From the IMG/VR virus record IMGVR_UViG_3300024503_000118, positions 1-37,740 of that record: DNA of 37,740 nt. The stretch is one strand, 5' to 3'. Of the stretch, positions 1 through 37,740 are shown piece by piece. The notes beneath the pieces are model-generated. The model saw only the letters and a program-made list of their open reading frames with translations, was not told the origin of the DNA and did not search any database. The stretch's first letter is position 1; every line of letters starts with the position of its first letter. This DNA comes from a virus. Made by a program: the position numbers and the translations under genes.

Positions 1-79
1 ATCAGGGCGAAGTATCCAGCTTTTCGGTACCCGAGACGATTGCCCTGGCATCGCCCAGCTCTGGATACTTCGCCCTGAT
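1..79. repeat. Perfect 19-bp inverted repeat at the window edge
   Basis: Positions 1-19 (ATCAGGGCGAAGTATCCAG) are the exact reverse complement of 61-79, with a 41-base spacer. Both arms lie in the coding sequence of the giant virion protein. The outer arm supplies its last codons (Leu-Asp-Thr-Ser-Pro) and its TGA stop at 2-4. A perfect 19-bp repeat inside coding sequence at the extreme end is more typical of an inverted-duplication artefact at a contig end than of a natural terminator. A real terminal hairpin cannot be excluded. Confidence 0.9.
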
Positions 80-3000
80 TGCGTCAGCCTCAGCCTCGCT
101 CTCCGTGTTCTTGAAGGCGTTCCAGCGGGTGTCCACGAAGGTGGCCAGACGCCGGAATGCGCCAGCATCGAAGCCCTCAGGCGGATACGCCGAGAAGCGG
201 TCGATCAGAGGGAGCGGAGTGCGAGCGATCTCTTCGCCACGGGCCACCCGAACCATCAGGCCAGCACCCTTGTAGATCTCGGTTGCGAAGCCTGGGATGT
301 ACGCCGCCACAAAGTGATCGATCGCTGCCGGGTTGAAGTCGATCATCCCTGGCAGGAACTTGGTTCCGCTGGTCAGGCCGTCGCCAGTAGCGCGATTTGC
401 GCCTTGAGCGATCATCTTCGAAATCGGGTTCACCGACCGGAAGGCCATCTCCGACTCAGGCTTCTCCGCACCACCGAACGTGCTGCCCGACATCTTGATG
501 GGAGCGCCGTACCGGTTCTCGTTCATCAGGTACTCGAGGATGGGCTGGCCAGCCGTAGGCGTCAGGCCCTTGGCGATCTTGCCGATCGTGCTCTGCGACT
601 CTAGGCCAGAACTACCGGCAGGCAGGAAGGCCTCGATAGCCGTCGTGCCGATGCGCTTGGCGGTCTCCGTCAGGGTCTGCTTGCCCAGCATCCAGTCCAC
701 GCCGAAGTGACCCACAGCGAAGAAGGCGTTCCAGCCATAGGCAATCGGCATGGCACCCAGCGGCATATCGGGGTAGATGACGATCGACGTGGCTCGCTTG
801 AAGGTGGGCAACTGATCGAGCTTGTCCTCACCGTCCTCGCCTTGTCCGCCCAGCGCACGGGCCAGCAGATTGGTGAGGGCACCCATCCCAGCCAGAGCGA
901 AGGCGTACTTGGCTACCTGCTTAGGGTTATCCCGCATGAGCTGGTACATCTTCGCCGTGCCCTGGATCGCAGGGTTGAAGAAGAGGTACATGGCACGCAG
1001 GCCCTGGGCGCTGCCACGGGCGTTGAAGTCCACCGTGATCTCGCCGGAGAACACAGCGGCATCCGTGCGGGTGAAGCCGTTGTCGCGCACCGTCTTGTAG
1101 GCTGACAGGCGGGTTGCCATTTCCATCGGCAGCGTGATCTTCTCGGCAAAGTCTCCGAGCTTCTCCAGGAAGTTCTTGTCCTTGCCAGCCAGGGCGCGCT
1201 CGATCTCCTTGACCTTCTTCTCCAGCGGCTCGCGCATGGAGAACCCGGTCAGGCCACCGTCTTCTTTCATCTGGTTGAAGGCCTCAAGCCAACGCGGGTC
1301 GGGCTGCACAGGCCAGCCAGCCACATGCAGGGACGTACGGATCGCCTTGGGCAGGTCACGCAGCATCGTGCGGGCCATCTCCTTGGTGATCCGGCCATCA
1401 GCAGCCGCATTGAAGTACATGGTCTGTACGTCGCGGATGAAGTTGACCGCTGCCCACGCAGGGTTGTAGGTCGTGATGAGCTGACCGATCTTGTTGTTGA
1501 ACGTCCGCAGGAGCGTCACCACCATGTTGGCCTCAGGCGGGTAGACAGTACCGTGTAGCGCCTGCGCAACAGTGCCATCACCCATCGCCATGAACTCGAT
1601 CGTGACCGGGATGCCGCGCACCTTGGCGACGAACACGTCCGGACGACGGATGTACTCCTTGTCCAGCACCTCGCGGACGATGCCGTCCTCACCGATCTCA
1701 CGCTTCCAGGCCTGGGTGTTGACCATGTAGAAGCTGGGATCCGGGTTGCTCTCGGCCATCGCCAGGACGGTCTGGGCCACACGGTTCTTCTCGCCACGGA
1801 TGATCGAGGCTTCGTAGGCGGCAATGGTGCGAACCAGGATGTCGCTGGCGACGTCGCCTTCACCACGACCCATCGCCCTCTTCTCTTTGCCGCGCAGGTT
1901 CAGCTTGCGACCACCAGCCAGCTCGAGCGGATCAATGTCCTCATCGAACTTGGAGTTCTCCTTGCTCTGGCCAGACAGGTTGACGTAGCCGTACGGGTAC
2001 GCCGCCTTCATCTTCTGGGCCTCTTGGGCGGTGATCATCCCGTCAGCGACCATGCCATTGAGCTTGTCGTTGCTCATCTGATCCATCAGCTTGGCGATCG
2101 CGTTCAGCTCGGTGGCGTAGGAGGACTGCGCGTACTTGGCAAGCGTGTCCTTGGCCTCCTTGGTTCCCATGCCCGAGCCGCCGTCAGGCCTCTTGGGATT
2201 GATCTTGGCGATCTGCTCGTTGCGCACTGGGGCAAACCGAGCCAGCAGGAACTTGTTGACGTCGTCGTACGTCATGCCCTTGGCACCACCCTCTTTCAGC
2301 AGGGCGGCGATGGGCTGAACGAACTTCTCCTCAACCTGCTTTTCCAGGCGAGCAGCAGTCTTGCGCTCCATCAGCTTGAGTGCCTTCATGGGGTTCATGA
2401 AGTCAGACATCCGACCCATCTTCTCGAGCTGGCGAACCACCTTGAAGATCGGCAGGTACTCGTTCTGGGCACGGATTGCAGCCCAGTACATCGCCTTCTT
2501 GAACCAGCCAGTCTCACGGGGATCCTGTATCTGGACGTTGTCGGTCGGGATGCGGTTGTCCACGAACAGGCCAGAGCGCATCCGGCGCATGGTCTTGCCG
2601 TGGCGCTTCATCTCAGCCAGCACGTCATCGAACTTGTCGTGCGGCATCGTGGTGGACTGGTAGTCCGTGTTGATGTTGCTCGAGCCTTGCTTGGGCGTGA
2701 ACACGTACCACTGCATCGTCACCGGGTTGTACCGGGCGTAGGCAGTCGTCTCGCCGTCCTTGGTCGAGTACATCTCGTACGGCATCCGCACTTCGGACAG
2801 AAGCACGTCGGCAGGTGCGCCGTTGAGCACAGGCACGCCGCCGTTGCGAGCCGCATCACGGGCGGCACGCAGGACGTACATAACCTCGGCATCTGTGAAC
2901 TTACTCAGCCAGTTTGCAACACCTTCGAAGCCTGCATCACGCAGGGCTTTGATCAGCTTGCCGACCACACCCTTGATGACGCCAGCGAACTTGCCATCGC

Positions 3001-6000
3001 CAGCCATGTCGGAGAGGGCTTCCTCAACCGCCACAGCGTTGGAGATGTTGCGGCCTTCCTTCTGCTTGTTAGCTGCTTCCCGGATAGCCTTGTTGCCGTT
3101 GTAGAGCGAGGTGAAGTAGTCGGTGTAGGTGTCGCCCAGGAAAGCACGCAGACCGAAGTGGCCGTACAGCTCGTGGAACAGGGTGAACTGGGTGTCGTGC
3201 TCAGATGTAGCAGCCTCGGAGAACATGTAGATGTTCCCCGTCTGCGCGTCGTACAGACCCTTGGGCATGTAGCCGTTGGTCAGACGCTTCATCAAACGCT
3301 CACGCACGCCGTCAGGCAGATGCGACGGGTTGCCGACCACCTTGACGTTGGCAGCAGACTTGAAGGTGCCCATGATCTCGGACACCTGGGACTGCACCAG
3401 CACCGTCGATGCGACAGACCCAGTCTCGCCGTTGCCGATACGGAACAGTGCGTCACCCAGGCGGGACGCCATGTCGTCAAACGATTCGTCTGCCCGCTCC
3501 TCAATCGCCACGAACTCGCCTTCGTCCGTCCGACCCTGCTGCTGCTCAGGACGAGACATGCGCTCGTTCATCTCGGCAACCCAGTTGGCGAACGAGTCGG
3601 CGTTGTCTGTCGTGTCAGCCAGCTTCCTGGCGCGGTTGTGGATCGTCTTGTGGATCCGGTTCAGCTCACGGTAGGTGATGTCCCGTATCGCATTTTTGCG
3701 ATCTTGCGGCGACAGACTCTGATCCTGGTTGACCCGCTCAATCAGTGCGTCGATGCGAGCAGCCCAGGCTACAGCCTCTTTGGCCATGAACTGGTCGGCC
3801 AGGGAGAGCTGCTGCTTGTAGGCATCGGTCAGCATGGGGCCGATGAAGCGCAGACCCATCAGGTTGCCGTAGTCAACCGAGCGACCGATCACCTCGGCCT
3901 TCTTCATAGTGGCCCGCTGTTGTGCCTTGCGCCACGCGGTGAACGCCTTGAGATCCTGGGGAGCCAGAGCGCCAAGGATCTGACGGGCCATGTCGGGCCG
4001 GTAGGTCAGAGCGTTGGAGACGTCGGCATACCAGTCCTGCACAAAGTCCACGATGCCAGAGCGAACCGACAGCGGGAGCTGCCCTTGCGGGATGCTCTCC
4101 GGGTTGCGCATCTGGGTCAGGCTGAACTTGGTGAACAGAGAGTTCGGGAAGACCTTGAGCAAATCCTTGCTGTCGGTATCTACCGGTGCGCGGGAGTTCT
4201 TGGCCTTCCAGTCGTTGTACAGCTCGCGCTCAACGCTGGTGAGCTGACTCAGGATGGTGGTTTTCTCTGCGGAGGTTGACTCACGCAAGGCTCGATCCAG
4301 GGAGGTGAACCACTCCTGACGCGCCACCGGATGGTTGGGTGAGCTGGATACGAAGGCAACAAAGGGCTGCGTGAACGGACGGCCATTCATCCGATCGAAC
4401 ACGGATGGAACCTCGATCCCCTCCTCCTGCATCGCCTGGATCAGTTGTCCGATCGAGAAGTTGGCGTCACGACGCGCCAGTTGCAGCACACGGGTGATTC
4501 CATCAACCGTGATCCGCCCACTAGTAACGCCCTGCGTTATGGCCTGAACGGCATTACGCGCCGCGTTATAGCTGGTGATCGGCTCGCCAGCATCGGCAGG
4601 CTGCTGCTCGACGTTGGTCTCGTCAGTGACGTCCGTCAATTGCTCGTCAGCCTTGACCTCAGACATCAAGCCGTCAGCCAGAGCTTTGATCTGTGCCATC
4701 GGTGTGTCGAAGATGTCCGCGATCGTCTCAGCGGACAGCCCAGCCTTCTCGGCTTCAGACTTGATGTTGAGCAGCTCGCCCATCATCACGTCGGGGTTGC
4801 TGGCAACCTCGTTGGCGCGACGCTTCAGGAGCTTGCGCTGCTGCTCAATGATGCTGTCAGATACGCGCTTGTCGGCCTTCGGCTCGCCTTCTTCCTTGCC
4901 GATTGCATCGTCCGCACGCTCACCGAGGGTGTCGGCAAAGCGATTGGGATCTTCGATGTCATCGACGTTCGAGACTTGATTGGCCGCCTTCTCCTGATCC
5001 TTCTTGGCCTTCTTGGCCTCTTGCTCGAGCTTGGCCCGATCTTCCGCCGTGCTGTCAGCAGCCGTCATCAGGCGACGTACACGGGAGCGGATCACGTTCT
5101 CCGCAGTCGGCTCAGTCCGAGGGGTGCGATTCTTAGCCTTCTCTTCTGCAACCTGCTTCTCCAGATCGTTGAAGCTCTGGCCTTGAGCGCCAAGTGCAAA
5201 CTTGTCGAAGGAGTCTTTTGCCTCCTGGAGGAACTTAGCCTTAAGGCTTTCTCGCTGGGCAAACTTGGCGTTTCTCAGCAAGTCCTTGACGATCCGCACC
5301 TCGTCCTCAACGGTACGCAGATCTTCGTCGCTGAGCGTGATGTTCTTATTTTCGAAGCGGTCGGGAGGACCCTTCTTTATGGTAGGTGCGGTAGCCGCAG
5401 GCTGAGTCGCGCCCTCAGTCCGGACACTGTCGGATTCGCTTGTAGTGCCGCTCGGTGCCTGGGCTTCCGCAGTGTCTGATTTCACCACAGAACGACCAAT
5501 CACCCGTGCGCCAGCCTCCCTCGCCACCTGCGAGAAGTCGAAGCCCTGAGCTTGGAGGTTGCTGGCCTTGAACAGCTTGGCCGCATCACTGATCCTCTTC
5601 TCAGCCAGGAGCTGACGCACCTGGTCGATCGGCAGATCAGCCATCTCATCCGTGGCAGTCCCAACCTGGGACTGAGAAGGCTTGCCCTGTTGGGTCTCGG
5701 TCACAAAGGATGCGACCCTGTCCCTCACCTTCTCGTACTCGGTGATGAACTGCTTGATCTGCATCCGACCGGAGTCGGCGTTGGCCTTGAAGCTGGCGAT
5801 CAGGTTGTCGATGACCGACAGGATGCGAGCCAGCAGAGGTTGGTTGCGCACTCCAAGCTGCTCCCAGAACTTCTTGTCCGTGAACAGGGTTCCGAGCACA
5901 TCGGCTGCAACCTCTTCGTCCGTCTTCTCTGTCTGGTTCTTGGACTCGTAGAACTTCTTGTAGTCCTCGTACCGGTTGGCCTGGAGGTAAGACTTGATCT

Positions 6001-8566
6001 CAAGGCTCAGCGACTGGGCCTGCTGCGGGAAACGACGGGCCAGATCGTGGAACACCTCATGGCCAAGGACGAACAGTGACGCCTTGGGTGACTGGGTGAC
6101 GTTGATGCCGATGATCGACTTGCCAGTCGGGGACGTGATGTTGGTGCCAGCAAGCTTCTTCAGGCGAGCATCGCTGCCGTTGTAGCTGTAGGCAAACAAC
6201 TCGACGCCAAACAGCTTGGCGATCTTGTTCAGGTGGGAAGGGTTCTTGACACGCTTGATCGAGCCCGCCTCAGCACCCCGCTGCTCCAGGCTTGTCTGAA
6301 GTTGCGAGAACGAGTCCTGCGCCACGGACGTGGCGGAAGTCGCATCGCTCTCGGCGACCTGTGTTGCAGAGAATGATCGATCAAACAGCTTCCGCGCAGA
6401 TTGGATCTCTGGATTGATGTCCATGCCCAGAATGGCTTGAGACACCGCAGACTGAGCATTTGATGGATCAGAGGAGAGGAAAGCATCAACTGCCGCGTCC
6501 CCGACAGCCTTGCGCAAGGCAGTCTCGGCGGAGCCGCCAGGAGACGATCTGTCGAGACGAACCATCTTTGAGGTAGACGGTTCCTCGATGGCAATAGACT
6601 GGCCATCAACCCACGCAAGCAGGTTGCTTGACCTGTCAGAACTGCCGCCAAAGTAGGTGGCGTCTGGCGTGACCCTGACCGACGAGAAGCTGATAGCTCC
6701 AGGCTGAACTGGCCCAGCTAGTTGCAGCTCAAACTCTCTGCCACTCATCGAAGCGGTCATGCCGCGACTTTCGAAGCGCACTGACGGCACGAACAGGGAG
6801 CTACCGTCTCCGCGAGAGACTTCGATGTTGCTGATCGAGGGGGCTGTGCCGACTGTCAGTGGCTCGTTTTGAGTGCCATCTGTCGTCTGGGCTACGATCG
6901 GTTCGGTAGCGGGAGTCTCAGTTGAAGAAGCAGGTTCGACGCCGGTTTTACTGGCTTGACTGGGTACGAGCCCACCAGGCTGCTCTCGCTCAAACTCTCG
7001 AACAGCGCGAGACCGTTGGATCTCCTCTTCAAGAGAGGCGAGGTTCTCGTCAGAGCCGAATGAAGCATCTTCACTAGCTGCCCGAGCCAAGCTGGGCGGT
7101 GTGGATTTGTACACACCGGCTGGAGGCGGCGTCTTCAGGAACGGATCCAGAGACCCAAGCACCAAGTTGGCGAAGTCCCCGTTCTGCTGAACCAGGCGAT
7201 TGCCATCTTCAATCGACTGGACGTTGTTGATAGCCGTCTGGAATGCCTCGAGCTGATCGCTTCGGCCCATCGCCTGCTCGATCTGCGTCTTGGTGGCATC
7301 GTCCGCCGTCTGGTACAGGGCGGCAAAGAACGGCACAGAGCGGGAGTCGTTGACGAACTCCTGCATCTGGACGGGCGACATGCCAGGGCCAGCAGGAGGC
7401 TCGCCAGCATTACGATCGCTCACAGGATTCGGTGGGGCATTGGGCCCCTGCTCCTGCGGCTTGCCACGGAACTTCTCTACGCCAACGGCAGCGATCTCGC
7501 CGGGTGCGGTCAAGCCTTCGCCCAGGTACTCGAGCGCCATCTCACCGAAGCTCGCATCCTCACCGACAGCCTTGGATGCCATGTAGGCACCGGTAGCGCC
7601 ACCGATGCCCTGGATGTTCGCCTGGTTGAGGATGTTGGCGACCTTGGACTTGAACGGATTGATGCCCAGGAACGCGCCAGCCACAGCGTTGGCCGGTACT
7701 TCACCGGCAGTCTTGCTGACGGCGTACTCGGCAGCAGCCTCAGTGTCGCCATCGAACTTCTGAAGGCCCTCGGTGTAGTTCGTGCCCAGGGACTGGAACA
7801 CCACGGCAGACGTGTTGATGCCTGCACCGGTCACGCCAGTGCCGACAGCGGACTGCACGGCCTTGCTTGCGCCAGCTCGAGCTGCGGCACCAGCAGCAGC
7901 ACTCTTGAGCGGAGCCGTGGCCACACCACCGATACCGCCACCAACGGCAGCGCCAGGAATCTGCTCGGCCAGGAAGTTGGCAACCATCGTCGGGTTGCGA
8001 ACCATCCAGCCCAGCATTGAGCCGGTGGCTGCTACCACACCATCGTCCTGGTACTTCTGGTCGGCCTCCTTGACCATCTTGCCGATGCGAGGATCAGAGG
8101 CGATCTGGTTGTATTCCTCGACGCTCTTGGCCAGGATGGGAGCGGTGTCCTTGGTGTCGCCAGTGACAGCCTTCTCAAGCCGGTTGGCCAGGAAGTCCCA
8201 GGTCAGACCCAGACCCTTGAAGCCCTTCTTCAAGGCATTGATGGGCTGGAAGCCGTAGTCCTCGTCAGCGACCTTCTTGGCGGTCGGCTGAGGCTCAGCA
8301 ACCGGAGGCTTGTAATCCGGATCGATCTCCATGTCGCCAGCCATGAATCCAGGGGCGACCCTTCGACCTGATGGCGCAGTCTGTCGAGATTGGCTGACCT
8401 CGCTGTTCATCGAGTCCCGCATCACGGACGCACTGGTGCTCGGGGCCTGGACGTCAAACTCCAGATCGCCGCTCAAGAAGCCAGAGTCCCTTGATCGAAC
8501 CCCTCGCTCGGCCTCAGCAGAGTCCAAGAAGTATGGGTTCCTGAGTCCGAGTCGGTCTGTTGCCAT
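2..8566 (-). CDS. Giant polyvalent internal virion protein with two metallopeptidase motifs
   Basis: This 2854-residue protein is the last gene of the late operon. It is probably packaged in the capsid and ejected with the DNA, as inferred for phage polyvalent proteins. Visible features: a low-complexity N-terminus; Ala/Gly-rich hydrophobic stretches at about 200-260; a gluzincin-type HEVFH motif at 836-840 followed by EEVAADV near 882 as a possible third zinc ligand; a charged coiled region at about 1150-1300; a second motif HELYGH at 1798-1803 followed by VEEALSD near 1848; and a C-terminal part with an NPAWAAVNFIRD motif near 2365, reminiscent of large-polyvalent-protein-associated domains. 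It follows two smaller internal-protein genes, so it occupies the place of T7 gp16. The start ATG is 5 bases after the upstream stop. The C-terminus is doubtful because its final codons lie in an inverted repeat. The peptidase motifs are seen directly; activity and ejection are inferred. Confidence 0.88.
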   Translation of the reverse strand: MATDRLGLRNPYFLDSAEAERGVRSRDSGFLSGDLEFDVQAPSTSASVMRDSMNSEVSQSRQTAPSGRRVAPGFMAGDMEIDPDYKPPVAEPQPTAKKVADEDYGFQPINALKKGFKGLGLTWDFLANRLEKAVTGDTKDTAPILAKSVEEYNQIASDPRIGKMVKEADQKYQDDGVVAATGSMLGWMVRNPTMVANFLAEQIPGAAVGGGIGGVATAPLKSAAAGAAARAGASKAVQSAVGTGVTGAGINTSAVVFQSLGTNYTEGLQKFDGDTEAAAEYAVSKTAGEVPANAVAGAFLGINPFKSKVANILNQANIQGIGGATGAYMASKAVGEDASFGEMALEYLGEGLTAPGEIAAVGVEKFRGKPQEQGPNAPPNPVSDRNAGEPPAGPGMSPVQMQEFVNDSRSVPFFAALYQTADDATKTQIEQAMGRSDQLEAFQTAINNVQSIEDGNRLVQQNGDFANLVLGSLDPFLKTPPPAGVYKSTPPSLARAASEDASFGSDENLASLEEEIQRSRAVREFEREQPGGLVPSQASKTGVEPASSTETPATEPIVAQTTDGTQNEPLTVGTAPSISNIEVSRGDGSSLFVPSVRFESRGMTASMSGREFELQLAGPVQPGAISFSSVRVTPDATYFGGSSDRSSNLLAWVDGQSIAIEEPSTSKMVRLDRSSPGGSAETALRKAVGDAAVDAFLSSDPSNAQSAVSQAILGMDINPEIQSARKLFDRSFSATQVAESDATSATSVAQDSFSQLQTSLEQRGAEAGSIKRVKNPSHLNKIAKLFGVELFAYSYNGSDARLKKLAGTNITSPTGKSIIGINVTQSPKASLFVLGHEVFHDLARRFPQQAQSLSLEIKSYLQANRYEDYKKFYESKNQTEKTDEEVAADVLGTLFTDKKFWEQLGVRNQPLLARILSVIDNLIASFKANADSGRMQIKQFITEYEKVRDRVASFVTETQQGKPSQSQVGTATDEMADLPIDQVRQLLAEKRISDAAKLFKASNLQAQGFDFSQVAREAGARVIGRSVVKSDTAEAQAPSGTTSESDSVRTEGATQPAATAPTIKKGPPDRFENKNITLSDEDLRTVEDEVRIVKDLLRNAKFAQRESLKAKFLQEAKDSFDKFALGAQGQSFNDLEKQVAEEKAKNRTPRTEPTAENVIRSRVRRLMTAADSTAEDRAKLEQEAKKAKKDQEKAANQVSNVDDIEDPNRFADTLGERADDAIGKEEGEPKADKRVSDSIIEQQRKLLKRRANEVASNPDVMMGELLNIKSEAEKAGLSAETIADIFDTPMAQIKALADGLMSEVKADEQLTDVTDETNVEQQPADAGEPITSYNAARNAVQAITQGVTSGRITVDGITRVLQLARRDANFSIGQLIQAMQEEGIEVPSVFDRMNGRPFTQPFVAFVSSSPNHPVARQEWFTSLDRALRESTSAEKTTILSQLTSVERELYNDWKAKNSRAPVDTDSKDLLKVFPNSLFTKFSLTQMRNPESIPQGQLPLSVRSGIVDFVQDWYADVSNALTYRPDMARQILGALAPQDLKAFTAWRKAQQRATMKKAEVIGRSVDYGNLMGLRFIGPMLTDAYKQQLSLADQFMAKEAVAWAARIDALIERVNQDQSLSPQDRKNAIRDITYRELNRIHKTIHNRARKLADTTDNADSFANWVAEMNERMSRPEQQQGRTDEGEFVAIEERADESFDDMASRLGDALFRIGNGETGSVASTVLVQSQVSEIMGTFKSAANVKVVGNPSHLPDGVRERLMKRLTNGYMPKGLYDAQTGNIYMFSEAATSEHDTQFTLFHELYGHFGLRAFLGDTYTDYFTSLYNGNKAIREAANKQKEGRNISNAVAVEEALSDMAGDGKFAGVIKGVVGKLIKALRDAGFEGVANWLSKFTDAEVMYVLRAARDAARNGGVPVLNGAPADVLLSEVRMPYEMYSTKDGETTAYARYNPVTMQWYVFTPKQGSSNINTDYQSTTMPHDKFDDVLAEMKRHGKTMRRMRSGLFVDNRIPTDNVQIQDPRETGWFKKAMYWAAIRAQNEYLPIFKVVRQLEKMGRMSDFMNPMKALKLMERKTAARLEKQVEEKFVQPIAALLKEGGAKGMTYDDVNKFLLARFAPVRNEQIAKINPKRPDGGSGMGTKEAKDTLAKYAQSSYATELNAIAKLMDQMSNDKLNGMVADGMITAQEAQKMKAAYPYGYVNLSGQSKENSKFDEDIDPLELAGGRKLNLRGKEKRAMGRGEGDVASDILVRTIAAYEASIIRGEKNRVAQTVLAMAESNPDPSFYMVNTQAWKREIGEDGIVREVLDKEYIRRPDVFVAKVRGIPVTIEFMAMGDGTVAQALHGTVYPPEANMVVTLLRTFNNKIGQLITTYNPAWAAVNFIRDVQTMYFNAAADGRITKEMARTMLRDLPKAIRTSLHVAGWPVQPDPRWLEAFNQMKEDGGLTGFSMREPLEKKVKEIERALAGKDKNFLEKLGDFAEKITLPMEMATRLSAYKTVRDNGFTRTDAAVFSGEITVDFNARGSAQGLRAMYLFFNPAIQGTAKMYQLMRDNPKQVAKYAFALAGMGALTNLLARALGGQGEDGEDKLDQLPTFKRATSIVIYPDMPLGAMPIAYGWNAFFAVGHFGVDWMLGKQTLTETAKRIGTTAIEAFLPAGSSGLESQSTIGKIAKGLTPTAGQPILEYLMNENRYGAPIKMSGSTFGGAEKPESEMAFRSVNPISKMIAQGANRATGDGLTSGTKFLPGMIDFNPAAIDHFVAAYIPGFATEIYKGAGLMVRVARGEEIARTPLPLIDRFSAYPPEGFDAGAFRRLATFVDTRWNAFKNTESEAEADAIRAKYPELGDARAIVSGTEKLDTSP

Positions 8567-8571
8567 GCTGA

Positions 8572-9849
8572 TTACTTGGTGCCAGGCAGGGTGAATCGAG
8601 CGCCGTTGGGGGCCGGGACATACACGCCACTCTTGGTGAGCGCGAAGATCTGGCCGGTGGCTTCGTCTCGCTTGAGTCTCAGCTTGCCATTGTCGTCACG
8701 GGCGAACAGCTCTTGCGCCTGCTGAGGATCTCTGGTTTGGGTGTAGGCGCGATGAATGGTGCGAGCATCCAAGCTGCCGCCAAGGTAGACGTTGGCCTCA
8801 CCAACCTGGCGAGACTCAGCAACCTTGTTCTCGATGTCGTCCATGATCTTCTGACGAGCTTCTTGAGGCATCATTTCCCATCTGCTGTTCTGCTTGGCAG
8901 CGGTATCGATGTCTTGCTTGATGACAGCCTCGAAGCCCTGGCGCACGGCCCCAAGCTGGCGATTAAGCAGTTGGTTTTGCTGAGCTGTGGCGGCTTCTCG
9001 ACCGGCGGCGTTGGCCCTGATGTTGGCAATGTTGATGCCGTAGCCGCCTTCGATGTTGGCGACATCCTTGCGACCCTGGATGTTCATGCCAGCAACATCC
9101 TTGTCGCCCTGAACCTTGGTGGCGACGTTGTCCTTGTCTGCCGCGATCTTCTTGTCGAGCTGACCAGACTCGAATGCGCGAGCACGCTCCTTCTCCAGCA
9201 TACTGATGTGCAGTGCAGAAGCATCGCGACCGTTCAGTGCGCCAAACGAGAGGGCCTCGATCACGTCGCTGCGCGAACGCTCGACGCTTCCCTGCGTACC
9301 ATCAGGGCCGACGCCGGTCATGATGTAGGCATCCTTGGCCTTGTCGTAGGTCACGTTCGAAATCGAGCCGCCATCCGGGAAAGCCTCATAAGCAGACTTG
9401 ATGGCAGAAGTCGCACGCTCGGGAGACATCTTCAGCATCTGAATGGTCTTGCCCGTCTTCTCTGCCAACTGAGACTTGACGACGCGATCGACAGCCTCGT
9501 CCGCCTCAACCTGAGAGCGACCATAGGCTGAGGCCTGCCGCCTCATCACGCTGCGCAGGTTGTCGTAGTACTTCGACACTGCGGCTGGATCACTGCGGTG
9601 GTCATAGTTCTGATCCGCACCATCTGGCCGGAAACCAGTGCCAGACGACCAGTTCTTCTCGAGGTCAACCGCAGCCTGATTCGCATCGCGCTGCTCTTGA
9701 AGCTGGGCATTTTGAAGACGCTGGTTCTCCATCTGGAGTCCCATTGCCTCACGCTTTTTCTCGGCGTCGTCAAGCTGACTACGAAGCCCTAGCGCACGCG
9801 CATAGTTCTCAGCAAACGCACCGGCAGCAATACCAAGTCCAGCAGCCAT
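8572..9849 (-). CDS. Putative internal virion protein (gp15-position)
   Basis: The 425-residue protein starts with an Ala/Gly-rich hydrophobic segment (MAAGLGIAAGAFAENYARAL). A Gln/Asn/Glu-rich region predicted to form a coiled coil follows at about 25-65. The rest is largely helical and polar. It ends a few bases before the giant polyvalent gene and begins one base after the preceding gene, so the three are co-translated. The order of a 341-, a 425- and a 2854-residue protein parallels T7 gp14-gp15-gp16, the proteins ejected to form a DNA conduit. I do not recognise a specific domain, so the internal-virion role is inferred from position and composition. Confidence 0.75.
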   Translation of the reverse strand: MAAGLGIAAGAFAENYARALGLRSQLDDAEKKREAMGLQMENQRLQNAQLQEQRDANQAAVDLEKNWSSGTGFRPDGADQNYDHRSDPAAVSKYYDNLRSVMRRQASAYGRSQVEADEAVDRVVKSQLAEKTGKTIQMLKMSPERATSAIKSAYEAFPDGGSISNVTYDKAKDAYIMTGVGPDGTQGSVERSRSDVIEALSFGALNGRDASALHISMLEKERARAFESGQLDKKIAADKDNVATKVQGDKDVAGMNIQGRKDVANIEGGYGINIANIRANAAGREAATAQQNQLLNRQLGAVRQGFEAVIKQDIDTAAKQNSRWEMMPQEARQKIMDDIENKVAESRQVGEANVYLGGSLDARTIHRAYTQTRDPQQAQELFARDDNGKLRLKRDEATGQIFALTKSGVYVPAPNGARFTLPGTK

Positions 9850-9850
9850 T

Positions 9851-10876
9851 TCAGTTCCTCCGAAGACCCATGCGCTGCTGTGCAGCCGGGGTGTGGTACT
9901 TCGCCTTGAGCTTGTCGAAGAACTCGACGCCCTTGGCCTTTACAACATCAGCGGGAATCACATACTCGCCGTTCGAGAGCATCGCCGGAACCTTGTCGTC
10001 CACCGGACCACCGGGGCCTTTGACGTGGCCTGGCCCAGAGTGAATCTCTCCACCATCTGCCTTGCCAGGAGGTCTGTTGGACAGGCCGTAATACGTGCCT
10101 GCCGCTCCAGCCAAACCAGCGATCGCGCCCATCTGGGCGTTGTAGCCAGCCATGCGTCCCTGGAACTCCTGGCCGTACAGGTTTCCGGACTGGTTGTAGC
10201 CTTGCAAGCCGTATCCAGCACCCTGACCAACCATGCCCGCATTGGCTCGAGCATCCGCCATAGCGCCGCTACCGGCACCAACAGCACCACCAAGGCTATT
10301 CCCGGCCAAGCCGATGTACTGACCGGCTGTGTTCGAACGACCACTGGCCGCTTCGTTGACACCGGCACGCAATGCGATCGCCTTGTCCATCGTGTCGAAG
10401 GCGGCACCAGTCTGCATACCAGCCGTAGCCAAGGCCTGATCACGGGTCAGCCGCTCGTTGGTACGGGCAAACGCGGACGAGTTGGGGTTGACGCCGTATC
10501 GCGACAAGCTACGCAGCGACTGATCTCGAGCATTCGAGAACTGCTGGTTGGCGCTGGCCGCAGCGATGCCCTGACGACGCTCGATGTTCTCTCGAGAGTC
10601 GTAGCCCATCGCATCGGCTTTGACCTTGTCGCGCAGGTCTTTGTTGGCCTTGTCTTCCTCGATGCGGCGACGAGCCTCTTCCCGGGCAAGCTGGGAGTCT
10701 TCAAGGTAGCTCTGAGTCGCCCTCTCAGCGAGCGCAAGCTGGCGCTCCTGCATCGGCTTGAGGTCGGTCTGGTAGATAGACTTGTAGAAGTCGAATGTTT
10801 CTTTGCCCAGCTCGGCGCTGGCCCTGGCTGCTTCGCCAATTCCCGGATCCGGCTGGGGTGCGCTCATCCATCCCAT
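9851..10876 (-). CDS. Putative internal virion protein (gp14-position) with ADGG/IPADVV tail
   Basis: The 341-residue protein has a highly charged helical region at about 30-110 (many Arg/Glu pairs). A Gly/Ala-rich middle with small-residue helices follows at about 170-260. Near residues 275-325 there is a conserved-looking tail containing KADGGEIHSGPG, PAMLSNGEYVIPADVV and KGVEFFDKL. Tails of the form 'PAMLSxGEYVIPADVV' are widespread at the ends of phage internal or tail-associated proteins, but their function is not established. The gene sits just upstream of two further internal-virion candidates, matching the smallest member of the T7 gp14-15-16 series. The start ATG is followed by a second in-frame ATG at codon 4. 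Confidence 0.75.
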   Translation of the reverse strand: MGWMSAPQPDPGIGEAARASAELGKETFDFYKSIYQTDLKPMQERQLALAERATQSYLEDSQLAREEARRRIEEDKANKDLRDKVKADAMGYDSRENIERRQGIAAASANQQFSNARDQSLRSLSRYGVNPNSSAFARTNERLTRDQALATAGMQTGAAFDTMDKAIALRAGVNEAASGRSNTAGQYIGLAGNSLGGAVGAGSGAMADARANAGMVGQGAGYGLQGYNQSGNLYGQEFQGRMAGYNAQMGAIAGLAGAAGTYYGLSNRPPGKADGGEIHSGPGHVKGPGGPVDDKVPAMLSNGEYVIPADVVKAKGVEFFDKLKAKYHTPAAQQRMGLRRN

Positions 10877-10880
10877 AGTC

Positions 10881-11327
10881 TTACCCTTTCAAAAACTCTT
10901 CGAGTGTGTCGTTCTGTGCAAGCATCCTGATCTCAGGAGTCACCGACACAGCCCACTCGAAGCCGCCGATGATTCGTGCCATATGAACAAACAGATCACA
11001 CAGGCTGTGCCGGATCACGTTGGCGATCTCGACACCCTTCTGCCCGTGGTTCGCCTTCAGCTCGTCGGAAGCCAGCCAGTTGAGGATCGAGGTCTCCATC
11101 AGCGGCAGAAGCTCAGAGCAGTGATTGCGGAAGAAGGCGTTGCGGTTCACCCCAGACAGGGCGAGCCACATCATTTCGTTGATGTCTGACGGCGTGACCT
11201 CGGCGTCCTTGTCGATCAGGTCATCCCAAACGTCAGCGATTCGGGTCAACATGAGTGCGAGCTGCACCGCATCAGGGTCGTCCCTGAAGAACCTGTGCAG
11301 CAGAGAGATCGTTTTGGCGTCCCGCAT
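10881..11327 (-). CDS. Conserved-type helical phage protein, function unknown
   Basis: This 148-residue, apparently all-helical protein lies between the DUF4376 gene and the internal virion proteins. It carries the acidic segment WDDLIDKD at about 34-41, which superficially matches the DDxxD motif of isoprenyl diphosphate synthases. The protein is far too short for that fold and lacks a second aspartate-rich motif, so I do not assign that function. No clear Shine-Dalgarno is visible before the ATG, and a 65-base gap separates it from the upstream gene. Its position suggests a virion-assembly or morphogenesis role, which is inference only. Confidence 0.7.
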   Translation of the reverse strand: MRDAKTISLLHRFFRDDPDAVQLALMLTRIADVWDDLIDKDAEVTPSDINEMMWLALSGVNRNAFFRNHCSELLPLMETSILNWLASDELKANHGQKGVEIANVIRHSLCDLFVHMARIIGGFEWAVSVTPEIRMLAQNDTLEEFLKG

Positions 11328-11392
11328 TGCTTAGGGTTTCTACTGATAGGTCTGGTTGTGATTGAAGGTCGTCACGCCGCAATTGTCTCTGG

Positions 11393-11998
11393 TCACGGGG
11401 TGTCGTCGGGCCAGTGGATGGCGTTGACCTCGGCGGCAGTTGTGGCCGCTTCGATCTGCTGCCGAAGGGTTCTGCCCAGGACGTGCTGAGCGTTGACGTG
11501 TACCGCCAGGGCCTGGCCCACCGAGATCATCTGCGCACCTGTCAGCGTCCGTACGGTATTGTCCTTGAGCGTCCAGTCCATCAAGAACGACGCAGGGTTC
11601 ATGTTGGCGAGCTGAGTGGCCCCGACGATCTTGGTCTGTGACTCCGGGTCAGAGTCGAACACCGACCCGTCCCAGGTGAATCCGCCATGCTCGGCTGCAT
11701 CTCGAGCAGCCTTGATCTCGGCCCACTTGTCCGCCTTCAGCGCATCAGGCGTTCGCGCATCCACCCACTGCTCGGCGCCAGGGTTCCATGTGGCCGGGTG
11801 CAGGGGTGGGACAGCTTTTCTGGCGGCACCCTCGGGCGTGTAGGCAACCCATGCGCCGTCACGAACACAGCCATCGTCGGCCATAACGGGTGAGTTGACC
11901 TCTACCCAAGGCTTATCGTTGGGCGGAGGGCTGTCCTCTGGGAAGCCGAAAACGTATTTGACGGTGCCCGACTCGTCGTAAAACGCTGCAAATTTCAT
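11393..11998 (-). CDS. DUF4376-type tail fibre accessory protein
   Basis: The 201-residue protein begins with a short beta-type segment (MKFAAFYDESGTVKYVFGFP). From about residue 90 it has the layout of DUF4376: KWAEIKAARD, GGFTWDG, SVFDSDPESQTKIVGA, then a DWTLKDN stretch and a helical end reading AAEVNAIHW. In other phages this domain sits at the end of tail-fibre operons, in proteins likened to fibre assembly factors or fibre termini. Here the start overlaps the stop of the 972-residue fibre gene by 4 bases (ATGA), so it is probably that fibre's partner. The family assignment is by eye, and assembly versus structural role is open. Confidence 0.8.
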   Translation of the reverse strand: MKFAAFYDESGTVKYVFGFPEDSPPPNDKPWVEVNSPVMADDGCVRDGAWVAYTPEGAARKAVPPLHPATWNPGAEQWVDARTPDALKADKWAEIKAARDAAEHGGFTWDGSVFDSDPESQTKIVGATQLANMNPASFLMDWTLKDNTVRTLTGAQMISVGQALAVHVNAQHVLGRTLRQQIEAATTAAEVNAIHWPDDTP

Positions 11999-14913
11999 CG
12001 CTTGCCACCGGATGCGATCAGCGAGACCGCGCTGTAGGTAAATGTTCCAGACCCGGGCCCCTGGTTGACGAGGTCAACCGTGTAGACGTTGTAGCCATCC
12101 AGCGGCGATGGATCGAATGCAGTGGCGACAAACGAAGATGTCTGAGCGTCGAGCACGGACACCGCAGAAGACGAGATCAGGACTGTGTTGCGCCGGATGT
12201 AGATGCCCATCGTTGAGCCGCCACCAGAGCTGATCGCATTCAGCGTGACAATCACGGTCACGCCGCTAGACCCGCCCGCCATCGTCAGCCCAAGAGCGAC
12301 TACCGTGCTTGCTGTGTTTCCAAAGGAAAGGGAGCCAGAAGATCCGCTTGCAATGTTCATCGCGGTCACGGATCCGCCCTGAATGTTCAGGGTGTTGACC
12401 ATCACCGTGTTGGCCTTCAGCGTTGACGCCTCGATGTCGCCACGAGCGTAGATGTTGTTGAAGGTTGCGTTGCCAGTGCCGGTAATTGACCAGCCTGTGC
12501 CAGCGCCAAAGTTGCTCGACGACAGTCCGCCGCCGGTGATGTTGATGCCGCCGATCTGTCCATTGGTAGAGAAGACGCTGCCGCGAACCGTGACGTTGCT
12601 GAACTCTGCTGCGCCAGACTGGTTCAGCGAGAAGCCGGTCAGGCCGCTGACGTAGTTCGATGACGAGATGCCGTTGGCGTCAATCAGGATCGAGCCGATC
12701 GTGCCGAAGTAGGCGTAGATACCTCCTCGCACAATCGCGTTGGTGCCGTCGAACTGAAGAGAACGACCGTTGATACCGGTCGATCCGTTGCCGATGTAGA
12801 ACTGATTGACCCCGCCGTAGTCACCCAGGTAGAAGCCAGCATTGCCAGGAAGCACGGCTCCCGAGCGGACAATTGGAGAGCGAAGGTCGATTGCCGCCGT
12901 GATGGTTCCGGCTGTGATCTTGTCCGCAGCCAGGTCAGCGATCTTGGAGTTGGTGACCGCAAGGTTCTGGATGGCCGCGTTGCCAACAGCCAGATTGGCA
13001 ATCTTCGCAGATGTGATAGCCGCATCAGCAATCTGTGCAGAGCCGACGGCTAAGTTGGCAATCAGAGCTGTAGTGATCGCGCCTGTCTGAATCGCTGCCG
13101 TGCCAACAGCCAGATTGGCAATCTTCGCAGATGTGATGGCCGCGTCCTGGATTTGCGCGGAGCCTACAGCAAGGTTGGCAATCAACGCATTTGTGATCGC
13201 TCCAGTCTGAATGGCGGCGGTACCAACAGCCAGACTGGCAATCTTCGCGGACGTGATGGCTGCGTCCTGGATCTGAGCAGTCCCAACAGCAGTATTCGCA
13301 ATCAGTGCGTTCGTGATTGCGGCGTTGGCAATCACGCCATCATTAGCGATGATCGCGTTGACCGCGATCTTGCCAGCCGTCACAGCTCCAGCGGCAAGCT
13401 CAGATGCGCTGATGGCCCCTGCCGCAATTTGCGCCGCAGTGATCGTGTCCGCAGCGATGTTGCTGCCTGTGATGGTGTTTGCGGCGATGCGGTCGCCGGT
13501 AATTGCACCGGCTGCAATGTTGCTTGCCTGGATCGTGCCTGCCGCGATCTTTGCCGCAGTGATGGCCCCAGCAGCCAGCTTCGGGGTGCTGATGGCGTCA
13601 TCGCTGATCTGCGTTGTCGTGATCTGACCGGCGATCTTGGTTGCATTGACCCCGGCAATCTGGGCGTCCGTGATGGTGCCGCTGAGGTCTGATGTATCTA
13701 CGGCTGCGGTATACGCCGTACCACTCCAGCGATACAGCTTGCCGCTGAAGACGATGGTCTCTGTGCTCTTGGTCGTCGGCAGCGCGCCGGTCACAATCGT
13801 CACTGGCTCAATGCCAGACGCAAACTTGGTTAGCGTGACAGCGCCAGACGCGATCTTTCCCGCCGTGACGGCCAGATCTGCCAGCTTCGTGTTGCTGATG
13901 ATGAAGTCGGCGATCTTCGTGGGATCGCTGATCACTGCCATGTTGGCGTTTGCCAGCAATCCAGTGATCTTGCTTCCGCTCAGGTCGATCGCACCATCGG
14001 CAATTTTCCCAGCAGTGATTGCAAGGTTCGCCAACTTGGTGTTGCCGATCAGGCCATCGGCAATCTTGGTCGGATCCGTAATCACCGCCATGTTGGCGTT
14101 TGCCAACAGACCAGTGATCTTGGTGCCGCCCAGGTCGATAGCTCCGTTGGCAATCTTGCCTGCTGTGATCGCAAGGTCAACGAGCTTGGTGTTTCCGATC
14201 AGTGAGTCCGCGATCTTGGTTGGGTCAGTAATGACCTCCATGTTCGCGTTCTTGAGCAGTCCATAGATCTTGTTTCCACCAAGGTCGATTGAGCCATTGG
14301 CGATCTTCTCGGCTGTGATGATCAGGTTCGACAGATCCTGACCACCAATCATGCTGGTGCTTGCAGCGGTGCCGCTGGTGGCGTTGTAAGGCCCAATGAC
14401 ATTCGCCATCGAGACGAACCGGATCCAGTAGTAATACGTCTGACTCGTCTTGCCGACAGGATCAGAGAAGATCGAGCCAATAGTCGTGCCGATCAAGACG
14501 GCAGAGCCAAGAACGTTGGTGGCGCTGCGCCACACCTCTGTGTAGCTGTGATTGCTGTACGCCGCGCCAGTCCACTCCAGGACGATGGTCGAGAACGTGG
14601 AGGTGGCCGTCAGCCCGCCCGGAGCAGGAGGTGTTGTGAGATCTGTGGTCTCGTCGTAAGGGTCTGGGCCAAAGACGCCACCACCATTGCCTACGACCGG
14701 CAGCTTGCCGGTTCCGCCAACGGGGGCTAGGGTGGTCGAACCATCCTTCGCAAGACCGAGCGCCTTCAGCTCGCGCAGGCTGACAAACTGATCGAGCGGA
14801 TCACCAAGTCGACCCTCTCGGACGTCAAGCGAACTCTTGATCGCCTGAAGCGCCTGGACGACGTTGCTGTCGGATGGGGCCGGGATCGCCGGTACTTGGG
14901 TCTCGCGGCTCAT
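11995..14913 (-). CDS. Large repeat-rich tail fibre / host-recognition protein with FN3-like domain
   Basis: This 972-residue protein shows a modular fibre layout. An N-terminal region of about 90 residues is presumably for virion attachment. A fibronectin-III-like domain follows at about 94-185 (PPAPGGLTATSTF, VLEWTGA, YYYWIRFVS). Then come three 50-residue repeats (201-350), decapeptide ITxxxIAAGA repeats (441-520) and 20/40-residue repeats (about 533-660). The C-terminal beta-rich region (about 670-972) resembles the end of lambda J-type central fibre proteins. Regular short repeats with Ile at fixed spacing suggest an elongated trimeric beta structure. The start overlaps the stop of the upstream structural gene (ATGA) and the end overlaps the DUF4376 gene. 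Host-recognition function is inferred. Confidence 0.85.
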   Translation of the reverse strand: MSRETQVPAIPAPSDSNVVQALQAIKSSLDVREGRLGDPLDQFVSLRELKALGLAKDGSTTLAPVGGTGKLPVVGNGGGVFGPDPYDETTDLTTPPAPGGLTATSTFSTIVLEWTGAAYSNHSYTEVWRSATNVLGSAVLIGTTIGSIFSDPVGKTSQTYYYWIRFVSMANVIGPYNATSGTAASTSMIGGQDLSNLIITAEKIANGSIDLGGNKIYGLLKNANMEVITDPTKIADSLIGNTKLVDLAITAGKIANGAIDLGGTKITGLLANANMAVITDPTKIADGLIGNTKLANLAITAGKIADGAIDLSGSKITGLLANANMAVISDPTKIADFIISNTKLADLAVTAGKIASGAVTLTKFASGIEPVTIVTGALPTTKSTETIVFSGKLYRWSGTAYTAAVDTSDLSGTITDAQIAGVNATKIAGQITTTQISDDAISTPKLAAGAITAAKIAAGTIQASNIAAGAITGDRIAANTITGSNIAADTITAAQIAAGAISASELAAGAVTAGKIAVNAIIANDGVIANAAITNALIANTAVGTAQIQDAAITSAKIASLAVGTAAIQTGAITNALIANLAVGSAQIQDAAITSAKIANLAVGTAAIQTGAITTALIANLAVGSAQIADAAITSAKIANLAVGNAAIQNLAVTNSKIADLAADKITAGTITAAIDLRSPIVRSGAVLPGNAGFYLGDYGGVNQFYIGNGSTGINGRSLQFDGTNAIVRGGIYAYFGTIGSILIDANGISSSNYVSGLTGFSLNQSGAAEFSNVTVRGSVFSTNGQIGGINITGGGLSSSNFGAGTGWSITGTGNATFNNIYARGDIEASTLKANTVMVNTLNIQGGSVTAMNIASGSSGSLSFGNTASTVVALGLTMAGGSSGVTVIVTLNAISSGGGSTMGIYIRRNTVLISSSAVSVLDAQTSSFVATAFDPSPLDGYNVYTVDLVNQGPGSGTFTYSAVSLIASGGKR
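12934..13593 (-). repeat. In-frame 10-, 20- and 40-residue tandem repeats in the fibre gene
   Basis: Codons 441-520 (13354-13593) read as eight consecutive decapeptides of the form ITxxxIAAGA. Codons 533 to about 660 (12934-13317) are built of 20-residue halves pairing into 40-residue units (ALIANLAVGSAQIQDAAIT / SAKIANLAVGTAAIQTGAIT). Neighbouring 120-bp DNA units are nearly identical, including the recurrent string GCCAGATTGGCAATCTTCGC (near 12990 and 13110 on the plus strand), which indicates recent duplication and scope for length change by recombination. Confidence 0.85.
13864..14313 (-). repeat. Three in-frame 150-bp repeats in the fibre gene
   Basis: Codons 201-250, 251-300 and 301-350 are three exactly in-phase 50-residue copies. 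Each reads GKIANGAIDLGG, KITGLLANANM, ITDPTKIADGLIG, NTKLANLAIT or close variants. A fourth copy starts at codon 351 and decays. The exact 150-base spacing without indels points to tandem duplication under selection for frame. Confidence 0.85.
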
Positions 14914-16535
14914 ACCTGCATCAGCTCCGCAACAGACGTCGCCATGTAGAACTCGGTCACATCAGTTGTGCCCTCGATCTCCACGTACCAGTCCAGGGCC
15001 TTGAACCCGGCTGGCAAACGAAAATGAGCCTCTGACGCCACGCTCTTCGTCAGCTTGAGAGCGCCATCCGCATAGACCTTCAACTGCACCGGATAGGCCG
15101 AGGCTCGAACCTGAGCCACAGAGAAGTTCACATGCTGCGGGGCGCGGAAGACCTTCGAGCGCCACAGGTACGGCAGGTTTGTCCCGGCATCGAAGCGAAC
15201 AATGTTCGCCCCCTGCACCAGGTACAGGGTGTCCGTAGACGCATCCTGGAAGCCAGAGACGATCGGCTGAGCTCCGCCAGACCCAAGGTCTGACACGGTC
15301 ATGTACGCGCCCTGACCGGTGAAGTCGAAGATCAGCAGGCCACGCTCAGAGCCGGTGTTGTAGAACCCATGCCACCTTCCGTTGTAGAGGAAGGCCAGGA
15401 TCGAGTCCGGCTTGTAGGCTTGCCACTGCTCCCGCGACAGGATGTTCTGGGTGACCACCTGGACACCGCTGCCGCCGATCGACACCAGGCCATCAGGCGA
15501 TGCGTACATCACGCCGTCACCGGTCTCCACGATCGATCGCTTGGAGACGCAGGCTTGCCGCAGCTCCATCTTGGTCGTGGACATGGCCGACGGATCCACG
15601 CCTTGCAGCAGATACGGGAAGGTTCTGGTCAGCACCACAACCGTCTGACCGAAGGTGCCAAGGCCCACGATGTCAGCATCCACCGGGTACTCATGCGGCC
15701 AGGCATGAGGCAGGTACGGCTCGGACATGTAGACGGTGTTGCCGACAAAGCCAACAGCCACGCCGTTGGCCATCATCCGCAGCCCCTTCAGGCCAGCAGG
15801 AGGCTCTACCCAGTCCTCTGTGCCGAGTACTTCTCCCAGGCTTGCCTGAGTCTTGCTGTCGGTGTAGCTCGTCGTGGCGATCGGAACCTCAGCCACGAAC
15901 TGGAAGTACGCCTGAGCGCCAGTAGCCGAAGAGCGGTAGATCCGCTTGAGCGTCAGGTTGCGGTTGCCACCTGGGTTGCCCGGGATGCTGACCGTGACCG
16001 GCTGGGTGTTGTTGATCGAGACAACAGCAGAGGCGTTGGACGGAGGCCCTTCTTCGCCGAACGCGGACACGTACGTGATGACGTAGGTGCGGCTCTCGGT
16101 GTGAACAGCTTCCGTCGGAGCGGTAGATGCCGTGACCGTGGGAGCCGTCGTTGGCTTCGGGATGCCCAGCAGGTATGACGCCCCCGGATAGCTCGCGCCA
16201 GACAAGATCAGGTTGTTGGGCGAGTAGCGAGGAGCTACACCGTCAGTCCAATACAGGCGATCGTACTGATCGGCCACGATCGGTGAGCGCACGACATCCA
16301 CATCACCAGGGAACTCGAGCCAGTAGTTGGTCTCCGTCGCGCTGGTGCCGTAGCGGTAGATCGTCTGCGGCGAGGCAGAGGTGGTGGCCTTGAGAGTGGT
16401 CGTGCCCTTGAGCGCAGAGATGGCACCGGAGATCAGCTTGACGTTACGGGCAAGCTGCGCCTCACCCGAATCCAAGAGGATTGGGTTGGAGATCGGCTTC
16501 ATGCCGTTGAAGCCCTTGATTCCGATCAGTGCCAT
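14910..16535 (-). CDS. Podoviral tail structural protein, probably tail-tube/stabilisation type
   Basis: The 541-residue beta-rich protein starts MALIGIKGFNGMKP, followed by LLDSGEAQLARNVKLISG. This opening style is seen in podoviral tail tubular (gp12-like) and P22 gp10-like tail proteins, with an 'observed sites' pattern of repeated short beta strands. An Ig/FN3-like stretch lies at about 130-225 (VHTESRTYVITYVSAFGEEGPPSNAS), and propeller-like segments follow (GVMYASPDGLVSIGGSGVQVV). It sits just after the lysis cassette and overlaps the start of the large fibre gene, so it is a plausible platform for that fibre. The assignment rests on general resemblance and context; no catalytic motif was seen. 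Confidence 0.7.
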   Translation of the reverse strand: MALIGIKGFNGMKPISNPILLDSGEAQLARNVKLISGAISALKGTTTLKATTSASPQTIYRYGTSATETNYWLEFPGDVDVVRSPIVADQYDRLYWTDGVAPRYSPNNLILSGASYPGASYLLGIPKPTTAPTVTASTAPTEAVHTESRTYVITYVSAFGEEGPPSNASAVVSINNTQPVTVSIPGNPGGNRNLTLKRIYRSSATGAQAYFQFVAEVPIATTSYTDSKTQASLGEVLGTEDWVEPPAGLKGLRMMANGVAVGFVGNTVYMSEPYLPHAWPHEYPVDADIVGLGTFGQTVVVLTRTFPYLLQGVDPSAMSTTKMELRQACVSKRSIVETGDGVMYASPDGLVSIGGSGVQVVTQNILSREQWQAYKPDSILAFLYNGRWHGFYNTGSERGLLIFDFTGQGAYMTVSDLGSGGAQPIVSGFQDASTDTLYLVQGANIVRFDAGTNLPYLWRSKVFRAPQHVNFSVAQVRASAYPVQLKVYADGALKLTKSVASEAHFRLPAGFKALDWYVEIEGTTDVTEFYMATSVAELMQV

Positions 16536-16543
16536 GTGGTGCC

Positions 16544-17035
16544 CTACTTTGCTGCGTGACAGACGCTGCCGACGAAGTCTTGCAGCCCGCTCACTTGGTC
16601 TCTGAGTTGGTCAGCCGATCGAGCCACGTCCGTATATCTGCCTGCGCACGCTCCAAGAAGCTCTCTTGCGGTACGGGCTTGCTCAAAGAGGGCGGCAGAC
16701 TCGGGGTCTGTGGGGGCTGTACCGGAATTGAGTCGGAGGATCTGGTCGCGCAGGCTGCTTGCAACAGACTCAGTAGCAGCAATCCGGCGATTGAGAACTT
16801 CCTGCTTCTGTGCTTGCTCATTGGAGACCCTTTCAGCTTGCTGACGCATTGCTTGTTCTTTGGCTCGAGCCTCAGCCTCAGCTCGGCGTGTATTTTCTGC
16901 GACCTCTGCGCGGTAGTCCGCCAGCTCGGCCTTCGCGCTGTGCATCCGAACGTAGGAGATCCCGGCCAGTAACGCGAAAAGGGCGACCAGCGCCGCCCAT
17001 ACCCAGCTAGGAACCAGATCCAGGATCTTCAGCAT
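16544..17035 (-). CDS. Rz: i-spanin, Rz-like
   Basis: The 163-residue inner-membrane spanin subunit has one N-terminal transmembrane segment (about residues 9-28, VPSWVWAALVALFALLAGI), with a short cytoplasmic start. A long periplasmic coiled coil rich in Ala, Glu, Gln and Arg follows at about 32-120. In Gram-negative phages Rz pairs with the outer-membrane lipoprotein Rz1 to fuse the membranes at the last lysis step. The start ATG overlaps the endolysin stop (TGATG). The Rz1 gene is wholly nested within it in another frame, which is the diagnostic arrangement. The C-terminal part (LLGACAGRYTDVARSAD) resembles DUF2514-type Rz proteins. Confidence 0.92.
   Translation of the reverse strand: MLKILDLVPSWVWAALVALFALLAGISYVRMHSAKAELADYRAEVAENTRRAEAEARAKEQAMRQQAERVSNEQAQKQEVLNRRIAATESVASSLRDQILRLNSGTAPTDPESAALFEQARTARELLGACAGRYTDVARSADQLRDQVSGLQDFVGSVCHAAK
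16591..16821 (-). CDS. Rz1: o-spanin, Rz1-like lipoprotein nested in Rz
   Basis: The 76-residue protein lies entirely inside Rz in an alternative frame. It has a basic N-terminus (MSKHRSRKF), a hydrophobic core (IAGLLLLSLLQAAC) and a cysteine at residue 24 for lipid attachment. The lipobox is slightly atypical because position -3 is Gln. The mature part is short and proline-rich (PVQPPQTPSLPPSLSKP), as in lambda Rz1. It would sit in the outer membrane inner leaflet and bind Rz across the periplasm. Size, nesting, signal and proline content all agree. Confidence 0.9.
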   Translation of the reverse strand: MSKHRSRKFSIAGLLLLSLLQAACATRSSDSIPVQPPQTPSLPPSLSKPVPQESFLERAQADIRTWLDRLTNSETK

Positions 17036-17739
17036 CAGACCTTCCCCTGGTACTTCGGCATCCTGGTCAGCAGGACATCGTGTACATGGTGTCTATTGAT
17101 GTCGCAGGCACTGCGGTTGCCGTACAGCGGCTTGGTGGACTTCAGGCAGGTGTGCTCGACGTTGCCAAACCAGACGTTCGGGTTGCATCCGGACTTCAGA
17201 CCGCAGGCACGGCGCTCGTTGAGCAGGCCACCGATCCCGCCGTTGTAGGCGGCATCAGCCATAGCCAGCCTGGGCAAGTGATCCGGCACCAGCTTGACCA
17301 GCCGGTTGTAGGCATCCCTGGTCATCAGGACGATCACCCGCATCTGGAGGTCAGGACGCTGGTAAACCGTCTCCCAGCGCAGCTCGTTGAGCCCACGGGG
17401 ATCCAGGCGGCGGCTGTCGGCCAAGGCGTCGAACCGGACGCTGCCGTCCTGGTTGAATGCGCGAGTCAACTGACCCAATCCAGCACCCTCCTCCCGGTCA
17501 GACTTCAGCCGAGAAGTTGGTGCCCAGCACCGGGAGTGCTTGAGACTGATACAGCTTTCGTGCTCGATCAGGGCCGCGAAGTAGTTCGGCGTGGGCATCG
17601 TAGGCCAGACGTCCTTGACCTGGGCGCTGAGCGTCGGGAGGTGTTCCTTTGCCCTTTCGGGGATGAACGTCTCCACCGGCTGCGAACTGGCGCAACCAAG
17701 CCCGAAGGCGAGCAGAGAGGTCAGCAACCAGCGCAACAC
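17035..17739 (-). CDS. Endolysin, SLT-type lytic transglycosylase with N-terminal export signal
   Basis: The 234-residue peptidoglycan-cleaving enzyme shows the three hallmark motifs of SLT family-1 lytic transglycosylases in order. These are a catalytic Glu in EHESC (Glu61, 'ES' motif), GLGQL at about 93-97 (GLMQ-like) and AAYNGG at about 163-168 (AYNAG-like). Residues 1-19 (MLRWLLTSLLAFGLGCASS) form a weakly hydrophobic export segment. It could act as a signal-arrest-release anchor or a lipoprotein-like signal (Cys16, imperfect lipobox). Either would allow Sec export without a large-hole holin. It lies between the holin candidate and Rz, and its stop overlaps the Rz start. Confidence 0.88.
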   Translation of the reverse strand: MLRWLLTSLLAFGLGCASSQPVETFIPERAKEHLPTLSAQVKDVWPTMPTPNYFAALIEHESCISLKHSRCWAPTSRLKSDREEGAGLGQLTRAFNQDGSVRFDALADSRRLDPRGLNELRWETVYQRPDLQMRVIVLMTRDAYNRLVKLVPDHLPRLAMADAAYNGGIGGLLNERRACGLKSGCNPNVWFGNVEHTCLKSTKPLYGNRSACDINRHHVHDVLLTRMPKYQGKV

Positions 17740-17742
17740 GGA

Positions 17743-18072
17743 TCACCTCTGAACCTGGGCGAAGAACAGCAGCAGGCCGATCAGCACCAGGGCGCGCAGG
17801 AGGCAGATGCCCATGTACGCAACGCCTGCGCCGAAGCTACCTTCGTTGAGAGCCCTGTCGTACAGGGCTTCGCTGGAAGCACGACCAAGCATGGCCTTGG
17901 CGATCAGGTAGGCCAGGCCGGTGACCAGGAGGGCTTGCGCCCACAACTGGACACGCAGCGCCGTATCGGCACCACCACTGGGGTCGGTCACAACGAACCA
18001 GACCAGGACGACCAGGGGGATCAGGGCGAACTGGAACCAGCGGCTACCGATGACGGAAAGGAACTTCTGCAT
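17743..18072 (-). CDS. Putative holin, three transmembrane segments
   Basis: The 109-residue protein has three predicted membrane spans: FQFALIPLVVLVWFVV (about 12-27), AQALLVTGLAYLIAKAM (about 44-60) and MGICLLRALVLIGLLLFF (about 86-103). Three spans and this size match class I holins, and it is directly upstream of the endolysin. Start choice: the ATG at 18072 has a GGAG about 7 bases upstream, whereas the frame's longer extension begins at a TTG inside the preceding gene. It starts just after the stop of the 158-residue gene (TGACATG). Holin function is inferred from topology and neighbourhood. Confidence 0.75.
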   Translation of the reverse strand: MQKFLSVIGSRWFQFALIPLVVLVWFVVTDPSGGADTALRVQLWAQALLVTGLAYLIAKAMLGRASSEALYDRALNEGSFGAGVAYMGICLLRALVLIGLLLFFAQVQR

Positions 18073-18073
18073 G

Positions 18074-18550
18074 TCATGCTCCAAGTGCAACAAAGAACAG
18101 GACGGCACCAAAGCCGCCCACCAACAAAGACGAATAGAACAGGATCATCGAGACGGCGAGGATCGCAGCCGACGAAAGAACAATAGATAGCTGGAGGGCC
18201 ATGCCAGCGTAGGAATACCAAGGCGACTTGTTCTTCGCCGCATCACGATCCGCTTCGGACTGACGAGCTTTGGACTGAATTTCTTCCATGTCAGTCTTGA
18301 GGCGGACCACCTCCTCCTTCGAACCAACCGTGTCATGAATCGTCGCTCTAACATTCTTTGTTCCATACCAAGTCCACAGGTTGTTGGCCTCGATCGTCTT
18401 GTTCAGAACGCGACCAGAGTTGCTGCTGCCGAACATTCCGTTGATAGCCAGGAGTAGAGCGAAGATCGAGATGGAGAATGCGGCAAGACCCTTGACGTAT
18501 GCCTCGCGCTCAGACCGACTCGCGGTAGGGGGTGGTGCTTTGAACATCAT
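18074..18550 (-). CDS. DUF4337-like membrane protein
   Basis: The 158-residue protein has an N-terminal membrane span (about 23-40, LAAFSISIFALLLAINGMF). A polar middle follows with NKTIEANNLWTWYGTKN, the pattern I associate with DUF4337 proteins. Two C-terminal spans complete it (about 112-132 and 136-156). The start ATG (18550) overlaps the upstream stop as ATGA, and a second ATG follows directly. An upstream in-frame extension to 18925 is antisense-like noise within the neighbouring gene. It lies next to the holin, so it may be a lysis-associated membrane protein or antiholin, but nothing in the sequence proves this. Confidence 0.78.
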   Translation of the reverse strand: MMFKAPPPTASRSEREAYVKGLAAFSISIFALLLAINGMFGSSNSGRVLNKTIEANNLWTWYGTKNVRATIHDTVGSKEEVVRLKTDMEEIQSKARQSEADRDAAKNKSPWYSYAGMALQLSIVLSSAAILAVSMILFYSSLLVGGFGAVLFFVALGA

Positions 18551-19032
18551 TTCTTCTGTGCATAGTCGAACAGGAACACCGTGAGCCAGATCACAGCGGC
18601 GGACATCACCGCAATGGCGGAGCCGTAGAGCACGTTCAGCCGGAAGTCTTCCCTGCGCTTGGCGTGTTCTCGCTCGCGTTTCTCCTGCTCCTTCCGAAGC
18701 CGAATGCGATCCATCATCATCTCGTTGTAGACGTTCTCGCCGTACTTGGCGATGATGAGGATCTTGAGTTCGTACTCCTGCTTGCGGATCGCCTGACGAC
18801 GCATCGTCATCTCGAGCGCCTGCTGCTCGATGCTCCCCTGGTCCAGGACTCGCTTGAAGATCGACGGCTTCTTGTTGGCCTGGACGTTGACCGAGCGGTT
18901 GAACTCGGTGACGGCTCCGAACCATTTGCCGATCTGACCAGCGACGTCCTGCACCTCACGGCCAGCAGCCACCATCTTCTTGACGGTGGCGAACGCAGTG
19001 CTCGCGACGGTGAAGGCGGTGATCGGATCCAC
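18547..19032 (-). CDS. Phage membrane-anchored coiled-coil protein, GTG start
   Basis: The 161-residue protein opens with (M)DPITAFTVASTAFATVKKMV and a heptad-like stretch (GREVQDVAGQIGKWFGA). A long Arg/Glu/Lys-rich helix follows at about 75-128, then a C-terminal membrane span (about 135-155, VLYGSAIAVMSAAVIWLTVFLF). The start is GTG at 19032, which shares its G with the TAG stop of the upstream gene (TAGTG). A longer frame to 19119 reads through that neighbour's coding region and looks unnatural. I recall similar 'DPITAF' proteins in many phages without a known function. Confidence 0.8.
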   Translation of the reverse strand: MDPITAFTVASTAFATVKKMVAAGREVQDVAGQIGKWFGAVTEFNRSVNVQANKKPSIFKRVLDQGSIEQQALEMTMRRQAIRKQEYELKILIIAKYGENVYNEMMMDRIRLRKEQEKREREHAKRREDFRLNVLYGSAIAVMSAAVIWLTVFLFDYAQKK

Positions 19033-19319
19033 TACTGCTTGAGGATGCTGGAGCCGAACTGAACCAGGGTGAACAGCACAGCCGCCACAGCCCAGGCACC
19101 AATGCCACGGTTGATCCACCGCTCGACCTTGGTGTCCACCTTGGTGATGGCTGTCTCCGTGCTGGCGATACGCTGCTCAGCCACGCCGATCCGCTCATTC
19201 ATGTTCGACTGGCGCTCCTCAAGCAGAACAAGGCGCATCACTGCATCAGTGAGCTTGTCCACTTTCTCCTCCAGTCGGCGGAAATCGGTGTGGATTGGTG
19301 TCAACTCATTGCCTTCCAT
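19032..19319 (-). CDS. Small coiled-coil protein with C-terminal membrane anchor
   Basis: In this 95-residue protein, residues 10-70 form a charged heptad-like coil (FRRLEEKVDKLTDAVMRLV, MNERIGVAEQRIASTE). Residues 74-92 are a membrane span (GAWAVAAVLFTLVQFGSSI). The architecture resembles haemolysin XhlA-like lysis accessory proteins. That similarity is general and does not prove homology. It is translationally coupled to the next gene through a TAGTG overlap and belongs to a run of small membrane proteins before the holin. Confidence 0.78.
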   Translation of the reverse strand: MEGNELTPIHTDFRRLEEKVDKLTDAVMRLVLLEERQSNMNERIGVAEQRIASTETAITKVDTKVERWINRGIGAWAVAAVLFTLVQFGSSILKQ

Positions 19320-19326
19320 TGCACCC

Positions 19327-19692
19327 TCACTTCAGGTTCTTCAGCTTGTAGAGCGTGGACAGGTACAGACCCACGATCTCATCGATGATGTTCTGAAGGG
19401 CCGTGTCCTCTTTGGGGACGGCTTCGAATCGATTGTCTTCGACCCACTTGAGGTGCTGCTCCAGGACGGGGATGACTTCCCCCTTGTCAGCGTCCAGATA
19501 CGGGATGTCTTCGATGATGCCGTTGCGCCCCTGGTAGGCCTCGGCCAGGGAGTCCGCCAGATCAACCACCTCGTCGTAGAAGCTGCCGAGGGCGATATGC
19601 GCGGCGTAGCTACCCGGCCCGGTCACCTTCAGGTGTTCCCGATGAGCAACGTCTCTTGACAGGAAGAGTAGAGCAATCAATTCGCCAATCAT
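19327..19692 (-). CDS. DUF5856-like helical protein
   Basis: The 121-residue helical protein starts MIGELIALLFLSRDVAHREHL and contains ALGSFYDEVVDLADSLAEAY. The spaced His/Glu/Asp residues recall small ferritin-like bundles and match what I remember of phage DUF5856 proteins. No signal peptide or membrane span follows the moderately hydrophobic start. It lies between the lectin-like fibre gene and the membrane-protein run. Function is unknown, and a DNA-protection or metal-binding role would be speculation. Confidence 0.75.
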   Translation of the reverse strand: MIGELIALLFLSRDVAHREHLKVTGPGSYAAHIALGSFYDEVVDLADSLAEAYQGRNGIIEDIPYLDADKGEVIPVLEQHLKWVEDNRFEAVPKEDTALQNIIDEIVGLYLSTLYKLKNLK

Positions 19693-19700
19693 TTCAACAC

Positions 19701-20660
19701 CTATGACCAGTAGTACTCGTTCGCCGGATCAAGCGAGCCGGTATCGATCGTTCCGTCAACGTAAATCTCAATAGACTTGTTAGCGATAGGGGACAGGAGA
19801 TCGCTAAGTTGCGCAAGCGGAATCTGTGCGTCCACTGGCAACAGAGACAGCCTGTCTGCTGATGGAGCGGTGAAGTAGATTCCAGATGCCGTAAACAATG
19901 AGGCGATCTCGGACATGCTAAGCACTCTGCCCCAGAGAGCTGCGTGTCCGTACGTGCCAGCCAAGCTATTGACTGATCCGGCGTCAACACCGATGACGGA
20001 AAACTTTGCATTACTGCCGTGGGTTGCGTCGTTTGCGTAGGAGATCTGCTCGTCGAGCGCACCGTTGAAGTAGATTGTGATCTGCTTAGTCGTGGCGTCT
20101 CTTGTGATGATGAAATGAAGTGTCTTTGCGATGGGGCTTGGCATTGCGAAGTTCGAGCCAAAGTAGCCGCCAGAAACAATCTGGTCTGTCGCTGAAGTCG
20201 TGTACTCCCACACGAACTTCTGGGAGAAGTCAGACAACATACCGTATGTAAATTGGTAGTTGTCGGCTGAGCCTGTACCACTCTTGCCAAGATGCAGGAT
20301 GGGCCAGCCCCAAAAAGAGTCTGGCGTCCCGCTTCCGTCGGCTGGTCTCACAATGATCTGCATCGTGAGATTTGATAGCGGAACTCCGAGCACTGTCCCA
20401 ATGATGTCTGTCACAAGCCTGACCGAACTCGCACTACCGATCGTCAGGTACTGTTGAGCATCACCCGGAATCAACGTACCGCTGGCCGACATTGAACCCG
20501 AAACCACTGTCGAGTTCATGGTTGCGGCCACCCCGGTCACAGACCCCTGGCTCGCAAAGCTGATACTGGAAACAGCGCCCTGACCCGCAGTAGACATCGG
20601 GTAGTACAGAAGCGGGCTTGTAGCCGCGACTGCGGAGACCAGTTCGTTGTGAGATGGCAT
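19701..20660 (-). CDS. LamG/concanavalin-like lectin protein, probable receptor-binding protein
   Basis: The 319-residue protein has a beta-sandwich pattern typical of LamG/laminin-G-like domains: LTMQIIVRPADG, HFIITRDATTKQITIYFNGALDEQ and AALWGRVLSMSEIASLFTAS. The last pattern ('A-hydrophobic-WxRxLSxxEI') is characteristic of LamG_3-type folds. It probably decorates the virion and binds a glycan. The start is ATG at 20660, two bases after the upstream stop. The frame continues upstream to 20840 only inside the neighbouring gene. Confidence 0.8.
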   Translation of the reverse strand: MPSHNELVSAVAATSPLLYYPMSTAGQGAVSSISFASQGSVTGVAATMNSTVVSGSMSASGTLIPGDAQQYLTIGSASSVRLVTDIIGTVLGVPLSNLTMQIIVRPADGSGTPDSFWGWPILHLGKSGTGSADNYQFTYGMLSDFSQKFVWEYTTSATDQIVSGGYFGSNFAMPSPIAKTLHFIITRDATTKQITIYFNGALDEQISYANDATHGSNAKFSVIGVDAGSVNSLAGTYGHAALWGRVLSMSEIASLFTASGIYFTAPSADRLSLLPVDAQIPLAQLSDLLSPIANKSIEIYVDGTIDTGSLDPANEYYWS

Positions 20661-20662
20661 GA

Positions 20663-21706
20663 TCAGGTTCCAGTCAGAAAGGCCATTCCAAAGCCGGCGC
20701 CACAGTTGAACCAGCGATACTGCTGACCACTGATCGATACGACGTCTAGAGTGGTTCCAATGCTGGGTGCGGTGAAATAGACAGGCACAACGCCGGTCAC
20801 AAACACGACGGGATGCCCTCGTGCTCCGGTCTGGAACCACACGGGCGACACTTGGTAGACGGGGAATCCAGACTGATCAATCGTTGTTGATCGCAGCGTT
20901 GACGCATTCTGAATGAAGTTGCCGAGATTCCGAGTCATGTTCTCGGTAAAGTCGTATGTTCCCGCAATGTTGGCGTCGCTTGTGCGGTACGAGTTAAATG
21001 TCGCCGCGAGGATGGTGTTGGATATGACCGCGGAGCTGTTTGTGGGAACAATGATATTCGCTCTTGTGAATATGTCTGAGCGATTGTGCGAATACTGAAC
21101 CATCGGAACAGTGTCTGAGTACAGGTGGAGTGGAGACGCCTGATGCTCCCATAGCGCAGAAAACCCGCGACCCTCTTGGATGATGGTGATATGCCGTTGA
21201 TCGGCAATCACGTAGGTCGTGGAGTTGGCGGTGAACCCAAGGGCGGTAGGCTCCCCCTCCGTCACGCCATCTGTTGAAGAGTGAAAGTACCTTGGCCCCT
21301 CGTTTGTCACCACGCCTGTCGAGGTCGCGTTCGTCGCGCCGGTCAAGCAGCCATATACGGCTGTCGTGCCATTGGACGCCTGAGCGAGGCCAATCTCTTG
21401 AGTGAGCACTGCGTACTTCAGCTTGGTCGTCGCAAGACATGGCGCGCTTAAGCACAAGCGCCACACGACGTCGGCGGTCGTAGTAAAGCCAGCTAATGAG
21501 CCGTTGTAGATGGTTGGTTGATCAGCGGCATACGAACCCCCGACATACGTCCAACCAGCCGGGGCGGCGTCGTAAATGACGGAGGTCGATTGACTGAATC
21601 CGCTCAACAGACTCAGTGAAGGCGATTGCGACGTCAGTAGCCGCGCAATGTCGCGGAAGGCAGCGCAGGCGTTGAGTCCAGTAGGGGTAACAAGTTTGGC
21701 AAACAT
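20663..21706 (-). CDS. Virion surface/fibre-block protein of unknown family
   Basis: The 347-residue, Thr/Ser/Gly-rich beta-type protein starts MFAKLVTPTGLNACAAFRDIARLL. It lies in the block of probable fibre and lectin proteins and has no recognisable catalytic motif. Low charge, many beta-strand-like stretches and the neighbours suggest a surface-exposed structural or tail-decorating role. Its start is coupled to the upstream gene (TGATG). The C-terminus (QQYRWFNCGAGFGMAFLTGT) looks like a compact beta end. Confidence 0.72.
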   Translation of the reverse strand: MFAKLVTPTGLNACAAFRDIARLLTSQSPSLSLLSGFSQSTSVIYDAAPAGWTYVGGSYAADQPTIYNGSLAGFTTTADVVWRLCLSAPCLATTKLKYAVLTQEIGLAQASNGTTAVYGCLTGATNATSTGVVTNEGPRYFHSSTDGVTEGEPTALGFTANSTTYVIADQRHITIIQEGRGFSALWEHQASPLHLYSDTVPMVQYSHNRSDIFTRANIIVPTNSSAVISNTILAATFNSYRTSDANIAGTYDFTENMTRNLGNFIQNASTLRSTTIDQSGFPVYQVSPVWFQTGARGHPVVFVTGVVPVYFTAPSIGTTLDVVSISGQQYRWFNCGAGFGMAFLTGT

Positions 21707-21903
21707 CAGACGCTCTCCTCAATAGGCAGAAGGCGAGGGTCGGAGACTGGACGCTCCGTGCGAACGAAGCATCCTTCGCCAAGCAGATACGAGTAGGAGA
21801 CTTCGAGAGAGGCCATGTATGGCTCTAGGTCGTCCCTGCCGCCATCGAATCGATACAGGCAGTCTGAGCTTCCAAAATGATTGATCGCGTCTTGTGCGTT
21901 CAT
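21706..21903 (-). CDS. Small unknown protein in fibre block
   Basis: The 65-residue acidic protein (MNAQDAINHFGSSDCLYRFDGG) has no signal peptide or membrane span. It fits tightly between two late genes, with a TGATG overlap downstream and a 3-base gap upstream, which supports it being real. I do not recognise it. Its position between fibre-type genes suggests a small virion or assembly component. Confidence 0.65.
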   Translation of the reverse strand: MNAQDAINHFGSSDCLYRFDGGRDDLEPYMASLEVSYSYLLGEGCFVRTERPVSDPRLLPIEESV

Positions 21904-21906
21904 GAT

Positions 21907-22392
21907 TTATGCCGATTGATACCAGGTTCCAATGACGTTGAGTCCAGCAGCCCTGTTGGCAGAGGTTCCAGCAGCCTCAATCACATCAACATACATGCTG
22001 TCGAATGCCGTAAATTGATGAGCCACAGAGGTGGTTACCGAGACTGAACCAACCGGGATGATCATTGTTGCGATCACAGTGTGCAGGCCTGGAGATGTTG
22101 GGTCGCTGCCCACCTTCACTCGCAGCACAATCCGCGAAAGTGCTGGCGCTACTGAAAGTCTGGCCGTGATGCTGGTCATGAGACCACCGACACCGCCGCC
22201 GATTCGGCCTCCACTGCCAATGTTTGACGCGACTTGCACGAGAGTCCTGGAGCTATTGAACGCGCCAACGGTTACCGTTCTTGGCGCGGCACCAGCTATC
22301 AACTGTGTTGCGCTTGCGCCGATAGAGGATTGCGTGTTGGCAAACGCTCGACCGAATGGCGCATCAATGATGATTGATCTTGTTCTCGGCAC
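21907..22392 (-). CDS. Probable minor virion protein, beta-rich
   Basis: The 161-residue protein has a basic N-terminus (MPRTRSIIIDAPFGRAFAN). A Gly-rich patch follows (GSGGRIGGGVGGLM), then alternating hydrophobic strands (SRIVLRVKVG, TVIATMIIPVGSVSVTTSV). It lacks cysteine. It is two bases downstream of the fibre gene and is likely co-translated with it. Composition and context suggest a virion-surface component; the family is not recognised. Confidence 0.68.
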   Translation of the reverse strand: MPRTRSIIIDAPFGRAFANTQSSIGASATQLIAGAAPRTVTVGAFNSSRTLVQVASNIGSGGRIGGGVGGLMTSITARLSVAPALSRIVLRVKVGSDPTSPGLHTVIATMIIPVGSVSVTTSVAHQFTAFDSMYVDVIEAAGTSANRAAGLNVIGTWYQSA

Positions 22393-22394
22393 GA

Positions 22395-23891
22395 CTAGAC
22401 CTCATTGAGAGAAAGAATGACGCGCCAACTGTATGTCTTAGAAGCGGGGCCCGTCACGTAGACTCGAAGCGACGAACTTAACGACTCAAAGACAGACCTG
22501 ATGTCAACGGAGACAAGAACGTCATCTCGCACGACAATCTGCTCGAACAGATTGCCCTTGTCAGAGAACACCCCGCCTATCAGTTCCGCTGAGCCACGAA
22601 CAACTATGTAGACACTGTCTCTTGGTGTCGAGGAGCTGATGTTCGTGTCGCTGCGGTAGCCAACAAACTCAGCCACATACGCCACTATTCGAGTCGTGGC
22701 ACCAACCGTCAGGCGAGAATTGGACGCGCCATCCACAAACAGCTCGGTCTCCGTGCTATTGGTTGTGGTTCCGTTGTAAACAAAGACTCTCGTGTAGCCA
22801 GAACTAGCTCCGCCACTAGAACCACTCCCGCCGCCTCCGATATTGCCCCAGCCGTTCGGGTAATAACCCTCGTATGAGCCGGTAGTTGTGTTGTAGCGCA
22901 ACAGGCCGACAACTGGGTTGGTCGGTCTGTTTGCAGAGCTACCAACTGGGATCCTAAAAGGGCTTGCGCCCAGAGTGCCGCCTACAGTGACCGCTCCGTT
23001 GACCTCAAGTGACCCAAATAGCAAGTTCTGACTCGCGCTGTCAGCCTGGAAGATGCCGTAACGACCCAAAATGCTGCCGCCGCTTTGGACGTTTGGCGCA
23101 GACAGATACAAGCCATAGAAGTTGGCAATCGTTCCTACGCTTCCACCAGCAGAACTCGACCCTACCGTGACCGGATTGGCGTAGAACTGGTAGTAGTTCG
23201 CTACAACAACGTTGTTGGTAACGGCTGAAGAAGACCCGATGTTGCCGGTTGTCCAGACTCCGTAGACGTTCGTGGCAGACCCGCCCTGAACAATTGCAGA
23301 AGCATTGACCGCTGCGATGGTTTGGCTGGATGCACCATTGCTAATGGCGGCGGTGTGGCGGGCCGTAAAGAACCCACCATACAGACTGTTGGCGCTCGCT
23401 GTTGAGGTGTCCCCTGCATTCGACCTTTCACCAAACGCCTGCACCCCATACAGAACGACCGGGGCAGATGCGCCAGATGAGGCGATCTGCGGAACAAAGT
23501 AGCCGCCCCAGGCAATGTTGGAGTTTGACCCGCCAGATCCACTGTTGCTAATGGTCGGCTGAGACAGCACTCCAAACAGCGTGCCAGTCAGAGCGCCATT
23601 GCTCCCACTAAACGGCGTTGTGTTGGCGATTAGGTGGGTGATGTTTCCGCTGGACGTGGCGCTGTTGACGAAGAACGACGAGTTTGCGCCGGAGCTATCC
23701 ACCTTCACCTGCCCGGTGAAAGTGTCGCCAGCCTTGTTCGCTGGTGTGTATCCGAGGGCGTTCGTGATAACGCCACTCGTGACCTCACTCAGCTTCTGAG
23801 TCAGCTCCGTATTGAGATTGGAGAAGTTGGCGTCAAGCTCCGCGTTCGTCAGCGGAGAGCCTTTGACCGACCTTAGAGTTATTGCCGCCAT
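22395..23891 (-). CDS. Tail fibre protein
   Basis: The 498-residue fibre opens with MAAITLRSVKGSPLTNAELD and FSNLN, a common N-terminus of phage fibre and structural proteins. NKAGDTFTGQV follows near residue 53 (the GDTFTG-type fibre repeat). The middle is long and Ser/Gly/Asn-rich. A Gly-rich hinge lies near 350-360 (GGGGSGSSGG), and the C-terminal domain carries VFVYNGTTTNSTETELFVDG. Likely an elongated trimeric fibre. The N-terminal attachment module and variable C-terminus are typical; receptor specificity is inferred. Confidence 0.85.
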   Translation of the reverse strand: MAAITLRSVKGSPLTNAELDANFSNLNTELTQKLSEVTSGVITNALGYTPANKAGDTFTGQVKVDSSGANSSFFVNSATSSGNITHLIANTTPFSGSNGALTGTLFGVLSQPTISNSGSGGSNSNIAWGGYFVPQIASSGASAPVVLYGVQAFGERSNAGDTSTASANSLYGGFFTARHTAAISNGASSQTIAAVNASAIVQGGSATNVYGVWTTGNIGSSSAVTNNVVVANYYQFYANPVTVGSSSAGGSVGTIANFYGLYLSAPNVQSGGSILGRYGIFQADSASQNLLFGSLEVNGAVTVGGTLGASPFRIPVGSSANRPTNPVVGLLRYNTTTGSYEGYYPNGWGNIGGGGSGSSGGASSGYTRVFVYNGTTTNSTETELFVDGASNSRLTVGATTRIVAYVAEFVGYRSDTNISSSTPRDSVYIVVRGSAELIGGVFSDKGNLFEQIVVRDDVLVSVDIRSVFESLSSSLRVYVTGPASKTYSWRVILSLNEV

Positions 23892-23924
23892 GCTTCTCTC
23901 GTTCTCAACCCGCTATGCACCAGA

Positions 23925-24368
23925 TCAGGAGATCGTGACAGTCCAGGTGATCGACAAGGTGTCGCCAGCGTCCTTGTTGACCACGGCAAACTTGGTGCGG
24001 CAGAGCATCGTGCCAGCGGATGCTGCATTGAAGATGCCAGCTTCAGTCACCGCGCCGGTGCCGGTGCCAGGAGCAAACGTGGCGGTGTAGACCGCTTGAT
24101 TGCCGGTGACGACAGTGGATGTCAGGGCAACGCGGCCAAGCTCACTGCCCAACGCCGCATCCCCTGCGATTGCGTTGGCGGTTCCGGCCCCAATAGCCAT
24201 GTGGCTCATAGCGGCCTGACTTGTATCCCTCATGCGCGAAGCGATGTAGCCAAGGCCGGTCGTTACGACCAGGTTTTTGACTTCCTGCTCATGCTTGACC
24301 CGGCCATCAGCGCCAGTGAGTACGACTTTCAAGGCACCGGTCGCCTTGAGGATTTCTTGCGTGTTCAT
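23925..24368 (-). CDS. Fibre-block structural protein
   Basis: The 147-residue protein starts MNTQEILKATGALKVVLTG and contains GLGYIASRM and HMAIGAGTANA. The layout (HEQEVKNLVVTTGLGYIA, then MSHMAIGAGT) resembles small phage tail or baseplate-decorating proteins found next to fibres. It has a beta-rich C-terminus and no membrane segment. It is followed by a gap of about 30 bases and then the fibre gene. Structural role inferred. Confidence 0.72.
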   Translation of the reverse strand: MNTQEILKATGALKVVLTGADGRVKHEQEVKNLVVTTGLGYIASRMRDTSQAAMSHMAIGAGTANAIAGDAALGSELGRVALTSTVVTGNQAVYTATFAPGTGTGAVTEAGIFNAASAGTMLCRTKFAVVNKDAGDTLSITWTVTIS

Positions 24369-24379
24369 TCATTCACCTC

Positions 24380-26020
24380 TCAAAAGTTGACAACGACATT
24401 TCCGACGTAGTCTGCTGCGAAGTACGAGGCATCGCAGTAGTCCTGCTTCAAAACACTCCCTGCGTCGGATGCAGAGGTGGTGTCAGATAGATTCTTTCGC
24501 GGGGCAAGCAAAGCTGCATCGGTGCTTGACGCTGAGTCAGTAGCGCCTCGGCCAAGCCGCGCATCGAACAGGTCACCCACTATTGCGGAGTCGCTTATTG
24601 CTTTCGCAACAACTCTTGCCGCAATGTCTGCGGCACTAAGCGGTTCAGCAAACGACTTTCCAGAGCTGAGGAGGGCGGCATCGCCGGTCGTGATCTGTTC
24701 GGAAGTGCTCTTCGAGATGAGCCTTGCGACAAAGTCGGCGGACGCCGCAGCATCAGCGGACACTCGTCCGACTAGCTTTGTCGCGATGTCCGAGGTTGCT
24801 GACTGGTCAGCAAACTCTTTGGACGATGACAGGGCGCTGCTGTCAGATGCCGCAGGCGCGTCCTCTGCAATCTTCCCAAACGAAAGCACATCCTCATCTG
24901 CGCTCTGCACTGTGTCGCCAAGGATCTTGCTGGCGATCAGACTCGCAAGCTCAGTGGGCGACACGCCGTCGCTTAGGCCCTTGGTGACGGCCAGAGCCGT
25001 TGAATCAGATAGACCAGCCAAGTCGGCAAGAACTTTGCCGAGCGCAACGCTACTGATGTCCGTCGTTGTGGCGTCGGATGAACTCTCTCTGCCCCGAACA
25101 TAACCAACCAGGGCCGAGTCAAGCACAGATACGGAGTCAACCAACTCCTTCGCGAAGGAGCGCGCCAGGACATCAGAAGAAGTGATCTGTTCGTCCTGAG
25201 ACCGGATGTATTCAACAGCGAGATCGAACAGATCGCTGCTTGAGACGATGTCAGAGACCGCCTTGATAAACTGCGCTGTCTGATCGTCATCTGCCGTCGC
25301 AGCTCCATCCAGGTCGTCCGTAGCCATCGCGTCGGTTTGGACATGGCGCGACAGGTCAAGACCAGCCTGATCTGTTGTGACCGCGACGTCCGAATAGTTG
25401 TAGCTACGAACATAGCCAACCGCTATCCGGTCAGAGGTGGACACGGTTTCTACAAGAGCCTTGACCAGAAGTCGAGCGGAGTCGTCCGTGCTCGTGGCGG
25501 CGTCGAGCGCAATCTTTGAGATCGCCTTGCCGATCTCCTCTGACGCAGAAGCGGAGTCCAGCTTTGAAAGACCGACGCCCTTGATCTGAGCATCCGATGT
25601 GGACGCAATCTCCGCGATCGCTTTGTTCAGCAGAGACGTTGCAGCATCAACCGCAGCAAGGCTTTCGTTGAACTGCTTGGACGACGACTTGCCCAGGATG
25701 TCAATCGCGGAAGCAAGCTCGGAGAATGACTTCTGAAGCGATGCGACCCTGGAGTCGCTCGTGATTGCGGCGCTCTCTGCGTCGTAGATGCGAGTGAAGT
25801 AGCCAAGCACAAGGCTGGCCTGGATAAGAGCGCCATACGCCGCCGCCTCGATTTGTGAGGCGGTTGCGCTGGCCTTCAGTAGGCTTGCAGCGGTAGCGGC
25901 TTTGGCTCGCGTCTCCTCAACAACAGATGAGCGAAACTTGACAACAGAAATCTCTGCGCGCAGGGTGACGCATGAAATGGACGCCCTAAGGCTTTCAAGC
26001 GCGACCGCAGAAATCTTCAT
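24380..26020 (-). CDS. 18-residue helical repeat protein, possible tail shaft or spike component
   Basis: The 546-residue Ala/Ser/Asp-rich protein is dominated by an 18-residue repeat with pattern K/R-x3-D/E-x5-D/E-x7. Basic residues fall at 329, 347, 365, 383, 401, 419, 437, 455, 473, 491 and 509, exactly 18 apart. Earlier copies (169, 187, 273, 291) keep the spacing with occasional 20-residue variants. Eighteen residues equal five alpha-helical turns, so an extended helical rod or solenoid is plausible. The end (DYCDASYFAADYVGN) is a distinct short cap that I have seen at the C-termini of similar phage proteins. The start overlaps the upstream stop (ATGA). Function is not established; a virion shaft or linker is inferred from context. 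Confidence 0.82.
   Translation of the reverse strand: MKISAVALESLRASISCVTLRAEISVVKFRSSVVEETRAKAATAASLLKASATASQIEAAAYGALIQASLVLGYFTRIYDAESAAITSDSRVASLQKSFSELASAIDILGKSSSKQFNESLAAVDAATSLLNKAIAEIASTSDAQIKGVGLSKLDSASASEEIGKAISKIALDAATSTDDSARLLVKALVETVSTSDRIAVGYVRSYNYSDVAVTTDQAGLDLSRHVQTDAMATDDLDGAATADDDQTAQFIKAVSDIVSSSDLFDLAVEYIRSQDEQITSSDVLARSFAKELVDSVSVLDSALVGYVRGRESSSDATTTDISSVALGKVLADLAGLSDSTALAVTKGLSDGVSPTELASLIASKILGDTVQSADEDVLSFGKIAEDAPAASDSSALSSSKEFADQSATSDIATKLVGRVSADAAASADFVARLISKSTSEQITTGDAALLSSGKSFAEPLSAADIAARVVAKAISDSAIVGDLFDARLGRGATDSASSTDAALLAPRKNLSDTTSASDAGSVLKQDYCDASYFAADYVGNVVVNF
24497..25036 (-). repeat. Ten tandem 54-bp (18-codon) degenerate repeats
   Basis: Codons 329-508 of the 546-residue gene form ten consecutive units of exactly 18 codons, each beginning with Lys or Arg and usually carrying Asp/Glu at positions 5 and 11. 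DNA identity between units is low although the spacing is exact. This suggests old duplication with selection on structure. Confidence 0.85.
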
Positions 26021-26349
26021 GCGCTAAAGTCCTCGCGCACCTTGAACCTGACAGTGTCGTAGACCGACTGCCTGTCTCCATTGGAGAACGTCAGCTCTAG
26101 TTCTCCCTGGTAGTCGCCAGCGGGAACGTTGAGGGTAGTTGGCCCCCAAGCGAAAACGGTCTTGCCAGCGGGGCCATCCAGCACAATCCCGGTGAGGGTC
26201 GCTAGGGTCTCTGAAGATCCCAGAGCGCGGAAGTACATGCGCGGCACAGCGCCTGTGATGTTGATGGGCAGGCCAGTCGTCTCGTCCGTAAAGGTCACCT
26301 GAATCTGTGGACGAGTGTCGCCTTGAACGAGCTTGATCTTCTGGGTCAT
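26017..26349 (-). CDS. BppU/Ig-like small tail protein
   Basis: The 110-residue beta-sandwich-like protein has QKIKLVQGDTRPQIQVTFTD, LPINITGA, ETLATLTG and QGELELTF-DGDR-type strands. This pattern resembles the N-terminal domain of phage baseplate upper proteins (BppU) and related Ig-like modules that anchor receptor-binding proteins. It lies between the adaptor genes and the repeat/fibre block, where such an anchor would be expected. The stop overlaps the next start (ATGA). The family call is by resemblance. Confidence 0.78.
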   Translation of the reverse strand: MTQKIKLVQGDTRPQIQVTFTDETTGLPINITGAVPRMYFRALGSSETLATLTGIVLDGPAGKTVFAWGPTTLNVPAGDYQGELELTFSNGDRQSVYDTVRFKVREDFSA

Positions 26350-26350
26350 G

Positions 26351-27004
26351 TCAGATTCTCCGCATCTGCACGCTCAGATTTGCCCGGGTGAAACCGCGAG
26401 TCGCCTTCTGACGCGCATCATTGACGCCGACCATGTACTGGCCCTGGTAGTAGCCAGCGAGCTTGGGGTTCGAGTACGCCTTGTTGGGCGTCATTTGCAG
26501 CCGAGAAACAGCGCCAGCGGCAATAGGCTCAACGAATTGTTCGAACAGGAAATCGGCGCAAGACGTCGCGCTGCGAAGCGGAGCCAAGGCCACGCGCATG
26601 GTGATGGCGTTGGACAGTTGCCTCTCCGGAATCGGAAATAACGAGAAAGTCTCCGAGTCCTTCTGCACAAACGTCCGAGGCGTGCCGTACTGAGTGCTGT
26701 AGTCACCCACCTGCTGGTTGTAGAGGGTTGGGTCTGACACCTGGTCGGGAGCTGAGGCGGCGAGCTCATTACCCGAGTACCAAAGCTTCATGATCTTGAT
26801 GATCCTGGTGTCCGCAACCGGAGAATCCAGATCGTAGTCAGCCGTCTTCGCCGCGACAGACACAGGGTCATGATCGGCCTGGTAGATCAGGCTCTTTTCA
26901 CAGAACTCGATCGTCGCGTCCTTGATCGCCTGGAGCGCCGTGATCTCGGCACAACCAGGAACCTCAGGAAGCACCCGTGACAGAAAGTCGTCGTAGCTGG
27001 CCAC
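26351..27004 (-). CDS. Podoviral connector/tail adaptor protein
   Basis: The 217-residue protein starts MASYDDFLSRVLPEVPGCAE and continues ALQAIKDATIEFCEKSLIY. Later segments include FSLFPIPE and GYYQGQYMVGVNDARQKA. It lies directly after another adaptor candidate and one base from the BppU-like gene. Length, mixed fold and position fit a head-tail connector or tail-tube adaptor. Assignment is mainly by position. Confidence 0.75.
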   Translation of the reverse strand: MASYDDFLSRVLPEVPGCAEITALQAIKDATIEFCEKSLIYQADHDPVSVAAKTADYDLDSPVADTRIIKIMKLWYSGNELAASAPDQVSDPTLYNQQVGDYSTQYGTPRTFVQKDSETFSLFPIPERQLSNAITMRVALAPLRSATSCADFLFEQFVEPIAAGAVSRLQMTPNKAYSNPKLAGYYQGQYMVGVNDARQKATRGFTRANLSVQMRRI

Positions 27005-27006
27005 GA

Positions 27007-27696
27007 TCAGACACCGCCCATTTGCAGCGAGGCTGCGCTCGGAGCCGTCGTCCTGCCCTTGCTGTTTAGGTCGGGCGAGAAGGCTGCGTCCTTGCTGGTC
27101 TTGATGCCCAGCATCGACTGGAAGATCTGGAGGTAGGTAGCCGAGAGCTGGAAGTTCTGAGCGAACTCAGCGTCCTTACTGTAGGCGCGGTGCAGAACGT
27201 AGTTCAGCAGCGGGTCAGCGTAGATGTCGGCCACAGCCACCGTAGAGCCGGTGGCAGTCACGTCGGTCGGGTTCTTCGAGTAGATGATCTCGAGCTTGGC
27301 CGTGTTCAGCGCAGGCGGGTAGACGTAGAAGGTCTTGGGATCCCGGTTGTCGTAGATGTAGTTCTTGACGACAGCCTGGCCGCTCTCGCTGTGCCAGTTC
27401 ACGTTCTGGGTATCCAGCACGTCGCGATCGACATGGCGCACCACCCGGCCACCGGAGTTGTCGGGGTTGATGTTGCGCATCACGTCCAGCAACCGCAGGC
27501 CGTCGTTCGGGATCGACTGCTTGGTTCCGGCGACCAGAGTGATCGTGGAGTTACTGACGCAGGCATCAGGCCGCACCAGGGCGATGACTCGCTGGCCATC
27601 GTTGATCCAGCCCAGGAGCTCGGAGTCAAGCCAACGGACTCCATCAGCATCGTTCAGGACGATCCGAGCACGGTTGATGATGTCGCTTGCAATCAT
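27007..27696 (-). CDS. DUF6682-like phage adaptor protein
   Basis: The 229-residue protein starts MIASDIINRARIVLNDADGV, followed by RWLDSELLGWINDGQRVI and IPNDGLRLLDVMRN. This matches my memory of DUF6682 'phage adaptor' proteins, which sit at the head-tail interface in podoviruses. It lies two bases before the next adaptor and downstream of the capsid cluster, as expected. The C-terminus is low complexity and may dock to the portal or neighbouring ring (inference). Confidence 0.82.
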   Translation of the reverse strand: MIASDIINRARIVLNDADGVRWLDSELLGWINDGQRVIALVRPDACVSNSTITLVAGTKQSIPNDGLRLLDVMRNINPDNSGGRVVRHVDRDVLDTQNVNWHSESGQAVVKNYIYDNRDPKTFYVYPPALNTAKLEIIYSKNPTDVTATGSTVAVADIYADPLLNYVLHRAYSKDAEFAQNFQLSATYLQIFQSMLGIKTSKDAAFSPDLNSKGRTTAPSAASLQMGGV

Positions 27697-27704
27697 TGGT
27701 CACC

Positions 27705-28016
27705 TCACCAGAGAACCTTGCGAGCCCAGTGGTTCGCGCTGAATACGTCATCCTTGGTCAGCTTCCCGTCCTTGTTCTTGATCCCGGCAGACCGGGCAAG
27801 GTAGTTGGCTCGACGCTCGGGATCCTTGTGCTGAGTGAAGTCCTCCATGCCACGCAGGCCGAACCGCACCAGCTTCACTTCATCGCCCTTCTTGGCCAGC
27901 ACCATCTTCTTTTCCTTGGCACCGTCCGGGGCGTCCTTGGGCTTGTTGAAGCCGTCAAACTTCTGGCCTCGGTAGACAAGCTTCCCGCCTTCACGCTTGA
28001 CGTCACTCGCCTTCAT
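27705..28016 (-). CDS. Conserved-type small phage protein, unknown function
   Basis: The 103-residue basic protein has two recognisable blocks: VKLVRFGLRGMEDFTQHKD and RRANYLARSAG, with a terminal FSANHWARKVLW. I have seen this sequence pattern in many phage capsid regions, but its function is not established. Its start overlaps the upstream stop (ATGA). Charge and position are consistent with a DNA-binding or head-associated component, which remains a guess. Confidence 0.78.
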   Translation of the reverse strand: MKASDVKREGGKLVYRGQKFDGFNKPKDAPDGAKEKKMVLAKKGDEVKLVRFGLRGMEDFTQHKDPERRANYLARSAGIKNKDGKLTKDDVFSANHWARKVLW

Positions 28017-28237
28017 TTCCGGCCCTTCTTCTTGAATGCGACCGCCTGCACCATCTCGGCAGCACTGGGCTGCGCAGGCTCTGGTACCGCCTCAGCCACC
28101 GGCTCGACAACCTCAGGCTCCGGGGGAGAAATCAGTTGAGGAACTTGTGGCTCATACGGCTCCATGTCGGAGCGTTCGGCCAGGAATTGAGTCCAGACGT
28201 AGATCGCGCCTGAACCCTTCTGCTTCAGAAGTTTCAT
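28013..28237 (-). CDS. Small Pro/Glu-rich protein downstream of coat gene
   Basis: The 74-residue protein has an ordered start (MKLLKQKGSGAIYVWTQFLAE). A Pro/Glu/Val-rich linker follows (PPEPEVVEPVAEAVPEPAQP), then a Lys-rich end (FKKKGRK). No Shine-Dalgarno is evident before the ATG, and a strong GC hairpin lies between it and the coat gene. Translation may therefore depend on coupling or on a structured leader. Function unknown. Confidence 0.72.
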   Translation of the reverse strand: MKLLKQKGSGAIYVWTQFLAERSDMEPYEPQVPQLISPPEPEVVEPVAEAVPEPAQPSAAEMVQAVAFKKKGRK

Positions 28238-28250
28238 GGTTGAACTATAG

Positions 28251-28274
28251 GAGAGGCGGGGCCGTAGCCCCGCC
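28251..28274 (-). terminator. GC hairpin after the coat gene, possible attenuator
   Basis: GGCGGGGC (28255-28262), a CGTA loop and GCCCCGCC (28267-28274) form a perfect 8-bp stem just past the coat-protein stop. On the transcribed strand the following bases are TCTCCTATAGTT, so there is no strong U-run. It may be a partial terminator or mRNA-stabilising hairpin that keeps coat expression high relative to downstream genes. Confidence 0.55.
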
Positions 28275-28290
28275 TTTCAGGTCAGGCCGA

Positions 28291-29298
28291 TTAGGCCTTC
28301 TTCACGTAGCCAGCGACCAGGGCCTCAGGCTTGGTGACCTTGAAGCCATACACGTTCAGGCCGCGCATGATGTTGCCGAAGGTGGACTGCGCACGGAGCG
28401 TTTCCACATCGGTGATCTGCGAGGCGAACGAGATGGCATCACGGGTACCAGCCATGATGTTCCAGGCGGTGCTGTCAGCGTTGGCACCCGTACCACCAGA
28501 AGCCGCATCAGCGCCCAGGTCGGCAACCTTGGTCAGGTTGTTCGACACATAGACGGTGAAGCGGTCGATCTGGCCGATCTTGCCGTTACGCAGGGGCGTC
28601 ACGGAATCGCCGGTCAGGTAGGCTTGCTTCAGATCAGAGTTCTTGATCAGAGTAGCCATCCACGGGGGGATCACCAGCCAACGACCGGTCTCGGGCACGT
28701 TCTGCTCGTCCAGGGCCAGGCCCATGTCGAGAATCATGTCGAGCACGTTGGTCTTGTCAACGCCACGGGGAGCGCCAGTGGCACCCAGGTTCAGGTTGCC
28801 CGACTCGGCACCAGCGGTCGCGCCCTTGTTGGCGGTAGCCGCATCGGCAAAGACGGAGCCCAGAACGTGAGCGTCGATGGCGATCTTCATCTGCTCGCCA
28901 GCGTCGTTGGTGAACATGTCCATCAACTTGACGTCAGCTTGCACGGCGTCCACATCGTCAACCACCACGGAGAAGTAGCGACCATGATCGATCGTGAGCG
29001 ACGTCGGGGTGGACGTCGGCACTTCGTTCGTCAGGTTCATACCCTTCGTGTAGGTACGGATGGTGATCGTCGGGATGGCGCGGATGGTTACCTTGTCGCC
29101 TTGACCCTTGATCTCGCCTTCCCAGTCGTTGTTGGTGATCTCACCCAGGACGGTGGACTTGTAGAACTTCACCTGGAGCTTGCCCGAGAACAGCTCCGGA
29201 ATGAACTTCGACGCGCCACCACCAGAGGTGGAGTAGACGGGATAGTTGGTGCCCGACGGCAGGAGAGCGGTCGGGCTGTTTGCGGTAGAGACAGCCAT
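28291..29298 (-). CDS. Major capsid protein
   Basis: The 335-residue coat protein has an HK97-type composition. It has an N-terminal arm (about 1-45), then LSGKLQ-type FSGKLQVKFYKSTVLGE and long alternating strands (KVTIRAIPTITIRTY). The segment HGRYFSVVVDDVDAVQAD at about 104-121 and the helix DMFTNDAGEQMKIAIDA at about 127-143 are typical of P22-like and other podoviral coat proteins. WLVIPPWMATLIKN near 207 is another conserved-looking core strand and helix. It follows the scaffold gene, the usual order. The start has GAGG about 9 bases upstream. Exact coat family is uncertain; coat identity is strong by length, pattern and position. Confidence 0.9.
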   Translation of the reverse strand: MAVSTANSPTALLPSGTNYPVYSTSGGGASKFIPELFSGKLQVKFYKSTVLGEITNNDWEGEIKGQGDKVTIRAIPTITIRTYTKGMNLTNEVPTSTPTSLTIDHGRYFSVVVDDVDAVQADVKLMDMFTNDAGEQMKIAIDAHVLGSVFADAATANKGATAGAESGNLNLGATGAPRGVDKTNVLDMILDMGLALDEQNVPETGRWLVIPPWMATLIKNSDLKQAYLTGDSVTPLRNGKIGQIDRFTVYVSNNLTKVADLGADAASGGTGANADSTAWNIMAGTRDAISFASQITDVETLRAQSTFGNIMRGLNVYGFKVTKPEALVAGYVKKA

Positions 29299-29339
29299 GA
29301 TTAATTACCTCATCATCGATGGCAGCTCCTGACGGGGAG

Positions 29340-30290
29340 TCAGCGGACTCGTCCTTCGCCAATCGCTGCCTGAATATCAGCTTCGATGGCAATCGCGTCG
29401 TTGTCCGAAATCTCTCCGCGTCGTACACGTCCGTAGAAGTCCGCGATCTCGCCTCGCGTGTAGAAACGCTTGGCGGGAGGCGCAGACGCCTGCCGTCCCG
29501 TGTCCGGCGCGACCTGAGCTTCCAAACTCCGGTTCGCGGTTGCCGCCCACGATTGACTCGCACGCTTGTACGCAGTGAAGAACTTGGCTACCCGATCCGC
29601 ATCTCTGTCAGCCTCGGCCTGCGCCAGGAGGTCTTGACGACGGATCCCCGTCAGATCATCCAGCTCGTTGAGCCACTTGTGGAAGTTCTTGTCGTCGTTG
29701 ATCGTCACCCAGTCTGAGACCTTGGTGTTCAACGCCGTGTAGAAGTCCACCTCAACGTTCTTGGTCGTCTTGTTCGAGAGCTGCTGCACCATCTCCTTCA
29801 GCTCGGAGATCTCGTTATCCTTGTCTGCCAGCTCTTCTCGAGCGGCTCGACGGACGACGTCGATCAGTTCCGAACCGAATGTCTCGACTTCCTCGGGCTT
29901 CACCAACTGAGCCTTGGCCTGCGGAGCTTGCTTCAGCCTTTCGACCGTTGCCGAGAGCTCCTTGAGCTGGTTCTTCAGTTCGCGGTTGTCCGCTGCCAGT
30001 CGAGGCACTTCCGATGAGTACTTACCGGCCAGAACCTTGTAACGGTGTTCCCAGGTGTTCTGCTGGTCGTCCGACTCCGGGGCTTGAGCTTGTGGCTCTT
30101 GGCCTCCGTCGTTGGCAGCAGGCTCCTGAGAGCCTTGGGGTTCGGGCGGCTGCAAACCGTTGGGCGGGACTTCAGGTTCCGCTGGCTGGTTCGCAGGTTG
30201 TTCGGCAGACCCATTGGGGTTTCCGTACACAGCCTCGTAGAGTTTGTTCGCCTGTTCTTCCTGTTCCAGTACTGCGCGTGGCAAGTTCAT
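29340..30290 (-). CDS. Capsid scaffolding protein
   Basis: The 316-residue acidic, helical protein lies directly before the coat gene. Residues 25-80 are a Pro/Gln/Glu-rich disordered region. A coiled coil follows at about 88-175 (HRYKVLAGKYSSEVPRLAAD, then DNEISELKEMVQQLSN). The C-terminal basic segment (FYTRGEIADFYGRVRRGE, ending GEGRVR) would be the usual coat-binding end. A CGGAG Shine-Dalgarno precedes the ATG. Scaffold identity is inferred from position and composition, as is normal for this poorly conserved class. Confidence 0.82.
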   Translation of the reverse strand: MNLPRAVLEQEEQANKLYEAVYGNPNGSAEQPANQPAEPEVPPNGLQPPEPQGSQEPAANDGGQEPQAQAPESDDQQNTWEHRYKVLAGKYSSEVPRLAADNRELKNQLKELSATVERLKQAPQAKAQLVKPEEVETFGSELIDVVRRAAREELADKDNEISELKEMVQQLSNKTTKNVEVDFYTALNTKVSDWVTINDDKNFHKWLNELDDLTGIRRQDLLAQAEADRDADRVAKFFTAYKRASQSWAATANRSLEAQVAPDTGRQASAPPAKRFYTRGEIADFYGRVRRGEISDNDAIAIEADIQAAIGEGRVR

Positions 30291-30370
30291 TTCAACTCCG
30301 TGAGCCGCTGATACCCGACGACGAGCCTATGACGGTGTTCGTCCCGAAGTACCTGATGCGGTCTTCTCCG

Positions 30371-30390
30371 GTTCCCGGGAAACGCCCGGG
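30371..30390 (-). promoter_or_regulatory. Hairpin in the scaffold leader
   Basis: CCCGGG (30374-30379), AAACG and CCCGGG (30385-30390) form a 6-bp GC stem in the 110-base gap before the scaffold gene, the longest gap in this part of the operon. No T-run follows, so it is more likely an mRNA processing/stability element or attenuator for the scaffold-coat transcript than a terminator. Confidence 0.4.
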
Positions 30391-30400
30391 GCGCTTGCAA

Positions 30401-30631
30401 TCAACGATTGCGGATCAGTGACCTCGCTCGACCAGCGTAGTCGCTGAGGAAGTCCAGAGCCTGGTACGCGCCTTGGTGCCAGCGGGTGAGTACATCGTCC
30501 CGCGACTCCATCGACAACTTCACCAGCTCCTGCTTCGACTCAACGATCCACGTCTTGATCACTTCGAAGTCGTGGTTACCTTCCAATGAAGCGAATGCTG
30601 AGATCACCCGTTCGTCAGGCTTCTTCAGCAT
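30401..30631 (-). CDS. Small helical protein, unknown
   Basis: The 76-residue charged protein (MLKKPDERVISAFASLEG, then a long amphipathic helix to GRARSLIRNR) starts on the TAATG overlap with the upstream gene. No domain is recognised. Similar small helical proteins sit between portal and scaffold in many podovirus genomes. A head-assembly role is possible but unproven. Confidence 0.72.
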   Translation of the reverse strand: MLKKPDERVISAFASLEGNHDFEVIKTWIVESKQELVKLSMESRDDVLTRWHQGAYQALDFLSDYAGRARSLIRNR

Positions 30632-31362
30632 TACCGCTTCCGAACAACAGACGTGCCTTCGCGTTCGGCGGCGGCAGCATCTTCATAAACCTTGCGTGCG
30701 CGATCGGCGTTGGCCCGGGCAGCGGCCTTGGCGGCTCGGCTGAACTCCGGGTTGCTCTCCGCATCACGCGCAATCTTTTCGTACTCAGCAAACTCTTTGC
30801 CCTTGGACTGAGCCAGCGACATCGAGGGCTTGGGACTCTCGGCCTTCGGCGCAGCCTTGGGCTTGTCCGAGGCCATGTCAGTCGTGTACTTCTTGCCCTG
30901 CCACTCGAAGGTCTTCTGGCCAGCCTTGCGAGCTGCGGCAAACGCAGCACCAAATTTCATCGGCTCGGCCTTGGGCTCCTGTGCGGCAGACTCGGTCATG
31001 CCGTCCATGCGGCCAACCGACTCTCGGGGAGCGGCGTCAGGAATCGAAGGCTCGGCGGAGCTGGCGCGGTTCATTGCGCCTTCCAGATCACCGAACTCAT
31101 CCACCACACCACCATCCGCATAGCCACGAACCTTGGGCGTGTGGAAGGAGAACGCGCTGGTGGAGCGGGTGTTGCCCTTGGGCACACCGGTCGCCCCGCC
31201 CTTGCTCATGTTCTGACGAGACCAGTCAGGGACGTAGCCAGGGCCGCAGCTGCTGCCCATGTTGACGGCTCCGCCGTCGGCATACATACCGGCAGGCATC
31301 ACACCCTTCTTCATCGGCATCGGCTTCTTCATCATTTGCTTCACCTCTGGGCGAATTGTCAT
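30631..31362 (-). CDS. Ala/Lys-rich capsid-region protein with repeated ADGG motifs
   Basis: The 243-residue protein begins with a Met/Lys/Pro-rich segment (MTIRPEVKQMMKKPMPMKKG). It contains two copies of a YADGG motif (AGMYADGGAVN and VRGYADGGVVDE). A conserved-looking block, FGAAFAAARKAGQKTFEWQG followed by KKYTTDMA, lies near 140-165, and the C-terminus is a Lys/Ala-rich helix. The AFxxARxxGxxxFxWxGKxYxT block recurs in phage virion-associated proteins of unknown role. The start ATG overlaps the portal stop (ATGA). Confidence 0.75.
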   Translation of the reverse strand: MTIRPEVKQMMKKPMPMKKGVMPAGMYADGGAVNMGSSCGPGYVPDWSRQNMSKGGATGVPKGNTRSTSAFSFHTPKVRGYADGGVVDEFGDLEGAMNRASSAEPSIPDAAPRESVGRMDGMTESAAQEPKAEPMKFGAAFAAARKAGQKTFEWQGKKYTTDMASDKPKAAPKAESPKPSMSLAQSKGKEFAEYEKIARDAESNPEFSRAAKAAARANADRARKVYEDAAAAEREGTSVVRKR

Positions 31363-33350
31363 TGAACGATGTTCGCGTCCGTGCCACCGGCAGGGTTGCC
31401 TGCGGCATCGGTCGTCGTCGGAGCGGGAGGCTGACCGCCTTGCATGGCCATCTGCGCCATCTGCTGCTCTTGCTGCTTGGCCATCTTGAACTTCAGCTCT
31501 TCGGGCGACGGCACGATCTTGTCGGTGTCCATCTGGAGCGCCTTGGCGTTCTCACGCAGCAAGTAAGCGCGACCCTCGGCTCCGATGATCTGGAGATCCA
31601 CCGGGTTGGCCGTAGCCGCCAGGAACTCGTTGCGACGGATCTGGAGCTGCTCGCGCATGACCAGACCCAGCGTGCCCTTGGCCACGACCTTGAAGTCGCC
31701 TTTGATGTACGGGTCGGGGTGGTACATCATGTTGTGGATGTACAGCCGGGTGACCACGCCGATCACAGCCTGGTCGCAAGCGGCGATCGCCTGCTTGATG
31801 CCCTTGCTCGCGTTGTCCATCAGCATCGACAGACCGGAGGCGGTGCGACCTGCACCAGCCACAGCACTAGAGCCGTAGACGTAGTTCGGGATCCCGGTGA
31901 TCTCGTCGGCCTGCCGCATGAACGTCATGTAGACGTTCATCAGCGACTCGGCATTCATGTTCGGCTGGAAGAACTTGATCGCCGGTTGTCCGCCGCCAGT
32001 GCGATCGGACGTGACCTGGAAGATCCGCCACGGGTGCATCGTGGTGACCTGCTCGCCATCGGCCAGTCGGTCAACCACCACCTCGGCCATCGGGCCAGAG
32101 GCCAGGCCCATGTTGTTCGCCAGCGAGCGAGCCGCCGCGTTACACATGACCTGCACGTCGCGCATGATCTCGGGCAGAGCCACGCCCCAGAACGAGCCGG
32201 GGATCGACTCCCACTGGGCGATGTCGTACGGGCGATGGCCCAGGGGATCCGGGTTGACCACAGCCTTGATCACGTAGCTGCCCACGATCCAGGCGTTGAT
32301 CTCGTACTCCTTGTACGGATCCAAGCCGGTCATGCCCCATTCCATTAGGGTTTGACCGGATGCAGGGCCCCAGAACTCCAGGGCCTCGATCGTGTTGTCG
32401 CGGTACAGGCGGGAGTGCGGCTTGCCTTCCAGGTCGTCGCGCTGCTGGTCGCCGTACTCGTAGTAGCGCAGGCCGCGCTCGCCGTAGTGGTCGAGGGCGC
32501 GCTGGATGTTCTCGTCGCTGTAGCCCGGAACGCCAATCAGGTTCGACAGGCTCGAGCGGCGCAGACGGTGACGCTGGATCAGGTAGCCGTCGTTGGGCCC
32601 GGTCGAGTTGGGCGAGGGGAAGATGTCGAACGGAGAGACGCGCTCGGTCTCGCGGCTGAAATCGTTGACGACGATCGGGGTGTAGTCGGGGCCCCACTCC
32701 AGCCGCTTTTTCTTGCGGACGGTCGGGCCCTTGATGATCGACGTTGGGTAGGTGACGAAGTCGTCCAGGAACTCGTCATACGCCTTTGGCCAACCGCCCT
32801 GTGAGAGTTGGTCTTCAATGACTCCTTCGTGCCGATACGCAGCAGACTTCGCTTCTTCGCGCATCTTGACGATGATCTCGTCGTGTACTTCTTGCGACCG
32901 AACGCGGAAGGCTTCGGGGTGAATCATCGCGCCTTGAGCCAAGAACTCTTCAGCCTCGGCTCGCACCAGGTCAGCGATGGACGCCGCGACCTCGGGTGGC
33001 AGCTTAGGGTTTTCCGCAGGGTCAAGCGCGTACTGGCGATCGCCATTGGTGGTGGAGACGTCCTTGATCCAGCTCTTGGCTGCACGGCACTTGATGTCCG
33101 TGAGCATCATGTAGATGTCGGATCCGCCAGTGGATGCGATCTCGTTGGCCTTGTCCGGGTCGTACTCGCCGCGCCGTTGACGCTCACAACGCAAAAGCCG
33201 ATCGGTGATCGGCATCTTGGCAAACTTGGCGCGAGACCAAGCGTCGTTGATGTGGCGAGCTAGCGCCGATTCGATCAGATCGGAGTTAGGGATTTCCCCA
33301 CCCACCTCTGCGCTGACATCGGCCTCCACCGGAGGTACGGCTTGATACAT
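31359..33350 (-). CDS. Portal protein
   Basis: The 663-residue portal has the length typical of podovirus portals. Key segments are ERQRRGEYDPDK near 55-66, SDIYMMLTDIKCRAAKSWI near 75-93, SPFDIFPSP near 235, PGSFWGVALPEIMRDVQ near 380-396, and a Gln/Met-rich C-terminal tail (KMAKQQEQQMAQMAM). It forms the dodecameric DNA channel at the capsid vertex and binds terminase. It lies three bases after terL and overlaps the next gene by four bases. The C-terminal coil after 600 probably forms the barrel/crown region (inference). Confidence 0.93.
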   Translation of the reverse strand: MYQAVPPVEADVSAEVGGEIPNSDLIESALARHINDAWSRAKFAKMPITDRLLRCERQRRGEYDPDKANEIASTGGSDIYMMLTDIKCRAAKSWIKDVSTTNGDRQYALDPAENPKLPPEVAASIADLVRAEAEEFLAQGAMIHPEAFRVRSQEVHDEIIVKMREEAKSAAYRHEGVIEDQLSQGGWPKAYDEFLDDFVTYPTSIIKGPTVRKKKRLEWGPDYTPIVVNDFSRETERVSPFDIFPSPNSTGPNDGYLIQRHRLRRSSLSNLIGVPGYSDENIQRALDHYGERGLRYYEYGDQQRDDLEGKPHSRLYRDNTIEALEFWGPASGQTLMEWGMTGLDPYKEYEINAWIVGSYVIKAVVNPDPLGHRPYDIAQWESIPGSFWGVALPEIMRDVQVMCNAAARSLANNMGLASGPMAEVVVDRLADGEQVTTMHPWRIFQVTSDRTGGGQPAIKFFQPNMNAESLMNVYMTFMRQADEITGIPNYVYGSSAVAGAGRTASGLSMLMDNASKGIKQAIAACDQAVIGVVTRLYIHNMMYHPDPYIKGDFKVVAKGTLGLVMREQLQIRRNEFLAATANPVDLQIIGAEGRAYLLRENAKALQMDTDKIVPSPEELKFKMAKQQEQQMAQMAMQGGQPPAPTTTDAAGNPAGGTDANIVQ

Positions 33351-33353
33351 GGC

Positions 33354-34790
33354 TTACGTCCATCCCTTTGCTGATGCTGTTCGCACGGGACGCGCCTTCG
33401 GCGTTTGGAACCCGTTGCGCACCTGCATACACAGGTACTGAAGCGCATCCATCGGATGCGAGAACTCATCTTTGACGGGGCGCTCGCGGTATCTGGCCGA
33501 GCCATTCGTCTTGATACGCTCGTAGCGATACCGGCCATTGAAGCCTCGTCTTAGGTTGGAGCATGACGGATCGAGCAGTAGGCCCGGGCCACCATCAACC
33601 ATCCGAGTGAGGAAGTACGCCACGGATTCCCGCCGTGGAATCCAGTCGTTGGTCGGAGCTGGCAGGGTTGGAATCCCCGCCTCGAGTAGCTCCTGGATGC
33701 AGGTGCGTTCGTCCACCTGGGAGCGGATCTGGCCTGCGGGGTCACCCATCGAATGACGCTGGAACCCGGCGTACTCGTTGGTCAGAATTGGTCGGACGAC
33801 GTCGTGCGTGAACTGCCGGATGCCCATGTCTTCGGAGATGATCTCCTTAAGGATCATGAGCTGGCCACGCGGCGTCATCTGGCCGATGATGCAGGCAGGG
33901 GTCAAACCAAAGTCCCAGCCCAACAGGATGGGCAGGCCGCGCACCGGTTCGAGCGGCTTCTCCGCCACATGCACCCGATCGTTCCACTCTGGGAAGACCG
34001 GCTTGCCGTCGGTGGTGGTGCCGTAGTTGCCAAGCAGGAAGACGTTGATCCACTGATCCTGTTTGCCTGCCAACTGGTTCAAGTAGTACTTGAAGCCGAA
34101 CGGCAGGTTGTCGATGTTCTCGGCGTCGGGGTTGGGTTCGTACTCGCCCTCGGGGTTGAGGAAGAGTCCGCCTGGCTGACGGAAGAACTGCCACTCCACG
34201 GGGCGCAGCACTTCCGCCGACTGGTAGTACCAGTGGTCGTCGTCTGGCGGGTTGGTGTCCAGGATCACGCCGCTCCAGGACGGGCCACCCTTGATCTTCG
34301 AGGGGTAGCGCCCGACACGCTGAGTCAGCATGTCGAAGACACCCTTGGGCACTTCGGACGCTTCGTTGATCCAGCCGCCTGTGAGTTCCAGCGATCGCAG
34401 CTTGCCGGTGTCCAGCTCGGAGTCCAGCGCCAGGAAGACGACCTCGAGCTCCAGGCTGGTGCCATCCCCGATGTCCGCGATCTTCATCGTGGAGGTGATC
34501 GGGGTGTCCCACTTCATCGGGGCGATGTTCTCCGGGAACCAGGTGTTCCAGGTCTTGATGGTCGTGGACTTGAGTTCGGGGTAGGTGTTGCGAACGACAG
34601 CCCAACGGGAGCGCCGCACACCATCCGTCCAGGGCTGTTGCGCCAGGGCACGGACAACGATCTCGACACAACAAGTCGAGGACTTCCCGGAGCCCACCGG
34701 CCCCATGAGTCCCCGAACAAAAGCGTCAGACTGGTGGAACGCCGCCGCAGCCTTCCCAGGTGGGCGGTAGTTGACGAACTCCTGACTCAC
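33354..34790 (-). CDS. terL: Large terminase subunit
   Basis: The 478-residue packaging motor has both expected domains. The ATPase carries Walker A at 30-38 (GPVGSGKSS) and a Walker B-like segment LTGGWINEA at 136-144 with catalytic Glu143, followed by LDTNPPD at 177-183. The RNase-H-like nuclease shows GWDFG with Asp293 and a C-terminal SHPMDALQYL motif typical of terminases. The GTG start overlaps the terS stop (GTGA), and GGAG-like sequence lies in the terS end. It binds the portal and cuts concatemers. Packaging type (cos, pac or direct terminal repeats) cannot be told from this gene alone. Confidence 0.96.
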   Translation of the reverse strand: MSQEFVNYRPPGKAAAAFHQSDAFVRGLMGPVGSGKSSTCCVEIVVRALAQQPWTDGVRRSRWAVVRNTYPELKSTTIKTWNTWFPENIAPMKWDTPITSTMKIADIGDGTSLELEVVFLALDSELDTGKLRSLELTGGWINEASEVPKGVFDMLTQRVGRYPSKIKGGPSWSGVILDTNPPDDDHWYYQSAEVLRPVEWQFFRQPGGLFLNPEGEYEPNPDAENIDNLPFGFKYYLNQLAGKQDQWINVFLLGNYGTTTDGKPVFPEWNDRVHVAEKPLEPVRGLPILLGWDFGLTPACIIGQMTPRGQLMILKEIISEDMGIRQFTHDVVRPILTNEYAGFQRHSMGDPAGQIRSQVDERTCIQELLEAGIPTLPAPTNDWIPRRESVAYFLTRMVDGGPGLLLDPSCSNLRRGFNGRYRYERIKTNGSARYRERPVKDEFSHPMDALQYLCMQVRNGFQTPKARPVRTASAKGWT

Positions 34791-35032
34791 TTCTTCTCGT
34801 CGTCGCCAAGCTTGGTGTTCAGGTTGAAGACAACCTGATTGCCTGTCATGTCCACCTTCACGTCGGACAGGTTGGGCAACGACTTATTGAGGAGCACTTC
34901 CGCCGCCCGGATCTGGGACGGCGACATCTGGTTCTTCCCCTCGACATGACCCATCAACCGAGACACAAGCACGGAGGCCTGGATCTTGGTGCGGATCTCT
35001 TCCTGATGGTTTTTGCGTAGACGAGCAGCCAC
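34787..35032 (-). CDS. terS: Small terminase subunit, GTG start
   Basis: The 81-residue protein reads (M)AARLRKNHQEEIRTKIQA, then LVSRLMGHVEG and MSPSQIRAAEVLLNKSLPNL. This matches the compact TerS pattern (an AARLRKNH-type start, then SPSQIRAAEILL) known from many phages. The GTG at 35032 is preceded by GGAG with 6-base spacing. The frame remains open to 35209, but that part is hairpin-rich leader and unlike TerS. TerS recognises the packaging start site, often located in or beside its own gene. Here a repeat array and hairpins lie directly upstream. Confidence 0.88.
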   Translation of the reverse strand: MAARLRKNHQEEIRTKIQASVLVSRLMGHVEGKNQMSPSQIRAAEVLLNKSLPNLSDVKVDMTGNQVVFNLNTKLGDDEKK

Positions 35033-35399
35033 GGTCAACTCCGATGGTGTTGCTAGGACATCGCGCCTGAGCGACTCGGGAGTCGCCCGAGACTCGATGC
35101 GATGGAACGCATTGTCACTGCTCGGAGATGACGCCCGGGAAGATGGTGGCAGGCCACCACACCTCTTCGGTCGAAGCCCTCGAGGTAGATGGTGGGTAAC
35201 GCCCACCACTCGGTCAGGTCACGCCACGAAGGAGTACGTCAACGCCCTGACTGGTTCCGTTGCTCGTCCGACGACCAATCGCACACAGGGCCGCTCAGTC
35301 GTCTTCCACGGTTTCCTGGGGCGAAGTCATCGTAGTGCGCCGTGAGAGTGTGCCGGGCTAGGGTGAACCCCAATGAAGGCTGGCACAGACCTTGCGTAT
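35033..35399 (-). promoter_or_regulatory. Palindrome-rich non-coding leader of the late operon
   Basis: There is no convincing gene here. Within 35071-35208 at least five inverted repeats occur. GCGACTC/GAGTCGC (35071-35086) competes with CTCGGG/CCCGAG (35075-35091). TGGTGGC/GCCACCA (35144-35159), CTTCG/CGAAG (35165-35176), the palindrome CCTCGAGG (35178-35185) and TGGTGGG/CCCACCA (35190-35208) follow. The two TGGTGG hairpins each begin with AGATGGT (35141, 35187), the reverse complement of the ACCATCT core of the neighbouring repeat array. Likely roles are late-transcript leader control or terminase recognition (inference). Bases 35210-35399 show nothing further that I can name. Confidence 0.6.
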
Positions 35400-35617
35400 T
35401 TACTATAGATGGATAACCATCTTTAGGTACATCATCTTTAGGTAACCATCTTTAGGTTATCCATCTAGAACATCAATAACCAAAGAATCTGTTTACCATC
35501 TATAGATGTCTACCATCTTAGACATCCACCTAAAACAAACACTATAGACAACCATCTCTAGGAACAGATGTACAGATGGTTGTCCATCTTTAGGTTATCC
35601 CTCTGTAGGTACCATCT
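35400..35617. repeat. AT-rich array of ACCATCTTTAGGT-type repeats
   Basis: The AT-rich tract holds direct copies of a roughly 14-15-bp unit (ACCATCTTTAGGTA) starting at 35416, 35431, 35445 and 35460, with variants at 35495, 35512, 35551, 35583, 35597 and 35611. Inverted copies lie at 35407 (AGATGGA) and 35574 (AGATGGT). Within it are an 11-bp inverted repeat GACAACCATCT/AGATGGTTGTC (35547-35557/35574-35584), GATGTCT/AGACATC, and a palindrome CATCTATAGATG (35497-35508). The array sits upstream of terS and its last units run into the 3' end of the 92-residue gene. Candidate roles: terminase binding (cosB/pac-like), replication origin iterons, or activator sites for the late promoter. A TATAGT on the minus strand at 35401-35406 could be a -10 element. 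Confidence 0.85.
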
Positions 35618-35873
35618 GTTGGCGAGCCGCCTTCTCAAAGCTCTGAAGGATCGACTTCACCAGGAGCAGCAAGTCTTCGCCTGAGTCGAAGTGCGTCAGG
35701 TTCACCTCCGTCTCCCAGACGTGGTACTCGCCGTGGATGTTGACGGCACCCTCAATGACGACTACGTGCGGCGCAAGAGCACCACGTAGCTCGTTCGCAT
35801 GGCGAACATTCACTCCGGCGAGTGGTTCGAACTGGCGGAGGAAGTTCTGAAGCTCATGTGCCTGAAGGTTCAC
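35595..35873 (-). CDS. Small unknown protein, GTG start, at the head of the leftward unit
   Basis: The 92-residue protein reads (M)NLQAHELQNFLRQFEPLAG, then VVVIEGAVNIHGEYHVWETE and a helical end LLLLVKSILQSFEKAARQQ. The GTG at 35873 has a strong AGGAG seven bases upstream. Longer in-frame starts (35939, 35972) lack a Shine-Dalgarno. Its last codons (QMVPTEG and stop) are written in units of the repeat array, so array and gene overlap. It is separated from terS by more than 550 bases, so it may be transcribed separately. Function unknown. Confidence 0.72.
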   Translation of the reverse strand: MNLQAHELQNFLRQFEPLAGVNVRHANELRGALAPHVVVIEGAVNIHGEYHVWETEVNLTHFDSGEDLLLLVKSILQSFEKAARQQMVPTEG

Positions 35874-36378
35874 AGTGGTTCTCCTGTTGATTGGCTGGCC
35901 TATGGCGGCGATTTTGACGGGTGGATGGTACTCGGACATCAACCGGCTCGGAAAAAACGCTTGTAGGGCCAAATAAACGGTCGGCGGAGAGGCTCAACAC
36001 CCCCGGTAGGCGATCGGCTATGCCCAAGTAGGGGACTCGTGTTTGCGATGGCTCTAGTACTGGAGTCCTCATACCCCCGTACTGCCACGATGGTGCCCAT
36101 CGGTGGTACCGGATGACTGCCAACAGTCCTGGACTGCACAGAGCGGATCAGTAATCCGCAGAGGTTCTAGTGGTGACAACCACTTAGCTCACCACTGTGC
36201 AGTAAATGTGCAGCGAGATGGAGTCCGTAGCGCCTCTTTCGAGGCTACGGCCTCCCCTCTTGAGTGTGTTTTCAGGGTTAACCCTATGTCGATAGGTGCC
36301 CTGAACGCCAAATGTCGTCCGTACGGCCATTTGACGACACTCATCTCGTTGTTTCCTAAATAACTTTGGAGTCTGACC
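35874..36378. promoter_or_regulatory. Divergent intergenic region with nested, mutually exclusive palindromes
   Basis: No gene is supported here. Inverted repeats are packed into 36124-36339. They are CAGTCC/GGACTG (36124-36136), an outer 9-bp stem ACTGCACAG/CTGTGCAGT (36133-36141/36195-36203) enclosing GCGGAT/ATCCGC (36143-36159) and AGTGGT/ACCACT (36169-36184), and an alternative AGTGGTGA/TCACCACT (36169-36176/36189-36196). Further on are a bulged 10-bp hairpin with UUUC loop (36225-36250), AGGGTTAACCCT (36274-36285) and TGTCGTC/GACGACA (36313-36339). The region separates leftward and rightward genes, so operators, a bidirectional promoter, an origin or a structured RNA are all possible. 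I could not place convincing -35/-10 pairs. Confidence 0.65.
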
Positions 36379-36636
36379 ATGTCCACTGTTCCCACCTACC
36401 GTTATATGTCTGTTGCACATCTATGCACAGCAGTCAGCGACTGCATCACCAAGCCGTTCGATAAAGAACAACACCGTTCACTTGGCAGCGCCATTGACGA
36501 CATGCTCTTCCGCTCAATCATGGAGGATCGTCGCGATGACGAGATCAACCTTCGCTTCGCCAAGGCCAACCTCACCGACTGGGCCTGTGCCTACCTCCTG
36601 GGCCTCTGCAAGGATCTGGAGGCTCGCCATGCGTGA
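36379..36636 (+). CDS. Small early-type protein, unknown
   Basis: The 85-residue protein reads MSTVPTYRYMSVAHLCTAV, then FDKEQHRSLGSAIDDMLFRS and LTDWACAYLLGLCKDLEARH. It is the first rightward gene after the divergent region, with GGAG about 7 bases upstream of the ATG. It is helical, has no membrane span and is unrecognised. The last codons overlap the start of a 29-residue membrane peptide gene. Confidence 0.75.
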   Translation: MSTVPTYRYMSVAHLCTAVSDCITKPFDKEQHRSLGSAIDDMLFRSIMEDRRDDEINLRFAKANLTDWACAYLLGLCKDLEARHA

Positions 36637-36718
36637 CTTCCTCATCAAGCTGATCCTCAACCTGCTGGGCATGTCTGTGTTCGCCTTCCTGGGCGTTCTG
36701 CTGGCCTGGAGGTTCTGA
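36629..36718 (+). CDS. 29-residue single-span membrane peptide
   Basis: The ATG at 36629 lies inside the end of the preceding gene (8-base overlap, different frame) and follows GGAGG at a good distance. The product MRDFLIKLILNLLGMSVFAF plus nine more residues is one transmembrane helix with a charged N-terminus and a WRF end. Tight overlap and Shine-Dalgarno support expression. Tiny phage membrane peptides can act in lysis control, exclusion or host takeover, but no specific role can be claimed. Confidence 0.65.
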   Translation: MRDFLIKLILNLLGMSVFAFLGVLLAWRF

Positions 36719-36721
36719 TCC

Positions 36722-36743
36722 AAGGGGTGGTTCGCCACCTCTT
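36722..36743 (+). promoter_or_regulatory. UUCG-loop hairpin after the rightward gene pair
   Basis: AAGGGGTGG (36722-36730), a TTCG loop and CCACCTCTT (36735-36743) form a 9-bp stem with one G-T pair, directly after the stop at 36716-36718. It lies just upstream of a true terminator and may stabilise the transcript 3' end or pause polymerase. Confidence 0.6.
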
Positions 36744-36756
36744 GTGCCTTCGTTCA

Positions 36757-36812
36757 CCGACGTTCGTCGGCCCCCTCCTCTCTTACGAGAGGGGGCCTCC
36801 TCTCTTTTTGTT
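36757..36812 (+). terminator. Strong rho-independent terminator
   Basis: GGCCCCCTC (36769-36777) pairs with GAGGGGGCC (36789-36797), followed by TCCTCTCTTTTTGTTT. A smaller hairpin CCGACG-TT-CGTCGG (36757-36770) adjoins it. A long GC stem followed by a T-run on the plus strand ends the transcript of the two preceding rightward genes. Confidence 0.88.
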
Positions 36813-36877
36813 TCTGTTTCCAGGCTCCGCTGAGCCGCTGCTTCCCTTCAACCACCCTTTGATCCAAGGAGATCGCC

Positions 36878-37258
36878 ATGACTGCTGCCAACACCATCAC
36901 TGCTTCCGTCGTGTCCAACACCAAGCCCACCGAGGCTCAGTTGAACCGACTCCAGACCCTGAACTACACGGGTGACATCCCTCAGTCCCGTGCTGAGGTG
37001 AGCCGCCTGATCAGCACGCTGATCGCCAACCGTGACATGCAACCGGCCACTGCCAAGCAGTTGGGTCGGGCTGGTGTGCTCGGTGGTCGTGATCTCCCTG
37101 GCGCGGGTGTCCGCGAGGTGAGCAGCCAGATTGCGCTGCTCGAGGCCCTGATCATCTTCGAGACTGCGTCCGAGGAGGACAAGGCCGAAGCTGCCAAGGG
37201 AATGGCTGAAGCGATCCGCCAGCGGTTCGTCAAGCAGGGCATCGTCTACGCCAGCTAA
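36878..37258 (+). CDS. Unknown soluble protein of the rightward unit
   Basis: The 126-residue protein starts MTAANTITASVVSNTKPTEA and contains LNRLQTLNYTGDIPQSRAEV and SRLISTLIANRD. Its C-terminal half is helical and charged (SEEDKAEAAKGMAEAIRQRF). A strong AAGGAG sits 5-6 bases before the ATG. It follows a terminator, so it should have its own promoter within 36813-36870, though I cannot identify one. The N-terminal phrase recalls small phage proteins that recognise nucleic acid or topology-related partners, but no family can be named. The C-terminus ends GIVYAS. Confidence 0.75.
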   Translation: MTAANTITASVVSNTKPTEAQLNRLQTLNYTGDIPQSRAEVSRLISTLIANRDMQPATAKQLGRAGVLGGRDLPGAGVREVSSQIALLEALIIFETASEEDKAEAAKGMAEAIRQRFVKQGIVYAS

Positions 37259-37270
37259 GTAGACAACGCA

Positions 37271-37302
37271 GGGGCGGGGAGGCCGAGAGGCCGACCTGCC
37301 CC
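37271..37302 (+). terminator. GC-rich hairpin, weak terminator or attenuator
   Basis: GGGGCGGG (37271-37278) pairs with CCTGCCCC (37295-37302) with one G-T pair, enclosing GGCC-GAGA-GGCC. It directly follows the 126-residue gene. It lacks a T-run (GTGTTACC follows), so termination would be inefficient at best, and it may instead regulate read-through to the next genes. Confidence 0.45.
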
Positions 37303-37350
37303 GTGTTACCCCCAATCCACTCACGGATCGAGATTTACCCGGAGCAACAC

Positions 37351-37491
37351 ATGCACTACGACTTCGCTCTCGCCGCCTACGAGGAGGCCAGGTTCTGCAC
37401 CAAACGCTACCAGTCAGACCTGTACTGGCGTCTGAGAAAAAAGGTGGATCCCGAGTGGTACGAGCTGTTCAACATGGGCTGCGAGCTGTAG
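37351..37491 (+). CDS. Short unknown protein (46 residues)
   Basis: The 46-residue protein (MHYDFALAAYEEARFCTKRY, then QSDLYWRLRKKVDPEWYELF) starts at an ATG preceded by GGAGCAACAC. A farther upstream start exists at 37303 but has no ribosome-binding site. The next gene begins 13 bases after its stop and has almost the same leader (AGGAGCAACAC), which suggests a shared translation signal. Charged, aromatic-rich, unrecognised. Confidence 0.7.
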   Translation: MHYDFALAAYEEARFCTKRYQSDLYWRLRKKVDPEWYELFNMGCEL

Positions 37492-37504
37492 CCAGGAGCA
37501 ACAC

Positions 37505-37740
37505 ATGAGCACACAACCCGAAGCCCTGCGCTTGGCTAACGCGCTGGAGAAGTATTGGGGTGCAGAGAGAGGTCATGACCGAGAACGACAAGCCGCCGCC
37601 GAACTGCGCCGCCTTCATGCGGTGAATGAGGAACTGTTGGAGGCGTTGGAAGAACTGGCGTTGTACATCGCTCACAACGGTGACGACTGGGTACAGAAGA
37701 AAGCCCGCGCAGCCATCGCAAAGGCTACAGGAGAGCAAGC
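37505..37740 (+). CDS. Ea22-like early phage protein, partial
   Basis: The gene is open to the right edge; 78 residues plus one partial codon are visible. The N-terminus MSTQPEALRLANALEKYWGA and later ELRRLHAVNEELLEALEELA and ARAAIAKATGEQ match a very common phage/prophage pattern likened to the Ea22 family. It is a helical early-region protein whose function is not well defined. AGGAG lies 7-8 bases before the ATG. Confidence 0.8.
   Translation, partial: MSTQPEALRLANALEKYWGAERGHDRERQAAAELRRLHAVNEELLEALEELALYIAHNGDDWVQKKARAAIAKATGEQ

Follow-up and report, generated by a model that had tools for sequence, protein, structure and literature searches.

An 18-residue repeat protein as the proposed tether of a beaded fibre in a podovirus-type genome fragment

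Genes of the fibre block

The stretch of DNA analysed here, called the window, comprises the 37,740 nucleotides of IMG/VR virus record IMGVR_UViG_3300024503_000118 and is part of the genome of a podovirus that resembles Burkholderia phage BcepMigl. Its minus strand carries a gene (24380..26020) for a 546-residue protein built of 18-residue repeats, recognized by its open reading frame, its periodicity and a weight matrix, which is proposed below to be a fibre tether. An earlier note on this DNA had described the product as a virion-type protein in a fibre block, and that description is supported. Directly upstream lies a gene for a small protein of 110 residues, the proposed virion adaptor (26017..26349, minus strand), which overlaps the repeat gene by the sequence ATGA. 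This protein matches phrog_1084 (E 1e-9), and two of ten relatives in its family match BppU_N (best E 5e-7). Further upstream are two SU10-type head-tail adaptor genes (26351-27004 and 27007-27696, minus strand; PF24175 at 1e-7 and 5e-38, respectively), which anchor the repeat locus in a podovirus tail block. The SU10-type adaptor gene, with 93% coverage in BcepMigl, relates the window to both BcepMigl and Pseudomonas phage Itty13. Downstream, a gene for a Gp80-like protein of 147 residues, the proposed bead (23925..24368, minus strand), begins 11 bp past the repeat gene. Its match to PF23140 (E 0.003, 18.3 bits) is below the cut-off of 27, so that the link to this family is a below-cut-off one for the window; 11 of 21 relatives of the Gp80-like protein match PF23140, the best at 6e-5. 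The next gene, 3' of the bead gene, encodes a putative fibre protein (22395..23891, minus strand) with weak PHROG matches, possibly an adhesin.

The arrangement of the three genes recurs well beyond the window. With neighbour HMMs built from named phages and the window only, a Gp80-like gene is found directly downstream of the repeat gene in 60 of 61 other loci and never upstream, and a BppU_N-like gene immediately precedes the repeat gene in 57 of these 61 and never follows it; none of 164 control tiles matches either HMM. Removal of close relatives leaves the downstream linkage at 36/37 and the upstream linkage at 31/34. A previous linkage count of 63/63 was set aside as partly circular, its HMM having been drawn from the counted loci. 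Four loci lack the upstream gene, and at L048, L063 and L064 the array is fused behind tail-tip or baseplate-like domains. Synechococcus phage BUCT-ZZ01 carries both the repeat gene and a Gp80-like gene, though the two are far apart.

The repeat array and its unit

The repeat protein comprises three regions. An Ala-rich N-terminal region (residues 1-96; 25733..26020, minus strand) contains short repeats of another type and is common to some relatives. It is followed by an array that the weight matrix parses into 22 units (residues 97-526; 24443..25732, minus strand) and by a conserved C-terminal tag, DYCDASYFAADYVGNVVVNF (residues 527-546; 24380..24442 with the stop codon, minus strand), identified by a family scan and by a 36-sequence alignment in which the tag columns are invariant. 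The matrix was trained on the relatives together with the window protein, and it gives all remaining window proteins scores of 0-4. Within the array lies an Asp-rich insert, DDLDGAATADDDQ (residues 235-247; 25280..25318, minus strand), which is present in siphovirus-type and in distant relatives as well; it may be a metal-binding loop and resembles a calcium-binding one.

Basic residues stand at positions 329, 347, 365, 383, 401, 419, 437, 455, 473, 491 and 509, and residue 311 lengthens this exact run to 12, compared with a maximum of 6 in 5000 shuffles of the protein. Triples of the form K/R-x3-D/E-x5-D/E occur 11 times in one 18-residue phase (at most three in 5000 shuffles), and residue identity at lags of 18, 36, 54 and 72 lies 4.2-6.6 SD over shuffles. 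The periodicity reported in the earlier note is genuine, but its count of ten units described only the block of residues 329-526 within an array about twice that long, and the exact spacing of 18 that it claimed holds for the 12 basic residues but not for the N-terminal half of the array, where spacings include three of 20 and one of 46. Within the family the spacings found are 18 (n = 299), 20 (47), 19 (31), 24 (24) and 37 (8). Tandem Repeats Finder detects no DNA-level repeat in the repeat gene, indicating that the units are old at the DNA level.

The consensus of 482 units from 43 proteins is K1-x-L3-x-D5-[ST]-V7-[ST]-[AV]9-[ST]-D11-x-x-x-L15-x-F17-x, with hydrophobic or charged residues at odd positions and small residues at even ones. 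When a hydrophobicity wave is fitted with the three charged positions masked, the uncharged positions of 438 units from relatives alternate with a period of two (R2 0.82 at 180 degrees versus 0.07 at 100 degrees), and a period near 3.5-3.6, that of an alpha-helical rod or coiled coil, is absent from them. The Ala-rich units of the window alone give a weaker signal than those of the relatives (R2 0.41 at 180 degrees, 5% at 100 degrees); their odd-even difference is reached by none of 20000 shuffles, and the difference is present in 40/40 relatives with at least five units. On the strength of this period-two pattern, a beta or otherwise extended structure of the units is favoured over a helical one, although the sequence falls short of proving it. 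The AlphaFold2 monomer model (36 sequences; pLDDT 47, pTM 0.24) draws helices at less than 50 pLDDT across most of the array and is unusable for deciding the fold. Solved structures yield no match to the repeat protein or to the family profile, and a full-text literature search found no paper on this 18-residue repeat.

A repeat family of phages

A tblastn search of the whole repeat protein against named phages gives no match, and relatives were reached with its last 35 residues and with the genes on either side. Members of the family carry a C-terminal DYxDxxYFAEDYVG tag. The tag pattern DYxDxxYFA[EA]xYVG alone recovers at least 119 viral stretches, which reduce to 70 distinct tagged proteins, most of them clearly 18-periodic. 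Among 84,980 bacterial and archaeal genomes, one per species, a shorter tag pattern has three matches, by our own estimate about the chance level; one is true, the 18-kb MAG contig L150, which is the sole cellular tag match with units. The family is common in viral contigs and metagenomes but almost missing from genomes of cells.

Members occur in loci of podo-, sipho- and myovirus type. The free-standing form has about 5-22 units, and a form fused behind a siphovirus tail-tip domain, encoded after the tape measure gene, has about 2-5. Tail-tip fusions occur in Achromobacter phages SE2, Axy06 and ART, in Burkholderia phage BcepGomr and in phage Simon, while myovirus-type loci L048 and L064 carry fusions to baseplate-type domains. 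In BUCT-ZZ01 eight units are found in the gene that follows the T4-type gp6 gene. The arrays of L033, L097, L027 and L064 contain additional YFAEDY-like motifs between unit blocks, as if C-terminal tags had been incorporated when arrays were joined.

Values of dN/dS between 0.10 and 0.30 among relatives show clear purifying selection on the family. The statement of the earlier note that spacing is preserved while sequence diverges is supported. Within clades of the same length, relatives align without an internal gap down to 60% identity (over 324 residues). Among the larger internal gaps, those of 54 and 53+1+18 (=72) residues correspond to three and four units, and others measure 9, 15 and 78. 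Gap-free relatives of equal length and some changes by whole units make it plausible, as also suggested there, that length matters. Nor is there a named Pfam family for the repeat protein, matching the statement that none was known. PHROG phrog_384, annotated merely 'virion structural protein', is matched by 23 of 36 family members at E 0.01 or better (best 1e-6), and phrog_12240, which has no description, by 15 of 36 (best 3e-9); the window protein reaches phrog_384 at E 0.04 only, by a weak match that sits at the C-terminal tag.

The proposed tether and related fibres

The repeat protein is best read as the tether, or rope, of a beaded fibre, with its units extended and stringing together Gp80-like beads, a reading to which a probability of roughly 0.58 is attached. 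Each 18-residue unit would form an extended, beta-type segment. The BppU_N-like adaptor encoded upstream would hold the N-terminus at the virion, a role that a fused tail-tip or baseplate protein would take over in other phages; this orientation is suggested by the fused virion domains, which all lie on the N-terminal side. Gp80-like beads, as dimers, would bind along the array and produce a long flexible chain, the C-terminal tag would cap the far end or join it to the next fibre protein, and the resulting beaded fibre would contact the host. The failure of the monomer model would be expected if the chain needs its partner in order to fold, although it is no proof of this. Such a tether would give a concrete role to an almost undescribed family annotated at best as a virion structural protein.

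The strongest competing reading is a beta shaft that assembles by itself, in which the units alone build a homotrimer with a beta-spiral or beta-helical fold and the Gp80-like protein serves only as an end cap or collar. Trimeric beta shafts are frequent among phage fibres, and the period-two pattern and fixed unit length suit one; the units have no conserved Gly or Pro turn position, however, and the near-invariant bead partner and GP4-like gene block suggest a fibre of two components, so that a shaft is rather improbable. That the array is an unstructured spacer in which composition alone matters is unlikely: the pLDDT of 47 and the low-complexity composition agree with disorder, whereas the strict pattern with conserved K1, D5 and D11, the low dN/dS, the gap-free alignment of equal-length relatives and the near-invariant gene neighbours all argue against it. 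Least credible is the alpha-helical rod that the earlier note had envisaged as a shaft, for although 18 residues equal five helical turns, the window protein is Ala-rich and the low-confidence model draws helices, the hydrophobic period is 2 and not 3.6, inserts of +1, +2 and +6 in relatives (spacings of 19, 20 and 24) would break the helical phase, and beta-branched residues, Ser, Thr and Gly abound.

The number of units may plausibly act as a ruler of fibre length. A broader version, in which each unit captures a fixed number of beads, the unit count sets both bead number and length, and the cassette has moved among podo-, sipho- and myovirus virions as a widespread fibre class, is more tentative and perhaps somewhat doubtful. 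Tape-measure proteins set the length of tails, and the proposed tether would set that of fibres; were the ruler confirmed, phages would possess a second kind of length-setting template.

The closest parallel is fibre I of the Ralstonia podophage GP4 (PDB 8JOU), in which an elongated rope protein reportedly links gp80 dimers into a chain. The adaptor-tether-bead logic of that fibre is the one proposed here from genes, the bead of the window matches gp80 weakly, and the same genome block stands beside the SU10-type adaptors in BcepMigl, where the adaptors are followed by gp56, gp57 (no family), gp58 and gp59. BcepMigl gp56 belongs to Pfam family Gp80, of GP4 fibre I, and matches 8jou_a, which has 10 chains in its PDB entry, at 2.5e-59; gp59 is a member of Gp77, the fibre-tail adaptor of GP4, with a match to 8jou_D (1e-39). 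The adaptor of GP4 is Gp77, whereas that of the window is BppU_N-like: the adjacent upstream protein has no match to PF23148 (Gp77), and its relatives match BppU_N instead. The 18-residue units of the window tether are absent from BcepMigl gp57, the candidate homologue of a GP4-type rope, and the periodicity of gp57 and of Itty13 QRE00591 is not significant. A Foldseek search with the model of the Gp80-like protein (pLDDT 84) returned no significant match, and hhalign of bead and adaptor profiles against GP4-type proteins gave no support, perhaps because two-sequence profiles are too thin. The window system would work like GP4 fibre I, but membership is not established, given the missing Gp77 adaptor and a bead match under threshold. 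The tether reading points to beaded fibres of the GP4 kind as a frequent feature of phages with different tail types.

Two further occurrences of GP4-type or bead-like proteins were noted. In Mycobacterium phage Rumpelstiltskin, and likewise in similar phages, the adjacent genes 22 and 23 (21229-21933) have matches to a fibre-tail adaptor and a bead of GP4 type, and mycobacterial siphoviruses may accordingly carry such fibres. Residues 401-591 of PDB 9h4p chain BD ('Baseplate hub') include one or two domains that resemble the family of Gp80-like beads (E 7e-5 with its profile).

Other bead-chain and fibre modules differ more. The Anabaena myophage A-1(L) carries long bead-chain neck fibres at the virion collar, encoded by the three-gene operon gp82-gp81-gp80, whose beads are gp81 trimers joined head-to-tail via N-terminal beta-hairpins (PMC10966104). 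The window, too, would encode a bead-chain fibre in three genes, but the beads of A-1(L) join without a tether protein, whereas one is proposed for the window. The Alishewanella phage LSH1 has an extra structural module, gp34-36, of three co-inherited genes that its authors propose to form a fibre, comprising one protein with a weak match to the GP4 bead (8JOU_g), one Ig-fold protein and one adhesin (PMC13243795). In contrast to the window, no protein with 18-residue repeats is described for this module.

Elsewhere in the window, a 972-residue tail-fibre ORF (11995-14913) contains DNA tandem repeats at 12966-13321 (120 bp, 3.0 copies) and 13881-14319 (150 bp, 2.9 copies) and has a protein period near 50. 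A 121-residue ORF inside the structural gene block (19327-19692) matches phrog_858, 'starvation-inducible transcriptional regulator' (3e-20). The matches of a 2854-residue ORF (2-8566) are confined to giant phage proteins with no assigned function (phrog_14770, 7e-101), with a faint resemblance to a metallo-protease around residues 775-866.

Follow-up and report, generated by a model that had tools for sequence, protein, structure and literature searches.

A lineage-variable palindromic repeat array adjoins a sigma54-like site upstream of the terminase genes in a group of related phages

In a 37.7-kb viral genome fragment from IMG/VR (37,740 nt, analyzed over its whole length and referred to here as the window), an over-represented, multi-copy repeat array heads the terminase operon. 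Judged from comparison with related phages, it is a cis site whose position, self-complementarity and sigma54-like neighbor persist while its sequence turns over. These features suggest regulation or the start of replication more than DNA packaging, and among the explanations weighed below we favor an operator or enhancer array, followed by a replication origin and, third, a role at the RNA level.

The array occupies an AT-rich stretch at 35403..35623 and is built from imperfect, largely palindromic units (ACCATCTTTAGGT; CCTAAAGATGGTTA on the other strand), a diverged form of which is kept in L004, the nearest array-bearing relative. The exact unit ACCATCTTTAGGT occurs twice on the plus strand (35416..35428 and 35445..35457), accompanied on that strand by units with one mismatch (35431..35443 and 35583..35595), two mismatches (35495..35507 and 35551..35563) or three mismatches (35598..35610 and 35611..35623). 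An inverted unit with three mismatches lies on the minus strand (35568..35580), which bears out the two orientations noted in a preliminary description of this DNA. That description had also given an 11-bp inverted repeat; the actual perfect repeat measures 13 bp, with arms at 35406-35418 and 35455-35467 (35406..35467 overall). The spacing of 14–15 bp it had proposed holds within the local runs 35416/35431/35445 and 35583/35598 but not elsewhere (the step to 35611 is 13 bp). At the center of the array, a hairpin with an 8-bp stem and a 6-nt loop spans 35505..35526; by eye, its stem is longer in L004.

An exact count confirmed nine copies of the core ACCATCT/AGATGGT between 35141 and 35617, as well as their excess over chance: the window contains 18 copies, compared with a mean of 4.17 and a largest value of 10 in shuffled sequence. 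As a stricter control, we shuffled only the AT-rich tract (35400-35620), whose GC content of 36%, compared with 59% for the window, agrees with its earlier description as an AT-rich tract in a GC-rich genome. Its 221 bp hold 7 exact cores (mean 0.09 and maximum 2 in 2000 shuffled tracts) and 6 matches to the 13-mer with up to two mismatches (mean 0.013 in tract shuffles). Two copies, at 35141 and 35187, fall beyond the tract and, by eye, are absent from L004; we therefore treat them as chance occurrences.

As originally placed, the array precedes terS, whose probable start (35032) is 371 bp away. The large terminase subunit gene (TerL, phrog_2; 33354..34790, minus strand) encodes a protein 43–48% identical to those of the isolates Hodr, BcepC6B and MEP301, the other matches among 27 records being similar or lower. 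On the other side, the 3' end of ORF-A (35595..35873, minus strand), which encodes a conserved 92-aa protein, overlaps the array edge, and the first ORF of the oppositely oriented early block, recognized by comparison with relatives, lies at 36379..36636 (plus strand). The window's virus continues in contig L254, which matches L003 over 8139 bases at 99.99% identity and the window over 690 bases at 100%; L003 and the window share 4256 bases at 100%. In relatives of 56–60 kb, two divergent gene blocks meet in the neighborhood of the array, and one relative (G007) carries an exact 99-bp end repeat, the pattern expected from a circular assembly. The group looks temperate because the early block of G002 is closed by an integrase gene (phrog_1, E 2.5e-60), a 52% relative of which is present in G001. 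No near-DNA match to positions 33000-37740 was found among isolate phages. Two further elements of the region were observed. The early block of these phages holds a well-conserved pair of genes, in G002 at 33944-36299 (minus strand), for a class II glutamine-amidotransferase-like protein (MCLLV.., named by eye) and a 446-aa neighbor. In the window, three nested inverted repeats at 36120-36209 (minus strand; TGCACAG..CTGTGCA, GTGGTGA..TCACCAC and GCGGAT..ATCCGC) have the appearance of a three-way-junction RNA, mostly retained in L004 by eye.

To follow the array across related phages, we scanned 75 TerL relatives for repeated 8-mers and counted a score of 9 or more as a peak. This set comprised 80 TerL loci minus seven (duplicates or loci without usable upstream sequence) plus L003 and L004; 53 of the 75 passed a length and identity filter (enough upstream sequence, and not identical there). 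L002 and L003 represent the window's own virus, and L049, L053, L054 and L055 are mutually close. A peak was present in 23 of the 25 relatives with a TerL identity of at least 75%, compared with 2 of 28 below 75%, and in those 23 it starts 0.8–1.9 kb before terL. The search in related phages that the preliminary description had proposed thus recovered the place of the array but not its motif, which is lineage-specific: the repeated word is ACCTAAAGATGGT, ATACCGGTAT, AGATAACC, TGGTTACCA, ACGGTTATACGTA or another one, depending on the lineage. G002 and G004, for example, are 95% identical in TerL and 90% in ORF-A, yet their array similarity is 0.16. By eye, many units are palindromic around GGTTAACC or ACCGGT. 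Self-complementarity exceeded that of shuffled sequence on both strands in all 20 arrays tested (z −3.5 to −10, for 230-nt stretches, some of which take in part of ORF-A).

The array words are mostly restricted to the array, with a few copies elsewhere (two of ACGGTTA in G003, three of ATAGATG in G001 and one of AGATAACC in G002). Genome-wide stoperators were considered and set aside, the array words being mostly missing outside the array. The immunity operators, or stoperators, of cluster A mycobacteriophages are repressor sites in a group whose immunity specificity evolves (PMC6550527, PMC9283540). The likeness lies in proposed repressor sites of evolving specificity; stoperators are asymmetric and distributed over the genome, whereas the window's array is a single cluster of largely palindromic units. 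We also rejected an upstream palindrome, CCAG-N5-CTGG, as a general feature, as it is perfect in only 5 of 21 cases, two of them near-identical.

At the edge of the array, a short block is nearly invariant among relatives. Its other strand reads YTGGCAY-N5-YTGC, which we take to be the −24/−12 form of a sigma54 (RpoN) promoter. In the window this promoter-like site (CTGGCACAGACCTTGCG; 35380..35396, plus strand) points into the array and toward the early genes, with a putative transcription start near 35406. The pattern TGGCAY-N5-YTGC with exact spacing occurs in 23 of the 53 filtered relatives, all of them array-bearing: array and site are both present in 23, both missing in 28, and the array stands alone in 2 and the site alone in none, a table that does not amount to 53 independent trials because the relatives share common descent. 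About 0.24 sites would be expected by chance in all pieces together. A looser pattern finds a single site per record in G001-G005 and the window (six records), always at the array edge and in the same orientation. The invariance of the −24/−12 letters is partly by construction, since the search pattern fixed them; the base after the −24 half, which the pattern left open, is a purine (A or G) at all 23 sites (18 distinct). The array occurs without the site in L047, L077 (a weak array) and G007. The circular G007, whose sole loose-pattern match lies elsewhere and on the opposite strand, offers a natural test case of an array kept without a sigma54-like site at its edge.

The arrangement resembles sigma54 promoters in its YTGGCAY-N5-YTGC form, with 10 nt between GG and GC. 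It departs from them in that the repeats lie downstream rather than upstream and in that no sigma54-activator domain (AAA+, PF00158) was found in 12 phage records. A RpoN domain is present in both of two putative host genomes; the host link is only plausible, because it is based on two TerL relatives in bacterial assemblies. Bacterial genomes contain 24 TerL relatives, and no array was found at the two bacterial loci examined, a remnant in Sheuella and a Limnohabitans MAG. The former (L342, a contig of the freshwater isolate genome of Sheuella amnicola) is a prophage remnant whose TerL start is 74% identical, and constitutes a possible host lead. A partial search of literature titles returned none describing such an array or a sigma54-driven phage early promoter.

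Our best explanation, held tentatively and as somewhat short of probable, is that the array serves as the operator or enhancer array of a sigma54-type early promoter in the phage control region. Under this explanation, host RpoN-RNA polymerase would initiate at about 35406, and a protein binding palindromic half-sites would fill several units together, from +1 to about +215. Once bound, it would either block the promoter, as a lysogeny-type repressor might in relatives with an integrase, or act as a downstream enhancer. Rapid turnover of the repeats at an unchanged position would then correspond to a switch of regulatory or immunity type, and the candidate reader of the repeats would be a helix-turn-helix (HTH) protein encoded in a fixed early-gene slot. 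Beyond the co-occurrence of array and site, we count in its favor that no sigma70-like promoter was found in 34980-36450, that the array words are mostly restricted to the array and that both putative host genomes contain RpoN. Against the promoter reading, the predicted transcript would have to cover about 1 kb, passing ORF-A in antisense, before it reached the first early gene.

The main rival, which we regard as possible though doubtful, is a replication origin, in which the units would be iterons for a phage initiator, the AT-rich DNA and central hairpin would form the opening or priming site, and the sigma54-like promoter would provide activating or priming transcription. Iteron origins such as plasmid iterons and lambda ori share with the array short repeats in AT-rich DNA, a hairpin and a single locus, and lineage-specific iterons are common among origins. 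In agreement with this, the array is a single AT-rich locus with few motif copies elsewhere, its units flank the hairpin on both sides in many lineages (by eye), and all 20 arrays tested are self-complementary. The GC skew of G007 and G002 flips sign at the array, but in the direction opposite to that of a usual origin and where the direction of transcription switches. Also against an origin, no match to a known initiator family emerged from the proteins scanned, G002 encodes a Toprim/DnaB-type helicase-primase, and the identity of the HTH slot protein, a possible cognate initiator, does not follow the array. Compared with iteron origins, the units here are palindromic, lie in both orientations and adjoin a sigma54-like site.

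Self-complementarity across arrays of unlike sequence also bears on a third explanation, which we consider rather improbable: the array might be transcribed and its hairpins act in RNA or single strands, for instance by directing the processing of a transcript, stabilizing it or attenuating it in the stretch from ORF-A to the leader RNA and terS, selection acting on structure rather than on a protein-binding sequence. The fold z-scores on both strands and the covarying, terS-sense leader RNA directly downstream would agree with such a role. However, inverted repeats for a dimeric protein would yield the same z-scores, some of the folded stretches contain part of ORF-A, structure alone requires no exact repetition of a word within the array, and no terminator-like site was found in 34980-36450.

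That leader RNA, a predicted structured element at 35191..35323 (minus strand), lies between the array and terS. Its assignment comes from homology to a covarying element of the relatives; the window's own copy has an insertion and is outside the 25-sequence alignment. The element includes a pseudoknot, and 16 of its 21 pairs show double changes among the 25 aligned relatives. Its covariation score of 0.502 was matched in none of 500 shuffles (0.172) and exceeds the values of up to 0.10 obtained by sliding the structure along the alignment, a control that favors the structure because it was drawn by eye on these very sequences. The weakest pairs are 8-27, 126-133 and 18-42, which fail in 18 of 23, 14 of 25 and 9 of 25 sequences, respectively. 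Ten G-U cells compared with two C-A cells place the RNA on the terS strand. Three loci found with the leader pattern (L096, L113 and L127) resemble the Rfam family Proteo-phage-1 (RF03044), at 27.9–29.8 bits and thus below the gathering score of 42; the window gave no match, and none of 11 loci reached the gathering level. The leader pattern matches at least 120 viral-contig stretches, some possibly by chance, and the RNA appears to be common among phages and prophages. In Pseudomonas phages, PAJU2 for example, it belongs to an early operon away from the terminase. Transfer RNA genes separate the leader RNA from terS in L024, L031, L036, L040 and L110; in L047 they immediately precede the array. 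We regard the leader RNA as separate from the array, because it occurs where no array was detected, namely in L022, L051, L058 and L084 and, by eye, in the Limnohabitans contig L322.

The array might alternatively hold multiple sites for an activator of the late operon, which runs in the terS direction, as the preliminary description had also suggested; this we judge unlikely. It does head the late block (leader RNA, tRNAs in some relatives, terS and terL), and no sigma70-like promoter was found in 34980-36450. The only promoter-like site found faces the other way, though, and the words are largely absent from the rest of the genome, unlike late activators, for which similar sites are usual at several late promoters.

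The preliminary description had drawn a parallel with lambda cosB, whose R sites are bound by TerS. As far as could be tested on TerS, this reading is not supported. The small terminase-subunit-like protein, named for its place before terL, has 81 aa and a GTG start, and probably spans 34787-35032 (minus strand), because L004 and other relatives use this start. A 140-aa ORF is probably not the terS gene: L004 opens only from the 81-aa start, which other relatives share, and the longer frame begins within the last hairpin of the leader RNA. The TerS proteins of relatives start with MAAR(L/M)RKxHQ or a near form. Neither the window's 81-aa form nor the TerS of G002 gave a Pfam match at E up to 1, in a search by sequence profiles that a domain of an undescribed kind could escape. 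The co-variation of motif and TerS that the parallel had led us to look for did not emerge. G004 and G007 have TerS proteins 90% identical but an array similarity of 0.06, and across 13 genomes, with TerL removed, the partial correlation between array similarity and TerS was −0.02 (1074 of 2000 permutations as high). TerS was therefore rejected as the array reader, being short, without a Pfam match and without covariation. The likeness to cosB is thus confined to repeat sites close to terminase genes; here, TerS is an 81-aa protein with no DNA-binding domain detected, the motif shifts while TerS barely does, and a leader RNA intervenes.

A terminase recognition site of the cosB or pac type, or an array flanking the genome ends as in phage T7, is accordingly the explanation to which we give the least weight, as very unlikely. 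In its favor, terS is nearby, and G004 and G008 fall together by TerS as well as by motif. The T7 end arrays, SRL and SRR, likewise contain CCTAAAG words, many 12–13 bp apart, and lie close to the genome ends. We rejected a T7-like end array, as the exact CCTAAAG-containing unit is confined to the window's lineage and gene content and place differ from T7. Assembled contigs traverse the array region, as they also would with a collapsed terminal repeat.

For the operator or enhancer array that we favor, the candidate reader is the HTH protein mentioned above, whose gene adjoins a nuclease-like gene in a fixed slot of the early block (for the window's virus, 11613-11951 of L254, minus strand); G002, G004, G007, G008 and other relatives also encode it. 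In 27 of 28 pairs from eight genomes, it had the lowest identity among the proteins compared. Between L254 and G001 it is 50% identical, compared with 93% and 89% for its neighbors; it is not the sole fast-changing protein, since two nearby small ORFs stand at 41% and 58% in the same pair. Of 30 loci that have the nuclease-like gene, 15 encode a slot protein ending in a C-terminal tail like SLWQRIKDFF; the remaining 15, where no tailed HTH protein was found, comprise three loci of the window's lineage, two truncated ones and ten of more distant relationship. This conserved tail resembles, by eye, amphipathic membrane-targeting tails. The slot protein of the window's lineage has no such tail and is predicted to form a three-helix domain. 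Structural models of slot proteins, all of three helices, had low overall confidence (mean pLDDT 66 and 68), and their Foldseek matches were weak (best E 0.2), mostly to HTH proteins by title.

G008 has the motif of G004, as the HTH grouping predicts, whereas by TerL and the amidotransferase-like gene G004 is nearer to G002. This expectation had not been recorded before the G008 array was inspected, and the agreement is not specific to the HTH protein, because the TerS, nuclease-like and HicA-like genes group likewise. In a Mantel test on the 13 genomes with both array and slot sequences (G005, with a weak array and without the nuclease-like gene, was excluded), array similarity did not correlate with HTH identity (rho 0.09, 1313 of 2000 permutations as high; partial −0.05 given TerL), in a test weakened by the saturation of HTH identity near 25–30%. 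ORF-A and the other genes compared likewise showed no correlation with array similarity in the 13 genomes once TerL was removed. G003 and L032 have motifs in common (0.72), with HTH proteins 26% identical. We therefore rejected the HTH protein as a proven reader, the single agreeing case having failed the general test, and retain it as a candidate only.

More speculatively, and with considerable doubt, temperate freshwater phages of this kind may use a single host-sigma54 promoter for their early genes and, downstream of it, a palindromic operator array whose sequence type switches between close genomes (such as G002 and G004), which would make immunity or regulation groups while the promoter stays unchanged. 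If the promoter reading is true, the phage control region would be tied to host sigma54, which is linked to nitrogen, motility and stress programs, and its operator array would be one that switches type rapidly; these phages would provide a natural series of matched arrays for studying how phage regulatory specificity switches. If the array is an origin instead, the freshwater group would have a placed, fast-evolving iteron system. Either way, the promoter-like site and the leader RNA, rather than the terminase, become the focus of attention.
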